Notes under the pieces: model-generated
Database searches by the model: none
The model's input: the letters and a program-made list of their open reading frames with translations, nothing else
What the model was told of the DNA's origin: nothing
Shown: positions 1 through 64,000 of the stretch, one piece after another
Numbering within the stretch: position 1 is the stretch's first letter
How the letters are laid out: the number at the start of each line of letters is the position of its first letter
Assembly: GCF_037975245.1 (NCBI RefSeq)
Contig: NC_092580.1
Location: 26,873,501 to 26,937,500 of the forward strand
Direction: 5' to 3'
DNA length: 64,000 nucleotides
Source of the DNA: Apostichopus japonicus
Taxonomy: Eukaryota > Echinodermata > Holothuroidea > Aspidochirotida > Stichopodidae
Translations under genes and position numbers: made by a program

Positions 1-3000
1 GCATCCTGAAACAGGTGGTTTGCCAAAGGTATAGAAATATGATGCCAAAAAATCTTGAAAGGTCCTGGTCTTTCTTTATCACCAAGTTCAAAAAGTAATA
101 CTCTATGAAATTATTCGATTATCTGGGTACTCGTCATCTGCGAGTTATGAATGAACTTTACGTATGTACTTTATATTGATTGAAGCTGTTCCTATTGTCG
201 TAAGGTCAAACAGATAAAAGTGAAGATAATTGGAGATCGTAGATGGCGTAGGGAGAGGCTTAATAGTGAGGATGAGACCCTGTTTAAACATTTACACAGA
301 AGTCTATCGAAAAGAAAATTCCAGATACCTTGAGACTGACATACAGAAAAAATAACAAGGAACAATAGACATTTTGTTTTACAGGCTTCTCTTGTGTAAA
401 GCCTTTGAATTACAGTCCATTTGTTTTTTGTATTTTTTTCTCTTTTTGACCAAAAAAAAGGATGAAAACTGTGCGAGCAGGGCTACTTATGTTTTATTAC
501 TTAAACGTTTGAATGTGTTGAATAAAGTACAAAAAACTTTTAACATTTACGGAAATAAAACTACAAAGCTGCCGTACTAACGACCGTTGCTGTTTCTTTA
601 ATTTACGTCCTAAACTGCATACAAAAGATCTACTCACCAACAGCATTCTGGGTAAAATATATTACAAGGTCTACTTTCAAACTCTTGCGCTGTGAGTCAT
701 TTTTCAATGAACAAAAGAAATGTACTCCTGTCGGTATTTTCGACCGACAGACATGCTTTACATTAGCTGGAAATGCTTAGGAGGGAAAACACGAGAAAAT
801 CTGCAATCTCTCTGTTCATTGGTTTGGCATTATTACTGACGATCGGTAACTTCCAATAACTCCCAAAACTCTGTGTAATGCCACATTAATACACAGCTGC
901 ACTTTTTAGGCACCGGTCATGTTTGAAAGTCAAATTGTAATTACACAATTTTCATGTACACAGCCTCAAATGAAAATGGCTAAAATTGTGTCAAAAGGAA
1001 AACATTTTAGTCTTGTATTTCTGAGACACTTGCATGAATTATTTGTACACTTTCATCGTAAATATACAGTAAAGTTTAATGCAGGCACGATGTTATGGAA
1101 ATCATCCTTGACTCAATTCATTCTGGCACAACTTCATCAAACCTTTGATCATATCACATAGTTGGAATGACAAAAACCAAACCACAGAGCAAACAGGACA
1201 TTAGGATCCATTTGGGAAACATTGCAAAATTTTTACCGTTTACCATCCTGACATTTTCTGTTGCACTGAACAAGCACTAAAATACTAAACGCTTTGTCTC
1301 AAACAGCAAATAGGAAAGACAATTTTATCATCAAAAGTGGTCACCCTCTTCTACAATTCTAAGCACTACCAGTACTGAAATGTCTCTGAACATTTCCACC
1401 AATCAGGGAGGAATAAGTTTGGGACACCAAAACAATATTTTCAAAAGTTATTGTCAACTTATGCTTTCACATCTCTCTATGCATAGAGCTGACATAGAGC
1501 CAACACCAGGCATGCAAGACGACAACCCCTAAATCGTACACTTGCTGTAAAAGCGATACCAGTGTGAGGAATAGCTGTTATATGCCCAGCAAATCTTCCC
1601 TCTTACAATAAAAAACGAGAGACACAAGAAAATGGGTCGTTCCCAACGTTATTTGTAGATGTGGGTGATCCCACTTATGTGATACTTTTGGAAAATTTTA
1701 GAAGGAAATATTTGAGATGCAAAACTGAAAATGGACTTTTAAATCATCAAAAAGTGAGGAATTATGACTGGAAAAAAATGCGGGTAAAAATGGCTTTCTA
1801 CAAGCAAACGTCTGCTTCATGGTATCAATCTAAAGTTAATCAAGTATTAAACTCTTTGTTAATCATTGGAAGAAAATGCATTTTTTCCCTTCAGATAAAA
1901 AAAAAAACGTTCTAAGGTTATCTTTTCTTTTTATTGTGTAATAACTGATGTACCTTTCATCCAAAATGTCTGTCCCTTTTGAGACTTTCTTGCGGTCTTA
2001 CTGATCAGGAGTTTCAATCAAGAGAATTATGAATAACCTCCTAGTTTACTAAACATGAATTTGGAAAAGTATGATTACATGTCTTTCTACCAATAAAGTT
2101 TAGCTATGTAATGCTTACTCCATGCTTAACAGTACATCACAAGATATGTTCACTACATTATCAACTATTAAGACCACAGTACCAATTAAACAAGTAAAAA
2201 TTGAGACTTAGATTTAAAAGAAGCAAGAGAGAGAGTAAGAAACATGTTTCCAACTATTTACTTAAATAAAAAAAAAAACCAACACCAGATTAGAGTTCTG
2301 ATAATACAAGACCAACACACTTAACTTTCAACATGTCAGCAAGGACTAAATCAAATGGCAAAACATAAACCAACCGGTCATTTTCTGATACTTTTGTCTG
2401 TCAAATTTGACCTGCCAAATGTTAAAAATCCTGACCAAGCCCAACATGAATACCTGATCTATTTTTGAAAGGATGTTTGCGGTTTCAAGTGCTTCAAATT
2501 ATTTAGTGACAAGACTATGTATTTCAAAAGTGAAATATTGAGGCATCAGTTTAATCTTTTTTTACTTCTGGAAACATCGTTGTCTAAATAATACTCACAG
2601 ACAACACAAACTTACTTCGGGAGGGCAGGAAGTTTATCAACCTTAGGCATTATGTTTCACTGCAATTATATATCTTGAGATTCCTTGCGTCTTTATTTCC
2701 AATGTTTGTAACTGGCCATAAAAGTCAAATGATTGCCATTTACTTTACCAGTGGTTCTACAGTAGCAGCCAAACCCATTAAAAACTGTGACAAAGATTTT
2801 TGCCGATATCTGATGCCTGGCACAAATAGTTAAAGATGTAGTTTGGAATAAAAATATGCAAATTGGACTTTCTTTTTGTTTCACCTCAATGCTCCGAGAC
2901 AATGCTTATATAACAATTCACAAAAACAGGGAATGTTTTCACTCAGTTAACGTTGAATTGACGATATTATTTTTACAATCTTTGTCCCAACCATTTTCTC

Positions 3001-3322
3001 AATACTGCCCTCAATACAACTGGTGAGACATGATGGAATTCACTTGTTAGATATTTTTGTTGTTGATAGTTTTCATATGTGACACAAACTAAGAAACAAG
3101 ACAACATTGAACTTCTAAGTTCCCTGTTTTCTGGTTTTCTATGGTCCTACAGTATGGGATGCCAAAGAGGACAGTCCTCATTCTGGAGCCCTCGTCATAT
3201 ATATTCATCTCTAATCACATCTTGAGATGCCAAAAAAATAACACCTCCTCAAGTATAAAAAGTCAATCTTTGAAACAGTATTGGAGAGTTCGGTATAAGC
3301 ACATGTACAGATAATAGCTACT
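1..3322. other. 3' flank and probable 3' UTR of CAPZA; no gene seen
   Basis: AT-rich sequence downstream of the CAPZA stop codon. Only short unrelated open frames occur, with no recognisable protein similarity or splice-consistent exons. Its right-hand part should be CAPZA 3' UTR. A minus-strand AATAAA (TTTATT at 2692-2697) lies about 630 nt past the stop and is a candidate poly(A) signal, but several other TTTATT copies exist further left, so the mRNA end is not fixed. Confidence 0.5.
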
Positions 3323-3532
3323 CTAAGTTGTTTCAGTCTTTAAAGCTTGACCAATCTGGTATCCTGTGATCTTATTCCAATCTATCTTGCTCCTTGTGAT
3401 CGGTAAGACACGTCGAAGGGCTTTGAATGTGGTGTCCGACATGACCAAATAGTCCCCGCTGAGGGCGGCCTGATATTCACCTTCAGCGTCTCGCATCAGC
3501 TTCACCAGAGCTTTGGCTGTCTCCGCTTCGCT
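3323..3532 (-). CDS. CAPZA: CAPZA coding exon 8 (terminal)
   Basis: Encodes the last 69 residues ([13 protein letters not shown]... to ...ALKTETT) and the stop. Acceptor TTTTCGCAG. Contains [16 protein letters not shown] and [13 protein letters not shown], the C-terminal helix and actin-binding tail region. Confidence 0.95.
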
Positions 3533-6500
3533 CTGCGAAAACAGAAATTGATATTGCAAATGAGCAAACTCTCGAAATATTGAAGATTGGGATGGCATCC
3601 CTCAGTAGAGCTCTCTACAAAATATTGTGTTCCCCTTCTTCTCAGATCTCTCAATCCTATCTCTCAATCCTTCTCTGATTACTCTGGTCAAACTCTTATA
3701 GGCAACTACTCCTCTGAAATTGTACAGTGTGACGTAAAGGATAGTAGATACCCATCACCTATATCGAGATCTCCTCTATGTATACGTCCATGAGATGTCA
3801 ACAACAAAAAACTGACAGTTTATTATACTGTAAACAACCATATTACCATCATAATTCCTGTCAGCATCCTGTTTACAGTACAACATTATCAACCATCCAT
3901 CATTAAAACTGATATGAAAGTGAAATTGACAGTTTAGTGTCACAATATTTAATGACTTAGCTGCATAGCTTCCTCTTTTCTTTTCTTTTCTTTTCTTTTC
4001 TTTTTTCTTTTCTTTTCTTTTTTTAAGGTATTACAGGACAAAAATGAAAAGGAGGTTCGGGAGTATCATTTTACCTGAAAATGGAAACCAACTCAAAATT
4101 CAAACTTTCCTGCTCAACACTCACAATGTATGTTCTAGTGTTGATAGTTGATTCTTACTTATTTGTAGTCGATTAATCGCGTTGCTCATCTCGCGATTAC
4201 TTGCGATTACTCGGTTACAGTTATGACGTCATCACTGTCATTTTTAAATTGCAGAAATACAGTCAAAACAAATACTTCTCCATGGTGCACTGTCTATATT
4301 TGTTCTTTCGTGTCTTAATGTGTGGTGTCTAAATCATGTTAAAACATCTACCAAACAAAAACTGTGAACAACTTTCGATCTTCTAAGTTTCTTAAAATCC
4401 TTCATAGTAAATCAAAAACTTTCAATTGAATTTAAAAAGCTACTACAACTACTAGCACTAATAAAAGCAAACATGCAAACAAAGAATAGATGTAACACCT
4501 TGTAGCCGTGTGATGATTAGTATTTCAAGAGTTTCTGTAGAAGGACATTCAACAGGCACATATTTTGCACACTGAAATTAAACTACACCGCAATCGACAC
4601 ACTCGATCAGACATTCGATAAATGTGAACCAGGTCAGTAATGAAGTAATTGTAAACTTGTTTGAAGAAATGACAAACACTTTGGCAATCGTAAAAGATTA
4701 ATAACTTCTGAAGTTGCGATTTTATGTGCAATAATCAAACATTGCTAGGACTGAATGTTGCAATGCACAACAAGAGCATTACTGTCAAGTAAATGCAACC
4801 GGAGCAGGTGCTTGACGATTTTAACGCAGCATAGAGCTAGTGAAGCATTGTTAGAACCTGTCCTGATCCGATATTTGCTGACAAACTACTTTAATGTTGT
4901 TTTTGATATGTTACTGGCTGTTTTTCAAAAGCAGATTATGTGTAGTAACTAGCTTGTAGTCGAATTTAATCGAACTTCCAAAGTGTAATCGCGACAACTG
5001 ACGATTAATCGATTACTACTATCAGTACTAGAATGTTCATGGATTCTCACCTCCACATACACTTGCACAGTTTATTACAATAGTACCTGATCAGAACCAT
5101 TTTCACACTCGTTCTGAAAGTCTTGACAGGGAATGTAAGTCAGTAACATGTTACGGGTAACCCTTCTGCTTTTCAAACCCCAATTTTCTGACACAATCCC
5201 CAACAGACACCATTACCCTCACAAAGCCCATTGGTATAAACCAACCCAGCTTCAAAAAGCTGGATCAAAACAAAAAGGGCAATTTAATGCATGAATTGGA
5301 TGAAATCATTTAAGTCGTTCTTCCACAATGAAAACCAAACAAAATGATCTGATGGACTCACCCCGATAGATAACTTCTCCTTGATGTCTTTGTGACTGAC
5401 TAGTTGAACATTGCCGTCCTCATAGTAATGGACTTGCACCTTCAGGATTCCTTTCACTTCAGCTGAGGATGCAGACTTGTCAAAGGTCACCGACCACTGC
5501 GATCTCCATCGCCCATTCCTGACAACAAAAGCAACGATTTGCCTCAGAAATATATATACACATTACCAAAGGTTTCAAGCTTAGAAAGGAGATTAGAGAA
5601 GTGATCAGAGTAAAGTGATCAGAGAAGGGATTAGGAAAACCATTTAGCAACTTTAAGCGGTTACCATTAGCTGGTAGAAGAATATATCTTACTTTTAAAT
5701 TGCAACGTTATAGGAATACGAAATTCTCAAAGTAAATTATCACCAAATTTCAAAACGCCACCTCTTCACCATACAAAATGCTACGAGGATGTGGGTTTGA
5801 CCTGAAAATGCAGGAAGTTTTCATCATATCTGTTGAAAATTCAAATTAAAACACTAGAATATCCTTTTAAAGAAACAACAAATAATCTTTAGAAGTTTCT
5901 GATATACATTCCACCAGCTTGACTTACCAATAATTTTTTGGCTGGAATTGATGATCTTCAATACATGCTATCAAAGTAATTGAGTTGCCAGAAGATTTTG
6001 CAAAGGCCTGCAAAGTAACAGAAAGAAAATATAGTACATAGATTCAAAGGTGAAACGATGAGCTACACATACCATCGTCCAATCAACAGTCATGCCTCAA
6101 TGGTTCCGTCGATTGCATTTGAACAAATTTGCCCACTTTCAGAAGAACCAAAGGCCCTGTGGGAACCTTCAGTTGGTATCATCTGAGCACTACACCCCCT
6201 ATCATCCACTTTCAATCACAACTCCACCCACAAATATTAATGGATACATCTCGTCCCCTTCATAGAAAGCAGTCAATTTCTCGTTTGGTAAAACTTGTCG
6301 TTGCCTATCTTAGCTTCCTGCATTATTTGTTGCGGTGTATTTTGTCTATTTTTTCACAGTCTGCTCAAGTTATTTCTGATTAAGTTTGTTTTAATTACTC
6401 CAACATTGCCATATTTATTATGATTAATAAATGTTTATAATAATTATTGAATTAATGGATAAATCTCTTCCCCTTCATTAAAGGCAATTCATTTCTCTAT

Positions 6501-9500
6501 TGGCTGACTGTTTGTTGTCTGTCTTGGTTTCCTGCATTATTTGTTGCGGTGTATTTTGTCTATTTTTTTCCCAGTCTGCTCAAATTATTTCTGATTAAGT
6601 CTGTTTTAATTACTCCAACATTGCCATATTTATTATGATTAATAAATGTTTATAATTATTATTGAATTAATGGATAAATCTCTTCCCCTTCATTACAGGC
6701 AATTCATTTCTCTATTGGCTGACTGTTTGTTGTCTGTCTTGGTTTCCTGCTTTATTTGTTGCGGTGTATTTTGGTTATTTTCCTGCAAGTCTGCTCAATT
6801 TATTACTGATTAAGCTTTCTGTTGAACTTACTCCAACATTGCCATGTTTGTTATGATTCATGAATGTTTATTAATGAATTAATTGATACATCTCTTCCCC
6901 TTCATAGAAAGCAGTTTATATCACTATGGCTGACTGGTTGTTGTCCATTTTTGGCTTCCTTCTTTATTTGTTGCGATGTATGTTGTCTTTATGTTTCCCC
7001 CCTCTGCTCAATTTATTTCTGATTAAGTTTGTTTTAATTACTCCAACATTGCCATATTTATTATGATTAATAAATTTTTATAATTATTATTGAATTAATG
7101 GATAAATCTCTTCCCCTTCATTACAGGCAATTCATTTCTCTATTGGCTGACTGTTTGTTGTCTGTCTTGGTTTCCTGCTTTATTTGTTGCGGTGTATTTT
7201 GGTTATTTTCCCGCAAGTCTGCTCAATTTATTACTGATTAAGCTTTCTGTTGAACTTACTCCAACATTGCCATGTTTGTTATGATTCATGAATGTTTATT
7301 AATGAATTAATTGATACATCTCTTCCCCTTCATAGAAAGCAGTTTATATCACTATTGGCTGACTGGTTGTTGTCCATTTTTGGCTTCTTTCTTTCTTTGT
7401 TGCGGTGTATGTTGTCTTTTTATTTCCCTTTTGCTCAATTTATTTCTGATTAAGTTTTTTGTTTTACTTACTCCAACATTGCCATGTTTGTAATGGTCAC
7501 TCCTGTAGCTTTTCAACGCTTTCTCCAATTCAGACCTCCAGGGCTCTGCTGTCTTATCTACACTGCCCGACTGACTGTCTGTAGCTACTTTCTTCAGATG
7601 GTCAAACTTAAAGGTCGTCTTTGTGGAAGGATCTAGGAATTTTCCATTTCCGAGGTCATTGAACTCTGTCACAAGAACCTGTGAAGAAGATATCAAACAA
7701 GCATTGGAGATGAACAGGAATCTTGTTGTTCATAGCTGAAGCACTTGGTTTACTAACTTACAGACCTATAGCAAGAGACTTACGCAAAAACTCACACAAA
7801 ATACTGAAAATGACATGGTTCAGAAACTCACAAGGATTTTATCTCAAATTTGTCAAAGTTTGCAAATTAAGTGACCCTCAAATCAGTTTTAGTGTTCGTA
7901 ACAGATACTGTAGCAATAAAGCAGATATCGACGCTAAACAATGACGCATCACCTTTGAATGAAAGTATAGTCAGATATGATCCAGCGTCATCAAAACGAC
8001 ATTTCAAAGGACTTGTCATCTGACCACACATGCCCGACCGTAATTAAAAACATTTTGTGTAACGAGTGGATGTCAAGACCAATATCATTTTTAGAAAAGG
8101 GTGCATATATATGTTATATGTAAGTAGTACTCTGTAACTATCACAATAACCTGAGGATGGCACGGGCCAATAAGTACCCACATGGTATTTTGTGACCAAT
8201 ATGATAATTAAAAAGTCATAGTATAATGGGCAAAAAGTTATTCACCGAAGAAATTATTCAGTACACAACCTGACACAATACCATTAAACAACAGCAATTC
8301 ACATCCTTGAAATTCAAAAAAAAAAAAAAAATAGAATCTTTGCATATAAAATTAATTGCCAAAGGAAGAGAGAAAAATCCCTCACCTTTTCATCTCCTCC
8401 ATTCACTTCTACCGGTGTAAACTGGTCCTTGTTGTATGTAACGAAAGCTCTGTGAGAATGGCAAGAGAAAACATGTATGACAAATGATATTTACATATCA
8501 AAGTTCAATACAGTTCCCGAACGGTCAAAACTAACTGAGATTAGAATGCACTTTACAATTGGGGATGTTCAAGAGCTCCCACTCACTGTAAAAGCGATCA
8601 GTAAAAGATATATTTAGCCGTTTCAAATACAAAATGACATTCTGAAGCTGTTTGGAAGTTTGTATGAGTACCTTTCGTGAGAGGGGTTTACGCATGGGAA
8701 AGTGGGGAGGGCCTTGGAGGGGTTTCAGTTAGGAGAATGTGCCTGACCATTTTTATATATACAGCAATCCAAGTAATGAAATAACGGCAATTAAGTTAGA
8801 CCCGTCTCAGCAATCTACAAAACTTTATGTGTGGTAGTTACTTTCTATTTCAAAGGAAGCAAGTTAACGACAAGTGGATTCGTGCAAGCACACTTAACAA
8901 TGGAATAATTAAACTCACACAAAGAAGGTTCTTGGTGCCCTTTTGCTTTCGTATGTCATAGGACTGTTTATGTATGCTAGATACTTAACATCCTCCACTG
9001 AATATACAGGATAAGATCACCTTTCAATTAACATTGAAAATCTATACCCTTTTAATCTTATTGATGAGATGGGCAGAAACCTGCAGAGAAAGTACAACAC
9101 TGTTGCCAAATATTCGGCAGATTTGGGACCAGCACTTATGCCATTTAAACATTTTAGGGTTCAAACTTGAAGGTTTTATGTTAAGCTGCTTTCATTCAAC
9201 TGTTTCCAGAAAGGAAGAAATGTTTAGGCTCTTCATGAAAGGAAAATGTTTTTCTACCAATCATGTAACTCAATATGTATTCGTGTCTCTGTCATTGCAA
9301 TCAATGTTCTGTTGCACTGACAGACTGAATTAAAACGTCAGTTTTGATCTACATGCAATGATTAAAGCTGTCGAAAGCACCCGCCATTAGAGGCTTCTAC
9401 TCGCCAAAATATAAGTTATGTTCTATCGTCAGGTTGTCATTTCTGTACTCATAGTAGTGCAAGGCTGATGTATGTTCAAAAGTGATTAGTGGCTGACAGT

Positions 9501-12483
9501 TAGGTATCTCAGTAAAATAATCTTTGTAGGCAATAAACAATTTATTACCTAGGAAGAGAAAGTGAAACATACAATCAAAGCAGGTTATAGTATCGCTGAA
9601 TAACCAAAATCGTCTAGTTTACTCTCAAACAATTAAAATTGATATCATCAAGGCTGCCACTGTCATTGAGCACTATAAATTTTATACAATTGACATTTTT
9701 TTTCAAACAAGAGAAGTGTGTGGACAACCACTGTAAAATGGAATATTCCCATATGTGCAACAGCAAACTATATACATACAGTAGTTTAAAGAGGAAACCA
9801 TATAGTCAATTCCACCTAAAATTGGTCACTGACAAAATTTTGCTTTACAATTTCAACTTTCTTTGAAAAATCTTTTATCAAATAAAATATTATACTGTCT
9901 GATATTTAAACAGTAAAGCCAAAGTTTAGATTAGAAGAATATTCACAGTTGCAGTTACATGCCTGCCTGCTTGAGCAAATAAGTCAGTTGAAAGTGTTGT
10001 GTATCGTGGACAAATAGTTCTCGGCTTCAAGTGGTATGGAGTAAAATATAATTCCATCGAGCAGGAAACAGGCAAACAGCCACTACTAATCAGGAAACTT
10101 AAGTTTATGGAATTATATATTTGGCCTTTGAGGTACCACTTGGAATTTTTATCAAAAGAGACGAAGCTTGCTTGCTTGCTCATATAAGAATGATGAATAG
10201 AATGCATTGTACAGTAATTGTACCTTACAGATATAGATTCGTTCTGTGTATTTATATCAAGACTACCCCTTGTTTAAAATAATGCAACACAGGATGGGAG
10301 GTCAATGTAAGACTGGGAATATGCCACAGGCCCTGTTAGCTTCATTTAACAACGAGGACAAAGTCAACAATCAAATACATAAATCAGTATTGTTACTTAC
10401 GAAGAGGCACCTTCCTTCAATAAATTGTCATTGTCAACTAAAATTCGTACATCTGCAAAAGAAGGAAAAAAGCAGCAAGTTTAAAGAGTCGGTTCCGTGA
10501 TAGACTTTGCAGTTGTATGAAATTTGTATCATTTCTTGACTTTAAAATTGATTTCAAGGTGAAACAACAAAAACAATTCTCGATGCATTTCACAGGGCAC
10601 CTTATAGTTAATAATTTACCCTTTTTTTGGGAACAATGCTGAGAAATGTGATAGAAGGGGGTGAAGCGAAAATTGTACGTGTAATTCCAAAGATTTGTAA
10701 GTTTTCACTCATAAGAGATTTGTGCTCGTTAACATTGGTTCCACAGTAGTAGCTTTCCATTATTTCTTAGTAAGAAGTTGCAAATAATTTGCTGATTGAG
10801 GTTGCAAAAGGTTTTTGAATTCTGTATCACTGATAAAATAAATCAATTTGTAAGGCAGAAATTATGCCAAGACCATGGGGCAACCATTTTGACTAAGAAT
10901 GGCCTTGATACCTCAAAGAAAATTAATTTTGTAATTGTACCAACTCTTGAGTTTGAAGGCTTGCAAACACCTACGATGCTTATAAAGTACAAAATATACA
11001 GCCAAATGGTCTTACATATGATGACACCACAAACCAATCATCTTTCACAGACATAAATAGGTTTCATAAAAGAGTTAAAAGCTGGCAACCAACCCAAAAG
11101 ATCCCTTAAAGATCAATGCATTAAGTTAGCAATATCCATATCTAGCTTTGTTAAGGAAACCAAACTAATTTATTTGAACAGCATAAACCATGTTGTTTTA
11201 TTACATTCATATCACAAATGGAAGAAACCGTTGGATTTGCAAGAGCCTCGAGTTTTAAATCAAACTATGATGCATGTTGCAGAAGGGACTTTAGTTATTG
11301 GCTTTCTTTCTGGAACCTATGACTTTATCTCCTGTCATAGTTTGCACTTTCACAATTAAATGTTCAATTTGCAATGGTTTTGATGTCGCTCTTATACTCT
11401 GAAATATTTTCTGTTTAGCAAAAGCAATTTGAAAAGTAGAGCAACAAAGTGTGTCTAAAGAGATCATGCATTATCAGGTAGTTACTTCATGAGTATCTGC
11501 AAGTTTTCTTGTAAACATTCTAACTGTTTGCATACATTCAGTTTGTATAATAAAAAATGGGAGTAACATTTTTAATATTGACCACCAGCAAACTGTCTTT
11601 AGTGCAACAGATCTCAAATACACCATATAAGTTTCCTGCAATATCTACCTTAAATCTTCCTAAAAATCTTCCTTAAAAGTCTTAAATATGTTTCACAATA
11701 CATTTACAAGTATATTTAGCCCAGATTGATAACTGTATACTTCTTAACCTACCATTAAACACCTCATTGAACTCTCCAGGCGGTGCATGTATAATGAAAT
11801 CTCTTGCAATTCTTGCCTAAAAATAGAAAATAGGAAGTCAAAACATTAATTGTACTTCATTTTGTTAATTGCAACTGATGTCTTGGTGAAGTAAAAATGA
11901 TATATAGCCTAGGCATAATAAGACCTCATCAAAAATGAAATAATTACTTAAGTTCTTAAATGGTTGGTTAAGTTAAGCTACATGGGTCTTCAGCAGTGAG
12001 TGACTGGTTGGATTGTCAAACATTAAATTGGTCTGGGCTTAACAATATGTGAAGGCCAATGTCTTCAGAATGGTGGGCCTAGGCCTACTACTGCCACTGC
12101 ATGGTATAGGAAGACTGCCAGCAAAGCATATACCAGCCCTCTGAACTCACTACCAGAATTACAAGCATATAGACCCTTCATGAGTTACATAGAATCATAT
12201 GTAATAAATATTGTTCTAGCCTATATGATATATCTAACGTTAGTTGATTCAATATTACAACTCCTACAGTCGAGGCGTAGGCTGCAGCTAAGTCCTACAG
12301 AATCCAAGGTAATTCAAAAGCAGGAAGTGGACAACCAACTAACATTAGGCTAACCATAATATGGGTGCACTGAAAGGAGAAATTATTCAGAAAACTACCA
12401 CAAAGTTATAATAACGTTGGAGAGCATCAGCAGTAACTAAAATATACCTTTTCATCATTTGATATTGCCTCAAATCCAGACAT
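3323..12483 (-). CDS. CAPZA: F-actin-capping protein subunit alpha, complete, 8 coding exons
   Basis: Alpha subunit of the CapZ heterodimer, which with the beta subunit caps actin filament barbed ends in the cytoplasm. Coding exons in transcript order: 12483-12448, 11816-11753, 10452-10401, 8449-8386, 7678-7472, 6007-5928, 5518-5362, 3532-3323. They sum to 870 nt (289 aa plus stop), against about 286 aa in vertebrates. All introns are GT-AG and every junction keeps frame. Family signatures in order: [15 protein letters not shown] near the N-terminus, [19 protein letters not shown]...[44 protein letters not shown], and the C-terminal [10 protein letters not shown]...KIDWNKI, which includes the basic actin-binding tail. 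The start is the first ATG of the exon-1 frame ([12 protein letters not shown]) and matches the family N-terminus in length. The gene is head-to-head with TBC1D25. Introns carry a MITE and a tandem array. The family call is essentially certain; paralogue numbering is not attempted. Confidence 0.96.
3974..4024. repeat. (TTTTC)n microsatellite
   Basis: About ten pentanucleotide units of CTTTT with one longer T run, in CAPZA intron 7. Confidence 0.9.
4136..5030. mobile_element. Non-autonomous hAT-like MITE in CAPZA intron 7
   Basis: Ends are inverted copies (TAGTGTTGATAGT at left, ACTATCAGTACTA at right, 11/13 matching), followed inward by palindromic GATTAATCG-type motifs in both subterminal regions. 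Flanked by GTATGTTC (4128-4135) and GAATGTTC (5031-5038), a 7/8-matching 8-bp target duplication typical of hAT transposons. The 895-bp interior has no transposase frame. The class assignment rests on the duplication length and TIR style. Confidence 0.65.
5362..5518 (-). CDS. CAPZA: CAPZA coding exon 7
   Basis: Encodes [20 protein letters not shown], then [20 protein letters not shown] and [12 protein letters not shown]. Acceptor TTGTTGTCAG, donor GGG|GTGAGT. The [16 protein letters not shown] block is nearly invariant in the family. Confidence 0.95.
5928..6007 (-). CDS. CAPZA: CAPZA coding exon 6
   Basis: Encodes [20 protein letters not shown] then FQPKNY and two bases of a Trp codon. Acceptor ACTTTGCAG, donor TG|GTAAGT. 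Confidence 0.94.
6240..7471. repeat. ~213-bp tandem array in CAPZA intron 5, about 6 units
   Basis: The landmark '(A/C)ATCTCTTCCCCTTCAT' recurs at about 6247, 6461, 6676, 6888, 7104 and 7316, giving a period of 212-216 bp. Each unit also carries a GTTGCGGTGTAT block and TACTCCAACATTGCCAT. The final unit runs directly into exon 5, so the exon's last bases and splice donor belong to the same repeat unit. Units alternate between two subtypes (AATTACTCC versus ACTTACTCC), which suggests higher-order duplication. Confidence 0.92.
7472..7678 (-). CDS. CAPZA: CAPZA coding exon 5
   Basis: Encodes 69 residues from [17 protein letters not shown] to DHYKHGNVG; donor GGA|GTAAGT at 7471-7466. The last ~20 nt and the donor are the same sequence as part of the adjoining ~213-bp intronic repeat unit (see findings). 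Confidence 0.94.
8386..8449 (-). CDS. CAPZA: CAPZA coding exon 4
   Basis: Encodes [18 protein letters not shown] then DEK. Acceptor TTCTCACAG, donor AAG|GTGAGG. Corresponds to the 'YNMDQFTPVKIEGYEDQ' stretch of vertebrate alpha subunits. Confidence 0.93.
10401..10452 (-). CDS. CAPZA: CAPZA coding exon 3
   Basis: Encodes [18 protein letters not shown], with its first and last codons split across introns. Acceptor TTTTGCAG, donor TC|GTAAGT. Confidence 0.93.
11753..11816 (-). CDS. CAPZA: CAPZA coding exon 2
   Basis: Encodes [21 protein letters not shown] plus the first base of the following Asp codon; acceptor TTTTTAG, donor G|GTAGGT. Holds the most conserved N-terminal capping-protein motif ([13 protein letters not shown]). 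Confidence 0.93.
12448..12483 (-). CDS. CAPZA: CAPZA coding exon 1
   Basis: Encodes the first 12 residues, [12 protein letters not shown], and ends AAG|GTATAT in phase 0. The very short coding part implies that most of this exon is 5' UTR. Confidence 0.88.
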
Positions 12484-14727
12484 CTTCTCTGAGAGTCAAA
12501 CGCAAGTGTATAGGCTGCGGTCCGTGATCGCTGTGTCTCACTAACCCTAACGTAGGAATATGTAGTACTATAGTGCATGAAACCTATGCAGTGCACAGTG
12601 CAGTGGGCAGATCAGATCAGTGCTGTGATTCAGGAAGTACATTGTGCCCTACGATAGAGGGCGTGCGACTGAATCCCATGTCAAAGGTCCCTGATAGGGA
12701 GTTCCCGAATGGGCGTTTAGAGGCGTTAGTTTCCATATCTATATCCCATTCATTAGCAGATTGTGGATTCTGTTCTCAATATTCTCTCATTTCTCTGCAA
12801 TGATAAAATACCATGAATGTTTCCACCTATTCCTGAGACTTTTCGCCCATGCTATTTTGCAATCGTGTATTAGGAGAGAAACGCTGGCTGAATGGCTGCA
12901 GGAATTATTGAATGAAGAAGCTATATAGGGATCTATAAAACGTATTTGCTGACCCGATTACAATGGTTTTGCATCTGTTTTGGAGAAAGCGACATAACAT
13001 GTATGGCGCTGGTAGTAGAACTTGGTGTATACATATAAACCCATTTAGATCTGGCGTTCTACAGAGGCGGGAAAATATTCAATCTGGAGGCCCCCGCCTG
13101 GGTGGGGAACCATAAACTTCGAAGGGCAATGAGTAGCAAATGTGACGCCCGGACAAAATGCAACCTTTGTGATTCTCTACCACAATCATGTCCGCAATAT
13201 CATGTGATTCATTTCTCAATTATTCAGCAAAGGGGCAACATATTCTGATGAGAGCTTTTTGTTTTTATTGCTCTACAAATGTAACAAAGAGTAGGAGGAC
13301 ACAATTGCAGTACTGAGAGGTCTATTAATTGTACTGCGATTTCTATCCTCGTGCACCTCACTCAAATCAAATAGTTACATGCAGTGGCGGTGCCAGGAAT
13401 TTTGAGTTGGGGAGGCTAAGGGGGGGCTGAGCCAATTTTTTGGGTGGCTTACAAGATTGAGTGATCGCCGTCCTGGGGGAGGGGTATAAGGGGAGGGGGA
13501 ATTTGACATTTTTCCAATCCTGGAAAGGCCTACATGCAAAATGGTGGCATTTAGCGAGGCTTTTGTCACATGAAAATTTCTCCAAAAATATGCATTTTTT
13601 GTGAGTAACTTTAGTCAAATTAGAATGGAAGATACCGATTCACAGTTTTCGTATCACTAAATATTACCTGCTGTGAAAGATCCAATTCCTTTGCTCAATT
13701 ATTATATCGCGCTCTCTGACACAACTCCTGTTTTAGTCTGTATACACGCTGTTTGTGAAACGCACACGACATTGCCGTATGAGAACACCTGTCGGTCATT
13801 GACATTAACACTTTTTTTGTTGCCTATTTCAGTTGGGGGGCTAATGGGGGGCTGACTACTTCAGTGGGGGGCTAAAGCCCCCCAAGCCCCCCCCCCCCCC
13901 CTTGGCGCCGCCACTGGTTACATGAAGTTGTCACTTTTGTGTTTCACACTTCACATAACGTAAGCTGTGATTCCCTATACTGAGGACATTACTTCATAGA
14001 CTTCACTGGCCCAGGCGACGGGACAATTAGGCCCGACCCCATGCAGATTTTATTGTGCCCCGCCCCCCCCTCCCGGCCCCACACCCATCTGAGTCATCAA
14101 CATGCGTACAAACGTTTCAGGTACAGGAAACGAATAATTATTGTCCGCCGCCGTAATTGTTGTCGAAATTTCATGAGGAATAAGTCGAAATGTCGATAGA
14201 TCTGAAGCCGACTTTTCGAAAATATAATACGACGACGAATAGTTGAAAGTACGTACGGTCTAGAAGTCGAGCCATCAAGAGAAATGATCGAAATACCAAG
14301 AAAAAGTAGGCCTACTAGATTTTATACCCCACAAACGTTTGATAGCTTCCTACGCGACTGTACCACTATCAAATTTCTTACATAATAAGGTTGTGACATT
14401 TTCAAGTCATTATTAGGGGCATTGGTTTGAGAATTGCCAACTGCTCTGTTCATTGTTCACATAAACCTCAACACATTTCCTACCATGTTGAGAACTCAAT
14501 GGATAGCTGCAGTGTTTACGTTTAGATGTACGTGGAAATTGTATGTCTAAGACCAGCTATAAGGCAGTCAGTGTACTAGCCTACAGCAACAGACCTGCGG
14601 TGCCATTGAGCAATTCCTTCTGTCCTCTCCGGATTTAAATTGCAATATTTGATTCAATTGTTTCTAAATGAAAATCGAGTTGAGTATAAATGTTGTTTCC
14701 GAGGAGTGATTTAATATTGCCCTGACA
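12484..14727. promoter_or_regulatory. Divergent intergenic region between CAPZA and TBC1D25
   Basis: 2.2 kb between the two start codons, which face away from each other. It must hold both 5' UTRs and both promoters. No TATA box was recognised with confidence. About 0.5 kb in the middle is a hAT-like MITE (13382-13916). The rest has no recognisable gene. Confidence 0.5.
13382..13916. mobile_element. Non-autonomous hAT MITE with perfect 8-bp target duplication
   Basis: Left end CAGTGGCGGTGCCA and right end TTGGCGCCGCCACTG form terminal inverted repeats of the CAGNGGCGG type seen in hAT elements. Flanked on both sides by GTTACATG (13374-13381 and 13917-13924). The interior is G-rich at the left and C-rich at the right, with no transposase frame. 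Inserted in the CAPZA/TBC1D25 divergent promoter interval. Confidence 0.88.
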
Positions 14728-14793
14728 ATGGCTGGCAGTGGGTTGAAATTCAATGGCACTAAAGGTCGAGATGCTATACGTGTGCAGGCAACG
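14728..14793 (+). CDS. TBC1D25: TBC1D25 coding exon 1
   Basis: Encodes 22 residues starting MAGSGLKFNGTKGRDAIRVQ. An in-frame TGA lies at 14707-14709 upstream of the ATG. Donor ACG|GTACGT, phase 0. Sequence conservation is low here, so this exon is the least certain of the gene; the frame, donor and total length support it. Confidence 0.75.
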
Positions 14794-17700
14794 GTACGTA
14801 ACGTTAGACCTAGCCAAATGTAGCCTAGCCTATTCTCTAGCGTGTCTGTTAAGTGTTATTATATGGACCCATGCAACTATGACATAGGCCTGGTTAAAGA
14901 ATATAATGGTAAACGGCAGGCTACGCCATACTCTGGTTACTCTTTGATAAACCTAGCATAGGCCTTAAGACCTGTTTTATTACGGTTAGTTCTCCTGTTA
15001 CTGTTACTGTTAGGTTACCAATAGTACCACAGATTATGTAGGCCTAGTCTATACGGTATCCAGTCAAAACGTCCCTTTACCAAAACGTCCCCGCTTTTTT
15101 AGACCAAAATGTTCCTGCTCTTTACCAAAACGTCCCCGCAGGGCCGCAGACAAAACGTCCCTGTGAGTCAAAACTTCCCCGCTTTTATAATCAGTCGGAA
15201 TGCAAGTGTGGATGTTTTTAGTTCAAATCAAAGGTTGAAAACACAGTTTTTAGGAGTGGGAAGTGCCGGTTATGAGGGCGGAAACATTTTTGAGAATAAT
15301 TTTCTGAGGTAAGATAATATAAATAGAAAAGGGAATGCAAGAGGGCTGTAAGGTAATAGGATTTTTTTAAACACGAGTTGGTTTCTGAATGAATATATAC
15401 GATATTGAGAGAAGGGAATAAATATTTTGTGTTTTTCTTAATTCGTTAATTCACTGAAAAACATATAGCTTGTACCTTTTCATACCAAATATAATTAAAC
15501 GATATAGTCCTTCATGATTTATTTAGCTCCTGTAATCCAACTTGCATGCCGATAACTTAGCCAAATTATAACTTAAAATTAATATATATTCACAACTGAG
15601 AATGAATGTGATATAGACGGGGACGTTTTGACTTACGGGGACGTTTTGACCAATGGGGACGTTTGACCAACGGGAACGTTTTGACCAAAAGCGGGGACGT
15701 TTTGGTACGGGGACGTTTTGGTAAAGGGACGACTGGTAAGCGTCTATACACTATAGGCAATGTCATATAAACTTAAAAACAGAATTAAACCTACAGGATA
15801 ACCAATAAGATAATGCTAATAATACAGTAGCAATATTGGTTATGTTAACTGAAAATTTACAGTGTCCTCCTTGTTAGGAGTAGGCAAAACCTAGAATACC
15901 CTAAAACTGTGAAGCTCTACCCTCATCGCCGGCGGATTTAGTGCCATACTGCCATAGGTTCATACTGCCATACCTTTCCATTTGTAAGTTCGTAAGAGTT
16001 GATACATTACACTGTCATCAAATATATAATAGTTAGTTGGATAAATCAAATTAAAAAAGGCTGATTGTTTATTAAAAAGACCAATTCCGATTGTCGAATT
16101 AAGAAAATGATTTTGCTGGCCTAGATAGAATGAATCAAATTAAAGGTTTCTGTGAATTTCTTGTTCCCAAGCCAATGCTTATCACTCTTTCAACCATAAA
16201 GCATCATAACAATCCGTGACTTTATATTTCTAACCTACATACTAACGTTACTCATACACACAATAATGTGCTCTTTCCGCCATACAAAAAGTGCTTTACC
16301 TCCCTGGCGGAATGGCACTTTTTCTATGGCGGAAAGAGCACATTCTCTATGGTGGAAAGTACCGATGGCGGAATGACACGGCCCCCATAGCCGGCTACAT
16401 TGGATTGGTCACACATTTTACTAAATATTGAATCAGCTCAAAAAACATTACTGTGTAAGAAATTCCCAACAAGCTCAAAGAGAGTTTCTTTAACTGTTGC
16501 ACTGGCTCCACGCCACATGTGCTATGTGACCAACTCACAAGTGAAGTTAGTACATTCTAGCTAGGTAGTATCTATCAATAAACTAGTTGTAGAATATATG
16601 CCAACAATTGGAAACCTCACTTGGCCTCTGTATATATATCTATCATAAACACAAATACAGCAGAAATAGCGATGTGGGCAAGTATCCAATCCAGTTGAGT
16701 TTTGGAATATCTGTGTATGTGTGCTTTTCAAGTATTTATGAGTATTAAATCAGTCCTGAGGTAAAGTTCCAATTTCATTCTGACTTGTTATCATTGTACT
16801 GACATGTATTGTTTTTCTTTAATAGAAATGTGAGGGATTCATGCAGCCAGAGTACAAGAACTTCAGCATCGATCCTGAAATTACCAGCTTTGAGATGTTG
16901 CAGCTTCTCCTGATGCAGGCATTCCAGCTGAAAAGGTGACTCAAATATTTTTGTTTTTGTTTTTTTGTATCTTGCTCAAGTAAATTTTTATTTATGTCAA
17001 GCAGTTGTGTGAGATATGTGCAAGACAATTAAATTTCTTGTTTTACATTTTTAATTGAGCTTATGATAATTAGTAAAAAGAAATCTAGTCAGGTTGTTTA
17101 ACGACAACTTAGTTTTGTGCTCATTGGAATTGATAATGCTGACAATTTTCTTGGCTTGAAATGGAGAGAAAGTTGATAACTGACTAAAATTTGTTTGCCT
17201 TATGTACATGACTTGATAGAGTAACCTGTGTAAGGGAAAGAGATAAGATGTTTGGCAATATGAGCCATGACATCTTTCATGATGTTTGGAAGTTAATAAT
17301 CAGTTTGAACTTATGAAACAATTTTATGATTGTCATTTGTTAGCGGGTTGCTATATTAAGTGAGCAGGTATGTACTTTAACAGGTATACTTTTTTCTTGT
17401 GGTTTAACATTGAACATCCATGAGATCAACCCAATGTATTTTTTTTCCATAATATTCACAAAGTTAAATCCATAAGATGTAACTTGTGTGACTTCTGCAA
17501 CATTTGTGACTAATTTCAACCTTTTGTGACATATTTGGAAGAACGATTTATTTGATGAAAGCACTGACACAATATACACAGTACAGTATATCACTGACTC
17601 ATATATCGACTGCTGCTCAGCAGTGTAAACAACCAACATTATTAACCATCACTGATTCACAAGGAGTAAACCATTTTGAACCATATATATATATATGTAG

Positions 17701-20700
17701 CTAGTAGTGTAAACTGTACAGAACATGATGTGATTGTGTTGCTTTGTACTTAAGGGCCTACGTGTACAGTACACAGTAAACAGTGGTGTACAGTAAGTGT
17801 CATTCTTCCTGACACCTTCATCCAATTGTCAAACGTTTCTTTCATCATAATATTTGTCAATATTTTCTAACACCTGTGGGAAAGTGTCAAGCGATGTGAA
17901 TATCTATTCACAAACCATTACATATATGCACAGTATTTATCTCATATATACACAATACATAAGAACACAGTACTTCATGATAGTGGCCCCTGTGACATGG
18001 AACAAGTTGGCTGGGGGAGGTGATCGGTATTTTGTTTTAGATAACTAACCTAAACAATTGGTTTCCGTTTGCTACTTTTCTCATATTTTTCAAAAGTTTA
18101 TAGGACTCTCTTTTCCATATAGAGTATCATCCCTGAGTATTCATTCAGGTTGATTCATCACAGACCTTGCTTTCATTGATTTTTGCTTCGTCATTGTCTT
18201 TTGTTGTCACCAAAGTCTAAACTATGTGACTCCTCGTAATGTAATTTTACTAATTTGTTCAGTGTGTTAATTCCATTTGATTTACAGTAACCTTGTGTCT
18301 TGCATATAATGGGGTTTTATGAGTTAATTCCTTTTCTTTTGTGGGTGGGGGGGGGAGGGGCTAGAAAGGGTTGGTCAGTAATTTACTTGAATTGGGTCAT
18401 TTTTCGGGTGCTTGTGTCAATTGCTTTTAGTTGTTGAATTTGTGCAGTTATAGTGTTATAGTTTGTTCCAGATGTACTGTAGAACTTTTGGTTCCTTGCT
18501 GTAAGCAACGTGTGTGTGTGTGAATCTCTGTGAAACTCGCTTGGGTCCGTGATAACTCAACAACAGAATGATGGATATTTGTCTTACTTGCTGAGTAGAT
18601 GAATTATTGTGAGATGGTGTGACCTATTGCTTTTGGCACTGACCTTGTGAATAATAATGAGGTCATGGGGTCAAAAGTAAAATCTTTGCATTGCAATAAC
18701 TCAGCAATCTTAGTCGGATTGAAGCCAAAATTGGTATAATAGCTAGTACATGTAGGTCTACATTTGTTGAGACCATCTGGGCCCCAAAAATTCCTGGCCC
18801 ATTTTTGGGCCTCAAGTCGAATTGTAGCCAAACTATATACTGTACAGTTGTTGGTTAATAGGTGGTGCATGTAGGCCTAATTTTTTTGGGAACATATGTG
18901 TCCCAAAACATTCTGGGCTCATTTATTGGCCAGGTGGGCCCAAATTTTATTTCCACCTCAATGCATTTTGGGACACATTTTCTGGGCCCAATATTTTTGA
19001 GGTTCAAATTTTGAATAAAACTGCTGTGCACGCATTGTGAAAAGGAAGAGGAGAGGTTGCCATACAATTCCACTCTTATAGGAACTTCACTGGCCTTGTA
19101 GTAGCAACCAAATTAAATTTAAAATACTCCTTACTCATTGACCATTTGGAACAACCTGTATATATATTTCAACTACTCTCTCCCTATGCTCCTGCCAGTT
19201 GTCTTCATTCCTCTGCTAAGTCCTACCTTTCTCTTCCCAAACATATCGGTACCTACTCTGTTCCTAATATGTGGAACCAGCTCTACCAGACAATATTAGA
19301 TTTTGTACAAACTTTCTATGTTTAAGAGTTACCTAGAGACTCATTTCTTTACTTGTTCTTTTGATTGCAATTGCACTTTTTTGTTAAGCTCTTAGAGCTC
19401 AGCTACTTCTTGTTTCTGTTGTGGCGCTATATAAATCCATTGTTTTATTATTATTATTAGTATTATTAAATATGCATTCATTCTACGAACTGTAATATTG
19501 CACTAAGCAAGGAACCATAGTACCGGTTGGGCTCTTAATTTTTTTTTAAACTTTTGTCATTGAATGAAATCATCTATAAAACATAACGATGAAGTTGTAT
19601 CCAGAAAAAGTTATAATAAAACTCAACACTGCGTAGAATGAGATCTGTGATTGATAGCGTGCCCAGAGCTTATTATAGGCTTATGATACATCATTTAACT
19701 TTGTTGATATTGAAAATCTTTCAGAATTGACAAATTAGATAAAAACCACATGCATGCTGAATACAATAACTTGATATCTGACACCACGTAGAATCTTGTG
19801 TGTTTCAGTTTCTTTTCTGTCTCACAGTGGAAGGGTAAGTTGGAAGCAGAGAATTGTCTCCATCCTTTCTCTTTCACTTCCCGTTCAACAATATCACTTG
19901 GCAATGTCAAGTTTACAGCCAGGCCTCATTTTTGTTCATGTGAGCACAGTTATCCCTTGGGAGTGATTGCCAATATCATGGTTGGTTGGTTCCTGCTAAG
20001 GGGCCTTAGTTGGACACCTTGAGCACACATACTGTTGTTCACTCTCTTCAAGAACATGATGATGCCCTGACCCTTCCTTCGTCACCCTACCACACCCATA
20101 CCTCCCCCACCACCCCACTACACTCCCTTCATACCTAGTCAAGCACATATTTATGTTTTTTGGCACTTTTAGTCGAAATTTAGAGGTAGTGGCCTACCAA
20201 TTTAGGCTATGATTGACAGTGATTGACATTAGTGACAGTGATTGACAGTATTCTCTAGCCTCCCTCCCATTACCCCCCCCCCCCTTCCAACCCTACTTTC
20301 AAATTTTGGAATTTAATCTAAAGATACATAATCCGCAGTAGGATTTGGTTGGCCACGTTTCTTCCACACAGTTCCATTGTAGTAGTATAGAGAGAAGTAT
20401 AGTCGTTGCCTTTCCTAATTTCACTTGGTGATCTGTATACTGAATTCTGTACCTTTGCCATATATAATAGTTACCATGTGACCTTATGTGGGTGATTACA
20501 CTCTTAAGTTGCTGGTACATAAAATACCCTTATTTCTGACATACTAACTATGCAAATGTGCCACTGTGCCAAACAATGAAGCCCTGAGCATATTGTGTGG
20601 TGATTACTGGAAGGTATTGATCAACAAGTGGTCTACTTATTCTAGACATGATACACACAATGTCTTCTTAGTATAGTACTTAGGGTAAATTCATTCATCT

Positions 20701-21960
20701 TGAGACTTTCAGGCCCTTCGTTCAACAGTACTGAAAGTACAATCAAGTTTCAACGTGATGGTACAGTTTCAACGTGATGGTACTTGTTTGTATATTTATC
20801 GACTCAACAGAATAAACAGAACAGAACTTTGGTAGACCTAATCAGTTTCGATATTTCTCTATATCCCAAGACAGTCAATTCTCTTCCCCTCATTCTGTTT
20901 TTGCATTCGCTCATTAGATTGAGCTTCGGTCGAGCTTGAGCTTCGAAGAGATTGGCTTCAGTCAGCTTGCGAGTCTACAAGCCTCCATGGCTTCTTTCGC
21001 GAGTTCCTGCTTGCGGGAAGATCACGTATACATACATACATACATTACTAAACCCCAGTATTGTTAATTACTAGAATGTTAAAACAGTTTGCGTCCCCGG
21101 ATCGCTCAGAAGAACTTGTATCACTGCATTCCGCCATAAAAAAAACGTGAGTTTTAAAATTCCTCTATATGGAACACTCAATACTGAGTTATAATGACCC
21201 CTGCGGCATACTGACTCATGCGTAATGCACTTAGACCTAAAATGTAACCTAAGATGTAACCTATAACTAATATGTGTACCACAACAAGGTGACTCTCAAA
21301 TTGTGAAGAGAGAATTTTGAAATAGAAATTTATACCATTAATACAGTATATAGGCCTGGACAGTACATACCACTTTACTGTATGTATATACCACTTTACT
21401 ATATGGAAATGGAGTGAGCCATAGGTGCATTATGTTTACTGTGCAAGTATTGTTGGTCTGGGATAGTTCTGATATTTATTTTGAAAGTGTGATAATTTTC
21501 TCAATTTTATCGTTTCCCCACAGTAACACAATTTCCCAATTTCTGCCCAGATGTTTATTATGGCACAGACGAAGCCTGCCATAAAAACGTTAAAAATTTT
21601 GCTGTGAAATGTTTGTAGGCTGCATTGCAAAGTTTTGATTTTGGGGTTTTTAAATGTAATAACTAACTCAACAGCAGTAGTCATCTGCAGACCACTAAAA
21701 AATTCCCAGGTTAAGTGCCAGTAGCTTTCACCGTTTGCCAACTGAAGAAATACACTGGCATTTTTCTGCCAACTGGTGCAAATTATTAAATGGTTGCTTT
21801 TTGTATAAATTCAAGGGAAGTGCAGGTGGGAATATGATTTTATCTAGTACAGTACTTAGAATTTTTTATGCACCGATTGGCAGGTTTTAGCAATTGACGA
21901 AAGTTGTGAAATTCTAGGCCTTGTCAATATCTGCCTCTAACGCCACGTCGAATTAACAAT

Positions 21961-21997
<37 letters not shown>

Positions 21998-24900
21998 TAC
22001 TGTCTTCCTGTGCTAATTCTCTCCCTTTGTGGTTTTGTGCAGTGGTGACGGTGACAAGCACAGTGTACAGTGCACTATAGTGTGTCAGACAATGCACTAG
22101 CCCTATGACTCATCAGTTCACAACAATTCAGTCTGTAATTTATAATTAAAACAGTTTAGTTTTAGTCAGGTCATCTTTACAATGACAATCAATTTTGAGA
22201 AAAGAAAGAACAGTAGCTAATTATTTCTTCCTTTACGGATATAACTAGATAATGAACAGAGAAAACTACAATTGGGGGCAGAAGAGGCGTTTACTGTGTA
22301 TGGTACAGCATCAGTAATACACGACTTCTTCCTTTGTAAAGTTTGATTCTATTGTTGTGTATTAAAATGCTGAGTAATGCTAACAGGTTTATTGAAAGCA
22401 CTCTATAATCTGCAATTCAATTGGGAACTCTTCCCATTGTTTGATACCAAAATATGCACCGAGACTCCATACTGTACATGTCGCACTTCACTGTTTGATT
22501 TTCAGTTGATAAATATTGTTGAATTGTGTATAGAATTTGACTAACATTACATTACAGGCAGGGATGAAATTAAGGTTTCCCAGGACCAGAGGCCACTTTC
22601 TGTGAAATGTCCCTTCCATGATGTGAACCTAGTATTTTTGTGGTAGAACCAGGTACCACTTTGGTGTAACCAATGGCTATTTGTCAATTTGTTGTAATAT
22701 TACCATTCAGCAAGAATGTTGTATGTATGGTATAGTTTTATTTCTGGTTATTTTTGGTTCGAAATATTGTATCTGAGAGCATTATAAAAATGGTGCATGG
22801 CATGTTTTCTCTGCGATCTTTGGGCGCTGTTTGGCAAGTTGTAGAGGTCATTTGGCCCTAAGCTTTCTTCACCCTTGGTTACCATATTCCTTTCTGCTAT
22901 AGACTAGTACTGTAGATTGGAGCACTTGGATGCTTATCTATGCTGCTGACTTGTCTGTGAATTTGTGAGGACAGTACTACTGATAAATAAACCAATGTGG
23001 TGACATTTTAATTTACTTCACACGCAACTCAAGTGTCCTCTGCAAATATCATAGATTCAGAAAGCTACCTCCTTTACACATTTGGGAGGACGGTTTTATT
23101 TGATTGGGATGCAACCTGAGGATGGCTTCGGGGTAAATATTGAACTCGTCGCATACTTTTTCCGCTGTAAATTCAGTAACAGGAAAATTGCAATGCAATC
23201 AGGCGGTAGTGTGCCAAATGCCTGATAGTGATGTTTCCCTAAGGAGAAAAATATGGAGGGGGAAATAAAAAAAACGGCTCCATTTCCTTCGTTAATCAGC
23301 TGGTTAAATTTGATCTCCAATTTCTGGCTGTTTGATGAGATCGTAATTAATCAAACTAAGACTCCATAACATTTTTGTCACCAAATGAACGTTAATTATT
23401 GCATGAGAAAACGCTGTTACATTCCATAGCCCCGTCGCCGAAACACAACAGTTGCCTACTGTATATACAGTATTATGTAGTATTAATAAATGCAGACAGC
23501 AGGCAAACTGATAACAGTTGCAACAGTTTTGACATTTCCTTCATTTATGTTTACTAGTCATGTCCGGGAAGTTCGGGAACTGCATGGTGTTGGGCTTGTA
23601 AGAACCGTTGAATATAGACCAAAATTGATGAAAAGGGCTGTGGTAAAATGCTATTTATTTTAGATTATTTAGTATGTTTCAACGTGTTCTCAATAAAACA
23701 TACCGTAACTACTAACTAGACTTTTTGGTTCCTTGCTTTAGCAAAAGGAACCTATGCAGTCAGGTTGGCGTGTGTGTGTATGTATGTATGTGTGTGTGTG
23801 TGTGTGTGTCTGTGACACTTGCTTGGGTACGCTCTATCTCAATAAGGGAATGTTGGATTGAGGCCAAATTTGGACTATAGATCCGCCATATGGAGAAGGT
23901 GTGCCCTATTGTTTCTGGTGCCCACAAAGGTCACCAAAGGTCAGTTATGGTCCAAAAACCGAAAATATTAAAACTGCGATAACGCCCAGTGCCAATGTGT
24001 GACAAGATTGATATTTTGGGACAAGTTGTGAACTGGTTAGGGGAGCATTTTCAAACTTAACGGTCATGTGATCCGAGGTCACCAAAGGTCAATTAATGAT
24101 AAAAAGCTAGTAATTTTGCGATAACTTGAGAACGAAATGTCCGTTAGGGTTGGGAGTTGCTTCAATGCTATCCAATTGTCGACCCGCATCTGGGTGACCC
24201 TTGACCTCAATTTGACCTCTGGTGACCTTTACATGTTTTTGGGGATTTTTACAGTTTTGATGCTATTTTCAGATGTCAAAGGTACCTTCTGATCATAAAT
24301 GTCAATAGGTTGACCCCGTGTGACCTTTATGTGCGAAGTTATATGGGGTCAAAGTTTTTCGGTCGGAGTTAGAATGGTTGTACAGACTTGTCGTTTTGTT
24401 TTTTGGAATCAGGAGATTAAACTACATCTGAAACCAAGGTCAAAAGGTCAAAGGTCACATTAGAAAAAATGTGCTTATTTTGGGAGGAAACGAGCAAAAA
24501 AGGAAATGTTTGGTTTTGATGCTAGATTTGGATATCAAAGGTACCTTCCGATCAAAAATGTCAATTGGTTGACACCCGTGTGACCTTCGTGTGCGAAGTT
24601 ATACAAGGTCAAAGTTAATTTTCAGACATTTAATGCAACAACTCCCAGTTCCAAGGTGTGACATGGTTGATATTTTTGGACAAGTTGCAAATGGTATAGG
24701 GGAATATTTTCAAACTTAACGGTCGGTCATGTGATCCGAGGTCACCAAAGGTCAATTAATGATAAAAAACTAGTATTTTTGCGATAACTTGAGAACAAAT
24801 TGTCCGCTGGGGTTGGGAGTTGCTTCAATGTAATCCAATTGTCGACCCACATCTGGGTGACCCTTGACCTCAATTTGACCTCTGGTGACCTTTTCGTGTT

Positions 24901-27900
24901 TTGTGGATTTTTACAGTTTTGATGCTATTTTCAGATGTTAAAGGTACCTTCTGATCATAAATGTCAATAGGTTGACCCCCGTGTGACCTTCGTGTGCGAA
25001 GTTATATGAGGTCAAAGTTAATTTTCAGACATTTAATGCAATAACTCCCAGTGCCAAGGTGTGACAAGGTTGATATTTTTGGAGTAGTTGCAAATGGTAT
25101 AGGGGAATATTTTCAAACTTAACGGTCATGTGATACAAGGTCACCAAAGGTCAATTAATGATAAAAAACTAGTATTTTTGCGATAACTTGAGAACAAATT
25201 GTCCGTTAGGGTTGGGAGTTGCTTCAATGTAATCCAATTGTCGACCCGCATCTGGGTGACCCTTGACCTCAATTTGACCTCTGGTGACCTTTTCGTGTTT
25301 TGTGGATTTTTACAGTTTCGATGCTATTTTCAGATGTTAAAGGTACCTTCTGATCATAAAAGTCAATGGGTTGACCCCCATGTGACCTTCGTGTGCGAAG
25401 TTATATGAGGTCAAAGTTAATTTTCAGACATTTAATGCAATAACTCCCAGTGCCAAGGTGTGACAAGGTGTATTTTTTTGGACAAGTTGCAAATGGTATA
25501 GGGGAATATTTTCAAACTTAACGGTCATGTGGTCCAACGTCACCAAAGGTCAGCTAATGTTAAAAAAGTAGTATTTTGGGGGGAGAAAATGGGCAAAGAA
25601 AAAATGTTTGAATTTTTACAGTCATGCTCTATTTAGGTCTCACCGATCAAAAATGTCAATTGGTTGACCTTCGGGTGACCTTTGTGTGTGAAGGCATGTA
25701 TACAAGTTCAAAGTTAATTTTTTTTAATTTAATACAATTAAATCTCAATGCCAAGGTGTGACATGGTTGATATTTTGGGACAAGTTGTGAACGGGGTGGT
25801 GGAACATTTTGAAACTTAAAGGTAATGTCATCTGAGGTCACCAATGTTATCATATCTGTTGACACGCTTGTAGGTCTCTTATATTTCTTACATTTTCGAT
25901 GCCATATTTAGATCTCAAAAGTGCCTTTTGATCCAAAATCCGATCACATTTTGTGATCACAAAAGTGTTGGCTATAGTGTTGGTTACTTTATGGGAACAT
26001 GTAGGACCACAATACTTGGACTATTCGAGCCCAATCTTGCTTGATAATATTATGTGTATTGTCATATACCCCAAGCAAGGAACCACAGTGCCCTTGGGCT
26101 CTTGTTATGTGTTTAGGCTTCAACATCAGTATAATTACATATTATCTGTGTTGTAAAATTAGTGATTAATTCATTGTCACATTGGGTTCCAGCAATGCTA
26201 CTCTTAATGTGACCAGTTTGTGAAAGTACTAGGTACAGGTGGGAATTGAAACCCCTTAATGTACTGAAGCAGAGTCTGAGTGAAGGCATTGTGTTACTTC
26301 TTAAGAAGCATGTTACAGGGTTAATATACCCAACTTGGGCAAACTTGAGTCCCCACAAAGGTGTTGGCTTTAACAGTTCTCTGAAGGTTAGGCCAAATTT
26401 CAGTACAGACTGCGTTGCCAGGTATCGTTCCTATGTTTTGTTTGGTTCCATACAGACTGGCATATTCAAGGACAGCATCAATTGCTTCTACTCTACATGT
26501 GCACTTTTCACATTTACCTAATAGCCAGACAAACGTAAAGCAACAGCTCCACAGCCGCTACAGATGACCAACGATCAACTACAATACACAGTTTCTTAGT
26601 ATCAATTGCTGTAGTCATCGTTACTTGCACTGTTCAAAATTTTTAAAAAAGAACATTTTTTTTCAGTGAAACAACACCAAATTGTTACACCAAATTGTTA
26701 CTTGCACTGTTCAAAATAAAAAAAAGAAAGATTTTTTCAGTGAAACAACACCAAAGTTGCTAATTCAGTAAAGTATCATCGTTCTCTTTGCTTTCCCTGT
26801 CACCTTTGTATAGTAATTTTGCACTAAATATACATTGCATGTTGTTTTTAAAGAAAACTGTTAACTAGTATACATTTCTGAAAATTTGAGGGGAGGCTGC
26901 CTATTATGTAGATATATGTCAGTATATACTGGCAAGGAATGATGACATTAGATGTTCAGCCTGTCTACATAGCAAATGTAATGTGCATTGTGCAAAAAAC
27001 ATCAAAACTACATTTACTTAAATCCTCCTTTCGGGATATAAGGGGAAATTGTGGTGCAATGGTACGGGTGTCCAATCCCACAACTTCCCCCCCCCTCCCA
27101 CCCCCCTTGTTATCAGAGAGACTGGTCAGATGGTTAGAAACACACTCTGCTCTGTTGAATGGGTGTCTACGCATTGAGTGTCAAGTCTGGGAGCAGGATT
27201 GGGTGTAAACAATTGCATGTACCTGACTTGTTATTCTCTAAATCCTCATCAAGAAAAGATGGTCTGAGCTGCATGTTTGGCAATGGATTGGGTTTGAAAT
27301 GAGGTATTGTATGGGTGACCTTAGAACCTAATTTACATGTAGTCATGTTACATAACCATTAACTCGATTAGGTCCATAATCATACTGAAAATTAAAACTT
27401 AAGTTATTAAAGAATCTATTTGTGTCACTCTCAATGAGGAAAAACAACAAATAACAATGACTAGTCTATATAACAACAACTTGATGCCACTAGTGTTTGT
27501 GTGTTGGTGTTTGTGTTATGGAATTAACCGAGTCATAGTTACATATATACATGTACCATATCTCTGTTACACGATTACAGTATGTTTCTTGGCTTAATAA
27601 CATCTAGATCAATAGTACTAGAATTCTTATTAATTAACCTTTGTGTTGTAAAATAGATTTTCCCGTAGAATTTGTGACCTTTTCCTGCAAGTATACTCTA
27701 CTGTTTGCCACAATGGTGATGTTACCGTATTGTTCATTTCATTTCATTTGGCATCATAAGATTAGTATCATTTTATGCATAATTAACAAGCAGTGCAGTA
27801 AGTTTATTGATGCAGAACTACAGTAAGGATCTTTTTTTTATTGTGTGTAGTGTCATCGAGGTAATGATGGAGTACTCTGCCTATCGATGCAGAGATGTAA

Positions 27901-30900
27901 GATCAATTATGGCAGGGAATGTTGGATGTCATCTTACAATACTGTCAGTATTATGTGAAGCTTGTAGACATATTTAACATTTCAGGTGACCAGTTTACAT
28001 CACTCTAGACTAGCTAGATATTATAAGAGTTTCTCCTAGCCTGGATTTACAGTTCATAGTACTGTACATGTTAAGATGCTAAGTATCTGCATTTATAGAT
28101 GTATGGAGAAAGCAGTATGAATTGATAAGCTCATATATCTTGTCTGATCATAAATCGTCGACAGTTACATCCCATTGACGATTTGTTTCACCAATTTGGA
28201 ACACCATTCCACCAGATTCATTGGATAAGGAAAGAGTTGTTCACAGTTGCATAATCCACTTTACTTTTACACAACAGGGCTTGAAACCTTAAAGTCTTGT
28301 TGCCAGATTGTAGATGGGCAGATGTTGGTTGTTCCCTTTCTTGTTAGTCTCAGTAAACTGCAGGTTGTACCTGTAGCTAGCTGGAGGGTGTATAGTGTTG
28401 AAAGAGTTTCTACTTTCAAATCAATATTGGTATAAAGTTTAACCATGTAAAGAAACTCAGTCAATGACCCAATCCGGTGCTTAGATAAACCGTACGTGAT
28501 AATGATATTCAGAAATATTCAGAAATGTTCAGCTGGCAGGTTAGAGAAATAATTGTACTAGGTAAGCGTACTGTCGTACAACCATGTGTAAAGATAAATA
28601 TTCTCTTGCAAAAAAACAAAACATTTGAAGCAATTTAGTTACAGTAGGTTGTATCCTTTGTTCTCATTGTAATGACTACATTCTTTCTTTGTAATGTCAC
28701 TGAAACTTGCATTTGTCTTTTTCACCAATTAAGATTTATCTTATCTTATTTTATTCTGTTGTTTACTTTGCATGATGCAGTGAATTCACCATCAGCTACC
28801 TCTCACGAGATGACGTAGGAGAAGACGTTTTCCTGGCTCTTCTTTCGGACTGGGATCTAGATGCAGCCATCTTTTGTGCTTCCGATCCCTGTCTGCGGCT
28901 TCGAATCGACGCCAAACCCTTCGAGGGACCAGGTAAATTAATTTCAGAGAAAAGTGACGGTTTATGTTGCCGATATACTACACCATGCAATGCACGTGAA
29001 ACTAACAGTTAGTTTGCAGCTGAAAATCATCTAAACAAACTGCTCATAATTATTATTAATACTGTCTCTGAGTGATGTGGAAATGGAAATTAGTATGTGC
29101 TACTGGGCTGCTTTGTGTCAAGCAAAAAGAGTATGGCAATATAGTTGCATTGTATTGAGTCAGTTACATGAATATGTGTAGATGATGGCATAATTTAGTG
29201 AAAGAGCAAACTTATAAACTGTATGTATTAGACGTTGATGACTTGAACGAACTTTGCTTGAAAGATGCTGCTTACGCATTAAGAAAGAAAACGTGATCTT
29301 TCTTTGTATTCCCCTTTCCTACAAAAGTACTGTAAAACAAATGAAGGAGCCTACCTATTTGCTTTCATCTGTCTTTAACAGGCCTCCTCGAGGGATGGGA
29401 TGTGATCGGAGGCCAAGACGTGCCTCAGAACTCCACTGATCGTAGATACGTTCCATTCGTAGGTTCCCTGGTCACCCAGGTGGGCAGAACGATCAGTCGA
29501 GTGCAGAAGATATTCCAGAACGTGGAGGAGGAGAGCGCCGCGGAGGATCAAAAGTACGAACTACCCAAGCCACCGTTAGACGATCAAGAGTTTCTGACCT
29601 ACCTGAATTACTTGGGCTGTCTAGAGAAACCCCACGAGCTTAGGTTACGGATTTATCAGGGTGGGGTCGGGCCGTCACTGCGTAAGGTGGTGTGGCGACA
29701 TTTACTTAACGTTTATCCGGAGGGTCTCACCGGTAACGAGAGATTGGATTACGTCAAGATTAAGACGGAAGAGTATACGCTGCTCAAGAAGAAGCTCTTA
29801 TCCGATCTCCGCGACGAAAATGTACATATACGGAACATGGTGATGAAGGACGTAAACAGAACAGATCGACAAGAGCAGTTCTTTGCCGGGGAAGAAAATC
29901 CCAATAGTCTCAAATTATTTAACATTCTGACAACATTCTCATTGGCTCACCCCGACGTCTCGTACTGTCAGGGCATGAGCGATCTAGCAGCTCCGATACT
30001 CTACGTCCTAAAGGACGAGGCTCAGGCGTACATGTGCTTCTGTTGCCTGATGAAGAGGCTAAAGGGGAGCTTCCTGCCCGACGGGAAAGCCATGTCTGTC
30101 AAGTTCCTCCACCTGACCGAGCTCATCCGTTGTGTCGATGCGGAATTCTACGAGTACCTCAAAGCCGAAAATGCCGACGATCTGTATTTCTGTTACCGTT
30201 GGCTCCTGTTGGAGTTGAAGCGAGAGTTTTCCTTTCAGGATGCATTGAGGATGATGGAGATTATGTGGAGTTCACTGCCCCCAGAGCCCCCACCTCGAGA
30301 AGATGGGGTATCTCTAGAGGGACCTCCGTGCCAAAATTCGCCCTCTGCCTACACGGTGGACCGAAGGCGGTTTAAGTTCTCGTTACAAAAGGCATCGTCT
30401 CGGGATGAAGCCCTGTCGAAAGATAGCGGTGATAAAAAGAAATCTGGCATCCAGATGTCTCCTCAGAAGATATCTGTTAAAGTTGAATGCAGCTGTACGG
30501 GCGACCACTGTGAGAACTGCAGGGAGGACATCATCGACACTTCAACGGTCAACTCTAGGTCAGCAAGCAATTCACCAGCAAAGCGTTTGGCGGCGGACGT
30601 CCAGCCTGTGAAAATGCCACCTCAGTCACTCTCTCTTCACGCCAACAACAGCAATGTCAATTCTTCGCAAACCTTGTCATCGCCTGCCGCAGATCGACCT
30701 ACGTCGCCATCGTTGTCCCCGCTCAGGCAGAGCCCGTCTCCGCTCCCGACGAAAAAGAGTCCCTTCCGCGGTCTGCCTCACCCCAAAGACTTTGGCGGGG
30801 GGAATCCCTTCATGATGTTCCTCTGCCTCTCACTATTGTTAGAACAGAGAGACAGGATCATAGACAACAAGATGGACTTTAACGAGATGGCCATGTTATT

Positions 30901-31096
30901 CGACAGGATGGTCCGCAAACACAACCTAAACAGAGTCTTGCACCGGGCCAGGACCCTCTACTCACAGTACCTACAGTCAGAGGCTGCCTACACTGGATTC
31001 GTTATGGTCAAAGGTATCAACACAGTCATCCAACAGAGCTATAGTTCGGGATCTCCGCAGCACACTCCCAGCAAGCTAATAGAGACACTTACTTAG
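14728..31096 (+). CDS. TBC1D25: TBC1 domain family member 25 (OATL1-like Rab GAP), complete, 4 coding exons
   Basis: TBC-domain GTPase-activating protein; the vertebrate orthologue acts on Rab proteins, binds Atg8/LC3 proteins and influences autophagosome maturation. Coding exons 14728-14793, 16826-16935, 28781-28932 and 29382-31096 sum to 2043 nt (680 aa plus stop; vertebrate about 688 aa). All junctions are GT-AG and in frame. The N-terminal part (about residues 23-109) aligns with the ubiquitin/PB1-like region of the family (KCEGFMQPEYKNFSIDPEIT, then FLALLSDWDLDAA). W115-D-V-I118 sits where the vertebrate protein has WDII, an LC3-interacting-type motif. The TBC domain starts near residue 200. 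The arginine finger lies in VMKDVNR (Arg269) and the glutamine finger in SYCQG (Gln306). A long Ser/Pro-rich insert (about 415-575) precedes the conserved C-terminal GNPFMMFLCLSLLLEQRDRI block. An in-frame TGA at 14707 supports the start. Intron 2 is 11.8 kb and repeat-laden. Confidence 0.95.
15055..15741. mobile_element. Non-autonomous DNA transposon with repeated AAAACGTCCC subterminal motifs
   Basis: The left ~125 bp contain six copies of AAAACGTCCC-like motifs and the right ~120 bp contain about seven copies of the reverse complement GGGACGTTTT. Ends carry CCAGTC and GACTGG in inverted orientation. GTCTATAC flanks the unit at 15047-15054 and 15742-15749, a perfect 8-bp target duplication. 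The middle is AT-rich with no transposase frame. Lies in TBC1D25 intron 1. The 8-bp duplication fits hAT- or P-type elements; the superfamily is not certain. Confidence 0.75.
16265..16344. repeat. Near-perfect 30-bp inverted repeat (hairpin) with 20-bp loop
   Basis: The left arm 16265-16294 and right arm 16315-16344 are reverse complements at 29 of 30 positions (AATGTGCTCTTTCCGCCATA is the outer part of the left arm). The loop is 16295-16314. The surroundings (15940-16385) hold further GCCATA/GGCGGAA motifs, suggesting a fold-back MITE remnant. Lies in TBC1D25 intron 1, so it would be transcribed. Confidence 0.8.
16826..16935 (+). CDS. TBC1D25: TBC1D25 coding exon 2
   Basis: Encodes KCEGFMQPEYKNFSIDPEIT, then SFEMLQLLLMQAFQLK plus two bases. 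Acceptor CTTTAATAG, donor AG|GTGACT. Matches the vertebrate KKCESFLPPEF...FAVDPQITSLDVLQ segment. Confidence 0.92.
18490..19536. repeat. Copy A of a GGTTCCTTGCT...AGCAAGGAACC bounded element
   Basis: Begins GGTTCCTTGCTGTAAGCAACG followed by (GT)n and ends AAGCAAGGAACC...GGGCTCTT, the same two ends as copy B at 23727-26103 in the same intron. The interior holds diverged internal repeats around 18600-19070 (WGPxG/FWDT-like frames on the minus strand are only repeat artefacts) and a LINE 3' fragment at its right side. Confidence 0.6.
19190..19470 (+). pseudogene. LINE reverse-transcriptase 3' end fragment with tail
   Basis: The plus-strand reading around 19265-19370 gives PNMWNQLYQTILDF, then a stop, then ELPRDSFLYLF. 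This resembles the C-terminal 'WNSLP..IR...SL..FKS.LKTHLF' end of CR1/L2/jockey-type LINE polymerases. It is followed by a typical tail, GGCGCTATATAAAT and (TTA)n, at about 19432-19468. It is truncated at the 5' end and carries stop codons, so it is dead. Confidence 0.65.
20951..21046 (+). mobile_element. 5'-truncated SINE copy
   Basis: Shares its 3' domain with the fuller SINE at 43501-43747: TTCAGTCAGCTTGCG, CGCGAGTTCCTGCTTGC, and a (CATA)n tail. No tRNA-like head is seen here. Confidence 0.75.
21963..21996. repeat. (TA)n microsatellite
   Basis: An uninterrupted run of about 17 TA dinucleotides in TBC1D25 intron 2. Confidence 0.95.
23727..26103. repeat. Copy B of the GGTTCCTTGCT...AGCAAGGAACC element, with ~400-bp internal tandem units
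   Basis: The left end GGTTCCTTGCTTTAGC is followed by a (GT)n run, and the right end is AAGCAAGGAACC...GGGCTCTT at 26073-26103. From about 24060 to 25720 the interior is tandem: the landmark GCGATAACTTGAGAAC recurs at about 24118, 24780 and 25180 and AGGTCACCAAAGGTCA at 24076, 24739 and 25138, so the last units are ~400 bp and the first is ~663 bp. The array is very rich in AGGTCA/TGACCT. No coding potential was recognised. Confidence 0.75.
28781..28932 (+). CDS. TBC1D25: TBC1D25 coding exon 3
   Basis: Encodes EFTISYLSRDDVGEDVFLAL, then LSDWDLDAAIFCASDPCLRL and RIDAKPFEGP. Acceptor GATGCAG, donor G|GTAAAT. LLSDWDL is identical to the vertebrate protein. Confidence 0.93.
29382..31096 (+). CDS. 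TBC1D25: TBC1D25 coding exon 4 (terminal, 1.7 kb)
   Basis: One uninterrupted exon carries the WDVI motif, the whole TBC domain (GGVGPSLRKVVWR, KDVNRTDR, SYCQGMSDLAAP, DLYFCYRWLLLELKREF), the low-complexity Ser/Pro insert and the C-terminal conserved block. Acceptor TTTAACAG; stop TAG at 31094-31096. Confidence 0.96.
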
Positions 31097-31810
31097 AAGG
31101 GTTTGTCTTGGTCATGTTTTTACAGAAACTTGACAGACAGAAGAGATGTCGGTCTATCAAAACTTGAGAATATGATGCCTTTGATGGTCGTACATTGAAA
31201 CACACATATTCTCCCCAGCAAAAGAAAAAGAAGATAATGCTGGTGTGGCAGGAGTTTAAAGGGCTTTTCGGGTGGGGGGGGGGAGAAAGGGGATGAAAAT
31301 GACATAAATTTATTTCCTCTGGCCACTCTGATGAAACTACCAAGAAAGGTACAATACTTTGTGTTTTCAGAACCAAAGAAAGTATTAGTCAGCTGTACAG
31401 CTGAAGATTGCATTACAAATGTACTTATAATGCTACCTCCACCCCTCCCGCTCCCTGTGTGTCCTTGACCATCCCACTTATGGTTCCTCAACGCTCACAG
31501 TACCACTATTGCTATTGTTTAATCATTTATATTTACTGAGATTGTCTTCAGCACTCCCTTCCAGTTGTTTACAAAGTTGACCTCTATGTAGCGCTGAGTT
31601 ATTCAGTCACTTGAGCTTGGAACTTGCTTCCTCTGATGACTTTAAGGCTTTGAAGTTTGTGCTACTCATAGAATTGTCTTTGCTTTTTTGTCATTTATAG
31701 TGAAACATTAATATTAAAACTAAGCTAAAGGTCGTTATTATTATGAAAGGCTTGAAAACATTCATAATTTGATTCCTTTATTCAAATATATTTAAATAAA
31801 AATTCTTTTT
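31097..31810 (+). other. TBC1D25 3' UTR and flank
   Basis: Non-coding sequence after the TBC1D25 stop. ATTAAA at 31713-31718 and AATAAA at 31795-31800 are candidate poly(A) signals. The second lies in the diverged first unit of the 155-bp satellite that follows. Confidence 0.5.
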
Positions 31811-32824
31811 AGGTATTCATTGATTGCCATAAGATTTGCAAACTACTGGCATTGTCAGAACATGCCAGGCAAAATGTCTTCATAACCATCATTTATGATA
31901 TCAGTCAGGTACACTTTGATTTAAAACTGATCTTATTACAAATATATTTAAAAAAAATTCTTGTTAGGTATTCATTGATTGCCATAAGATTTGCAAACTA
32001 CTGGCATTGTCAGAACATGCCAGGCAAAATGTCTTCATAACCATAATTTATTATCTCAGTCAGGTGCACTTTGATTTAAAACTGATCTTATTACAAATAT
32101 ATTTAAAAAAAATTCTTGTTAGGTATTCATTGATTGCCATAAGATTTGCAAACTACTGGCATTGTCAGAACATGCCAGGCAAAATGTCTTCATAACCATC
32201 ATTTATGATCTCAGTCAGGTACACTTTGATTTAAAACTTATCTTATTACAAATATATTTAAAAAAAATTCTTGTTAGGTATTCATTGATTGCCATAAGAT
32301 TTACAAACTACTGGCATTGTCAGAACATACCAGGCAAAATGTCTTCATAACCATAATTTATGATCTCAGTCAGGTACACTTTGATTTAAAACTTAAATCT
32401 TATTACAAATATATTTAACAAAAAATTCTTGTTAGGTATTCATTGATTGCCATAAGATTTGCAAACAACTGGCATTGTCAGAACATGCCAGGCAAAATGT
32501 CTTCATAACCATCATTTATGATCTCAGTCAGGTACACTTTGATTTAAAACTGATCTTATTACAAATATATTTAACAAAAAATTCTTGTTAGGTATTCATT
32601 GATTGCCATAAGATTTGCAAACTACTGGCATTGTCAGAACATGCCAGGCAAAATATCTTCATAACCATCATTTATGATCTCAGTCAGGTACACTTTGATT
32701 TAAAACTGATCTTATTACAAATATATTTAACAAAAAATTCTTGTTAGGTATTCATTGATTGCCATAAGATTTGCAAACTACTGGCATTGTCAGAACATGC
32801 CAGGCAAAATGTCTTCATAACCAT
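31811..32824. repeat. 155-158-bp satellite, six full units plus one partial
   Basis: Units begin AGGTATTCATTGATTGCCAT at 31811, 31966, 32121, 32276, 32434, 32590 and 32746. The periods are exactly 155 bp for the first units, then 156-158 through small A-run changes. Copies are nearly identical, indicating recent amplification or homogenisation. The last unit is cut after about 79 bp. Confidence 0.96.
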
Positions 32825-33743
32825 TTGTTTTGTGAGAGTAGGATCAAAGAAATTTAGGAGAAAAAGAAAGAATTTATTGCAATGGGCGAGCCTATGTTAG
32901 CGTAAAAAATTATGCCTCAGTTTTTCCGATAGAGAGTGATATTTCCAAAGTTACTTCCAAATTTTTTCTTTGTAAGTAGTATTATACGACTTCATCTTGA
33001 TCTTTAATTGGGCAAAAGAAGTCATTTTTATTGCAAAATTCAGCAGTATTAAAGGGGTGGTATGGTGTGGGTATGACTGCATGTAAGGTACAGGTGCATG
33101 ATATAAATATATATATAAATATAATCGATAACGCTCTGCAAGCCAACAGTTTGCGTTTGTGCTGAACGAGCGACGCAATATTCAAAGATGATTCGATACC
33201 CCTCACTCTCACTAAGAAATTGTAGTAAATACAACAGTTGAATTCACAACTAACTTAAATATAACATTTGGTATTCATGTTTTAGGTGGGGTGGGGGGGG
33301 GGGGAGGGTGTTCTTTGAAAATTCTTAGCATAAAATATCATCACACCAGGTGCCATTTTGGTGGGCTAAAGTGGTAGAAATGGAATGGAATTGTTAATAA
33401 CTCGCTTACAAGAGACACTTGAGCAACAGTTAGGAATGTGGCTTAGTTTGATCAGTTGTTGTCTTGTGTGAATCAGTACTGCAGGATATGTTTGGTAAAG
33501 TTGCAATAACATGGGATCCAAATACAAAGCATCGCTTTAAAATTGATCATCAAACTGGAAAAAAAAATTCTCAAGCCATTCTTTTCACTCTTCAACAACT
33601 ATTTGACCTTTCACCTGTATATACATAAATTATCATCTTCATATTTTGCCAGAGTTTTTATTCCAACCATATTTTTAAGTTTTTTTTGTGTATGTGTGTG
33701 TGTGGTCATTCCTATTTTGTGTTTATTGATTCAATTTATTGTT

Positions 33744-35190
33744 AAGTTTAATAGGTAGGTGTTTGCCAACATTAATATACACCACATTTTACGACCTGGA
33801 AGCTCATACAGCATACACAAATTCATATCCATTAATATATACTTATTTATGAGAAATTAAAAGTAATTAAATTCTTGGCAGAAATGTGTTCTATCATCAA
33901 AGTTCTTTAAACTTATTCTATTAATTTATTGAATCTGTAGTCAAAATGTCAGGTCTGTTAAATGGGTAACTTTATTGTAAAGTTTAATAGGTAGGTGTTT
34001 TCCAACATTAATATACACCACATTTTACTACCTGGAAGCTCATTCAGCATACACAAATTCATATCTTTAGCAATATATACTTATTTATGAGAAAGTAAAA
34101 GTTATTAATTTCTTAGCAGAAATGTGTTCTTTCATCAAAGCTCTATTAAGTTATTCTATTAATTTATTGAATCTTTAGTCAAAATTTCAGGTCTGTCAAA
34201 TGGGTAAAGTAACCTCTTCATGTTTTCATGTAAGTGCATAAGGAATGTTTGTCACCACTCGTGGGCATTGTTGTCTCTATGTAGGTAAACGTCATGTTAG
34301 AGGGACATGTTGCATCTCATCAGAGAGGGGATTTATGGATTTATCGTTGAAGGTGTGTATCACTAAAAGCAGAAGACATGTGTTCAAATTCATATCTCAT
34401 ACTTGTTTACATATTTAGTTTGACAGCATTACACAAATTCATATCTTTAGCATTATACACTTATTTATGAGTCATTAAAAGTAATTAATTACTTAGCAGA
34501 AATGTGTTCTATCATCAAAGTTCTATTAAGTTATTCTATTAATTAATTGAATCTTTAGTAAAAAAATTTCAGGTCTGTCAAATGGTTAAAATAACCTCTT
34601 CATATTTGTTTTCATGTAAGTGCATAAGGAATGTTTGTGACCACTCGTGGGCATTGCTATCTCTAGGTAAACGTCATGTTAAAGGGACATGTTGCGTCTC
34701 ATCAGAGAGGGGATTTAAGGATTTATCGTTGAAGAAATGTATTACTAAAAGCAGAAGGCATGTGTTCAATTTCTTATCTCATACTTGTTTACATATTTAG
34801 TTTGACAGCATTACACAAATTCATATCTTTAGCAATATATACTTATTTATGATAATTTAAAAGTAATTAATTTCTTAGCAGAAATGTGTTCTATCATCAA
34901 AGTTCTATTAAGTTATTCTATTAATTTATTGAATCTGTAGTCAAAATTTCAGGTCTGTCAAATGGGTAAAGTAACCTCATATTTGTTTTCATGTAAGTGT
35001 TTAAGGAATGTTTGTGACCACTCTTGGGCATTGTCATCTCTATGTAGGTAAACGTCATGTTAGAGGGACATGTTGTGTCTCATCAGAGAGGGGTTTTAAG
35101 GATTTATTGTTGAAGAAATGTATCACTAAAAGCAGAAGGCATGTGTTCAATTTCATATCTCATACTTGTTTACATATCTAGTGTGACACA
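33744..35190. repeat. Tandem array with 235-bp and 381-bp units
   Basis: ACAAATTCATATC recurs at 33817, 34052, 34433 and 34814, giving one 235-bp step and then 381-bp steps. Shared blocks include TTAGCAGAAATGTGTTCT, TTTCAGGTCTGTCAAATGG, GGTAAACGTCATGTTA and GACATGTTG. The longer units contain an extra ~145 bp that the first unit lacks. No gene is inside. Confidence 0.9.
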
Positions 35191-35544
35191 GGACCTGGGC
35201 CAAATTGATCATTGGGCCACAAAGAAAGTGACACTGAACATGAAATAAAGGATTTGTTTTGGTTGTCTCGTCATATTAATTTTTATATTTACCAGGGCGT
35301 ATCATATTATGTATCAATCCAAAGCTATCCTTTGTCAACCCATGGTCACTGGACAAGAATCTGTTTAATTCTTTTAACCAAACCTGTGCATGTGTTTTTG
35401 GTCTGGTCGGGTTAAGGGATAGAAGCACATAAACGTTATTTCACAACTTGTGTGGTATCCTGCGGGTTTTTCAGTGACTTTTGTGCCTTCCCTCTTCATA
35501 TATTTTATTACCTAAATGACTTTCCAATTATTTACCTTCATATG

Positions 35545-36537
35545 TCAATGAATTAGAAGGAATTCATTCAATTTTTTGTGACATCTGAAAGTTTGGATGA
35601 GTTTGTCGTTGGTCCCCCCCCGTATGATTTCACTCTTGTACATGTCAGCAGTCGGGGAATCAAGAATTAGTTTAAAGATATGCCAGTCCACTATACAGAT
35701 GCATGAAAATTCTGACAAAATTGCATCAAGAAAGAACATGCGACCTAACCTCCCCTAACGGTCTTAAATGATGGATCAGGTGCCTGGTCCTTACAAACAA
35801 ATATTTAATAACACATGCTTATTGAGAGTATCAGCTGTTTGTTTACAATTTGGCAAAAAAAACTGCCTAAATCCTTTGACTCACTGAAATTCCTCAAATG
35901 TTACGTCATTGGCTACTTCATTAGTTTGTCTGCAATCTATCAAAATATTCATATCTCTGTTTTCACAAATCTCATGCTTATTATAAGATTCCAGTAATTT
36001 ACATGTATTAAACTTCGTCACCTCATTTAGGTCAGGTTTAGTGCAATTTGGCTACTTCATAAATGTTACGTCATTGGCTACTTCATTAGTTTGTCTGCAA
36101 TCTATCAAAATATTCATATCTCTGTTTTCACAAATCTCATGCTTATTATAAGATTCCAGTAATTTACATGTATTAAACTTCGTCACCTCATTTAGGTCAG
36201 GTTTAGTGCAATTTGGCTACTTCATAAATGTTACGTCATTGGCTACTTCATTAGTTTGTCTGCAGTCTATCAAAATATTCATATCTCTGTTTTCACATGC
36301 TTATTATAAGATTCAAGTAATTTACATGTATTAAACTTCGTCACCTCATTTAGGTCAGGTTTAGTGCCATTTGGCTACTTCGTAAATGTTACGTCATTGG
36401 CTACTTCATAAATTTGTCTTCAATCTAATCAAAATATTCATATCTCTGTTTTCTCTAATCTCATGCTTATAATAAGATTCCAGTAATTAACATGTATTAA
36501 ACTTTGTCACCTCATTTAGGTCAGGTTTAGTGCCATT
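35545..36537. repeat. Diverged duplicate locus (copy 1) ending in a 165-bp tandem array of 4 units
   Basis: The left part (35545-35895) is homologous to 39010-39297 and the right part to 39952-40165 (shared GGATCAGGTGCCTGGTCCTT, ACATGCTTATTGAGAGT). The terminal segment AAATGTTACGTCATTGGCTA is tandemly amplified, with starts at 35896, 36061, 36226 and 36384 and periods of 165, 165 and 158 bp. Copies are nearly identical. Confidence 0.9.
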
Positions 36538-39009
36538 TCTTTTGGTATTTGTGAGTTGTACATTGATGGCATTCAAGTTGAAACAGGGACTAAAACTATG
36601 AAGGGCAGATTGGCAAAATGAGGCACTCACACAAATTTCCTGCAGCCTGACAAGTATTCAAGACCCAATTACCTTTATGGCAATTAACAACCTGCAATTT
36701 TGTATTCTTCTAGAAGTTTTCATAAATGCTTAAAGAATCAGCTTGTGATGGGATATTTCACCATAGAATGCAATATTTCAATCTCACAGGATTAGTTACA
36801 TCCGTAAGGATTTTGGCATGCCAATTTTGTCAAAAAAGAACATCAGTTCTTGCCCACACCCTGCTATAAAGTGATAAATTCTTTCTATAGGTGAATGTAT
36901 GTGACTGATCCTTCTAATCTTCATCAAATTAATTAATGGTTATGTTAGAAACGTTTTAAACTCTAACGCTGCTTTGTTATTTTCCCATAAACTTTATAGT
37001 ACAAGTAAGGCTAAACACTCTTTTCGTGCAATTTTTCTTTTAAAATATTCACAAATATTCATAATAGAGCCTTGCCTTTATTTCAGGCTGATTTCTGTCA
37101 CATTGAACACTTGAATTATTTGACCCTCATCTGTACATTCCTTCTCTTCTAAACAACTCTTTTTTTTTTTTGACATTACGTCACGTTAATTAAAAAATAC
37201 CATAATTGCAACTTCCTTCAAAGGTGTGGAAATATTTTCTGAGCATAATGATTGATCCATATTTCAACAAAGATTATGGCAGTGGGAAACAAGCAGCTGC
37301 TAGTTTATTGTCAGTTTTGTAGATTCTATCACTGTGTGTTGAATGAATAACACAGAGGTGTCTACTTTGGCAAGTTCAATTGCTGCTATCTAGTATTAAG
37401 TCTCAGGAAAGGTTATTATTTATTAGGCATGTTTTATGACAAATTTGAAAAAATGGAGAAATTTTGGTAATTCTTGTTCTTTGGTGTGCAGTGTATTCTA
37501 AGGTGATAATTTTAGATGATAGAAGTAAAGGTCATTTCTTATCCTCACTTTTGAAAAAATTTCATCTATCCTAAAAAACATGTTGTATGTATAACCCATT
37601 TATAATTTAAAGATCTTTAGGACTGTTTATGGTTTTCCTGCGGAAACGTGAAGTCCGTTCATAGAAATGTGAAGTCCATGGAAAGAGAAAAATTTTTCAT
37701 TATCCCCATTGGTACCTGTATTCCTCTTGGACATTTGTAGATGGAATTATGACTATAGATAAGAGGCCTTCTAGTAAGTTTAATACGATACTAACAGTAA
37801 GCAATGCAACTCATTCCATAAAATGTCTTCTTATTAAAAGACAGGTCAGTTTATGTCAGATCAGAAAACATGATTTTGACAGTGTGGGGGGGGGAGGTGG
37901 AGGAGGCAAGTGGATGGCAAAAGCTAACAGGTTTTTTTTGGGGGGGAGGGGTTTGGAAGTACAAAAATGCACCAGTGATAAAGTGCACATCACATGCAAA
38001 TTTAGGGGCTGCAGATGGGCTTCAGTTATGTTTTCAGTCGCTATATACCGGGCCGACCACAGGAAGGACAAGTTGATTGGAGGGGGAGATCCTTCCCCCT
38101 CCCCACTTGCACGGTGACTCCACTGTTAACGATATGTTAATTGTAAGTTGAAGTGATTTAATGCATCCCGCATGAAATTGTATTACATCGTTTCCTTTTC
38201 CATAAGAGGTAGATGGGGAGGAGCATGGGGTGACTTGAAGGATGAGAAATTTTTACATAAACGTAAGGTACACATTCATTCCTGATGAATTTGACATTTT
38301 GACAAGTGAATTTATCTACTGTACTTGAACTTCCTGAATACAGATGTGTTAATCATCTGTGGCAATTCTATATTTGCTACATGTATTTAAAATAATAGGT
38401 TGAATGTCTTCAATTTTTGTTCATGCCTTTGTTTAGTATGTGACAAAAAGAAAGATGGGTTCCTCTTTTAGTTGAAGTAGAAACCCTGAGATGATCATTT
38501 TTACTTCTGCTATAAGAGTGTTGAAGCCAATTAAAAGTAGCATTGTTCCATTTCAGTTGTGCAATAAAATTCCCTCTCCACAGTGTGAATGCTGTTGTTT
38601 ACAAATTCATTGGTTTTGTGTTCTTTTATTTGATTTGTATTTAAAGAAATTTCTCATATTACTCGTACCTACATTTCTTGTTTGGATATCCCCAAAAGCT
38701 GAATCAAATTAATGTCATGGAATATGTTAACATTGAACATTAAGTGTGGGTGTTACAGCTCATTTGATAGTACTTTCCCTATAATGTAGCGAAAAATGAC
38801 GAACAATACAAAATTTGTACAAAAGTTATGTCACTATGTGAGAAAAGTTGCTGTGTTGATGGAAGCTTTTTTTTATTGACTAGATGAAGCTGTCATGTGA
38901 CAACTGTGGAAATCTTCTTGTGAGAACATCAACTGATATGGTGACTGGGCCTAGCAGTCATTTCACCACACCTCAGATTCTCAACTTCACATATAAAAGT
39001 ACTGATCAC
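36538..39009. other. Intergenic sequence without recognisable gene
   Basis: AT-rich sequence between the convergent TBC1D25 and PIERCE1 genes. It contains short G-rich patches (about 37883-37960 and 38075-38115, GGGGGG/CCTCCCC), which may be MITE debris. No splice-consistent coding segment was found. Confidence 0.5.
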
Positions 39010-40165
39010 CAATTCATTCAATTGTCATGACTTCAAAAATTTTGTGCGAGTTCGTTTTTCAAGTGGTCTCCCCGTTTGAGTTTACTCTGTACATGTGCAG
39101 TTGGGAATCACAAATTGGTTTAAAGATATCGCAGTCCACTATAGAGACACATATAAATTCTAACAACCATCACTGGAAGTGTACAAAATTACCGCATCAA
39201 AAACAAACTCCTCCCCCAACCAGGTTTGACATTTTAGTTTGGATCAGGTGCCTGGTCCTTAGTAACAAATATTTACTAATACATGCTTATTGAGAGTCAA
39301 GGGCGGCGGAACCGGGGGACACAGGGGGCACGTGCCCCCCCACTTTTCTTCAGGTTAAAAATGTGCCCTTTTTCTATATAAAAATTGAGGTGTCTCAAGT
39401 TATGGCAAGAGGCCAGGGAACCAGAATGAACACTCGAGAAGGGCCGTTTCCGGCCATCTGAGGTGTTTGTAAAACCAAAAATTTTCTTTTATACGCTCCG
39501 CGCCAACCGATGGTGGCGCTCTGCTCAGATAGTCGTGCATAAAACTTTGCAAATCCTGGCTACGCCCCTGACCTTTAATGAATTTCTGTGGGTCAAAATC
39601 AAAGCTATTTCGAATGGGAAAAAAATTTGTTAAGATACTAACAAGAAATAAATTCGGAAGATTTCTACTTTAGCAACTAGCATGATTTCACCTCATTTTG
39701 TCTCAATAGAAAACTTGTTCCTTGCTTCCCAATTTGCACATTGGATATTGCAGTGCTAGTAGTAGTATGCATATTTTCCTTGAGGGGGGGGGCGTTGATG
39801 GAGTGATGTGTATACGCAAATAAGATAATACAATAAGAGTTATAAAGGGTTCTAAATATAAGGCTGCATCAGTCCAATCGAATTTCTGCAAAGTGCCCTT
39901 TGATGTCGGTGCCCCCCCCCCCCCAGATTAAAAGTGCTTCCGCCGCCCTTGTTGAGAGTATGAGTTGTTTGGTAACAATGTGGAAGAAAAATGCCAAACT
40001 CAAGTGAATCACTGGACGTGGTCAAATGCTATATCATAGGCTACTTCAATTTGTCTAATTTTGACTAATTTGTCTTGAATCTGATAAAATAATCTGTTTT
40101 AAACTGTCAGGCTTACTATGAGATTCAGCAATTAACATATACTAAACTTCATCACCTTTTTTGGA
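39010..40165. repeat. Diverged duplicate locus (copy 2), interrupted by a hAT MITE
   Basis: Matches 35545-36030 on both sides of an insertion (for example GTTTAAAGATAT, GCAGTCCACTATA, GGATCAGGTGCCTGGTCC, TATTGAGAGT, ATTAACATATACTAAACTTC). It has a single version of the 165-bp block that is amplified in copy 1. Confidence 0.8.
39298..39951. mobile_element. Non-autonomous hAT MITE, perfect TIRs and 8-bp target duplication
   Basis: Terminal inverted repeat CAAGGGCGGCGGAA is perfect at both ends. Flanked by TTGAGAGT at 39290-39297 and 39952-39959. The homologous uninterrupted sequence TTATTGAGAGTAT at about 35819-35831 is an empty-site paralogue that independently defines the insertion. The 654-bp interior has G- and C-runs but no transposase frame. 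Confidence 0.93.
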
Positions 40166-42801
40166 TCACTTTTCTTCCCATTTTATTGCAGACATGGTAG
40201 CAATTGTTTTCACACATTCTAATCTATTGTCCTTTCGTATATTCCATATTATCAGTTACCCCACTATCAGCAATTTTTGCTTTATTACCAGTTTTTATTA
40301 CACATTGGGGAATTACAACAGCTTCACAGTATCGATAAAGCCAAGGACACAGGCATTTCCCTCTCCCAACCTCCTCCCACCCCCTACAGTTAATAAATTT
40401 CATAAATTGCCTAAACTAAGTATTAGTATCCATTTTCCATATTTGCCCTTTTGTTGGAAAACATTCCAAATACCCCCCCCATTGATAATGCATATGGCTG
40501 GGTGATTCTTAAAACAAAGTGTTGAGGTACTTTACTGGCTTGCTCCTCTAACCAAAGTCACATGTCCCATCAAAGTTTGTGAACCGACCAGATTCAACCC
40601 TCTTCCAATGAACCTGCAGTTGTACAAGATAGGTCATCCATGGACAGTTTAGGAATATGTCTTGTACATAAAATTAAAAATATTTTTATATTATTTTATT
40701 TTCAATGCAGTTTACAGATTGACTGTAAAGGGTTCCTTGATCAAAGAATGATCACAAAGTTTAAAACTCAGTTGACAATTAAGTACCAAGCAGCTTGGGG
40801 TGTTGAAATCAGCTGCATCAGCGTTAATGATATCAGGAACATTTTCAAGTTTCATTGACAAAAAGACACAAAACAAAAGAAAATTTTTATTATTTTTTTC
40901 ATACAAATATATATTTATTTACAAATCCACCTTACTGACAAGTATTCCCCCAACAAATGCATATTGAAAGCAGTTTACAAATAGCCCATGCCCCTGTTTT
41001 ATCCATTAGCATGTAATATGACAAGCTGATAGAAAAAACTATATATATAACATTAAAAATTAAGGTATGACAAAGAAGAAGACTATTATCAGAGAGAGAA
41101 GACATACATAACTTGGCGAATCAAATAGTTGCAGATTGATATCAGAAGGATCATGGAAGAATAAGAGAAGGCACTTAATGTTCTAAATTGATTTAATATG
41201 GGGGTACGGTAACAGATATTAATATATTACAATGTTGAATATACAGGTACAATCCTGTGGCACATTGCTCTCTTTACACTGTCGCAGGTTTAGGAGACAT
41301 AACATCTTTTTTTTTCTTTTACTGTTTAAAAATCCTCAAATGTTAAATTTGTTTAATGTTTCTTAACTATTTTCGTGGATGTCATCCTTTGAAATACTTC
41401 CGTGAAATTGAGGCTGGTGAAATGTGACAAAATATCCGAGTGAAGGAAATATCTAACATGAGTAGCAGCAAGTTTAGTTCTGACCACATTCAATCGCAGT
41501 ATTCTGTTTGTTACAGCACATTTTGTGGGCAATGTTGATTCACCCTGACTAAGGATGCAGATTATCATTTACAATGATGGTCTGTGATAATTAATGATGA
41601 TAATGACTTACTAATTACACAATGAAGAAGAATTTAAGCATAATTGAAATTTTACTGCCAAACAGTTGCATAGAATAGCTCTTATTGTATTGTAGCATGT
41701 CACTGGTATGTTTTAATAAAATTGAAGAGAAGTCAAACACTGGCTGATCGTTCGCCAACTTTCAAATGCATTTCACTGCCACCTTCAAACTATTTTTCCT
41801 CAATTGTGTACTTTTAAACACTTCTTGAAGTCTGGAAATAATTTGCTGATTCAGAACTACAGGTTATGTTAAAGAAGGTAAGAAGGTGTATAAGCTGAGA
41901 CTTCAAAATAAAAAGCACTTTTATAATCAAATGAACAGTGCAATTTACAACATAGCAAGTTATACAGCATTCATAATCAAACACAAAATTCCTTCAATTT
42001 TTTTTTTAAACATGCCACTTTATCATCTACTGACAGTAGTACCTACTCCTTTTCATCTTCAGTTGAAACACAGAATATCTTGCTCCACAAAGGTCTCCTT
42101 AAACTACTTTTCACTAACGCAAGCAATATGTGATTTCTTGATATATGCATCTTAAACAGTCTAGACTAAATTTCAATTAAGTCTTAATTTTTAAAATGTA
42201 GTTGTGCTTGCTACTGTTTCTCGAAAGCAAGAAAGACACTTGTGAAATAATGCGCTCTGATAGAATAAAATTCTGATAACGATCCAAATTGACACCCAAA
42301 TCGACACCGATAAAGAGCCAACAGTGGACAATTTGTTGTGTGGTGGAGAGAGTGACTAAATTACAGATGTAATATCACCAATTAATTTTAGTGTTCAAAT
42401 TTTGTAAAGCAGACTTAAAGGATCTGAATTGTCTCATCTAACATACACTATTTCCTGTTTACATAAACTGATATTTGTACTTGTGAAGCAATTTGCCAAA
42501 TTTGCTATGTAATACCAGATAAAGATAGAATACCAGACTATACAAGCAACCACTCTTTCCTCCAGCAGAGGGAGAAAAAATCACTCTCACAAAAAACATG
42601 AATAAATTATGCTGAAGATAAGTAAACACATTCAAACAACTGGTTTATTCGTTTCTTCGATTTTGTTGAAATCTTCTGTCTTGTGGTAACAATGGCGGAA
42701 ATGCATTACATTCTGTGATGGTACAACTAATGTTTATCAGTTCAATGCAAATATTTCAATGTCCTGAATGATGACTGGCTAACTTTACTAGTAAGGAATC
42801 A
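40166..42801. other. Intergenic sequence / possible PIERCE1 3' UTR
   Basis: No recognisable coding exons. It should contain the PIERCE1 3' UTR on the minus strand. A minus-strand AATAAA (TTTATT near 42644) about 155 nt past the stop is one candidate poly(A) signal. Confidence 0.4.
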
Positions 42802-42870
42802 TCAAACCTTACTTTGATCCAGAGCTGTGTTTAGACCTTCATTTCTGTACATTCCACACTTTCCAAGATG
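42802..42870 (-). CDS. PIERCE1: PIERCE1 coding exon 4 (terminal as read)
   Basis: Encodes HLGKCGMYRNEGLNTALDQ, then SKV and TGA. Acceptor CTCTACAG. A strong donor-like AAA|GTAAGG occurs 10 nt before the end of the stop codon, so an extra downstream exon is possible (see findings). Confidence 0.8.
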   Translation of the reverse strand, partial: HLGKCGMYRNEGLNTALDQSKV

Positions 42871-45083
42871 CTGTAGAGAAAAGTGAAAATCAAAGATATA
42901 TTATAAATATAAATAGATAATCAAAACTTTCAAAATGAAGGACAATATTAAATGAACTTTTTAACTAAAGCGAATTGAAACAGGGAGTTAAAAAATGAGA
43001 AAAAAAATGCAACTGTTTAAGTATATAATAAAAGCAATTCAGAAAAGATTTCTTTCAGAGCATTTTCTTTTTCGTAGGGTGAACAAATAAGTTTTCAAGT
43101 TGCTCCTAAATTGAGATTTGATTTTAATGCAGCTTAACTTAAAAAAAATATCTGAAAATCGTAAGGAAATGAAAGGCATTACAGTAAACGTAAAGTAAAA
43201 AAAAAAACATAGTTTGAGAATGAAATCTTACCTCTGTGAACTTTTGTGATTTACAGTGAAAACTAGTTGGTACAGTGTGAACGGTTGGAGCTTTGCTGCC
43301 ATACTTCATGTTAGTAGTGATGTACATTATATGTTGAGCTTTGTTATTGTATCCTTGGAAGGACTCTGTCAAGAACAAAAGAAATAAATAGGATAATAAC
43401 AATTTTAGTGAAACATGTCAATATACATTGCAAACTACTATGCAAAATGGGAACATTGCTGTATATACAAGTTCAAAGATATGGATAGTACTTTTTGGAT
43501 GGAGTGTTAGCTCAGTGGTTAACGCCGGTGCCTTTCAATCATAAGGTCCCGGGTTCGAGTCACTCCCAAATTAATGTATGTCGTCCAGTTACAGAGTTGG
43601 TGACAATTAACAATTCATAATCATGGACGTTAAATATGAATGTAAGAGACTGACTTCGGTCAGCTTGCGGCTTTGATAAGCCCACAAGGCTTCTTCGCGA
43701 GTTCCTGCTTGCAGGAGGATCTAAATTACATACATACATACATACACAGCAACCATATTATTTATCAAGGGATCAATTTCAGATCCTTCAAAAGTTCTGT
43801 ACAATGCAAAATCTGAACATTCAATTATTCCCTGAATTTCTTATTGTTTTCAACTGTACATCCAGCCATATGAGCATATAATAAAAATAATAAGTAATAT
43901 TTATATAGCGCATATTTTGGTATATCTTAGCAAAGCTCAAACAGTAATATCCCCCCCCCCCCCCAGTTACACATAACCCCCTTGCTAGTGAAATACAAGA
44001 TAATAAAACTTGACAGGAAGAAACATGTTCTTAGGAAATGAGGAGAACACATAATCAAATCGATTAATTACTTTTTGGAAAGTAGCACAGTTAGCATTTG
44101 GTAATATTTTACCTCTACAGCCTTCACATTGATCAACTTTTGTAACAACTAATTTGAAATGAACTACAATCAGAAATTAGAATTTCTGAAGGGATCAACA
44201 AAATAAGAAATACGTTTTTGTGATCATCAAAAGAAAAATGATTTTCAGGCATTCAAACCACACTGATAGTGTGTAACAAATGTAAAAGTAAACCTTACCT
44301 GGATGTTCAAATCTGTCAGGGATTGTCTGAGTTTTGTAGTAATCTGAGGTTCTTTCTCCTTTCTCGTTAGGTGCCGCAGACTGATTGAAAAAGATATCAA
44401 ACAGGACCATTGATAATTTATGGGAATACGGTAACTTCATCTTCCCGAGAATATAGCATAAATTATATTCATACTTTAGTGGAGACAGAAATCATGTTGA
44501 TATGGCTTAAACTTTCCAATTTGTACTTTTCTGAAGGTTTAACTGTTCAAATTGTTACCCAAATATTGAAATTGGATTAAATAACATAACACTTTTGACT
44601 ATGTACAGTACAGTAGTCTAGTATAAGTTAATTTCTACTAAATAATGGTTTAATTTGGTAACGTCACTGATGCACTTTAACAAGTCTGCCAAACTGTATT
44701 CCAAAATGTATAGAGATTTACAATTTTCCATCCATTGATACACAGAAGCATTTCTGGGTTTTACACACCACCGTTGCAATAATATACAGTAGGGTACGAA
44801 ATAGTAACTGACACATTAACATAGGGCGACAGAACACAAGGGCAATTCCTAGTAGAAATTATTCAATACAAAGAAATATGTAGCAGCATCAGATAAAATA
44901 TAACTTTCTTAATATAAGATTGCACAGTACTGTGAGGTCATCTTCTTGGGGACAATTTTGAATGAATGGCTGCATTGTTAACTGAACAATGCTAACATTG
45001 TTAACATGAATGCTGCATTTGTATGGTATTCAGCTCACCTCATTGAGTGGAACATTCTGCATTTCTGGTTGTGATGATGCCAT
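42802..45083 (-). CDS. PIERCE1: PIERCE1-like ciliary microtubule inner protein (C9orf116 family), 4 coding exons
   Basis: Small axonemal protein; in vertebrates the Pierce proteins sit inside doublet microtubules of motile cilia near outer-dynein-arm docking sites and are needed for left-right patterning. Coding exons 45083-45039, 44380-44299, 43365-43232 and 42870-42802 sum to 330 nt (109 aa plus stop). All are GT-AG with continuous frame. Diagnostic motifs are GERTSDYYKT...IPDRFEHP (vertebrate ERTSDYYR...LPGRFNNP), YGSKAPTVHTVP (YGSRAPTVHEMP) and CGMYRNEGLN (GGMFRNNTFN). Human PIERCE1 is 136 aa; the tail after the MYRN block is shorter here. A pyrimidine-rich CTACAG just before the ATG exon suggests a separate 5' UTR exon. 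Head-to-head with NICN1. PIERCE1 fits better than PIERCE2 because of the N-terminal ERTSDYY and APTVH motifs. Confidence 0.9.
43232..43365 (-). CDS. PIERCE1: PIERCE1 coding exon 3
   Basis: Encodes (E)SFQGYNNKAQHIMYITTNM, then KYGSKAPTVHTVPTSFHCKS and QKFTE. Acceptor TTCTTGACAG, donor GAG|GTAAGA. Holds the YGS.APTVH motif. Confidence 0.93.
43501..43747 (+). mobile_element. tRNA-derived SINE, near full length
   Basis: The head 43501-43566 is tRNA-like: GGAGTG pairs with CACTCC, and there is an A-box-like TTAGCTCAGTGGTTAACG and a B box GGGTTCGAGTC. The unrelated body (GACTTCGGTCAGCTTGCGG ... CGCGAGTTCCTGCTTGC) is shared with 20951-21046 and ends in a (CATA)n tail. Inserted in PIERCE1 intron 2, antisense to that gene. 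No clear target duplication was seen. Confidence 0.85.
43873..43935 (-). repeat. LINE/SINE-type 3' tail, minus orientation
   Basis: Read on the minus strand it gives GCGCTATATAAAT followed by a TTATTATT-like run, the same kind of tail as at 19432-19468 and 50780-50868. Confidence 0.5.
44299..44380 (-). CDS. PIERCE1: PIERCE1 coding exon 2
   Basis: Encodes SAAPNEKGERTSDYYKTQTI then PDRFEHP plus one base. Acceptor TCAATCAG, donor G|GTAAGG. Holds the family-defining ERTSDYY motif. Confidence 0.92.
45039..45083 (-). CDS. PIERCE1: PIERCE1 coding exon 1
   Basis: Encodes MASSQPEMQNVPLNE; donor GAG|GTGAGC, phase 0. The start is inferred from frame and length, since N-termini of this family are poorly conserved. 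Confidence 0.75.
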
Positions 45084-47563
45084 ACTGTATTGCAGGGAAA
45101 CTGTAGGATAGAGAAAAACAACACAAAATCAGCATTTCATACATAGCTAGCTATAAAACATACTAAATAGTCGCACTCGTCATTGGTCCTCATTTGATAA
45201 CTGTACACTTTTATAAAAATTCAAAAGTATGGGATGAGGCTCCCCTTATATTTAGAACAAAATGATACATGATAGGATCAAAAAAGAAAACTTAAAGTTT
45301 CTTTTAAGTTTTACTTTTAGCATGGCAAAGTCATTAAAGATATTCGGTGAAGGTCAGGTCCCTTCCTTAATGAGTAAGATATGTTACTTGTTAGTTACTG
45401 CCCAAACATAAAGTTAGGGCTAGGCGGGTAGACCCGGACCCTAACGTTGGCATAGACACTCACTTAATGACAGCAGCCTGGTCTACTTAACCTAGCATAA
45501 GAAAATGTCAAAATGAGTATTGTAAATACTAGCTTCATAAATAGTTTTAAACTCACATATTCCGAACGAAAACCCTGTTTCCAAATTACTAGCTTAGGCT
45601 AAAGTAAGAACTGCAACGCTAGACTTGACTGCGTACGGAGTTAGAATTTGATGATGATTAAGAATTAACGTCGTCCTTTTCTTCCACAATCCTGAGTAAA
45701 TCTGCAAATTATCCTTCTGTAGTCTACGTATGTAATAATATAGTACACTTCGTATATCAAAACAGCAACAGGTACAAACAACGTGTGTAAATACGATCTT
45801 AGCAACCGTTGCTATCGCACACATGACAATCAGTCGTTTTTACTGTCCCATATCTCGGATGAATAAAATTGTAAGAAAATGTAAGATTTGATTATGAATT
45901 AGGACTGTTATGAAGCTGAAAAAATAGAGAGGGTAGTCCTATATATTTCGTCCAGTTTCCGAGTTACATTCCCAATCATATAATCTTCAAAATTCTAACT
46001 GGAGAGCACCACATTGATTTCTGTGGAGGGCACCGACAGCGACTAACTCAAGAAGCGCAGGCAAGGAATATGACATTGCATACGATTTCGAGCTGGTCGA
46101 GTTAAGTTTAACCTGAAGTAGCCTAGATTGGCAGGCACATGACGTTGAAGTTTGGTGTCAGACGCGACTATCATTATTCCTCTGTGTCTTATGTGAAGTT
46201 TTACGTTGCCTAAACGCTGAAACAAAGTAACCGAGCTGTCCCGTCCAGCAGGTGAATTTTCATGGGCAGATCAATGTATTAATGTATTTCAAACGTTAGG
46301 CTTAGCTGTTGTTACCAGTGTTTGGCCTAATGTTAATTTAATTTGTTTCCGCCCAGGTAGTTTCGCCTGTATTAAAAAACGGTAACATCCGCCCCAGAAA
46401 AAGGTTTTATTGACAGATTGGGGCCCTTGAAATAATTTGACTGTCTGGGAAAGTGAATCTGTGAGTGTGACATCACAGCTATGTTTGTACTGTTTAAAAT
46501 TTTGGGCTAATGAAACTTTCATTTCATTTTCTCCCAACCTGAGTTAAATCAGATAGGCTAAGTCAAGTGTATGCTTTGGTGAAGTCTATTCCTCAGAACT
46601 ATTCTGTTAACATAGCAGTGGCTAGCAAAAGTAAACCCAATTAAAGGTCTGCCAAATATAGCACTCTATCATGGAAAAGTTTCTTGAGAATACGTAATCG
46701 AACTGCCTGGGTCGTAAAATTACCACATTTTACCAATTAGTGTGCAACGCCTGCCTCATATATTTTCTTGTATGAGGGTCTTTGTGTGCACGCTGTAGAC
46801 ATGAAAGTGTTTATACAAAGAGCCTAGTGGAGTTCAGAAGCTATGGAGGCTAATTGTAGAGCCTGCAGGCCGATTTACCCATTGTAAGTGACAGGTTATA
46901 GCGTGCTATAATTGGAGCCAATAAAGCAGATCTATAAATGTGTTATGAAGCAAAAAAAATCCTACAATCTTATGCAAAGAAGATAAAGCAGTCATTCTTT
47001 ACGTCATGAACAGTGACCACCATGTTGTTTGGGGGGAAACAAATATGGTACCTTACATAGGTGTAGGAGCTTAATTTGATTTTGGGGGGGGGGGGGGGCT
47101 GTACAGTATAACGACTGGCCCGAAAAATATAACCAAAATTTTTCGCGCGGAGTTCAACATGTTAATGTGCATATCATATAGGCATTCATCGGTTATTACA
47201 TCACATGCCAATTACATACAATCATTTTTCGTGTTATCACCCTTCCATATTGGTTCTAATTATTGGGGAAGTAGTTACAATAATAATGATAATAATAATA
47301 TCAGTTTAACCATTGAAAAACACATTGCAAATTATTCTTCTTTCAGTAGGTGCCCGAAAAATTCTCAGCATATTGCCCGAATTTTCACACAAAATTTGGT
47401 TGGGGGGCTGCAGCCCCCCCGCCTCCTATGCCTATGATACCATACAAATTTCCATTCTTACATAAAAAAATTCCCAAACTTTTTGCATTCTTCATTTGTA
47501 AGCAATGTTTCTGTGGGAAAGTAACACATACAAAACATTTCTTCCTTTTTCAGAAATCAAGAA
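45084..47563. promoter_or_regulatory. Divergent intergenic region between PIERCE1 and NICN1
   Basis: 2.5 kb between two outward-facing start codons, including upstream 5' UTR exon(s). At 45801-45813 AGCAACCGTTGCT holds two RFX-type half-sites back to back. A hAT-like MITE occupies 47057-47437. No other gene was recognised. Confidence 0.45.
47057..47437. mobile_element. Short hAT-like MITE immediately upstream of NICN1 exon 1
   Basis: Ends ATAGGTGTAGGAG and CTCCTATGCCTAT(GA) are imperfect inverted repeats; a G run follows on the left and a C run on the right. Flanks TACCTTAC (47049-47056) and TACCATAC (47438-47445) match at 7/8. No transposase frame. Confidence 0.55.
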
Positions 47564-47746
47564 ATGTTACCACAAAAGTTCAGCCTTAGAAGAGAAAACC
47601 AACTTCTAGCAAGCTCTGTCGGAAAACCTTGTGAGCTTAACCTAGACCTCAACAAACAAAACCAAGTTCATAGTTCTCAGTCTGGTTCAAAGAGGACCAG
47701 TGGTATCTTAGTTCTGGAAGTTCTACCTGCTGATACACCATGTGAT
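47564..47746 (+). CDS. NICN1: NICN1 coding exon 1
   Basis: Encodes 61 residues beginning MLPQKFSLRRENQ and including SGILVLEVLPADTPCD; donor GAT|GTAAGA. The exon itself probably begins at 47554 after an acceptor. The N-terminal ~25 residues extend beyond the human protein, so the start is the weakest point. Confidence 0.8.
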
Positions 47747-50700
47747 GTAAGAATTCAGTAATGTATTAAAGTTTACAATTTCAGAGTACAGTACATAAGC
47801 CTATACAGTAGCTCTATGACGTTTGTGAGTGAAACAGAACTTTTACTAGTCACTAGAACAAGATTTTAAAAGCCTATAAGTAAAGCTTTGAGGAGCACTA
47901 GCCCAGTTTACTTCATAGACCCCCTATTGTGACCCAAGTACCTGGAGTATGTGAAGGTTTAGCCAGTCATAATAGCCTATTATTCATACATTCAATCAAC
48001 TATGCCCATACTGACTCAAGTAATGGGCAAGATAAGATATTGAGATGGGGTTTTCAACTAGCATTGTGAAAAACTTTTCTCATCCTTTGCAAAGCTACAA
48101 GTCTTACTCAATTGTGCAAAAGAAAGCTACTGTATTATACTATAACTTTATTGCAGGGATCATATAGCTCAAATTTTTCTTCAATTGTAAGATGACTTAA
48201 TTTCTTGTTGGCAGGTCAAGTTTCTACAGTTATAAATGTAGTAAGAGTTCTATACCACAGATATAATACTGTTGTTTGATTATACAATCCTTCAAGGTAA
48301 TTTGCTGCCATAATTAACTCTTGACGGATGTTGTTTTTTTATCAACAGATTGGCAGCATCAGTTTTAAGAATTTTTACACGGCATTTCTAACAATAAAGG
48401 TAAAAACAGTACCAGAGGAGAATGGACAAGATGTAAAAGGTTTGTGGAGGAACCTATACAAATATATATATATATCTATTATATACTAAACATGAAAGCA
48501 AATTTAATTAAAGATAACTTCATATTTCTGCTGCACAATTGAAAGGCATGTATTTACCACAGCTTTGAGTACACAATTTTGTTGTGGAAATTCAAGCAAA
48601 TACATTTTTAGATTGGTTTTAATGATGACACATATCAATCTGCATCACTTTGAGATATTAACGTAAAAGGAAAATAATGGTAGGCATATGATCCCACCGA
48701 AGGGGAGTTTTTCTGGCCTAGAGCTGGTGCTCGATTCAACAAACCTACACTTTTGTATCATTCTTTAAAATTTGGTGTATTTTTTTTAGTAAACCAAACT
48801 TGCTGTTCGGACAACCAAAAATTGAGACCTGGTTGTCCAAGGAACAACCATTCAAACCATCCATAAAATTGTGCCCTGATGACTCTTTTCATATGTACTT
48901 GAGTTGAAATGGAGATCTGATGGAACTGCCTTATGGTTGAGTTAGCTAAGTAATATAGAGAGACACGCTGCTATGATATTCTTAGATGATGTAAAAACAA
49001 TTTTGTTTTTTGTACAGAGGAAGGAAAATGGAGTACATGCCTTCATCAGCATCAGTTAATGCCAAATCCACACTGTGAGACTGGTAGCCAGGATTTCTTC
49101 ACCATTTCCTCTAAACAGGTATCCACAAAATTCATTTACAAATTTACTCTTTATTTAGAATTGTGTCATTTGAGTGTGGAGTCATGGGGTGTGTTTGTTT
49201 TGTTTTTTATTTTTGTTTTTATTTTTGTTCATCTTTGGAAAATCAAACAGTTATCCATTGACTGAATGCAACAAGTTTTTTTGCATTCATGAGGAAAGTA
49301 AAAGTATTATTTTGGGCCAGATTTGGGGCATGAACTTATGATCACTTGGATCCATAGTAGGTTTCATTTGCAAAAACGGTTACCTTGCATATTCACTATT
49401 TCACTATTAACTACTGTACAAACAGTTTGTACCGTGTTGATACATTAAGATCGATCATTGCTTCATTTGCATCAATATAAACAGTACCATTGTTCTAGCA
49501 CAAAGAGGTTGAAGTTTATTCATAGACTACAACAATGTGACTAGACTTATCACCACAAGGTCATTTTATTGTCAGAAGGTTAGTTATCTACTTATCATAT
49601 CAAATTAATGGTACTACAAATGACAAAATAAACTGCACGAATGACTCAAGGAAACAATATGGCTGGTGGCAGGTTAATCTTACGATGCCAGATTCTGCAG
49701 CAATCCTTAGATTATACTTGAATTATTAGCTTTGAGTTGAAAATGTAAAAGTATGTCTCTTTGAATACTTATATGAGTGGTTTTATACTGACATTAATGC
49801 TGATATGCTTCATTTTTTTCAAAATGGGAGAAACCTTTAATTCGATTATCAAGTTGATCTGGCAGTGGCATGGTGGGTTCAATAACGACTCACTTAAGAC
49901 TATGAACTGATGAAAGTATGTTGATAATAAAGCTGTGGTTTCTGTAACTATTATGGAATTATTTATATAAAGATAGTGGAATGCAACTCACTTGGATAAC
50001 CTGAAAATGAGTTGTTAATAGTAAATACTGTTCTTTGTGCTAATGCAGATATAAAAGAGGGAAAAGTGGAATATTATTTAAGAAAGGTCTAGAAAGGATA
50101 AATTTGGAATATGGTTTTTAGTTTTTACAATGGACACACAAAGGAACAACACAGACAGTTGATGATGTATAATTACGTTACATAAATATACATCATCACC
50201 TGACTTCACATCTGTGAAAAACACGTAGCGAGTCTTGCTAGCACATTTCAAGTAAGGCTCATTTCCGTTTGCTATATTGAGGGAAAAAATCATGAAATTT
50301 CGAATATGTACCTTGCAGAAGAATAAAATATAAGTAATAAAGTACTTTTAAGTATTAAAGGAGAAATATTGATCATTATAAGTAATAAAGGAGAAATATA
50401 AGCAACAACACTTTCTTTTTTTTCTTTTTATTTATATAGATGCTCTTCCAGCCTAAGAGGGTATGTCTTGTCAGATTGATCATGCAACAACCTTCCCCTG
50501 TTTGGATTTCATTCAAGGTGGAGAATATTTCATTGATGTCGGATAAGCTGGTTGAGGTAACCTTTGTCAACATTAGTCTTCCCATTCACTCGGTCTAATT
50601 TTGTGACATCTGATTATGTGCTTATCCTTTGTTTTTTGTTTTTTATAGGTTTTGGTCTGTTCTATAGTCTTCTCGTGTTTTTAGATTTTTGTGTTCGTAT

Positions 50701-52759
50701 TTCACATACTGTTTATTTTTCGTTTACGTGTTTTCTTTATTTTCTTTGATTTCTCTGTCTTTTTATTTTTTTGTTTTGTTTTAGGTTTTGTAAAGCGCCT
50801 AGAGGCCTTTTGGTATTTGGCGCTATATTAAGAACTTATTTGTTATGATTATTATTATTATGTAATCATTCCAAAGTAACAACTTCTATTATGAAAGTGT
50901 TGTCAAAAGTTTTGTTTTGTTGGGGTTGGTGAATGGTCCACACCTTCACAGAAGTGAAAGGTGTTTTTAGTAAGATTATTACATATGAAGCAATAAATAT
51001 AAGTAAGTGATATAAAGAATGACAAATTAACAAGTCACCTTAGTTTTTTTGGCGATTTACTTCCATCAAAAAATATGTTTTTTGATCTTCAGGACAAAAA
51101 CAACTCAGTGATACTGAAGTGGCTTGAGGAACAGGCAGAATATGGCAGCGATGAGCGACCAGAAGAAAAGGTAAAACTTGTGAATGTGTAGTAGGGGGGT
51201 AATTAAGTAACCTTTGACTTAGTCAGTACTCTGCATACTCCAAATCTATCGCTTAGCCAATGTGTGTGTAGCTTGAGAAATTGGCCAAATTGACGCTGTT
51301 TACACTTGACGAGAACAATCACCTGTGAAGGATTCACTCTTGATCACATCAAAAAATGTTCTAGAATGGACGTTGCTAATCTTAGTGGCTGTGTGTTATG
51401 TTGCACTGAGCTGCATACAACATTAATTATGAGTTATTACAGAAATCATGCAGCAGCATGCAAGACTATTCTCTGAGGTATCCATGAGTAGAGTCAATCC
51501 CTTCCTCTGTGATGTTTAATACATCATGGTTGCCTATGGCCATGGTATCCATGAGTAGAGTCAATCCCTGCCTCTGTGATGTATTAATACATCATGGTTG
51601 CCTATGGCCATGGTATCCATGAGTAGAGTCAATCCCTTCCTCTGTGATGTTTAATACATCATGGTTGCCTACAGATTTGATTGGAGTGGAAATAATTCTT
51701 ATTGTGTGTTGTCCTTTCTTTAATTTGGTTATAAAAGTATGCATGGTCCCTCTTACCTCTGATTGGCAGCCCATGTAAAGACGAGGTTAATATCGATTAC
51801 TACAAACTCACGACTGTATCATTAGCTCAGTCGGCAGAACAAGGAACACCTACCCTGAAGACAATAGGGCTTTTATTCCATTATAACATGAACAATTATC
51901 TGCTCTTTCAACCATTTTGCCCACAAAGGTTCTCTTTGTCTTACAAAATGCTTTCATATTTATTCAACTGTTTGTGATTTGTAACCTAATAGTTGCTTCA
52001 AATTTGTTGTCACCTTCACAGACCGATGCAACTGCCAAGGAGGTCGCAGAACACATGCAGAAGTTATGGGCATTAACCGAAACTGTCCAATTACACCAGC
52101 AAACCCAATCATCTCTCGGAAGATTTGATGTAAGTGGGGTTTCTCTGTTGTTTAGAAAATGATCGGTGGAATCTAAATCACTTCAGAAGATAATCCAAGG
52201 GCTGGGGTTAAGGTAGAAGGGTATCAGTACAAATAGTTAGATTACATATCAGAGCTAACTAGCATTTTACCAAATTCTGATTTCCATAAATTTTCATTGA
52301 ATCAAGGAAATGCATGTCATACTACGTGCTATGTTCTCATCGGTAGATTGAACGTTGGTGATGAATTAGCTTTATTCCAGACATGAACTTGTCTTGGTTT
52401 AGAAGTTTCCATTTTTCAGCAAGAGATTCCCATTTTGTTGATTGTTAATAGCTTTCCTGTAATTCAGATTCCTTTTTTCTATTCGGCCAAGGACAGTGAC
52501 CTCCATACAACTATTCAGCGAAAACTTTGTATTTCTCATGCATTCGATATCAATTAAAGAAGTTTTTCTCGTGATGAAAATTAAATTCCAGATTTGGTTA
52601 TATTTGTAAAGCTTTGTAGACTGGTTCCTGTTGTGGATCTGTACTTTAGTGCAAAATAAAATCCTTCATTATTATTTTGCTTTATTACCAGAATGTTCAA
52701 TTGTTATCATCCTACAGGTTGATGGCTCCTACGAAATCAATCTGTTATCCTACACGTGA
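47564..52759 (+). CDS. NICN1: Nicolin-1, tubulin polyglutamylase complex subunit, 7 coding exons
   Basis: Subunit of the tubulin polyglutamylase complex (with TTLL1, TPGS1/2 and LRRC49 in mammals), which modifies tubulin tails in axonemes and neurons. Coding exons 47564-47746, 48349-48439, 49018-49118, 50440-50556, 51093-51170, 52022-52129 and 52718-52759 sum to 720 nt (239 aa plus stop; human 213 aa). Every junction keeps frame. Motifs shared with the human protein are GILVLEV (GVLVIDV), ISFKNFYTAFLTIKV (ITFKNYYTAFLSIRV), KWSTCL...LMPNPHCE (KWVTCL...LMPDPHSE), RLIMQQPSPVWISF (RLILRQPSPLWLSF), LKWL, MQKLWALTE (VQQMWALTE), and the C-terminus LGRFDVDGSYEINLLSYT. The first exon's acceptor-like end (TTTTTCAG at 47546-47553) lies just before the ATG, so a non-coding first exon upstream is likely and an upstream start cannot be ruled out. 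An AATAAA occurs at 53067-53072. Confidence 0.95.
48349..48439 (+). CDS. NICN1: NICN1 coding exon 2
   Basis: Encodes IGSISFKNFYTAFLTIKVKT, then VPEENGQDVK plus one base. Acceptor ATCAACAG; donor G|GTTTGT is a weak GT site chosen because only it restores frame with the next exon. Confidence 0.88.
49018..49118 (+). CDS. NICN1: NICN1 coding exon 3
   Basis: Encodes (E)EGKWSTCLHQHQLMPNPH, then CETGSQDFFTISSKQ. Acceptor TTTGTACAG, donor CAG|GTATCC. Confidence 0.93.
50440..50556 (+). CDS. NICN1: NICN1 coding exon 4
   Basis: Encodes MLFQPKRVCLVRLIMQQPSP, then VWISFKVENISLMSDKLVE. Acceptor TTTATATAG, donor GAG|GTAACC. Highly similar to the human RLILRQPSPLWLSFTVEEL region. Confidence 0.94.
50780..50868 (+). 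repeat. LINE/SINE-type 3' tail in NICN1 intron 4
   Basis: TTTTGTAAAGCGCCTAGAGG, then TTTGGCGCTATATTAAG and a (TTA)n run, the characteristic end of a dispersed invertebrate retroelement family; related tails occur at 19432-19468 and 43873-43935. Confidence 0.65.
51093..51170 (+). CDS. NICN1: NICN1 coding exon 5
   Basis: Encodes DKNNSVILKWLEEQAEYGSD then ERPEEK. Acceptor GATCTTCAG, donor AAG|GTAAAA. Confidence 0.88.
51477..51672. repeat. 67-68-bp tandem repeat, three units, in NICN1 intron 5
   Basis: GGTATCCATGAGTAGAGTCA recurs at 51477, 51544 and 51612. Each unit has a palindromic TGATGT(A)TTAATACATCA core followed by GGTTGCCTATGGCCATGG (the last unit diverges after GGTTGCCTA). Confidence 0.93.
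52022..52129 (+). CDS. NICN1: NICN1 coding exon 6
   Basis: Encodes TDATAKEVAEHMQKLWALTE, then TVQLHQQTQSSLGRFD. Acceptor CCTTCACAG, donor GAT|GTAAGT. Confidence 0.94.
52718..52759 (+). CDS. NICN1: NICN1 coding exon 7 (terminal)
   Basis: Encodes VDGSYEINLLSYT and TGA, almost identical to the human C-terminus VDGCYDLNLLSYT. Acceptor ATCCTACAG. Confidence 0.95.
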   Translation, partial: VDGSYEINLLSYT

Positions 52760-53066
52760 CACATCGTAACAGTTTATGGTGTCGATGTAAACCCACGAGG
52801 GTAGACGTGAGGGTTTCATGAATGTTCCAGGTGTGCTGTGATGTCCTGAACTGAAGGTTGCGTCATGAGACCGTCAATGTGATCATTCAAACCAAAGCTT
52901 CATAGTTTAAATCACATCTGAAGAGAATTAAGTTCTAGCCACTGGAACCGAAGGGTCGGCATTGTTCTCGAGTAAATTAATTGACAGTGATAAACCTTTG
53001 GTACTATCTCTATGCAAACTTCCCAACCATTGGGTGGAGAGTAACTTTCAAAATGGAATTAACTGA

Positions 53067-53072
53067 AATAAA
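53067..53072 (+). terminator. NICN1: Candidate poly(A) signal of NICN1
   Basis: AATAAA about 310 nt after the NICN1 stop codon and the first canonical hexamer seen downstream of it. The cleavage site itself is not visible. Confidence 0.5.
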
Positions 53073-56000
53073 GAACTGCGCATTCTGTATAGAGGTCAAC
53101 AGTCTTTTCATTTAGATTTCAATCTTCTTGGTGCAAAATGTTGTATTTCAGTAAAGTGTAATTGATCATACAGTACATGTAGTTTTACAGCACATTGTCA
53201 AGTACATCTGATACAGACAAACATTGATCAGTTGTTGAGGATGGCTGGGGGAGGGGGAAGGGGGGCGAGTGAGGCAGAGAACATTGGACACTGCTCAAAA
53301 TGATAACACAGTGAATACCACTATTTACGTTCCTCAATGGCACATATTTATTGTTATACGAATGATAAATAGAAAATAATGGCAGAAGTAGATATGAACG
53401 GTCAGTAAATGAAAGATTGTCAAAAGATCAGTTGTGATATTACAAAAATTACAAATAATCTTAATATAAATGCAAGGAAAGAAATATCAAAAATATGACG
53501 AAAGAGTGACGGTATTGTTATGAAACACCTGTGACCTGTTAAACGAACTTGAATATGTATCAAAGACGACAAAAAAAAACTGTACTTTAATCCTTAAGAA
53601 GGCATATAGTTCCTTTTTCTTTGCATTGACCAGCTTTTGTGATAAGTCAAATAATTGCTATGCTCATTACATATCTGGCAGATTAGTAAAGTAGACCTGG
53701 CTGGCAATACATTGGTTAATCTGGTCACCAATTTTATGTATATATATATATATACTCCTTACGATGTTATGATAACTGTTAAGACACTGAAATCTGAAGA
53801 CAACTCAGTGTATTTTCATTTCTATATGAAATTAACCAGAAGAATAGAAAAGACCACAATTTCTACATTTTTTGTTGTATGTCTTTTTTCTAATCTCCAC
53901 TTTTCATGTGTTCGCAGAAGAAAGTGTATCAATCTATGTATTTCAGATATATGGAATAGATCAATGTTACAGACATTCTAGTTTACTTTACTACAACTTT
54001 CACTTAGGAACGGCAAATTCACTTACAGTCCGAACTGCAAACAGGTCTTTAAATATCTGTAATTATAACAACCAACATATATCGACATTTACAATAGTAA
54101 GAAGTCTTGACTAAGTAACAACTTGAAAGCCCGAATAATGACTTACAATATCAAAACAGATACAAAAATTTGCTGCACCTTTCAATAGGATTTTACAAGT
54201 GACAAATAGGTTAAGGCATGATAGTTACAACTTCCAGTATTTTTGTTGTAAAATTCAATTTAGAAGTCACAAAGAATCTGAGCAGATGTACTGACATATT
54301 ACATACGTTCACTGTCCAAAGTGTATGTTGTACTATTCAGATACCTATTCCAATGTCTCTTGTATTTCAGGATACACTTTTCAAATTCAGCGTGAGCTTT
54401 TAACATTAAAAATTGAATAAAAGTCATGTTACGACACTGAATTCTAAGAATGATGGACCCTCCGTGTACTATGAAATGGGTCTTCTAACTTGAAATATTT
54501 GAGACACTTAAATGGGCTTAGTGTCACATTCAATGGTATTTGGTGGAAGTTTAGGATTTAAGTTTGTAATATACCTGCTGATTCCTTCCCCAGACCAATA
54601 TCTTAGTTATTGTCCCTATCCAGACCAATAACTGAAATTATGCTTTACCCATTGAGAAGGTAAAACAAAATGGTTCCATTAACTAGATGTCACAAGTACG
54701 GTCCGAGCATGCTAAATTTGTTTGCCATTTTTGTTGTTCATTAGTTTTCATAATGACAAGCTATGTAAGGTAGTCTTCACTGAAGCTTAGCACAAGTCAC
54801 CAGTGCTTCTTTATGTGTCCCTTTTTAAGTTGCTTTAAGTAAAGGATGTGTGTGTGTGAGGAATAGGGGGTGGGAGGTAACTTGCATTTCCATTGATGGA
54901 AGCTGTCATGTCTCGTTGAAAAATTTACTTAGTTTTTCAAAGAGTCAACTGACAATTTTATGTGGCAAGCAATATTGAGACTGGAGGGAGAAGAAAGGGA
55001 GGCAAGAGGTGATGAACAACAGCTGAAAAGATGGAAGGTACTTCTTAGATAAACCTTAAAAAAAAAAATGTATAATTTTTTATACCAGCACTAACAACCT
55101 TCTCAACATGTCATTGCCTAAAATTAAAACGACTGCCAGGACATAACATTTATCCTGCCCAATTGGGTTTGACGTAAGTCCATGTTACCACTGCAAGGCT
55201 CTTGGTGGCCCTACCCCCTGCCCCTCCCCCACCCCCTCTGCACAGAAAAATAATGTTTTATGTGGCCATGGTGCCAGCACTTTCTACAACACTGGTCTGC
55301 CCCTCACATCACCAAAGTACTATTGCAATGCACATTACACATTGAGAGGTCATCTGTATGACCTCAGCATTATGCTAGATGGATAATAATGGTCACCTTG
55401 TGAAACACTTCTAGGAAAGCTTAGCAATCTTAGCATTGGTAAAGGTGAAGCCAATAGAGATAACTCTTAAAGATCATCATCAGTATTGAAATTACTTTGA
55501 TGTTGGTAGCAAAATGCTTGTTGAAGTTTTGAAGACTGAGTGACCATTATTTCACTTTCTAGCATATTTCTTGCAAAGTGCGGGGTGTGGGATATGCTAG
55601 ATACTTTTGATATATGTAATTACTTGACCAAATGATTGCACACGAGAGTTAAACCCCTCATAATAAAATTAGTGACACTTTCTCCTTCTTGGAATGAAAA
55701 TATTCAGACTTTGTAGAAATGAAAAGAAAAAAAAAAGACTTGAACAAACTTTAAACGAGTTAATTAAACCGAGCACATTTGCAGTTAAAAGGAAAAATTA
55801 TAAAACCAAAATTATATCATTTGTTAAGAAGATAATAGTTGTGAGAAAAAAAATAATCAGCATACATAGAAAACAAAATTATTTGCATGGAAATTAATTG
55901 CAAGATGATAGCATCAAAAGAAAAAAAGGCAAGCATTTTGTGATTAAAAGCAAAAAAAATTGGAAAGTTTAATCAGATATATCTTACATGATTTTCAAGT

Positions 56001-57873
56001 TTAAAGATCAGCTTCTTGGTATTTCATACAAAAATTAAAAGAAGACAAAAAAGGGAATACAAAAAGGCACTAAAACTTATTAAACCTAAAATTTCAATGA
56101 CAAACAAAACTAAGTTTCAAAAGAAAATAAAAGCACTTTTCTAGTGAGATTGCATACAGGGGACGGAAGACTTTGAAATGTCTTGCCAGCACCTAGAAAA
56201 TTTTCATCTTCATAGCAAGTAGAGGATTTGAGTTGTACTATCTATTATCACAATGGCAAAATACTTCATGAAAAAAACAGACTTGTCATTAGTCTTAGAA
56301 ACAATACATCCTTTCCCCATTATGGATGCCAAACTTGCCCTTAACAATCTTCTGAAATCTTCAGTTGTTTAATGGATGTTGGTTTACATTGAAAATCTTT
56401 GGAAAATAAGATTTTAAACATGGACCATTAAGTTCTGTGGGTAGTGATCTTTCCACACTCACGGTGTTGCCATGCCACAGGCTGTAGATTTAATGGTAAC
56501 CCTCCACCCCCCCCCAACCCCAAACCCTCACCAGTAATCAATTCAAGTGCAATTCAGTCCATTGCAACTTCAAGTGCAAAATAGGTCTCTGGCATAACTT
56601 AATCAGCAATTCTATACCCTTCACATATACCTTGCCTTCCTTTGTATTAAAATTCAATGGGGAAGCTCATTATTTGTTTCATAAATTTAACAGTTTTATT
56701 TGGCTTCTTCCAAAGTAATAATGTTTACTATATTGCATGTCAGAGGGCTCTGTGTGCCTAAAGGTGTATCCGACCAATAGCTTGTCGGTTTCGTCCTCGA
56801 TTTGGGGACAAGCTTTATAAAGACTTCCACAGACAGTTATATATGAGAAACCAAAACTATCAGATATGCTAAGTGTTCAGTCTCTTTAAAGATAAATGTG
56901 CACATAATGGAACAAAATGCTCAAAATAATGAGCCAAAGAAAATATGAATAATACTGATGACCAATCATTACATAATACAAGGATAAATGAGTTGATATT
57001 GGATATTAGTTTACTATCGTCATATTAATATGTACTAAACTCCTAAACTTAATTTTTGATTGGGAAGTGTCAATTCCATACAACAACACGGTACTGTAAG
57101 AGTAATCAAAGCAGCCTGGCTGGTATTCAAGTCCTGAGATATCCTCTGTACATTAAATACAACTCTTTTTGCTGAATAAAAATGGGCAGTGTATGAAATG
57201 TTTCAACTTCCTTTCAAGTTGTTGGGGATGCATTTCTAAAATCTAGTGCTTATCCAAGGAGAGGGGGATGTGTGGGTTGGACACCCCCTCTCTTTTGAAC
57301 CCCACTCCAAATGGTAAAAGTTTTACTGGCACAATTTGGCATATACCTAATGTTAACCCAAATTTGCCTCAAATTTCACCAATTCAAATCTAAAATTCGA
57401 TTTTTAACTAGAGAGACCACCTGCAACCCCCCCCCCCTCTTCCAACACGCACATGAGGCTGCCTCAACAACCTCAACCTCATTTCCAGACTTACACTCCT
57501 TGTAAAACCTTCTCCTGAAAAGTAGATGTGAAGATTCTGCAAGGCTGTATGATTGTCCAGGTATTTATGTATTAACAGTTATTGCTTTCACATATATTGC
57601 TTGATACTGCATGGCTGATCAGTAAGAATGCCAGAGTCAGGAAGACCTATGTCAGCCTTTTCATTTTTTATCAAATCAACTATATTTGTAATCTTTTGTC
57701 TCCAAATTTTTGGTCCACATCAACATATTAAGGAATTCCCTATGGCTCCATACTCGAACCGTCAGCACATGGTAACAGATTCAGCCTCAGCCTCCCTCGT
57801 TCCCAACATCCTATTCTCAACTTTGCGTCTTTATTCTTTAAGGCTCTATTGTCGAACGAGTACGAAAACCGAG
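53073..57873. other. Convergent intergenic region between NICN1 and NUAK; no gene seen
   Basis: AT-rich sequence with short low-complexity runs, including a very A-rich lysine-coding-like stretch at 55690-56140 and C-rich patches near 55200, 56500 and 57430. The right edge should hold the NUAK 3' UTR; a minus-strand AATAAA lies at 57830-57835, about 40 nt after the stop. Confidence 0.5.
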
Positions 57874-58796
57874 TCAACCTTCGGGACTGTCGACGGCTAT
57901 CCCTTTTCTCATCTTGTGTTGCCATCTCCTTCTACTTGTGACTTTCACGCTGCTTTCTTTGGATTCGAAATCAAAGCTGAACGTCTTCTTTAACACAGGA
58001 GTACTGAGTATATCTAAGACCAGCGAATCATCACCAGAACTCGAGTTGTCAAGGTCATTGCATCTGGCCACCGCCTCTAAATCTTTGTTACGAATGACTG
58101 TCGGTTCACACCTCTCACGCTCCTCCTCCTCCTCGCCGAAGTCCTGCTTATCCAGTTCTTTCCTCTCTCCGCTGCATAACTCCTCCCACTGTTTGGCCAG
58201 ACGGGAGTACTTACCGCAGGACATTCGCTTGGAGAGCCTGACGGAGCCTCTTTTAGTAGTCTCCGAATCAGTCGTTACTTGCACCTTTGTTCGTAAGACC
58301 ACCCCATCTTTGGTCGCCTCGCTGCTTCCGTTCGTATTTGACGTAGAAATCTTAGACAACTTTTCGGTTACGATTACAGTTTCTTCTGACCTACATTTTG
58401 CACTGGTGACTTTTCTTTCGCTGGCTTCCTCCTGTCTCTTGAGTACACCCCTGAGAAGCGGTTGTTTTTTACTTCCCTTTCCGGACAGCTTTGAAGCCGC
58501 ACTTCTGCTGGACCCGTCGACAGATGTACCAGAGTCAAAATTGGAGAGTGGGTCCGAGCAGATGGAAGAGGCACTTTGAATGGCCGTTCCTCCAGAATTA
58601 CAGCTACGGGCAGAGTTCTTCAAGATGCTTTTAGCCGGCTGTTTCTGTTTGGACTTTTCTTGAACTTTGAGATACATTTCTGACGGTGATGGCAGGGAGC
58701 CGGATCCACAGACCCAGTCATGCCCCATGATATCCTCGATGGTCGCCCTCTTCTTTGAGTTGACTGTTAGCATATGCTTGATGAGTGGTTCTGCAT
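57874..58796 (-). CDS. NUAK: NUAK terminal exon (end of kinase domain and regulatory tail)
   Basis: Encodes the last 306 full residues. It starts (D)[19 protein letters not shown], closes the kinase domain at GHDWVCG, then runs through a Ser/Lys/Glu-rich tail with two short PP1-docking-like motifs and ends [11 protein letters not shown] before TGA. Acceptor CTGTTTAG. Large antisense open frames here are shadows. Confidence 0.94.
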
Positions 58797-61700
58797 CTAA
58801 ACAGTATCAAGATATCAAGATAACAAAAAAAAGCGTTTCAAAGGAATCTTTTGTTTTGCAATGTAATGAAAACATTCATTCGCAGCAGGAAACTAATGTC
58901 CTCACAAATTAACTTACATTATATTTTAGCCGTGAATTCGGTGTACACTATAAGCTATAATATAAAAAAAAAAAAAAACATTTCAAATGTAAAATAATTC
59001 AAGGTCAAATTTTTTACCTGAAGGGTAAGGTACTGGCTCGTATCTTCCGGCCATGATATTCTGCTTCAGCCTCGTAAAGCTTTCGTCCTTAAACGGCATG
59101 GTACAATAGACTAGAGCATACAGTATCACACCCAGACTCCAACAATCCACCTACGATTGAATCAGAGAAATCTAGTTGCAACTTATTTATTATCAGCAAA
59201 GGTTTTTTGCATATTAATCCCTTTGAAAAGTTCATAAGTAGTTAATGAGGAACATAAATTAAAAATTTGAAAAAAATTTAATATTAATTTTTGCTACTCT
59301 AAACTCAGAAGCCATTATATTTTACATCTGGGAATACTGAGGTTTGACTGTAAGAAAAACAAAAAACTTCCAGTCTCCACCTAAAATATTGAGGTCCGAC
59401 TGTGTCCTACCTCTGGTCCATAATACGGCAGTCCACAGACGATCTCTGGAGAGGCATAGAGTGGACTTCCACAAAATGTATAGAGAAAATTATTGTCATC
59501 ATATTTGCTTGACAACCCAAAGTCACCAATCTGTAAAGAATTTTACAAAAAAACAAATACTTACTAAAACTGTACATTCTATCAAAGTTAGAGTTCAAGG
59601 TACAAGAATAAAGAAAAGGGAAAAGGGGGAGGGGGGGGGGGGGGCAGTTAGTGAAATAGAAGGATAGGATTGAGAAATTGGGAATGGGGCTGGGTAGGGA
59701 CATATTTTCTGTATTCTTTGTTTACTGTGCTCATTTACATGCTGAATTATTTAAATCTATCTAGCTTTACAGAAAATGTGGAAACCTTAGGAAGTGATGC
59801 AGGTAACTAATACATTCTTCCTTTTGGCTGCTAATAGCTTCATATGAACCTTGACCTCTTATTCATCTGCACTTTCTTTTACTCCATTATCAAATGTTGT
59901 TTGTAACTTTGGCTAACATTAAAGCTCCATTAAGAAGACGAAGCAGAAAAATATTTCACATTTTAGCCAATTTTGACCCTACACAACTTTTTAGCCCTCA
60001 TATTGATTAACTTTTGTCAACAAATGTAGACAGTTCTTCAATCACTTTCCATTTTCCCAGCCACATTTTCCTCTCCTTGAAAATTTGTTTTTTTAACTTC
60101 CTACATGTGGTTTTTAAAGCACCCCCTCCCTACTACTCCTTCCACTCTACAAACACATGTACCTATCCATAACATACTATGGACTGCCACCTCAATCTCA
60201 CATTTGTCACTATATGCAAGTATCACTGCAAACCATCTGTCAATCTGTTGACATTGATTAATTTATGAGTCACTAAGCGTAAAGTATCAAATACATAATT
60301 TATCAAAAAGGTGAACTAGGGGATTGATACGCCAATAAAATCTCAAGTACCTGGGAATTGCAATGTGTACATCAGTTTAACCAGATACATGCTCCCTAAT
60401 GCTGGAAAGTGATGTAGAAAGTGATGTAGTCTTTTGCAAGACTAAAGAAGTGACAGGTTTCAGGAAATTGACTTATATAAATATATTAAAGGGTGTAAAG
60501 ACTCACGCACAAAGATACGTCTAATGCCGGTAATCAGACGTAGTTTCGAATGAGGTGTAACAGAAGTGTTAGACACCACCATCGATCCCAGAAAATACAC
60601 ACACAGCTTGCTACCATCGGTAATTAGACACTAGTGTACAGTCAGTACAGGAAACCATCACTTGCAAGCAATGGAAAGTTACCTTTTTCAGAGTGCGGCA
60701 CACGGTTTGGGGCGAGTCTTCAATGCCTTTCAGAGCAGTGCTAAAACTCTTCATATTGCCACACACAGACATTGTAGCTCTTTTTGAAAACACTAACCCT
60801 CACATGATATTAAATTGAGTCTCAAATTTCTTTCAAAGGTTTTGGTTTCTGTCTAATCAATTAAAGGTGTGTGTACTTTGCAGAGGTTGAAAGTCGGACA
60901 ATTTTTAGGATGACGGTAATTTCCTCCAAAATGATCCTTTAGTAATTGCCCTCAAAAAAATGTGCAGAAATGCTTTTCGTCTGCACTGAATGTTGTCTCC
61001 AAATATGTGTAACATTTGTATAACGATGACACTATACCCAAGGGTGTTCTAAGCCTGTAGTAAGAAACTTAAAGAGTAGATGCTCTTCAACAGTATTGTA
61101 TTTTGAAGAAATTAGCTGAATGTCAAGACTACATCCTGGATGCTGTCTCTGAATTCACTCTTATCGTCTTTTCTACTGTCTTGTAGAGTTTGCCAATCAA
61201 AACACCCACACAGTATCTCTTCTCTTCCCAAAACAATTATACCCGGGCTAGTCTCTAATCCTTGTATTAAATTTAATACCATATGTTGACCACTACAGCC
61301 ATCATTTCATATGTATTAAATGAGACTTAATATCATCACTATAGACCCTAAAGATATGCTAGAAATTTGGAAAATGAAAAACATGGTCACAGATGTTCAA
61401 ACTTTAAAAAACATTCTTCTCCCTCACTCAATACAAGTGCTTTAACACTGAGACATTTAATCCTCTAATTTATGACTTCTCAATGTCTAGTAAAAGCATG
61501 GAGGGCTGGAACTGGCAGAAGAAAACTTATGAGAACTTTTAGCAATTTTAGCAGGTAACAAATTTGGGCTGATAATGACAACGTCTTTATAGTGCATTGA
61601 TAGGTAATACATGCATATATAAAGGTTGCATACAAGGGTTGTAGGGTTAGCTATCGTCGTGATATTGTCTTGGACAGATCAGGAACACTATAAAAGTATT

Positions 61701-63567
61701 AAACATAGATTGTTGCAACAAACTATACTGTGAGAAAGTCATGTAGGTACACAAACAGGTGTACTCCCTGTTGAGCAGAGCTTGGAGACAACTGCCCCCC
61801 CATTATCCTCGTAAAAACACCCTCAGGGAAGTTATCAGTCAGAATGAATGGGCGGTGAATTTGTAAGATCCATTCCCTCAGAAGTTGAATTCCAGAAACC
61901 TCAGTTCTTAACTCTTGTGTTGTCTAAGTAAGTGCAAATATGCAACACAACATCATGATCTGGTTTATACTAGTTTCAGTTGCAATTGGCGGGACAATTG
62001 TTTTACTTTGGTTTACCCTTCTTCCTTTGTCCATTCACCAGTTCACCAAAACAGTGAACTTTTAATGGAAATTCATTCAATCGTCATGTGAGTTCTCTAT
62101 ATATATGTCACTTTAAGATTATAACCTTCCAATTCATTTCACAAATCTGTAAACCATGCAACTCCGGCTTGGTAATTCAAGCTGCAACACATGACCAGCC
62201 TGTATCTCAAGATCTTTTGAAGCTTAAAAGTTTAACAGTGAAAAGGAGATTGTTTGTACAAAAACTCAAGTTACCTTAACATTATTCCGTTCATCCAGAA
62301 AAATATTCTCCAGTTTTAAATCACGATGAACCACATTGTTCTGAAAAGAAAAACAGAAAAGGAAATGAAATGAAATTCATGATGAAACAAAAATTGCAAA
62401 TAAGGCATTTATAAGCTTACATCCCAATTTTTTTTTAAGTGTTTAAATTATTATCTACTTGTTTTTGAGTAGGATATCGTTATCCAAAGTATTAAAGGCT
62501 TTTGACAGCACAATTATATCACATACAAGCGAAACACTCAGATGACTATATTGCTTAGAATTTTGAATCAACAAAAAATTGGCAACACTTTCACAATCAT
62601 TATTGAAAATGAATGCACATCATCACAATACTTCTTTTTTGTCTTTAAAGTACTTCTAAATTTAAAAATTAAAAGGTTTTGAATCCCTTCCTATTAAAAT
62701 ATTTTGGCATTTCAATCTTTTTTATATTTCCCTGCCAGTCTTTTCAGTGTTCCTTTACGACAAAAATATTTCAATTTTCAAATTTGACATAAAGTACTTG
62801 AAATTGTAGTTATGACCAGAAAAACTGACTGTGACACTATGTAGCAAACACAGACCAAGGTCGTCTGCTGACTGACAATGTGTATGACAAACAAATATTG
62901 TGAATACTCTTGAAGAAAATCAAATGAACACACACGGAATGGTATAAGTCAGGTGATCAGTTTACCAAAAAGGACCCAGTCATCATGGAGGGAGAACAGT
63001 GGTAAGAGGTTACCAGATCACTCTTGAGGCGTGGGAGGGTAATTGACAAAGCGTAGTAAGAATTATAACCAAATGTTATGTATAAATTTATGACCATCTA
63101 CAACGTTACGTACGTCAAAAATGCTGCATTTCTTTAACTTTAGCCCCCTACAGCTTTTATGGGTGGAGAAATGGTGGTGGGGTGGGATAAATGATGGGCT
63201 GGAATTGCCCATCATCAGATACCTCTATGATACAAACAGTTGATAGTGGGTGAATTTAATTTCTGCTCGTACTACTACTCAAGTTCTCAGAAGACATACA
63301 CCACGTGATGGGAAGTGCCTAGAAATCCTGATGAGATGAACAGATTAAGGTTCCCCCTGACTCTCCATTACTGGTGTCTATATTTAACTTGTTAACATGT
63401 CACGAGCATATTAATTACCATATGACAGAATGCCACGGCAGATACTATCTGTCTGAACAGCCTCTGGACCTCCCCCTCGACTATGTCGTTCATGTCGGCG
63501 TAGTCGTAGAGCTCACCCCTGGATGCAAACTCCATCACCAGGACGATCTTCTCCTTGTTCTCAAAGA
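57874..63567 (-). CDS. NUAK: NUAK-family SNF1/AMPK-related protein kinase, 5' part beyond window
   Basis: Ser/Thr kinase of the AMPK-related group, activated by LKB1; vertebrate NUAK1/2 act on cell adhesion and myosin phosphatase. Visible exons: 63567-63419, 62340-62275, 59530-59411, 59150-59018 and 58796-57874 (462 residues plus stop, all GT-AG). Numbering from the first full codon: hinge [11 protein letters not shown] (12-22), catalytic HRDLKLEN (54-61, Asp56), DFG (74-76), activation-loop [14 protein letters not shown] with the LKB1-site Thr at 89, [15 protein letters not shown], and the lobe end [15 protein letters not shown]. The tail is Ser- and charge-rich and carries SILK (212-215) and GVLK (272-275) plus [14 protein letters not shown]. 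The glycine loop and VAIK lysine are upstream of the window. The first visible exon begins in phase 1 after CCACAG, so more exons exist upstream. Orthology to NUAK1 versus NUAK2 is not resolvable, as invertebrates usually have one. Confidence 0.93.
59018..59150 (-). CDS. NUAK: NUAK exon (C-lobe)
   Basis: Encodes [20 protein letters not shown], then [20 protein letters not shown] and PYPS plus one base. Acceptor AATCGTAG, donor G|GTAAAA. Confidence 0.94.
59411..59530 (-). CDS. NUAK: NUAK exon (DFG and activation loop)
   Basis: Encodes [20 protein letters not shown], then [20 protein letters not shown]. Acceptor CTTTACAG, donor GAG|GTAGGA. Includes the presumed LKB1 target Thr in YTFCGSP. Confidence 0.95.
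59531..62274. other. NUAK intron, nothing recognised
   Basis: 2.7-kb intron, AT-rich, with a G run near 59630-59643 and no recognisable element or exon. Confidence 0.6.
62275..62340 (-). CDS. NUAK: NUAK exon (catalytic loop)
   Basis: Encodes [20 protein letters not shown] then VK, containing the HRD catalytic loop. Acceptor CTTTTCAG, donor AAG|GTAACT. Confidence 0.95.
63419..63567 (-). CDS. NUAK: NUAK exon (kinase hinge to alphaE)
   Basis: Encodes (V)[17 protein letters not shown], then [10 protein letters not shown] and [14 protein letters not shown]. Acceptor TTCATCCACAG, donor ATG|GTAATT. Confidence 0.93.
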
Positions 63568-64000
63568 CTGTGGATGAAGGGAGTGGAAAGGACACACATT
63601 GATGTAAAGAGAAATTACAAATGACGTGATAGCCTGGCTGACCAGTAATCGATGTCACGGCCAATTTATGTTACATTTAAAGAAGAACTTAGGCCTGTAA
63701 TGAATATGCAAACTATTTGAAAGGCAGCATTTGTATGAAACACGGTGTAATTTATATAGTTGTTTACGTTTTCCATTCATGAACACATTTTAGGTTTATG
63801 AACTTTGTTTATCATTAAATTGAAAAACACTAACAAAAGCATTAAACAAAAAAGGATGGATTTTTATGCTTTTCGGCCATGTTGTATACATGCCACTGTA
63901 TCTATATATATGCAAAGAAATGTTAGCAAAAGAGTGCAAGAGACCACAGAAATAACATGAGCAAAATCGGTGGGAATAAATGTCAAACTTTCCAAGTATA
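63568..64000. other. NUAK intron running off the right edge
   Basis: Upstream (transcript 5') intronic sequence of the NUAK gene. No further exon was found before the window ends. Confidence 0.7.

Follow-up and report, generated by a model that had tools for sequence, protein, structure and literature searches.

The window analysed here, a 64-kb stretch of DNA, carries a CAPZA gene on its minus strand. Seven CAPZA exon pieces, spread from 11813 to 3338, were detected at E<=0.002 in a tblastn search with human CAPZA1 (the remaining entries in the list, with E>=2.4, are chance matches). The peptide encoded by exons 5 and 6 matched the Pfam family PF01267 (F-actin_cap_A) with an E-value of 3.8e-25 and a score of 89.3 bits (cut-off, 24.2), and aligned, with no gap across the exon 5|6 junction, to CapZ alpha-1 chains that we take to be vertebrate (five sequences displayed of 14 rows). 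With both the domain and the continuity of the exons in place, the gene is identified as that of the F-actin capping protein alpha. Splicing from 7472 (exon 5) to 6007 (exon 6) preserves the reading frame, in agreement with the first-pass annotation of this DNA, which had placed CAPZA on the minus strand with the true donor at the end of exon 5. The acceptor of exon 6, TTTTCTTTCTGTTACTTTGCAG, has the highest pyrimidine share among the 105 AGs scored within or at the end of intron 5. Exon 5 is numbered on the assumption that a single exon further upstream encodes residues 1-14; tblastn with human CAPZA1 did not detect such an exon. The lengths of the six bounded introns of the gene range from about 410 to about 1949 nt (some of their ends are based on rough scores), and the two that flank exon 5 are about 704 and 1464 nt long. 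The features of this region are as follows:

5928..6007, minus strand: CAPZA exon 6 (tblastn, acceptor score, spliced frame)
7472..7681, minus strand: CAPZA exon 5, 210 nt, phase 0, peptide end ...DHYKHGNVG (Pfam, CapZ alignment, tblastn, spliced frame)
7472..7495, minus strand: last 24 nt of exon 5, common to every intronic unit (23/24 or 21/24 match)
6236..7495, minus strand: tandem array of six units, u1 to u6 (TRF, self-BLAST, unit alignment)
7466..7471, minus strand: true donor GTAAGT, in u1 (splices in frame to exon 6; ranks first among 61 GT sites in the modelled U1 duplex)
7254..7259, minus strand: decoy donor GTAAGT, in u2 (same 9-mer as at the true donor)
7036..7041, minus strand: weaker decoy donor GTAATT, in u3 (unit alignment, U1 model)
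6826..6831, minus strand: decoy donor GTAAGT, in u4 (same 9-mer as at the true donor)
6608..6613, minus strand: weaker decoy donor GTAATT, in u5 (unit alignment, U1 model)
6393..6398, minus strand: weaker decoy donor GTAATT, in u6 (unit alignment, U1 model)
7352..7354, minus strand: first in-frame stop on skipping of the true donor, 117 nt into the intron

The array was delimited by TRF at 6236-7489, with a period of either 215 (5.8 copies) or 428, a dimer (2.9 copies), and self-BLAST carried the homology on to 7495, 24 nt into the exon; the earlier statement that the array ends inside exon 5 is thus borne out. The first unit begins at this point within the exon and contains the true donor, GGA|GTAAGT, at 7471. 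The lengths of u1 to u6 are 212, 218, 210, 218, 215 and 187 nt, the last unit being cut short, and the corresponding donors lie at 7471, 7259, 7041, 6831, 6613 and 6398, with spacings of 212, 218, 210, 218 and 215. The spacing varies between 210 and 218 nt instead of being fixed at about 213, as had been noted. An AT-rich stretch is found at the unit joins (for example, at 7284-7305), in two subtypes: the one that follows u1 and u3 has 22 nt, and the one that follows u2, u4 and u5 has 28 nt. These 22-28 nt match neither the exon side nor the far end of the array. Misassembly is an unlikely source of the array because the units differ by 1-20%, although an error in the number of copies remains conceivable.

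A BLAST comparison of 6001-7800 with the 64-kb window yielded no copy of the unit outside 6236-7495 at E<=0.01. A search for an exact 20-mer gave no hit in the viral contig collection, and none of the pattern matches to the peptide of exons 5-7 (25 in genome contigs and one in viral contigs) was confirmed by tblastn as a relative. The 64-kb region is rich in repeats of the unit size of the CAPZA array: other long-unit tandem arrays lie at 24513-25577, 31778-32824, 33735-35188 and 35896-36538, with periods of about 399, 155, 238/382 and 165, respectively. Elsewhere in the window, a 68-bp unit is repeated at 51477-51671 (2.9 copies, 96% match) with short open frames on both strands, and there are two long open frames, one of 583 codons at 29345-31096 on the plus strand, presumably resembling a TBC-domain protein, and one of 310 codons at 57874-58806 on the minus strand, which we take to resemble the tail of an AMPK-related kinase.

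The last 24 nt of exon 5 recur in each of the intronic units, with 23/24 matches in u2 (7259) and u4 (6831) and 21/24 in u3 (7041), u5 (6613) and u6 (6398), so that the decoy donors do share the exonic context attributed to them. ACTTAC followed by TCCAACATTGCCATGTTTGT occurs at 7466-7491, 7254-7279 and 6826-6851, exactly where the first-pass annotation had located it, and a version with AATTAC is present at the anchors 7041, 6613 and 6398. The homology has a sharp limit inside the exon: in the 36 nt immediately upstream of the shared stretch, agreement drops to 7, 11, 7, 10 and 11 of 36, which is about the chance level. Among all 24-mers of exon 5, the eight that best match intron 5 are the final eight of the exon (median, 14). 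Chance similarity between the exon end and the array was considered and rejected, given this sharp limit, the observed 23/24 as opposed to no more than 18 matches (14.3 on average) when intron 5 was shuffled 200 times at the mononucleotide level, and a best match of 17/24 elsewhere in the window (both strands, 6236-7700 left out). The homology among the units runs without a break past the splice site and into exon sequence, as expected of a tandem duplication across the exon/intron boundary.

The units are unequally related to each other. The identity reaches 99.1% between u2 and u4, 94.7% between u1 and u3, and 92-93% between u5 and u2 or u4, compared to 80-87% for the other 11 pairs; this pattern suggests that two units, about 428 bp together, were recently duplicated as one block. 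The unit u1 is a mosaic, with the first 30 columns closest to u2 and u4 (one difference, versus four for u3, u5 and u6) and the part beyond about column 80 nearly identical to u3 (four differences). A block of 18 nt, from -14 to +4 relative to the splice site (ATGGCAATGTTGGAGTAA), is invariant in all six units, and none of the other 149 windows of 18 columns (columns 29-194) is. An invariant run of this length was obtained in 59 of 10000 column shuffles, a comparison that assumes independent columns and therefore overstates the case. The whole 24-nt exon block is not the most conserved stretch of 24 columns in the unit, as 13 of 147 such windows within intronic sequence equal or exceed its conservation; only the 18-nt core stands out. 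The invariance of this core may come from exchange with the constrained exon, from short age, or from selection.

Altogether, the repeat copies contain three donor-consensus sequences of the form GGA|GTAAGT and three of the form GGA|GTAATT. All nine bases from -3 to +6 (GGAGTAAGT) are the same in the donors of u2 and u4 as in the true donor, and by construction the three sites therefore have equal 9-mer scores. As a correction to the earlier description, two of the five decoys keep the 9-mer of the true donor; the remaining three have GTAATT, and there is no uniform ladder. In a model of the U1 duplex over 11 nt, the true site scored -8.0 kcal/mol, u2 and u4 -6.4, and u3, u5 and u6 -3.7; intron 5 also has four GT sites unrelated to the repeat (6195, 6072, 6227 and 6193) that reached -7.4 to -6.5, better than u2 and u4. 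When a mammalian weight table was applied, the identical donors, three in number, tied for third place among 62 sites, behind 6072 and 6136. The exonic bases of the true donor, GGA, are weak. By these models, the decoys appear credible but not outstanding as donors.

Use of a decoy would produce an exon of 422, 640, 850, 1068 or 1283 nt (u2 to u6, respectively). The first-pass annotation stated that decoy use would add intronic sequence to the mRNA, but it overlooked that a single in-frame stop is shared by all five products; it lies 117 nt beyond the normal junction, and 92-953 nt separate it from the new one. An in-frame extension of the protein through decoy use is therefore rejected, the stop lying at 7354-7352. 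Such placement of a stop is a setting where nonsense-mediated decay is expected, and the decoy products should be targets of this pathway. Internal acceptors in the array are unlikely, judging from the AGs available there: the best of these, in three units, have 55% pyrimidine over 20 nt, compared to 85% at exon 6, by what is a crude measure. The units as cassette exons are unsupported, with no AG in the array above 55% upstream pyrimidine. Almost exclusive use of the donor at 7471 is predicted, with exon skipping a likelier failure than decoy use; this prediction draws on human and minigene data on donor choice under exon definition (PMC9225289).

The best explanation of the locus overall, and in our view a probable one, is duplication of the exon boundary followed by growth through dimers, with the true donor in use and the decoys rarely used and their products removed. 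A segment starting 24 nt inside exon 5 and spanning the donor plus about 165 nt of intron 5 would have been duplicated in tandem, with joins of 22-28 AT-rich nt that have no match, and this would have been followed by amplification, including a late step in which two units (about 428 bp) were duplicated together. Intron 5 would thereby have come to carry five extra copies of the exon end and its donor. The true donor would stay in use as the one closest across the exon to the exon-5 acceptor, under exon definition, and would also benefit from being transcribed first and from the more stable modelled U1 duplex. The decoys, we infer, would be used rarely, and the resulting mRNA with its early stop would be eliminated by nonsense-mediated decay. 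Some points do not sit easily with this scenario: the joins are unmatched, so the first duplication either was not clean or has since drifted; the invariance of the 18-nt core is not predicted by plain drift of useless decoys; and PMC9225289 reports both a downstream preference before strength matching and exon skipping with weak identical donors in larger exons, the CAPZA donor having weak exonic bases itself.

The first-pass annotation had left open whether the array grew from the exon or the exon end was captured by the array. The former is better supported. The shared segment of the exon codes for H-Y-K-H-G, in register with the DHY-x-x-G of the five CapZ rows displayed (of 14), and the Tyr codon of the exon, TAC, is replaced by AAC or AAT in all five intronic copies (CATAA, compared to CATTA(C) in the exon). 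Thus, the exon has the conserved state and the copies have the derived one, which favours the exon-to-array direction and makes the exon a likelier source than the array, as far as this alignment indicates. The opposite route has a small probability; here, a satellite or transposon-derived array already present in the intron would have invaded the exon through gene conversion or unequal exchange, with repeat sequence taking the place of the donor and of the final ~20 coding bases. Such a capture would account for the sharp limit at 24 nt and for the residues NVG at the end of exon 5 (7472-7480), which differ from the FCT of the displayed CapZ rows at exactly the shared positions. The NVG residues would indeed fit replacement of the exon end by the repeat, but exon 6 diverges at its first codon, too; moreover, retention of the reading length and of H-Y-x-x-G without an indel would require luck, and the unit has no BLAST match elsewhere in the 64-kb window. 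The codon in question (6005-6007) encodes A, where the CapZ rows have V, so that the departure from these proteins is seen on both sides of the intron.

Other readings of the same array assign a function to the copies. The decoys could be regulated poison donors, the selected, tissue-specific use of which yields a stop-containing mRNA and lowers CAPZA output; the sole run of 18 invariant unit columns spanning the donor, the true 9-mer in two decoys, and the early stop common to all five decoy products are compatible with such a role. We nevertheless regard it as quite unlikely: the G at +5 is absent from three of the five decoys, the exons would reach 422-1283 nt, other GT sites in the intron score equally or better, and the invariance could stem from young age or exchange with the exon. 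Its extension to a selected ladder of poison donors with variable copy number, where exchange with the exon keeps the block identical and the number of units sets the loss of CAPZA pre-mRNA, is more speculative still and very improbable. U1 is known to protect transcripts from premature cleavage and polyadenylation, and six donor-like sites spaced 210-218 nt apart, with the donor block as the longest invariant run, might serve as landing sites for U1 in this capacity, without splicing; a 1.46-kb intron is hardly in need of such protection, and we give this idea equally little credence.

The locus provides a natural gene in which three donors identical over nine bases are accompanied by three weaker copies at similar spacing. 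Models that consider only the 9-mer cannot separate the three identical donors, and if one of them is preferred, the cause has to be sought in position, in the length of the exon, in bases beyond +6 or in exonic enhancers. The locus also illustrates how coding sequence may become coupled to repeat turnover when a repeat arises at the edge of an exon.

Several known systems are comparable. Turri et al. are said to have described in 1995 a minisatellite that provides multiple donor splice sites in an interferon-induced transcript, reportedly human 6-16/IFI6, with a ~12-bp unit at the exon end. As in CAPZA, a tandem repeat multiplies a 5' splice site of a transcript; however, the CAPZA unit is 210-218 nt long, compared to ~12, its copies occupy over 1 kb of the intron, and its extra donors are putative. 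Among the titles listed in literature searches of open-licence papers, none described the CAPZA array. In Drosophila, splice sites have been reported to arise by tandem duplication (PMC2891723), and the potato RdRp gene contains a tandem genomic duplication across an intron/exon boundary (PMC4974935). As in CAPZA, the duplicated segment crosses the boundary and brings splicing signals with it, but in potato this is the boundary of the first intron and second exon, duplicated once, with a new intron in use, whereas CAPZA has six copies on the donor side.

The closest parallel in terms of donor choice comes from minigenes with two identical consensus donors, of which, under exon definition and with 365-nt introns, only the upstream one was used (PMC9225289). 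The same paper reports that human events of strict exon definition with near-equal donor strength prefer the upstream donor, that about 60% of human events overall favour the downstream donor when strength is left unmatched, and that weak identical donors in larger exons lead mostly to exon skipping. In both the minigenes and CAPZA, several donors of one exon with equal 9-mers compete for one downstream acceptor. The minigenes are engineered pairs (CAG/guaagu and the weak GAG/guguca), whereas CAPZA is natural, with five extra copies, two of them identical, and the exonic bases GGA; its flanking introns (about 704 and 1464 nt) are longer than the 365 nt of the minigenes. As for the proposal that the array is a natural test of donor choice, minigenes with two identical donors had already been made (PMC9225289). 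The CAPZA locus adds a well-preserved example, with a long unit, to a kind of duplication that is already known.
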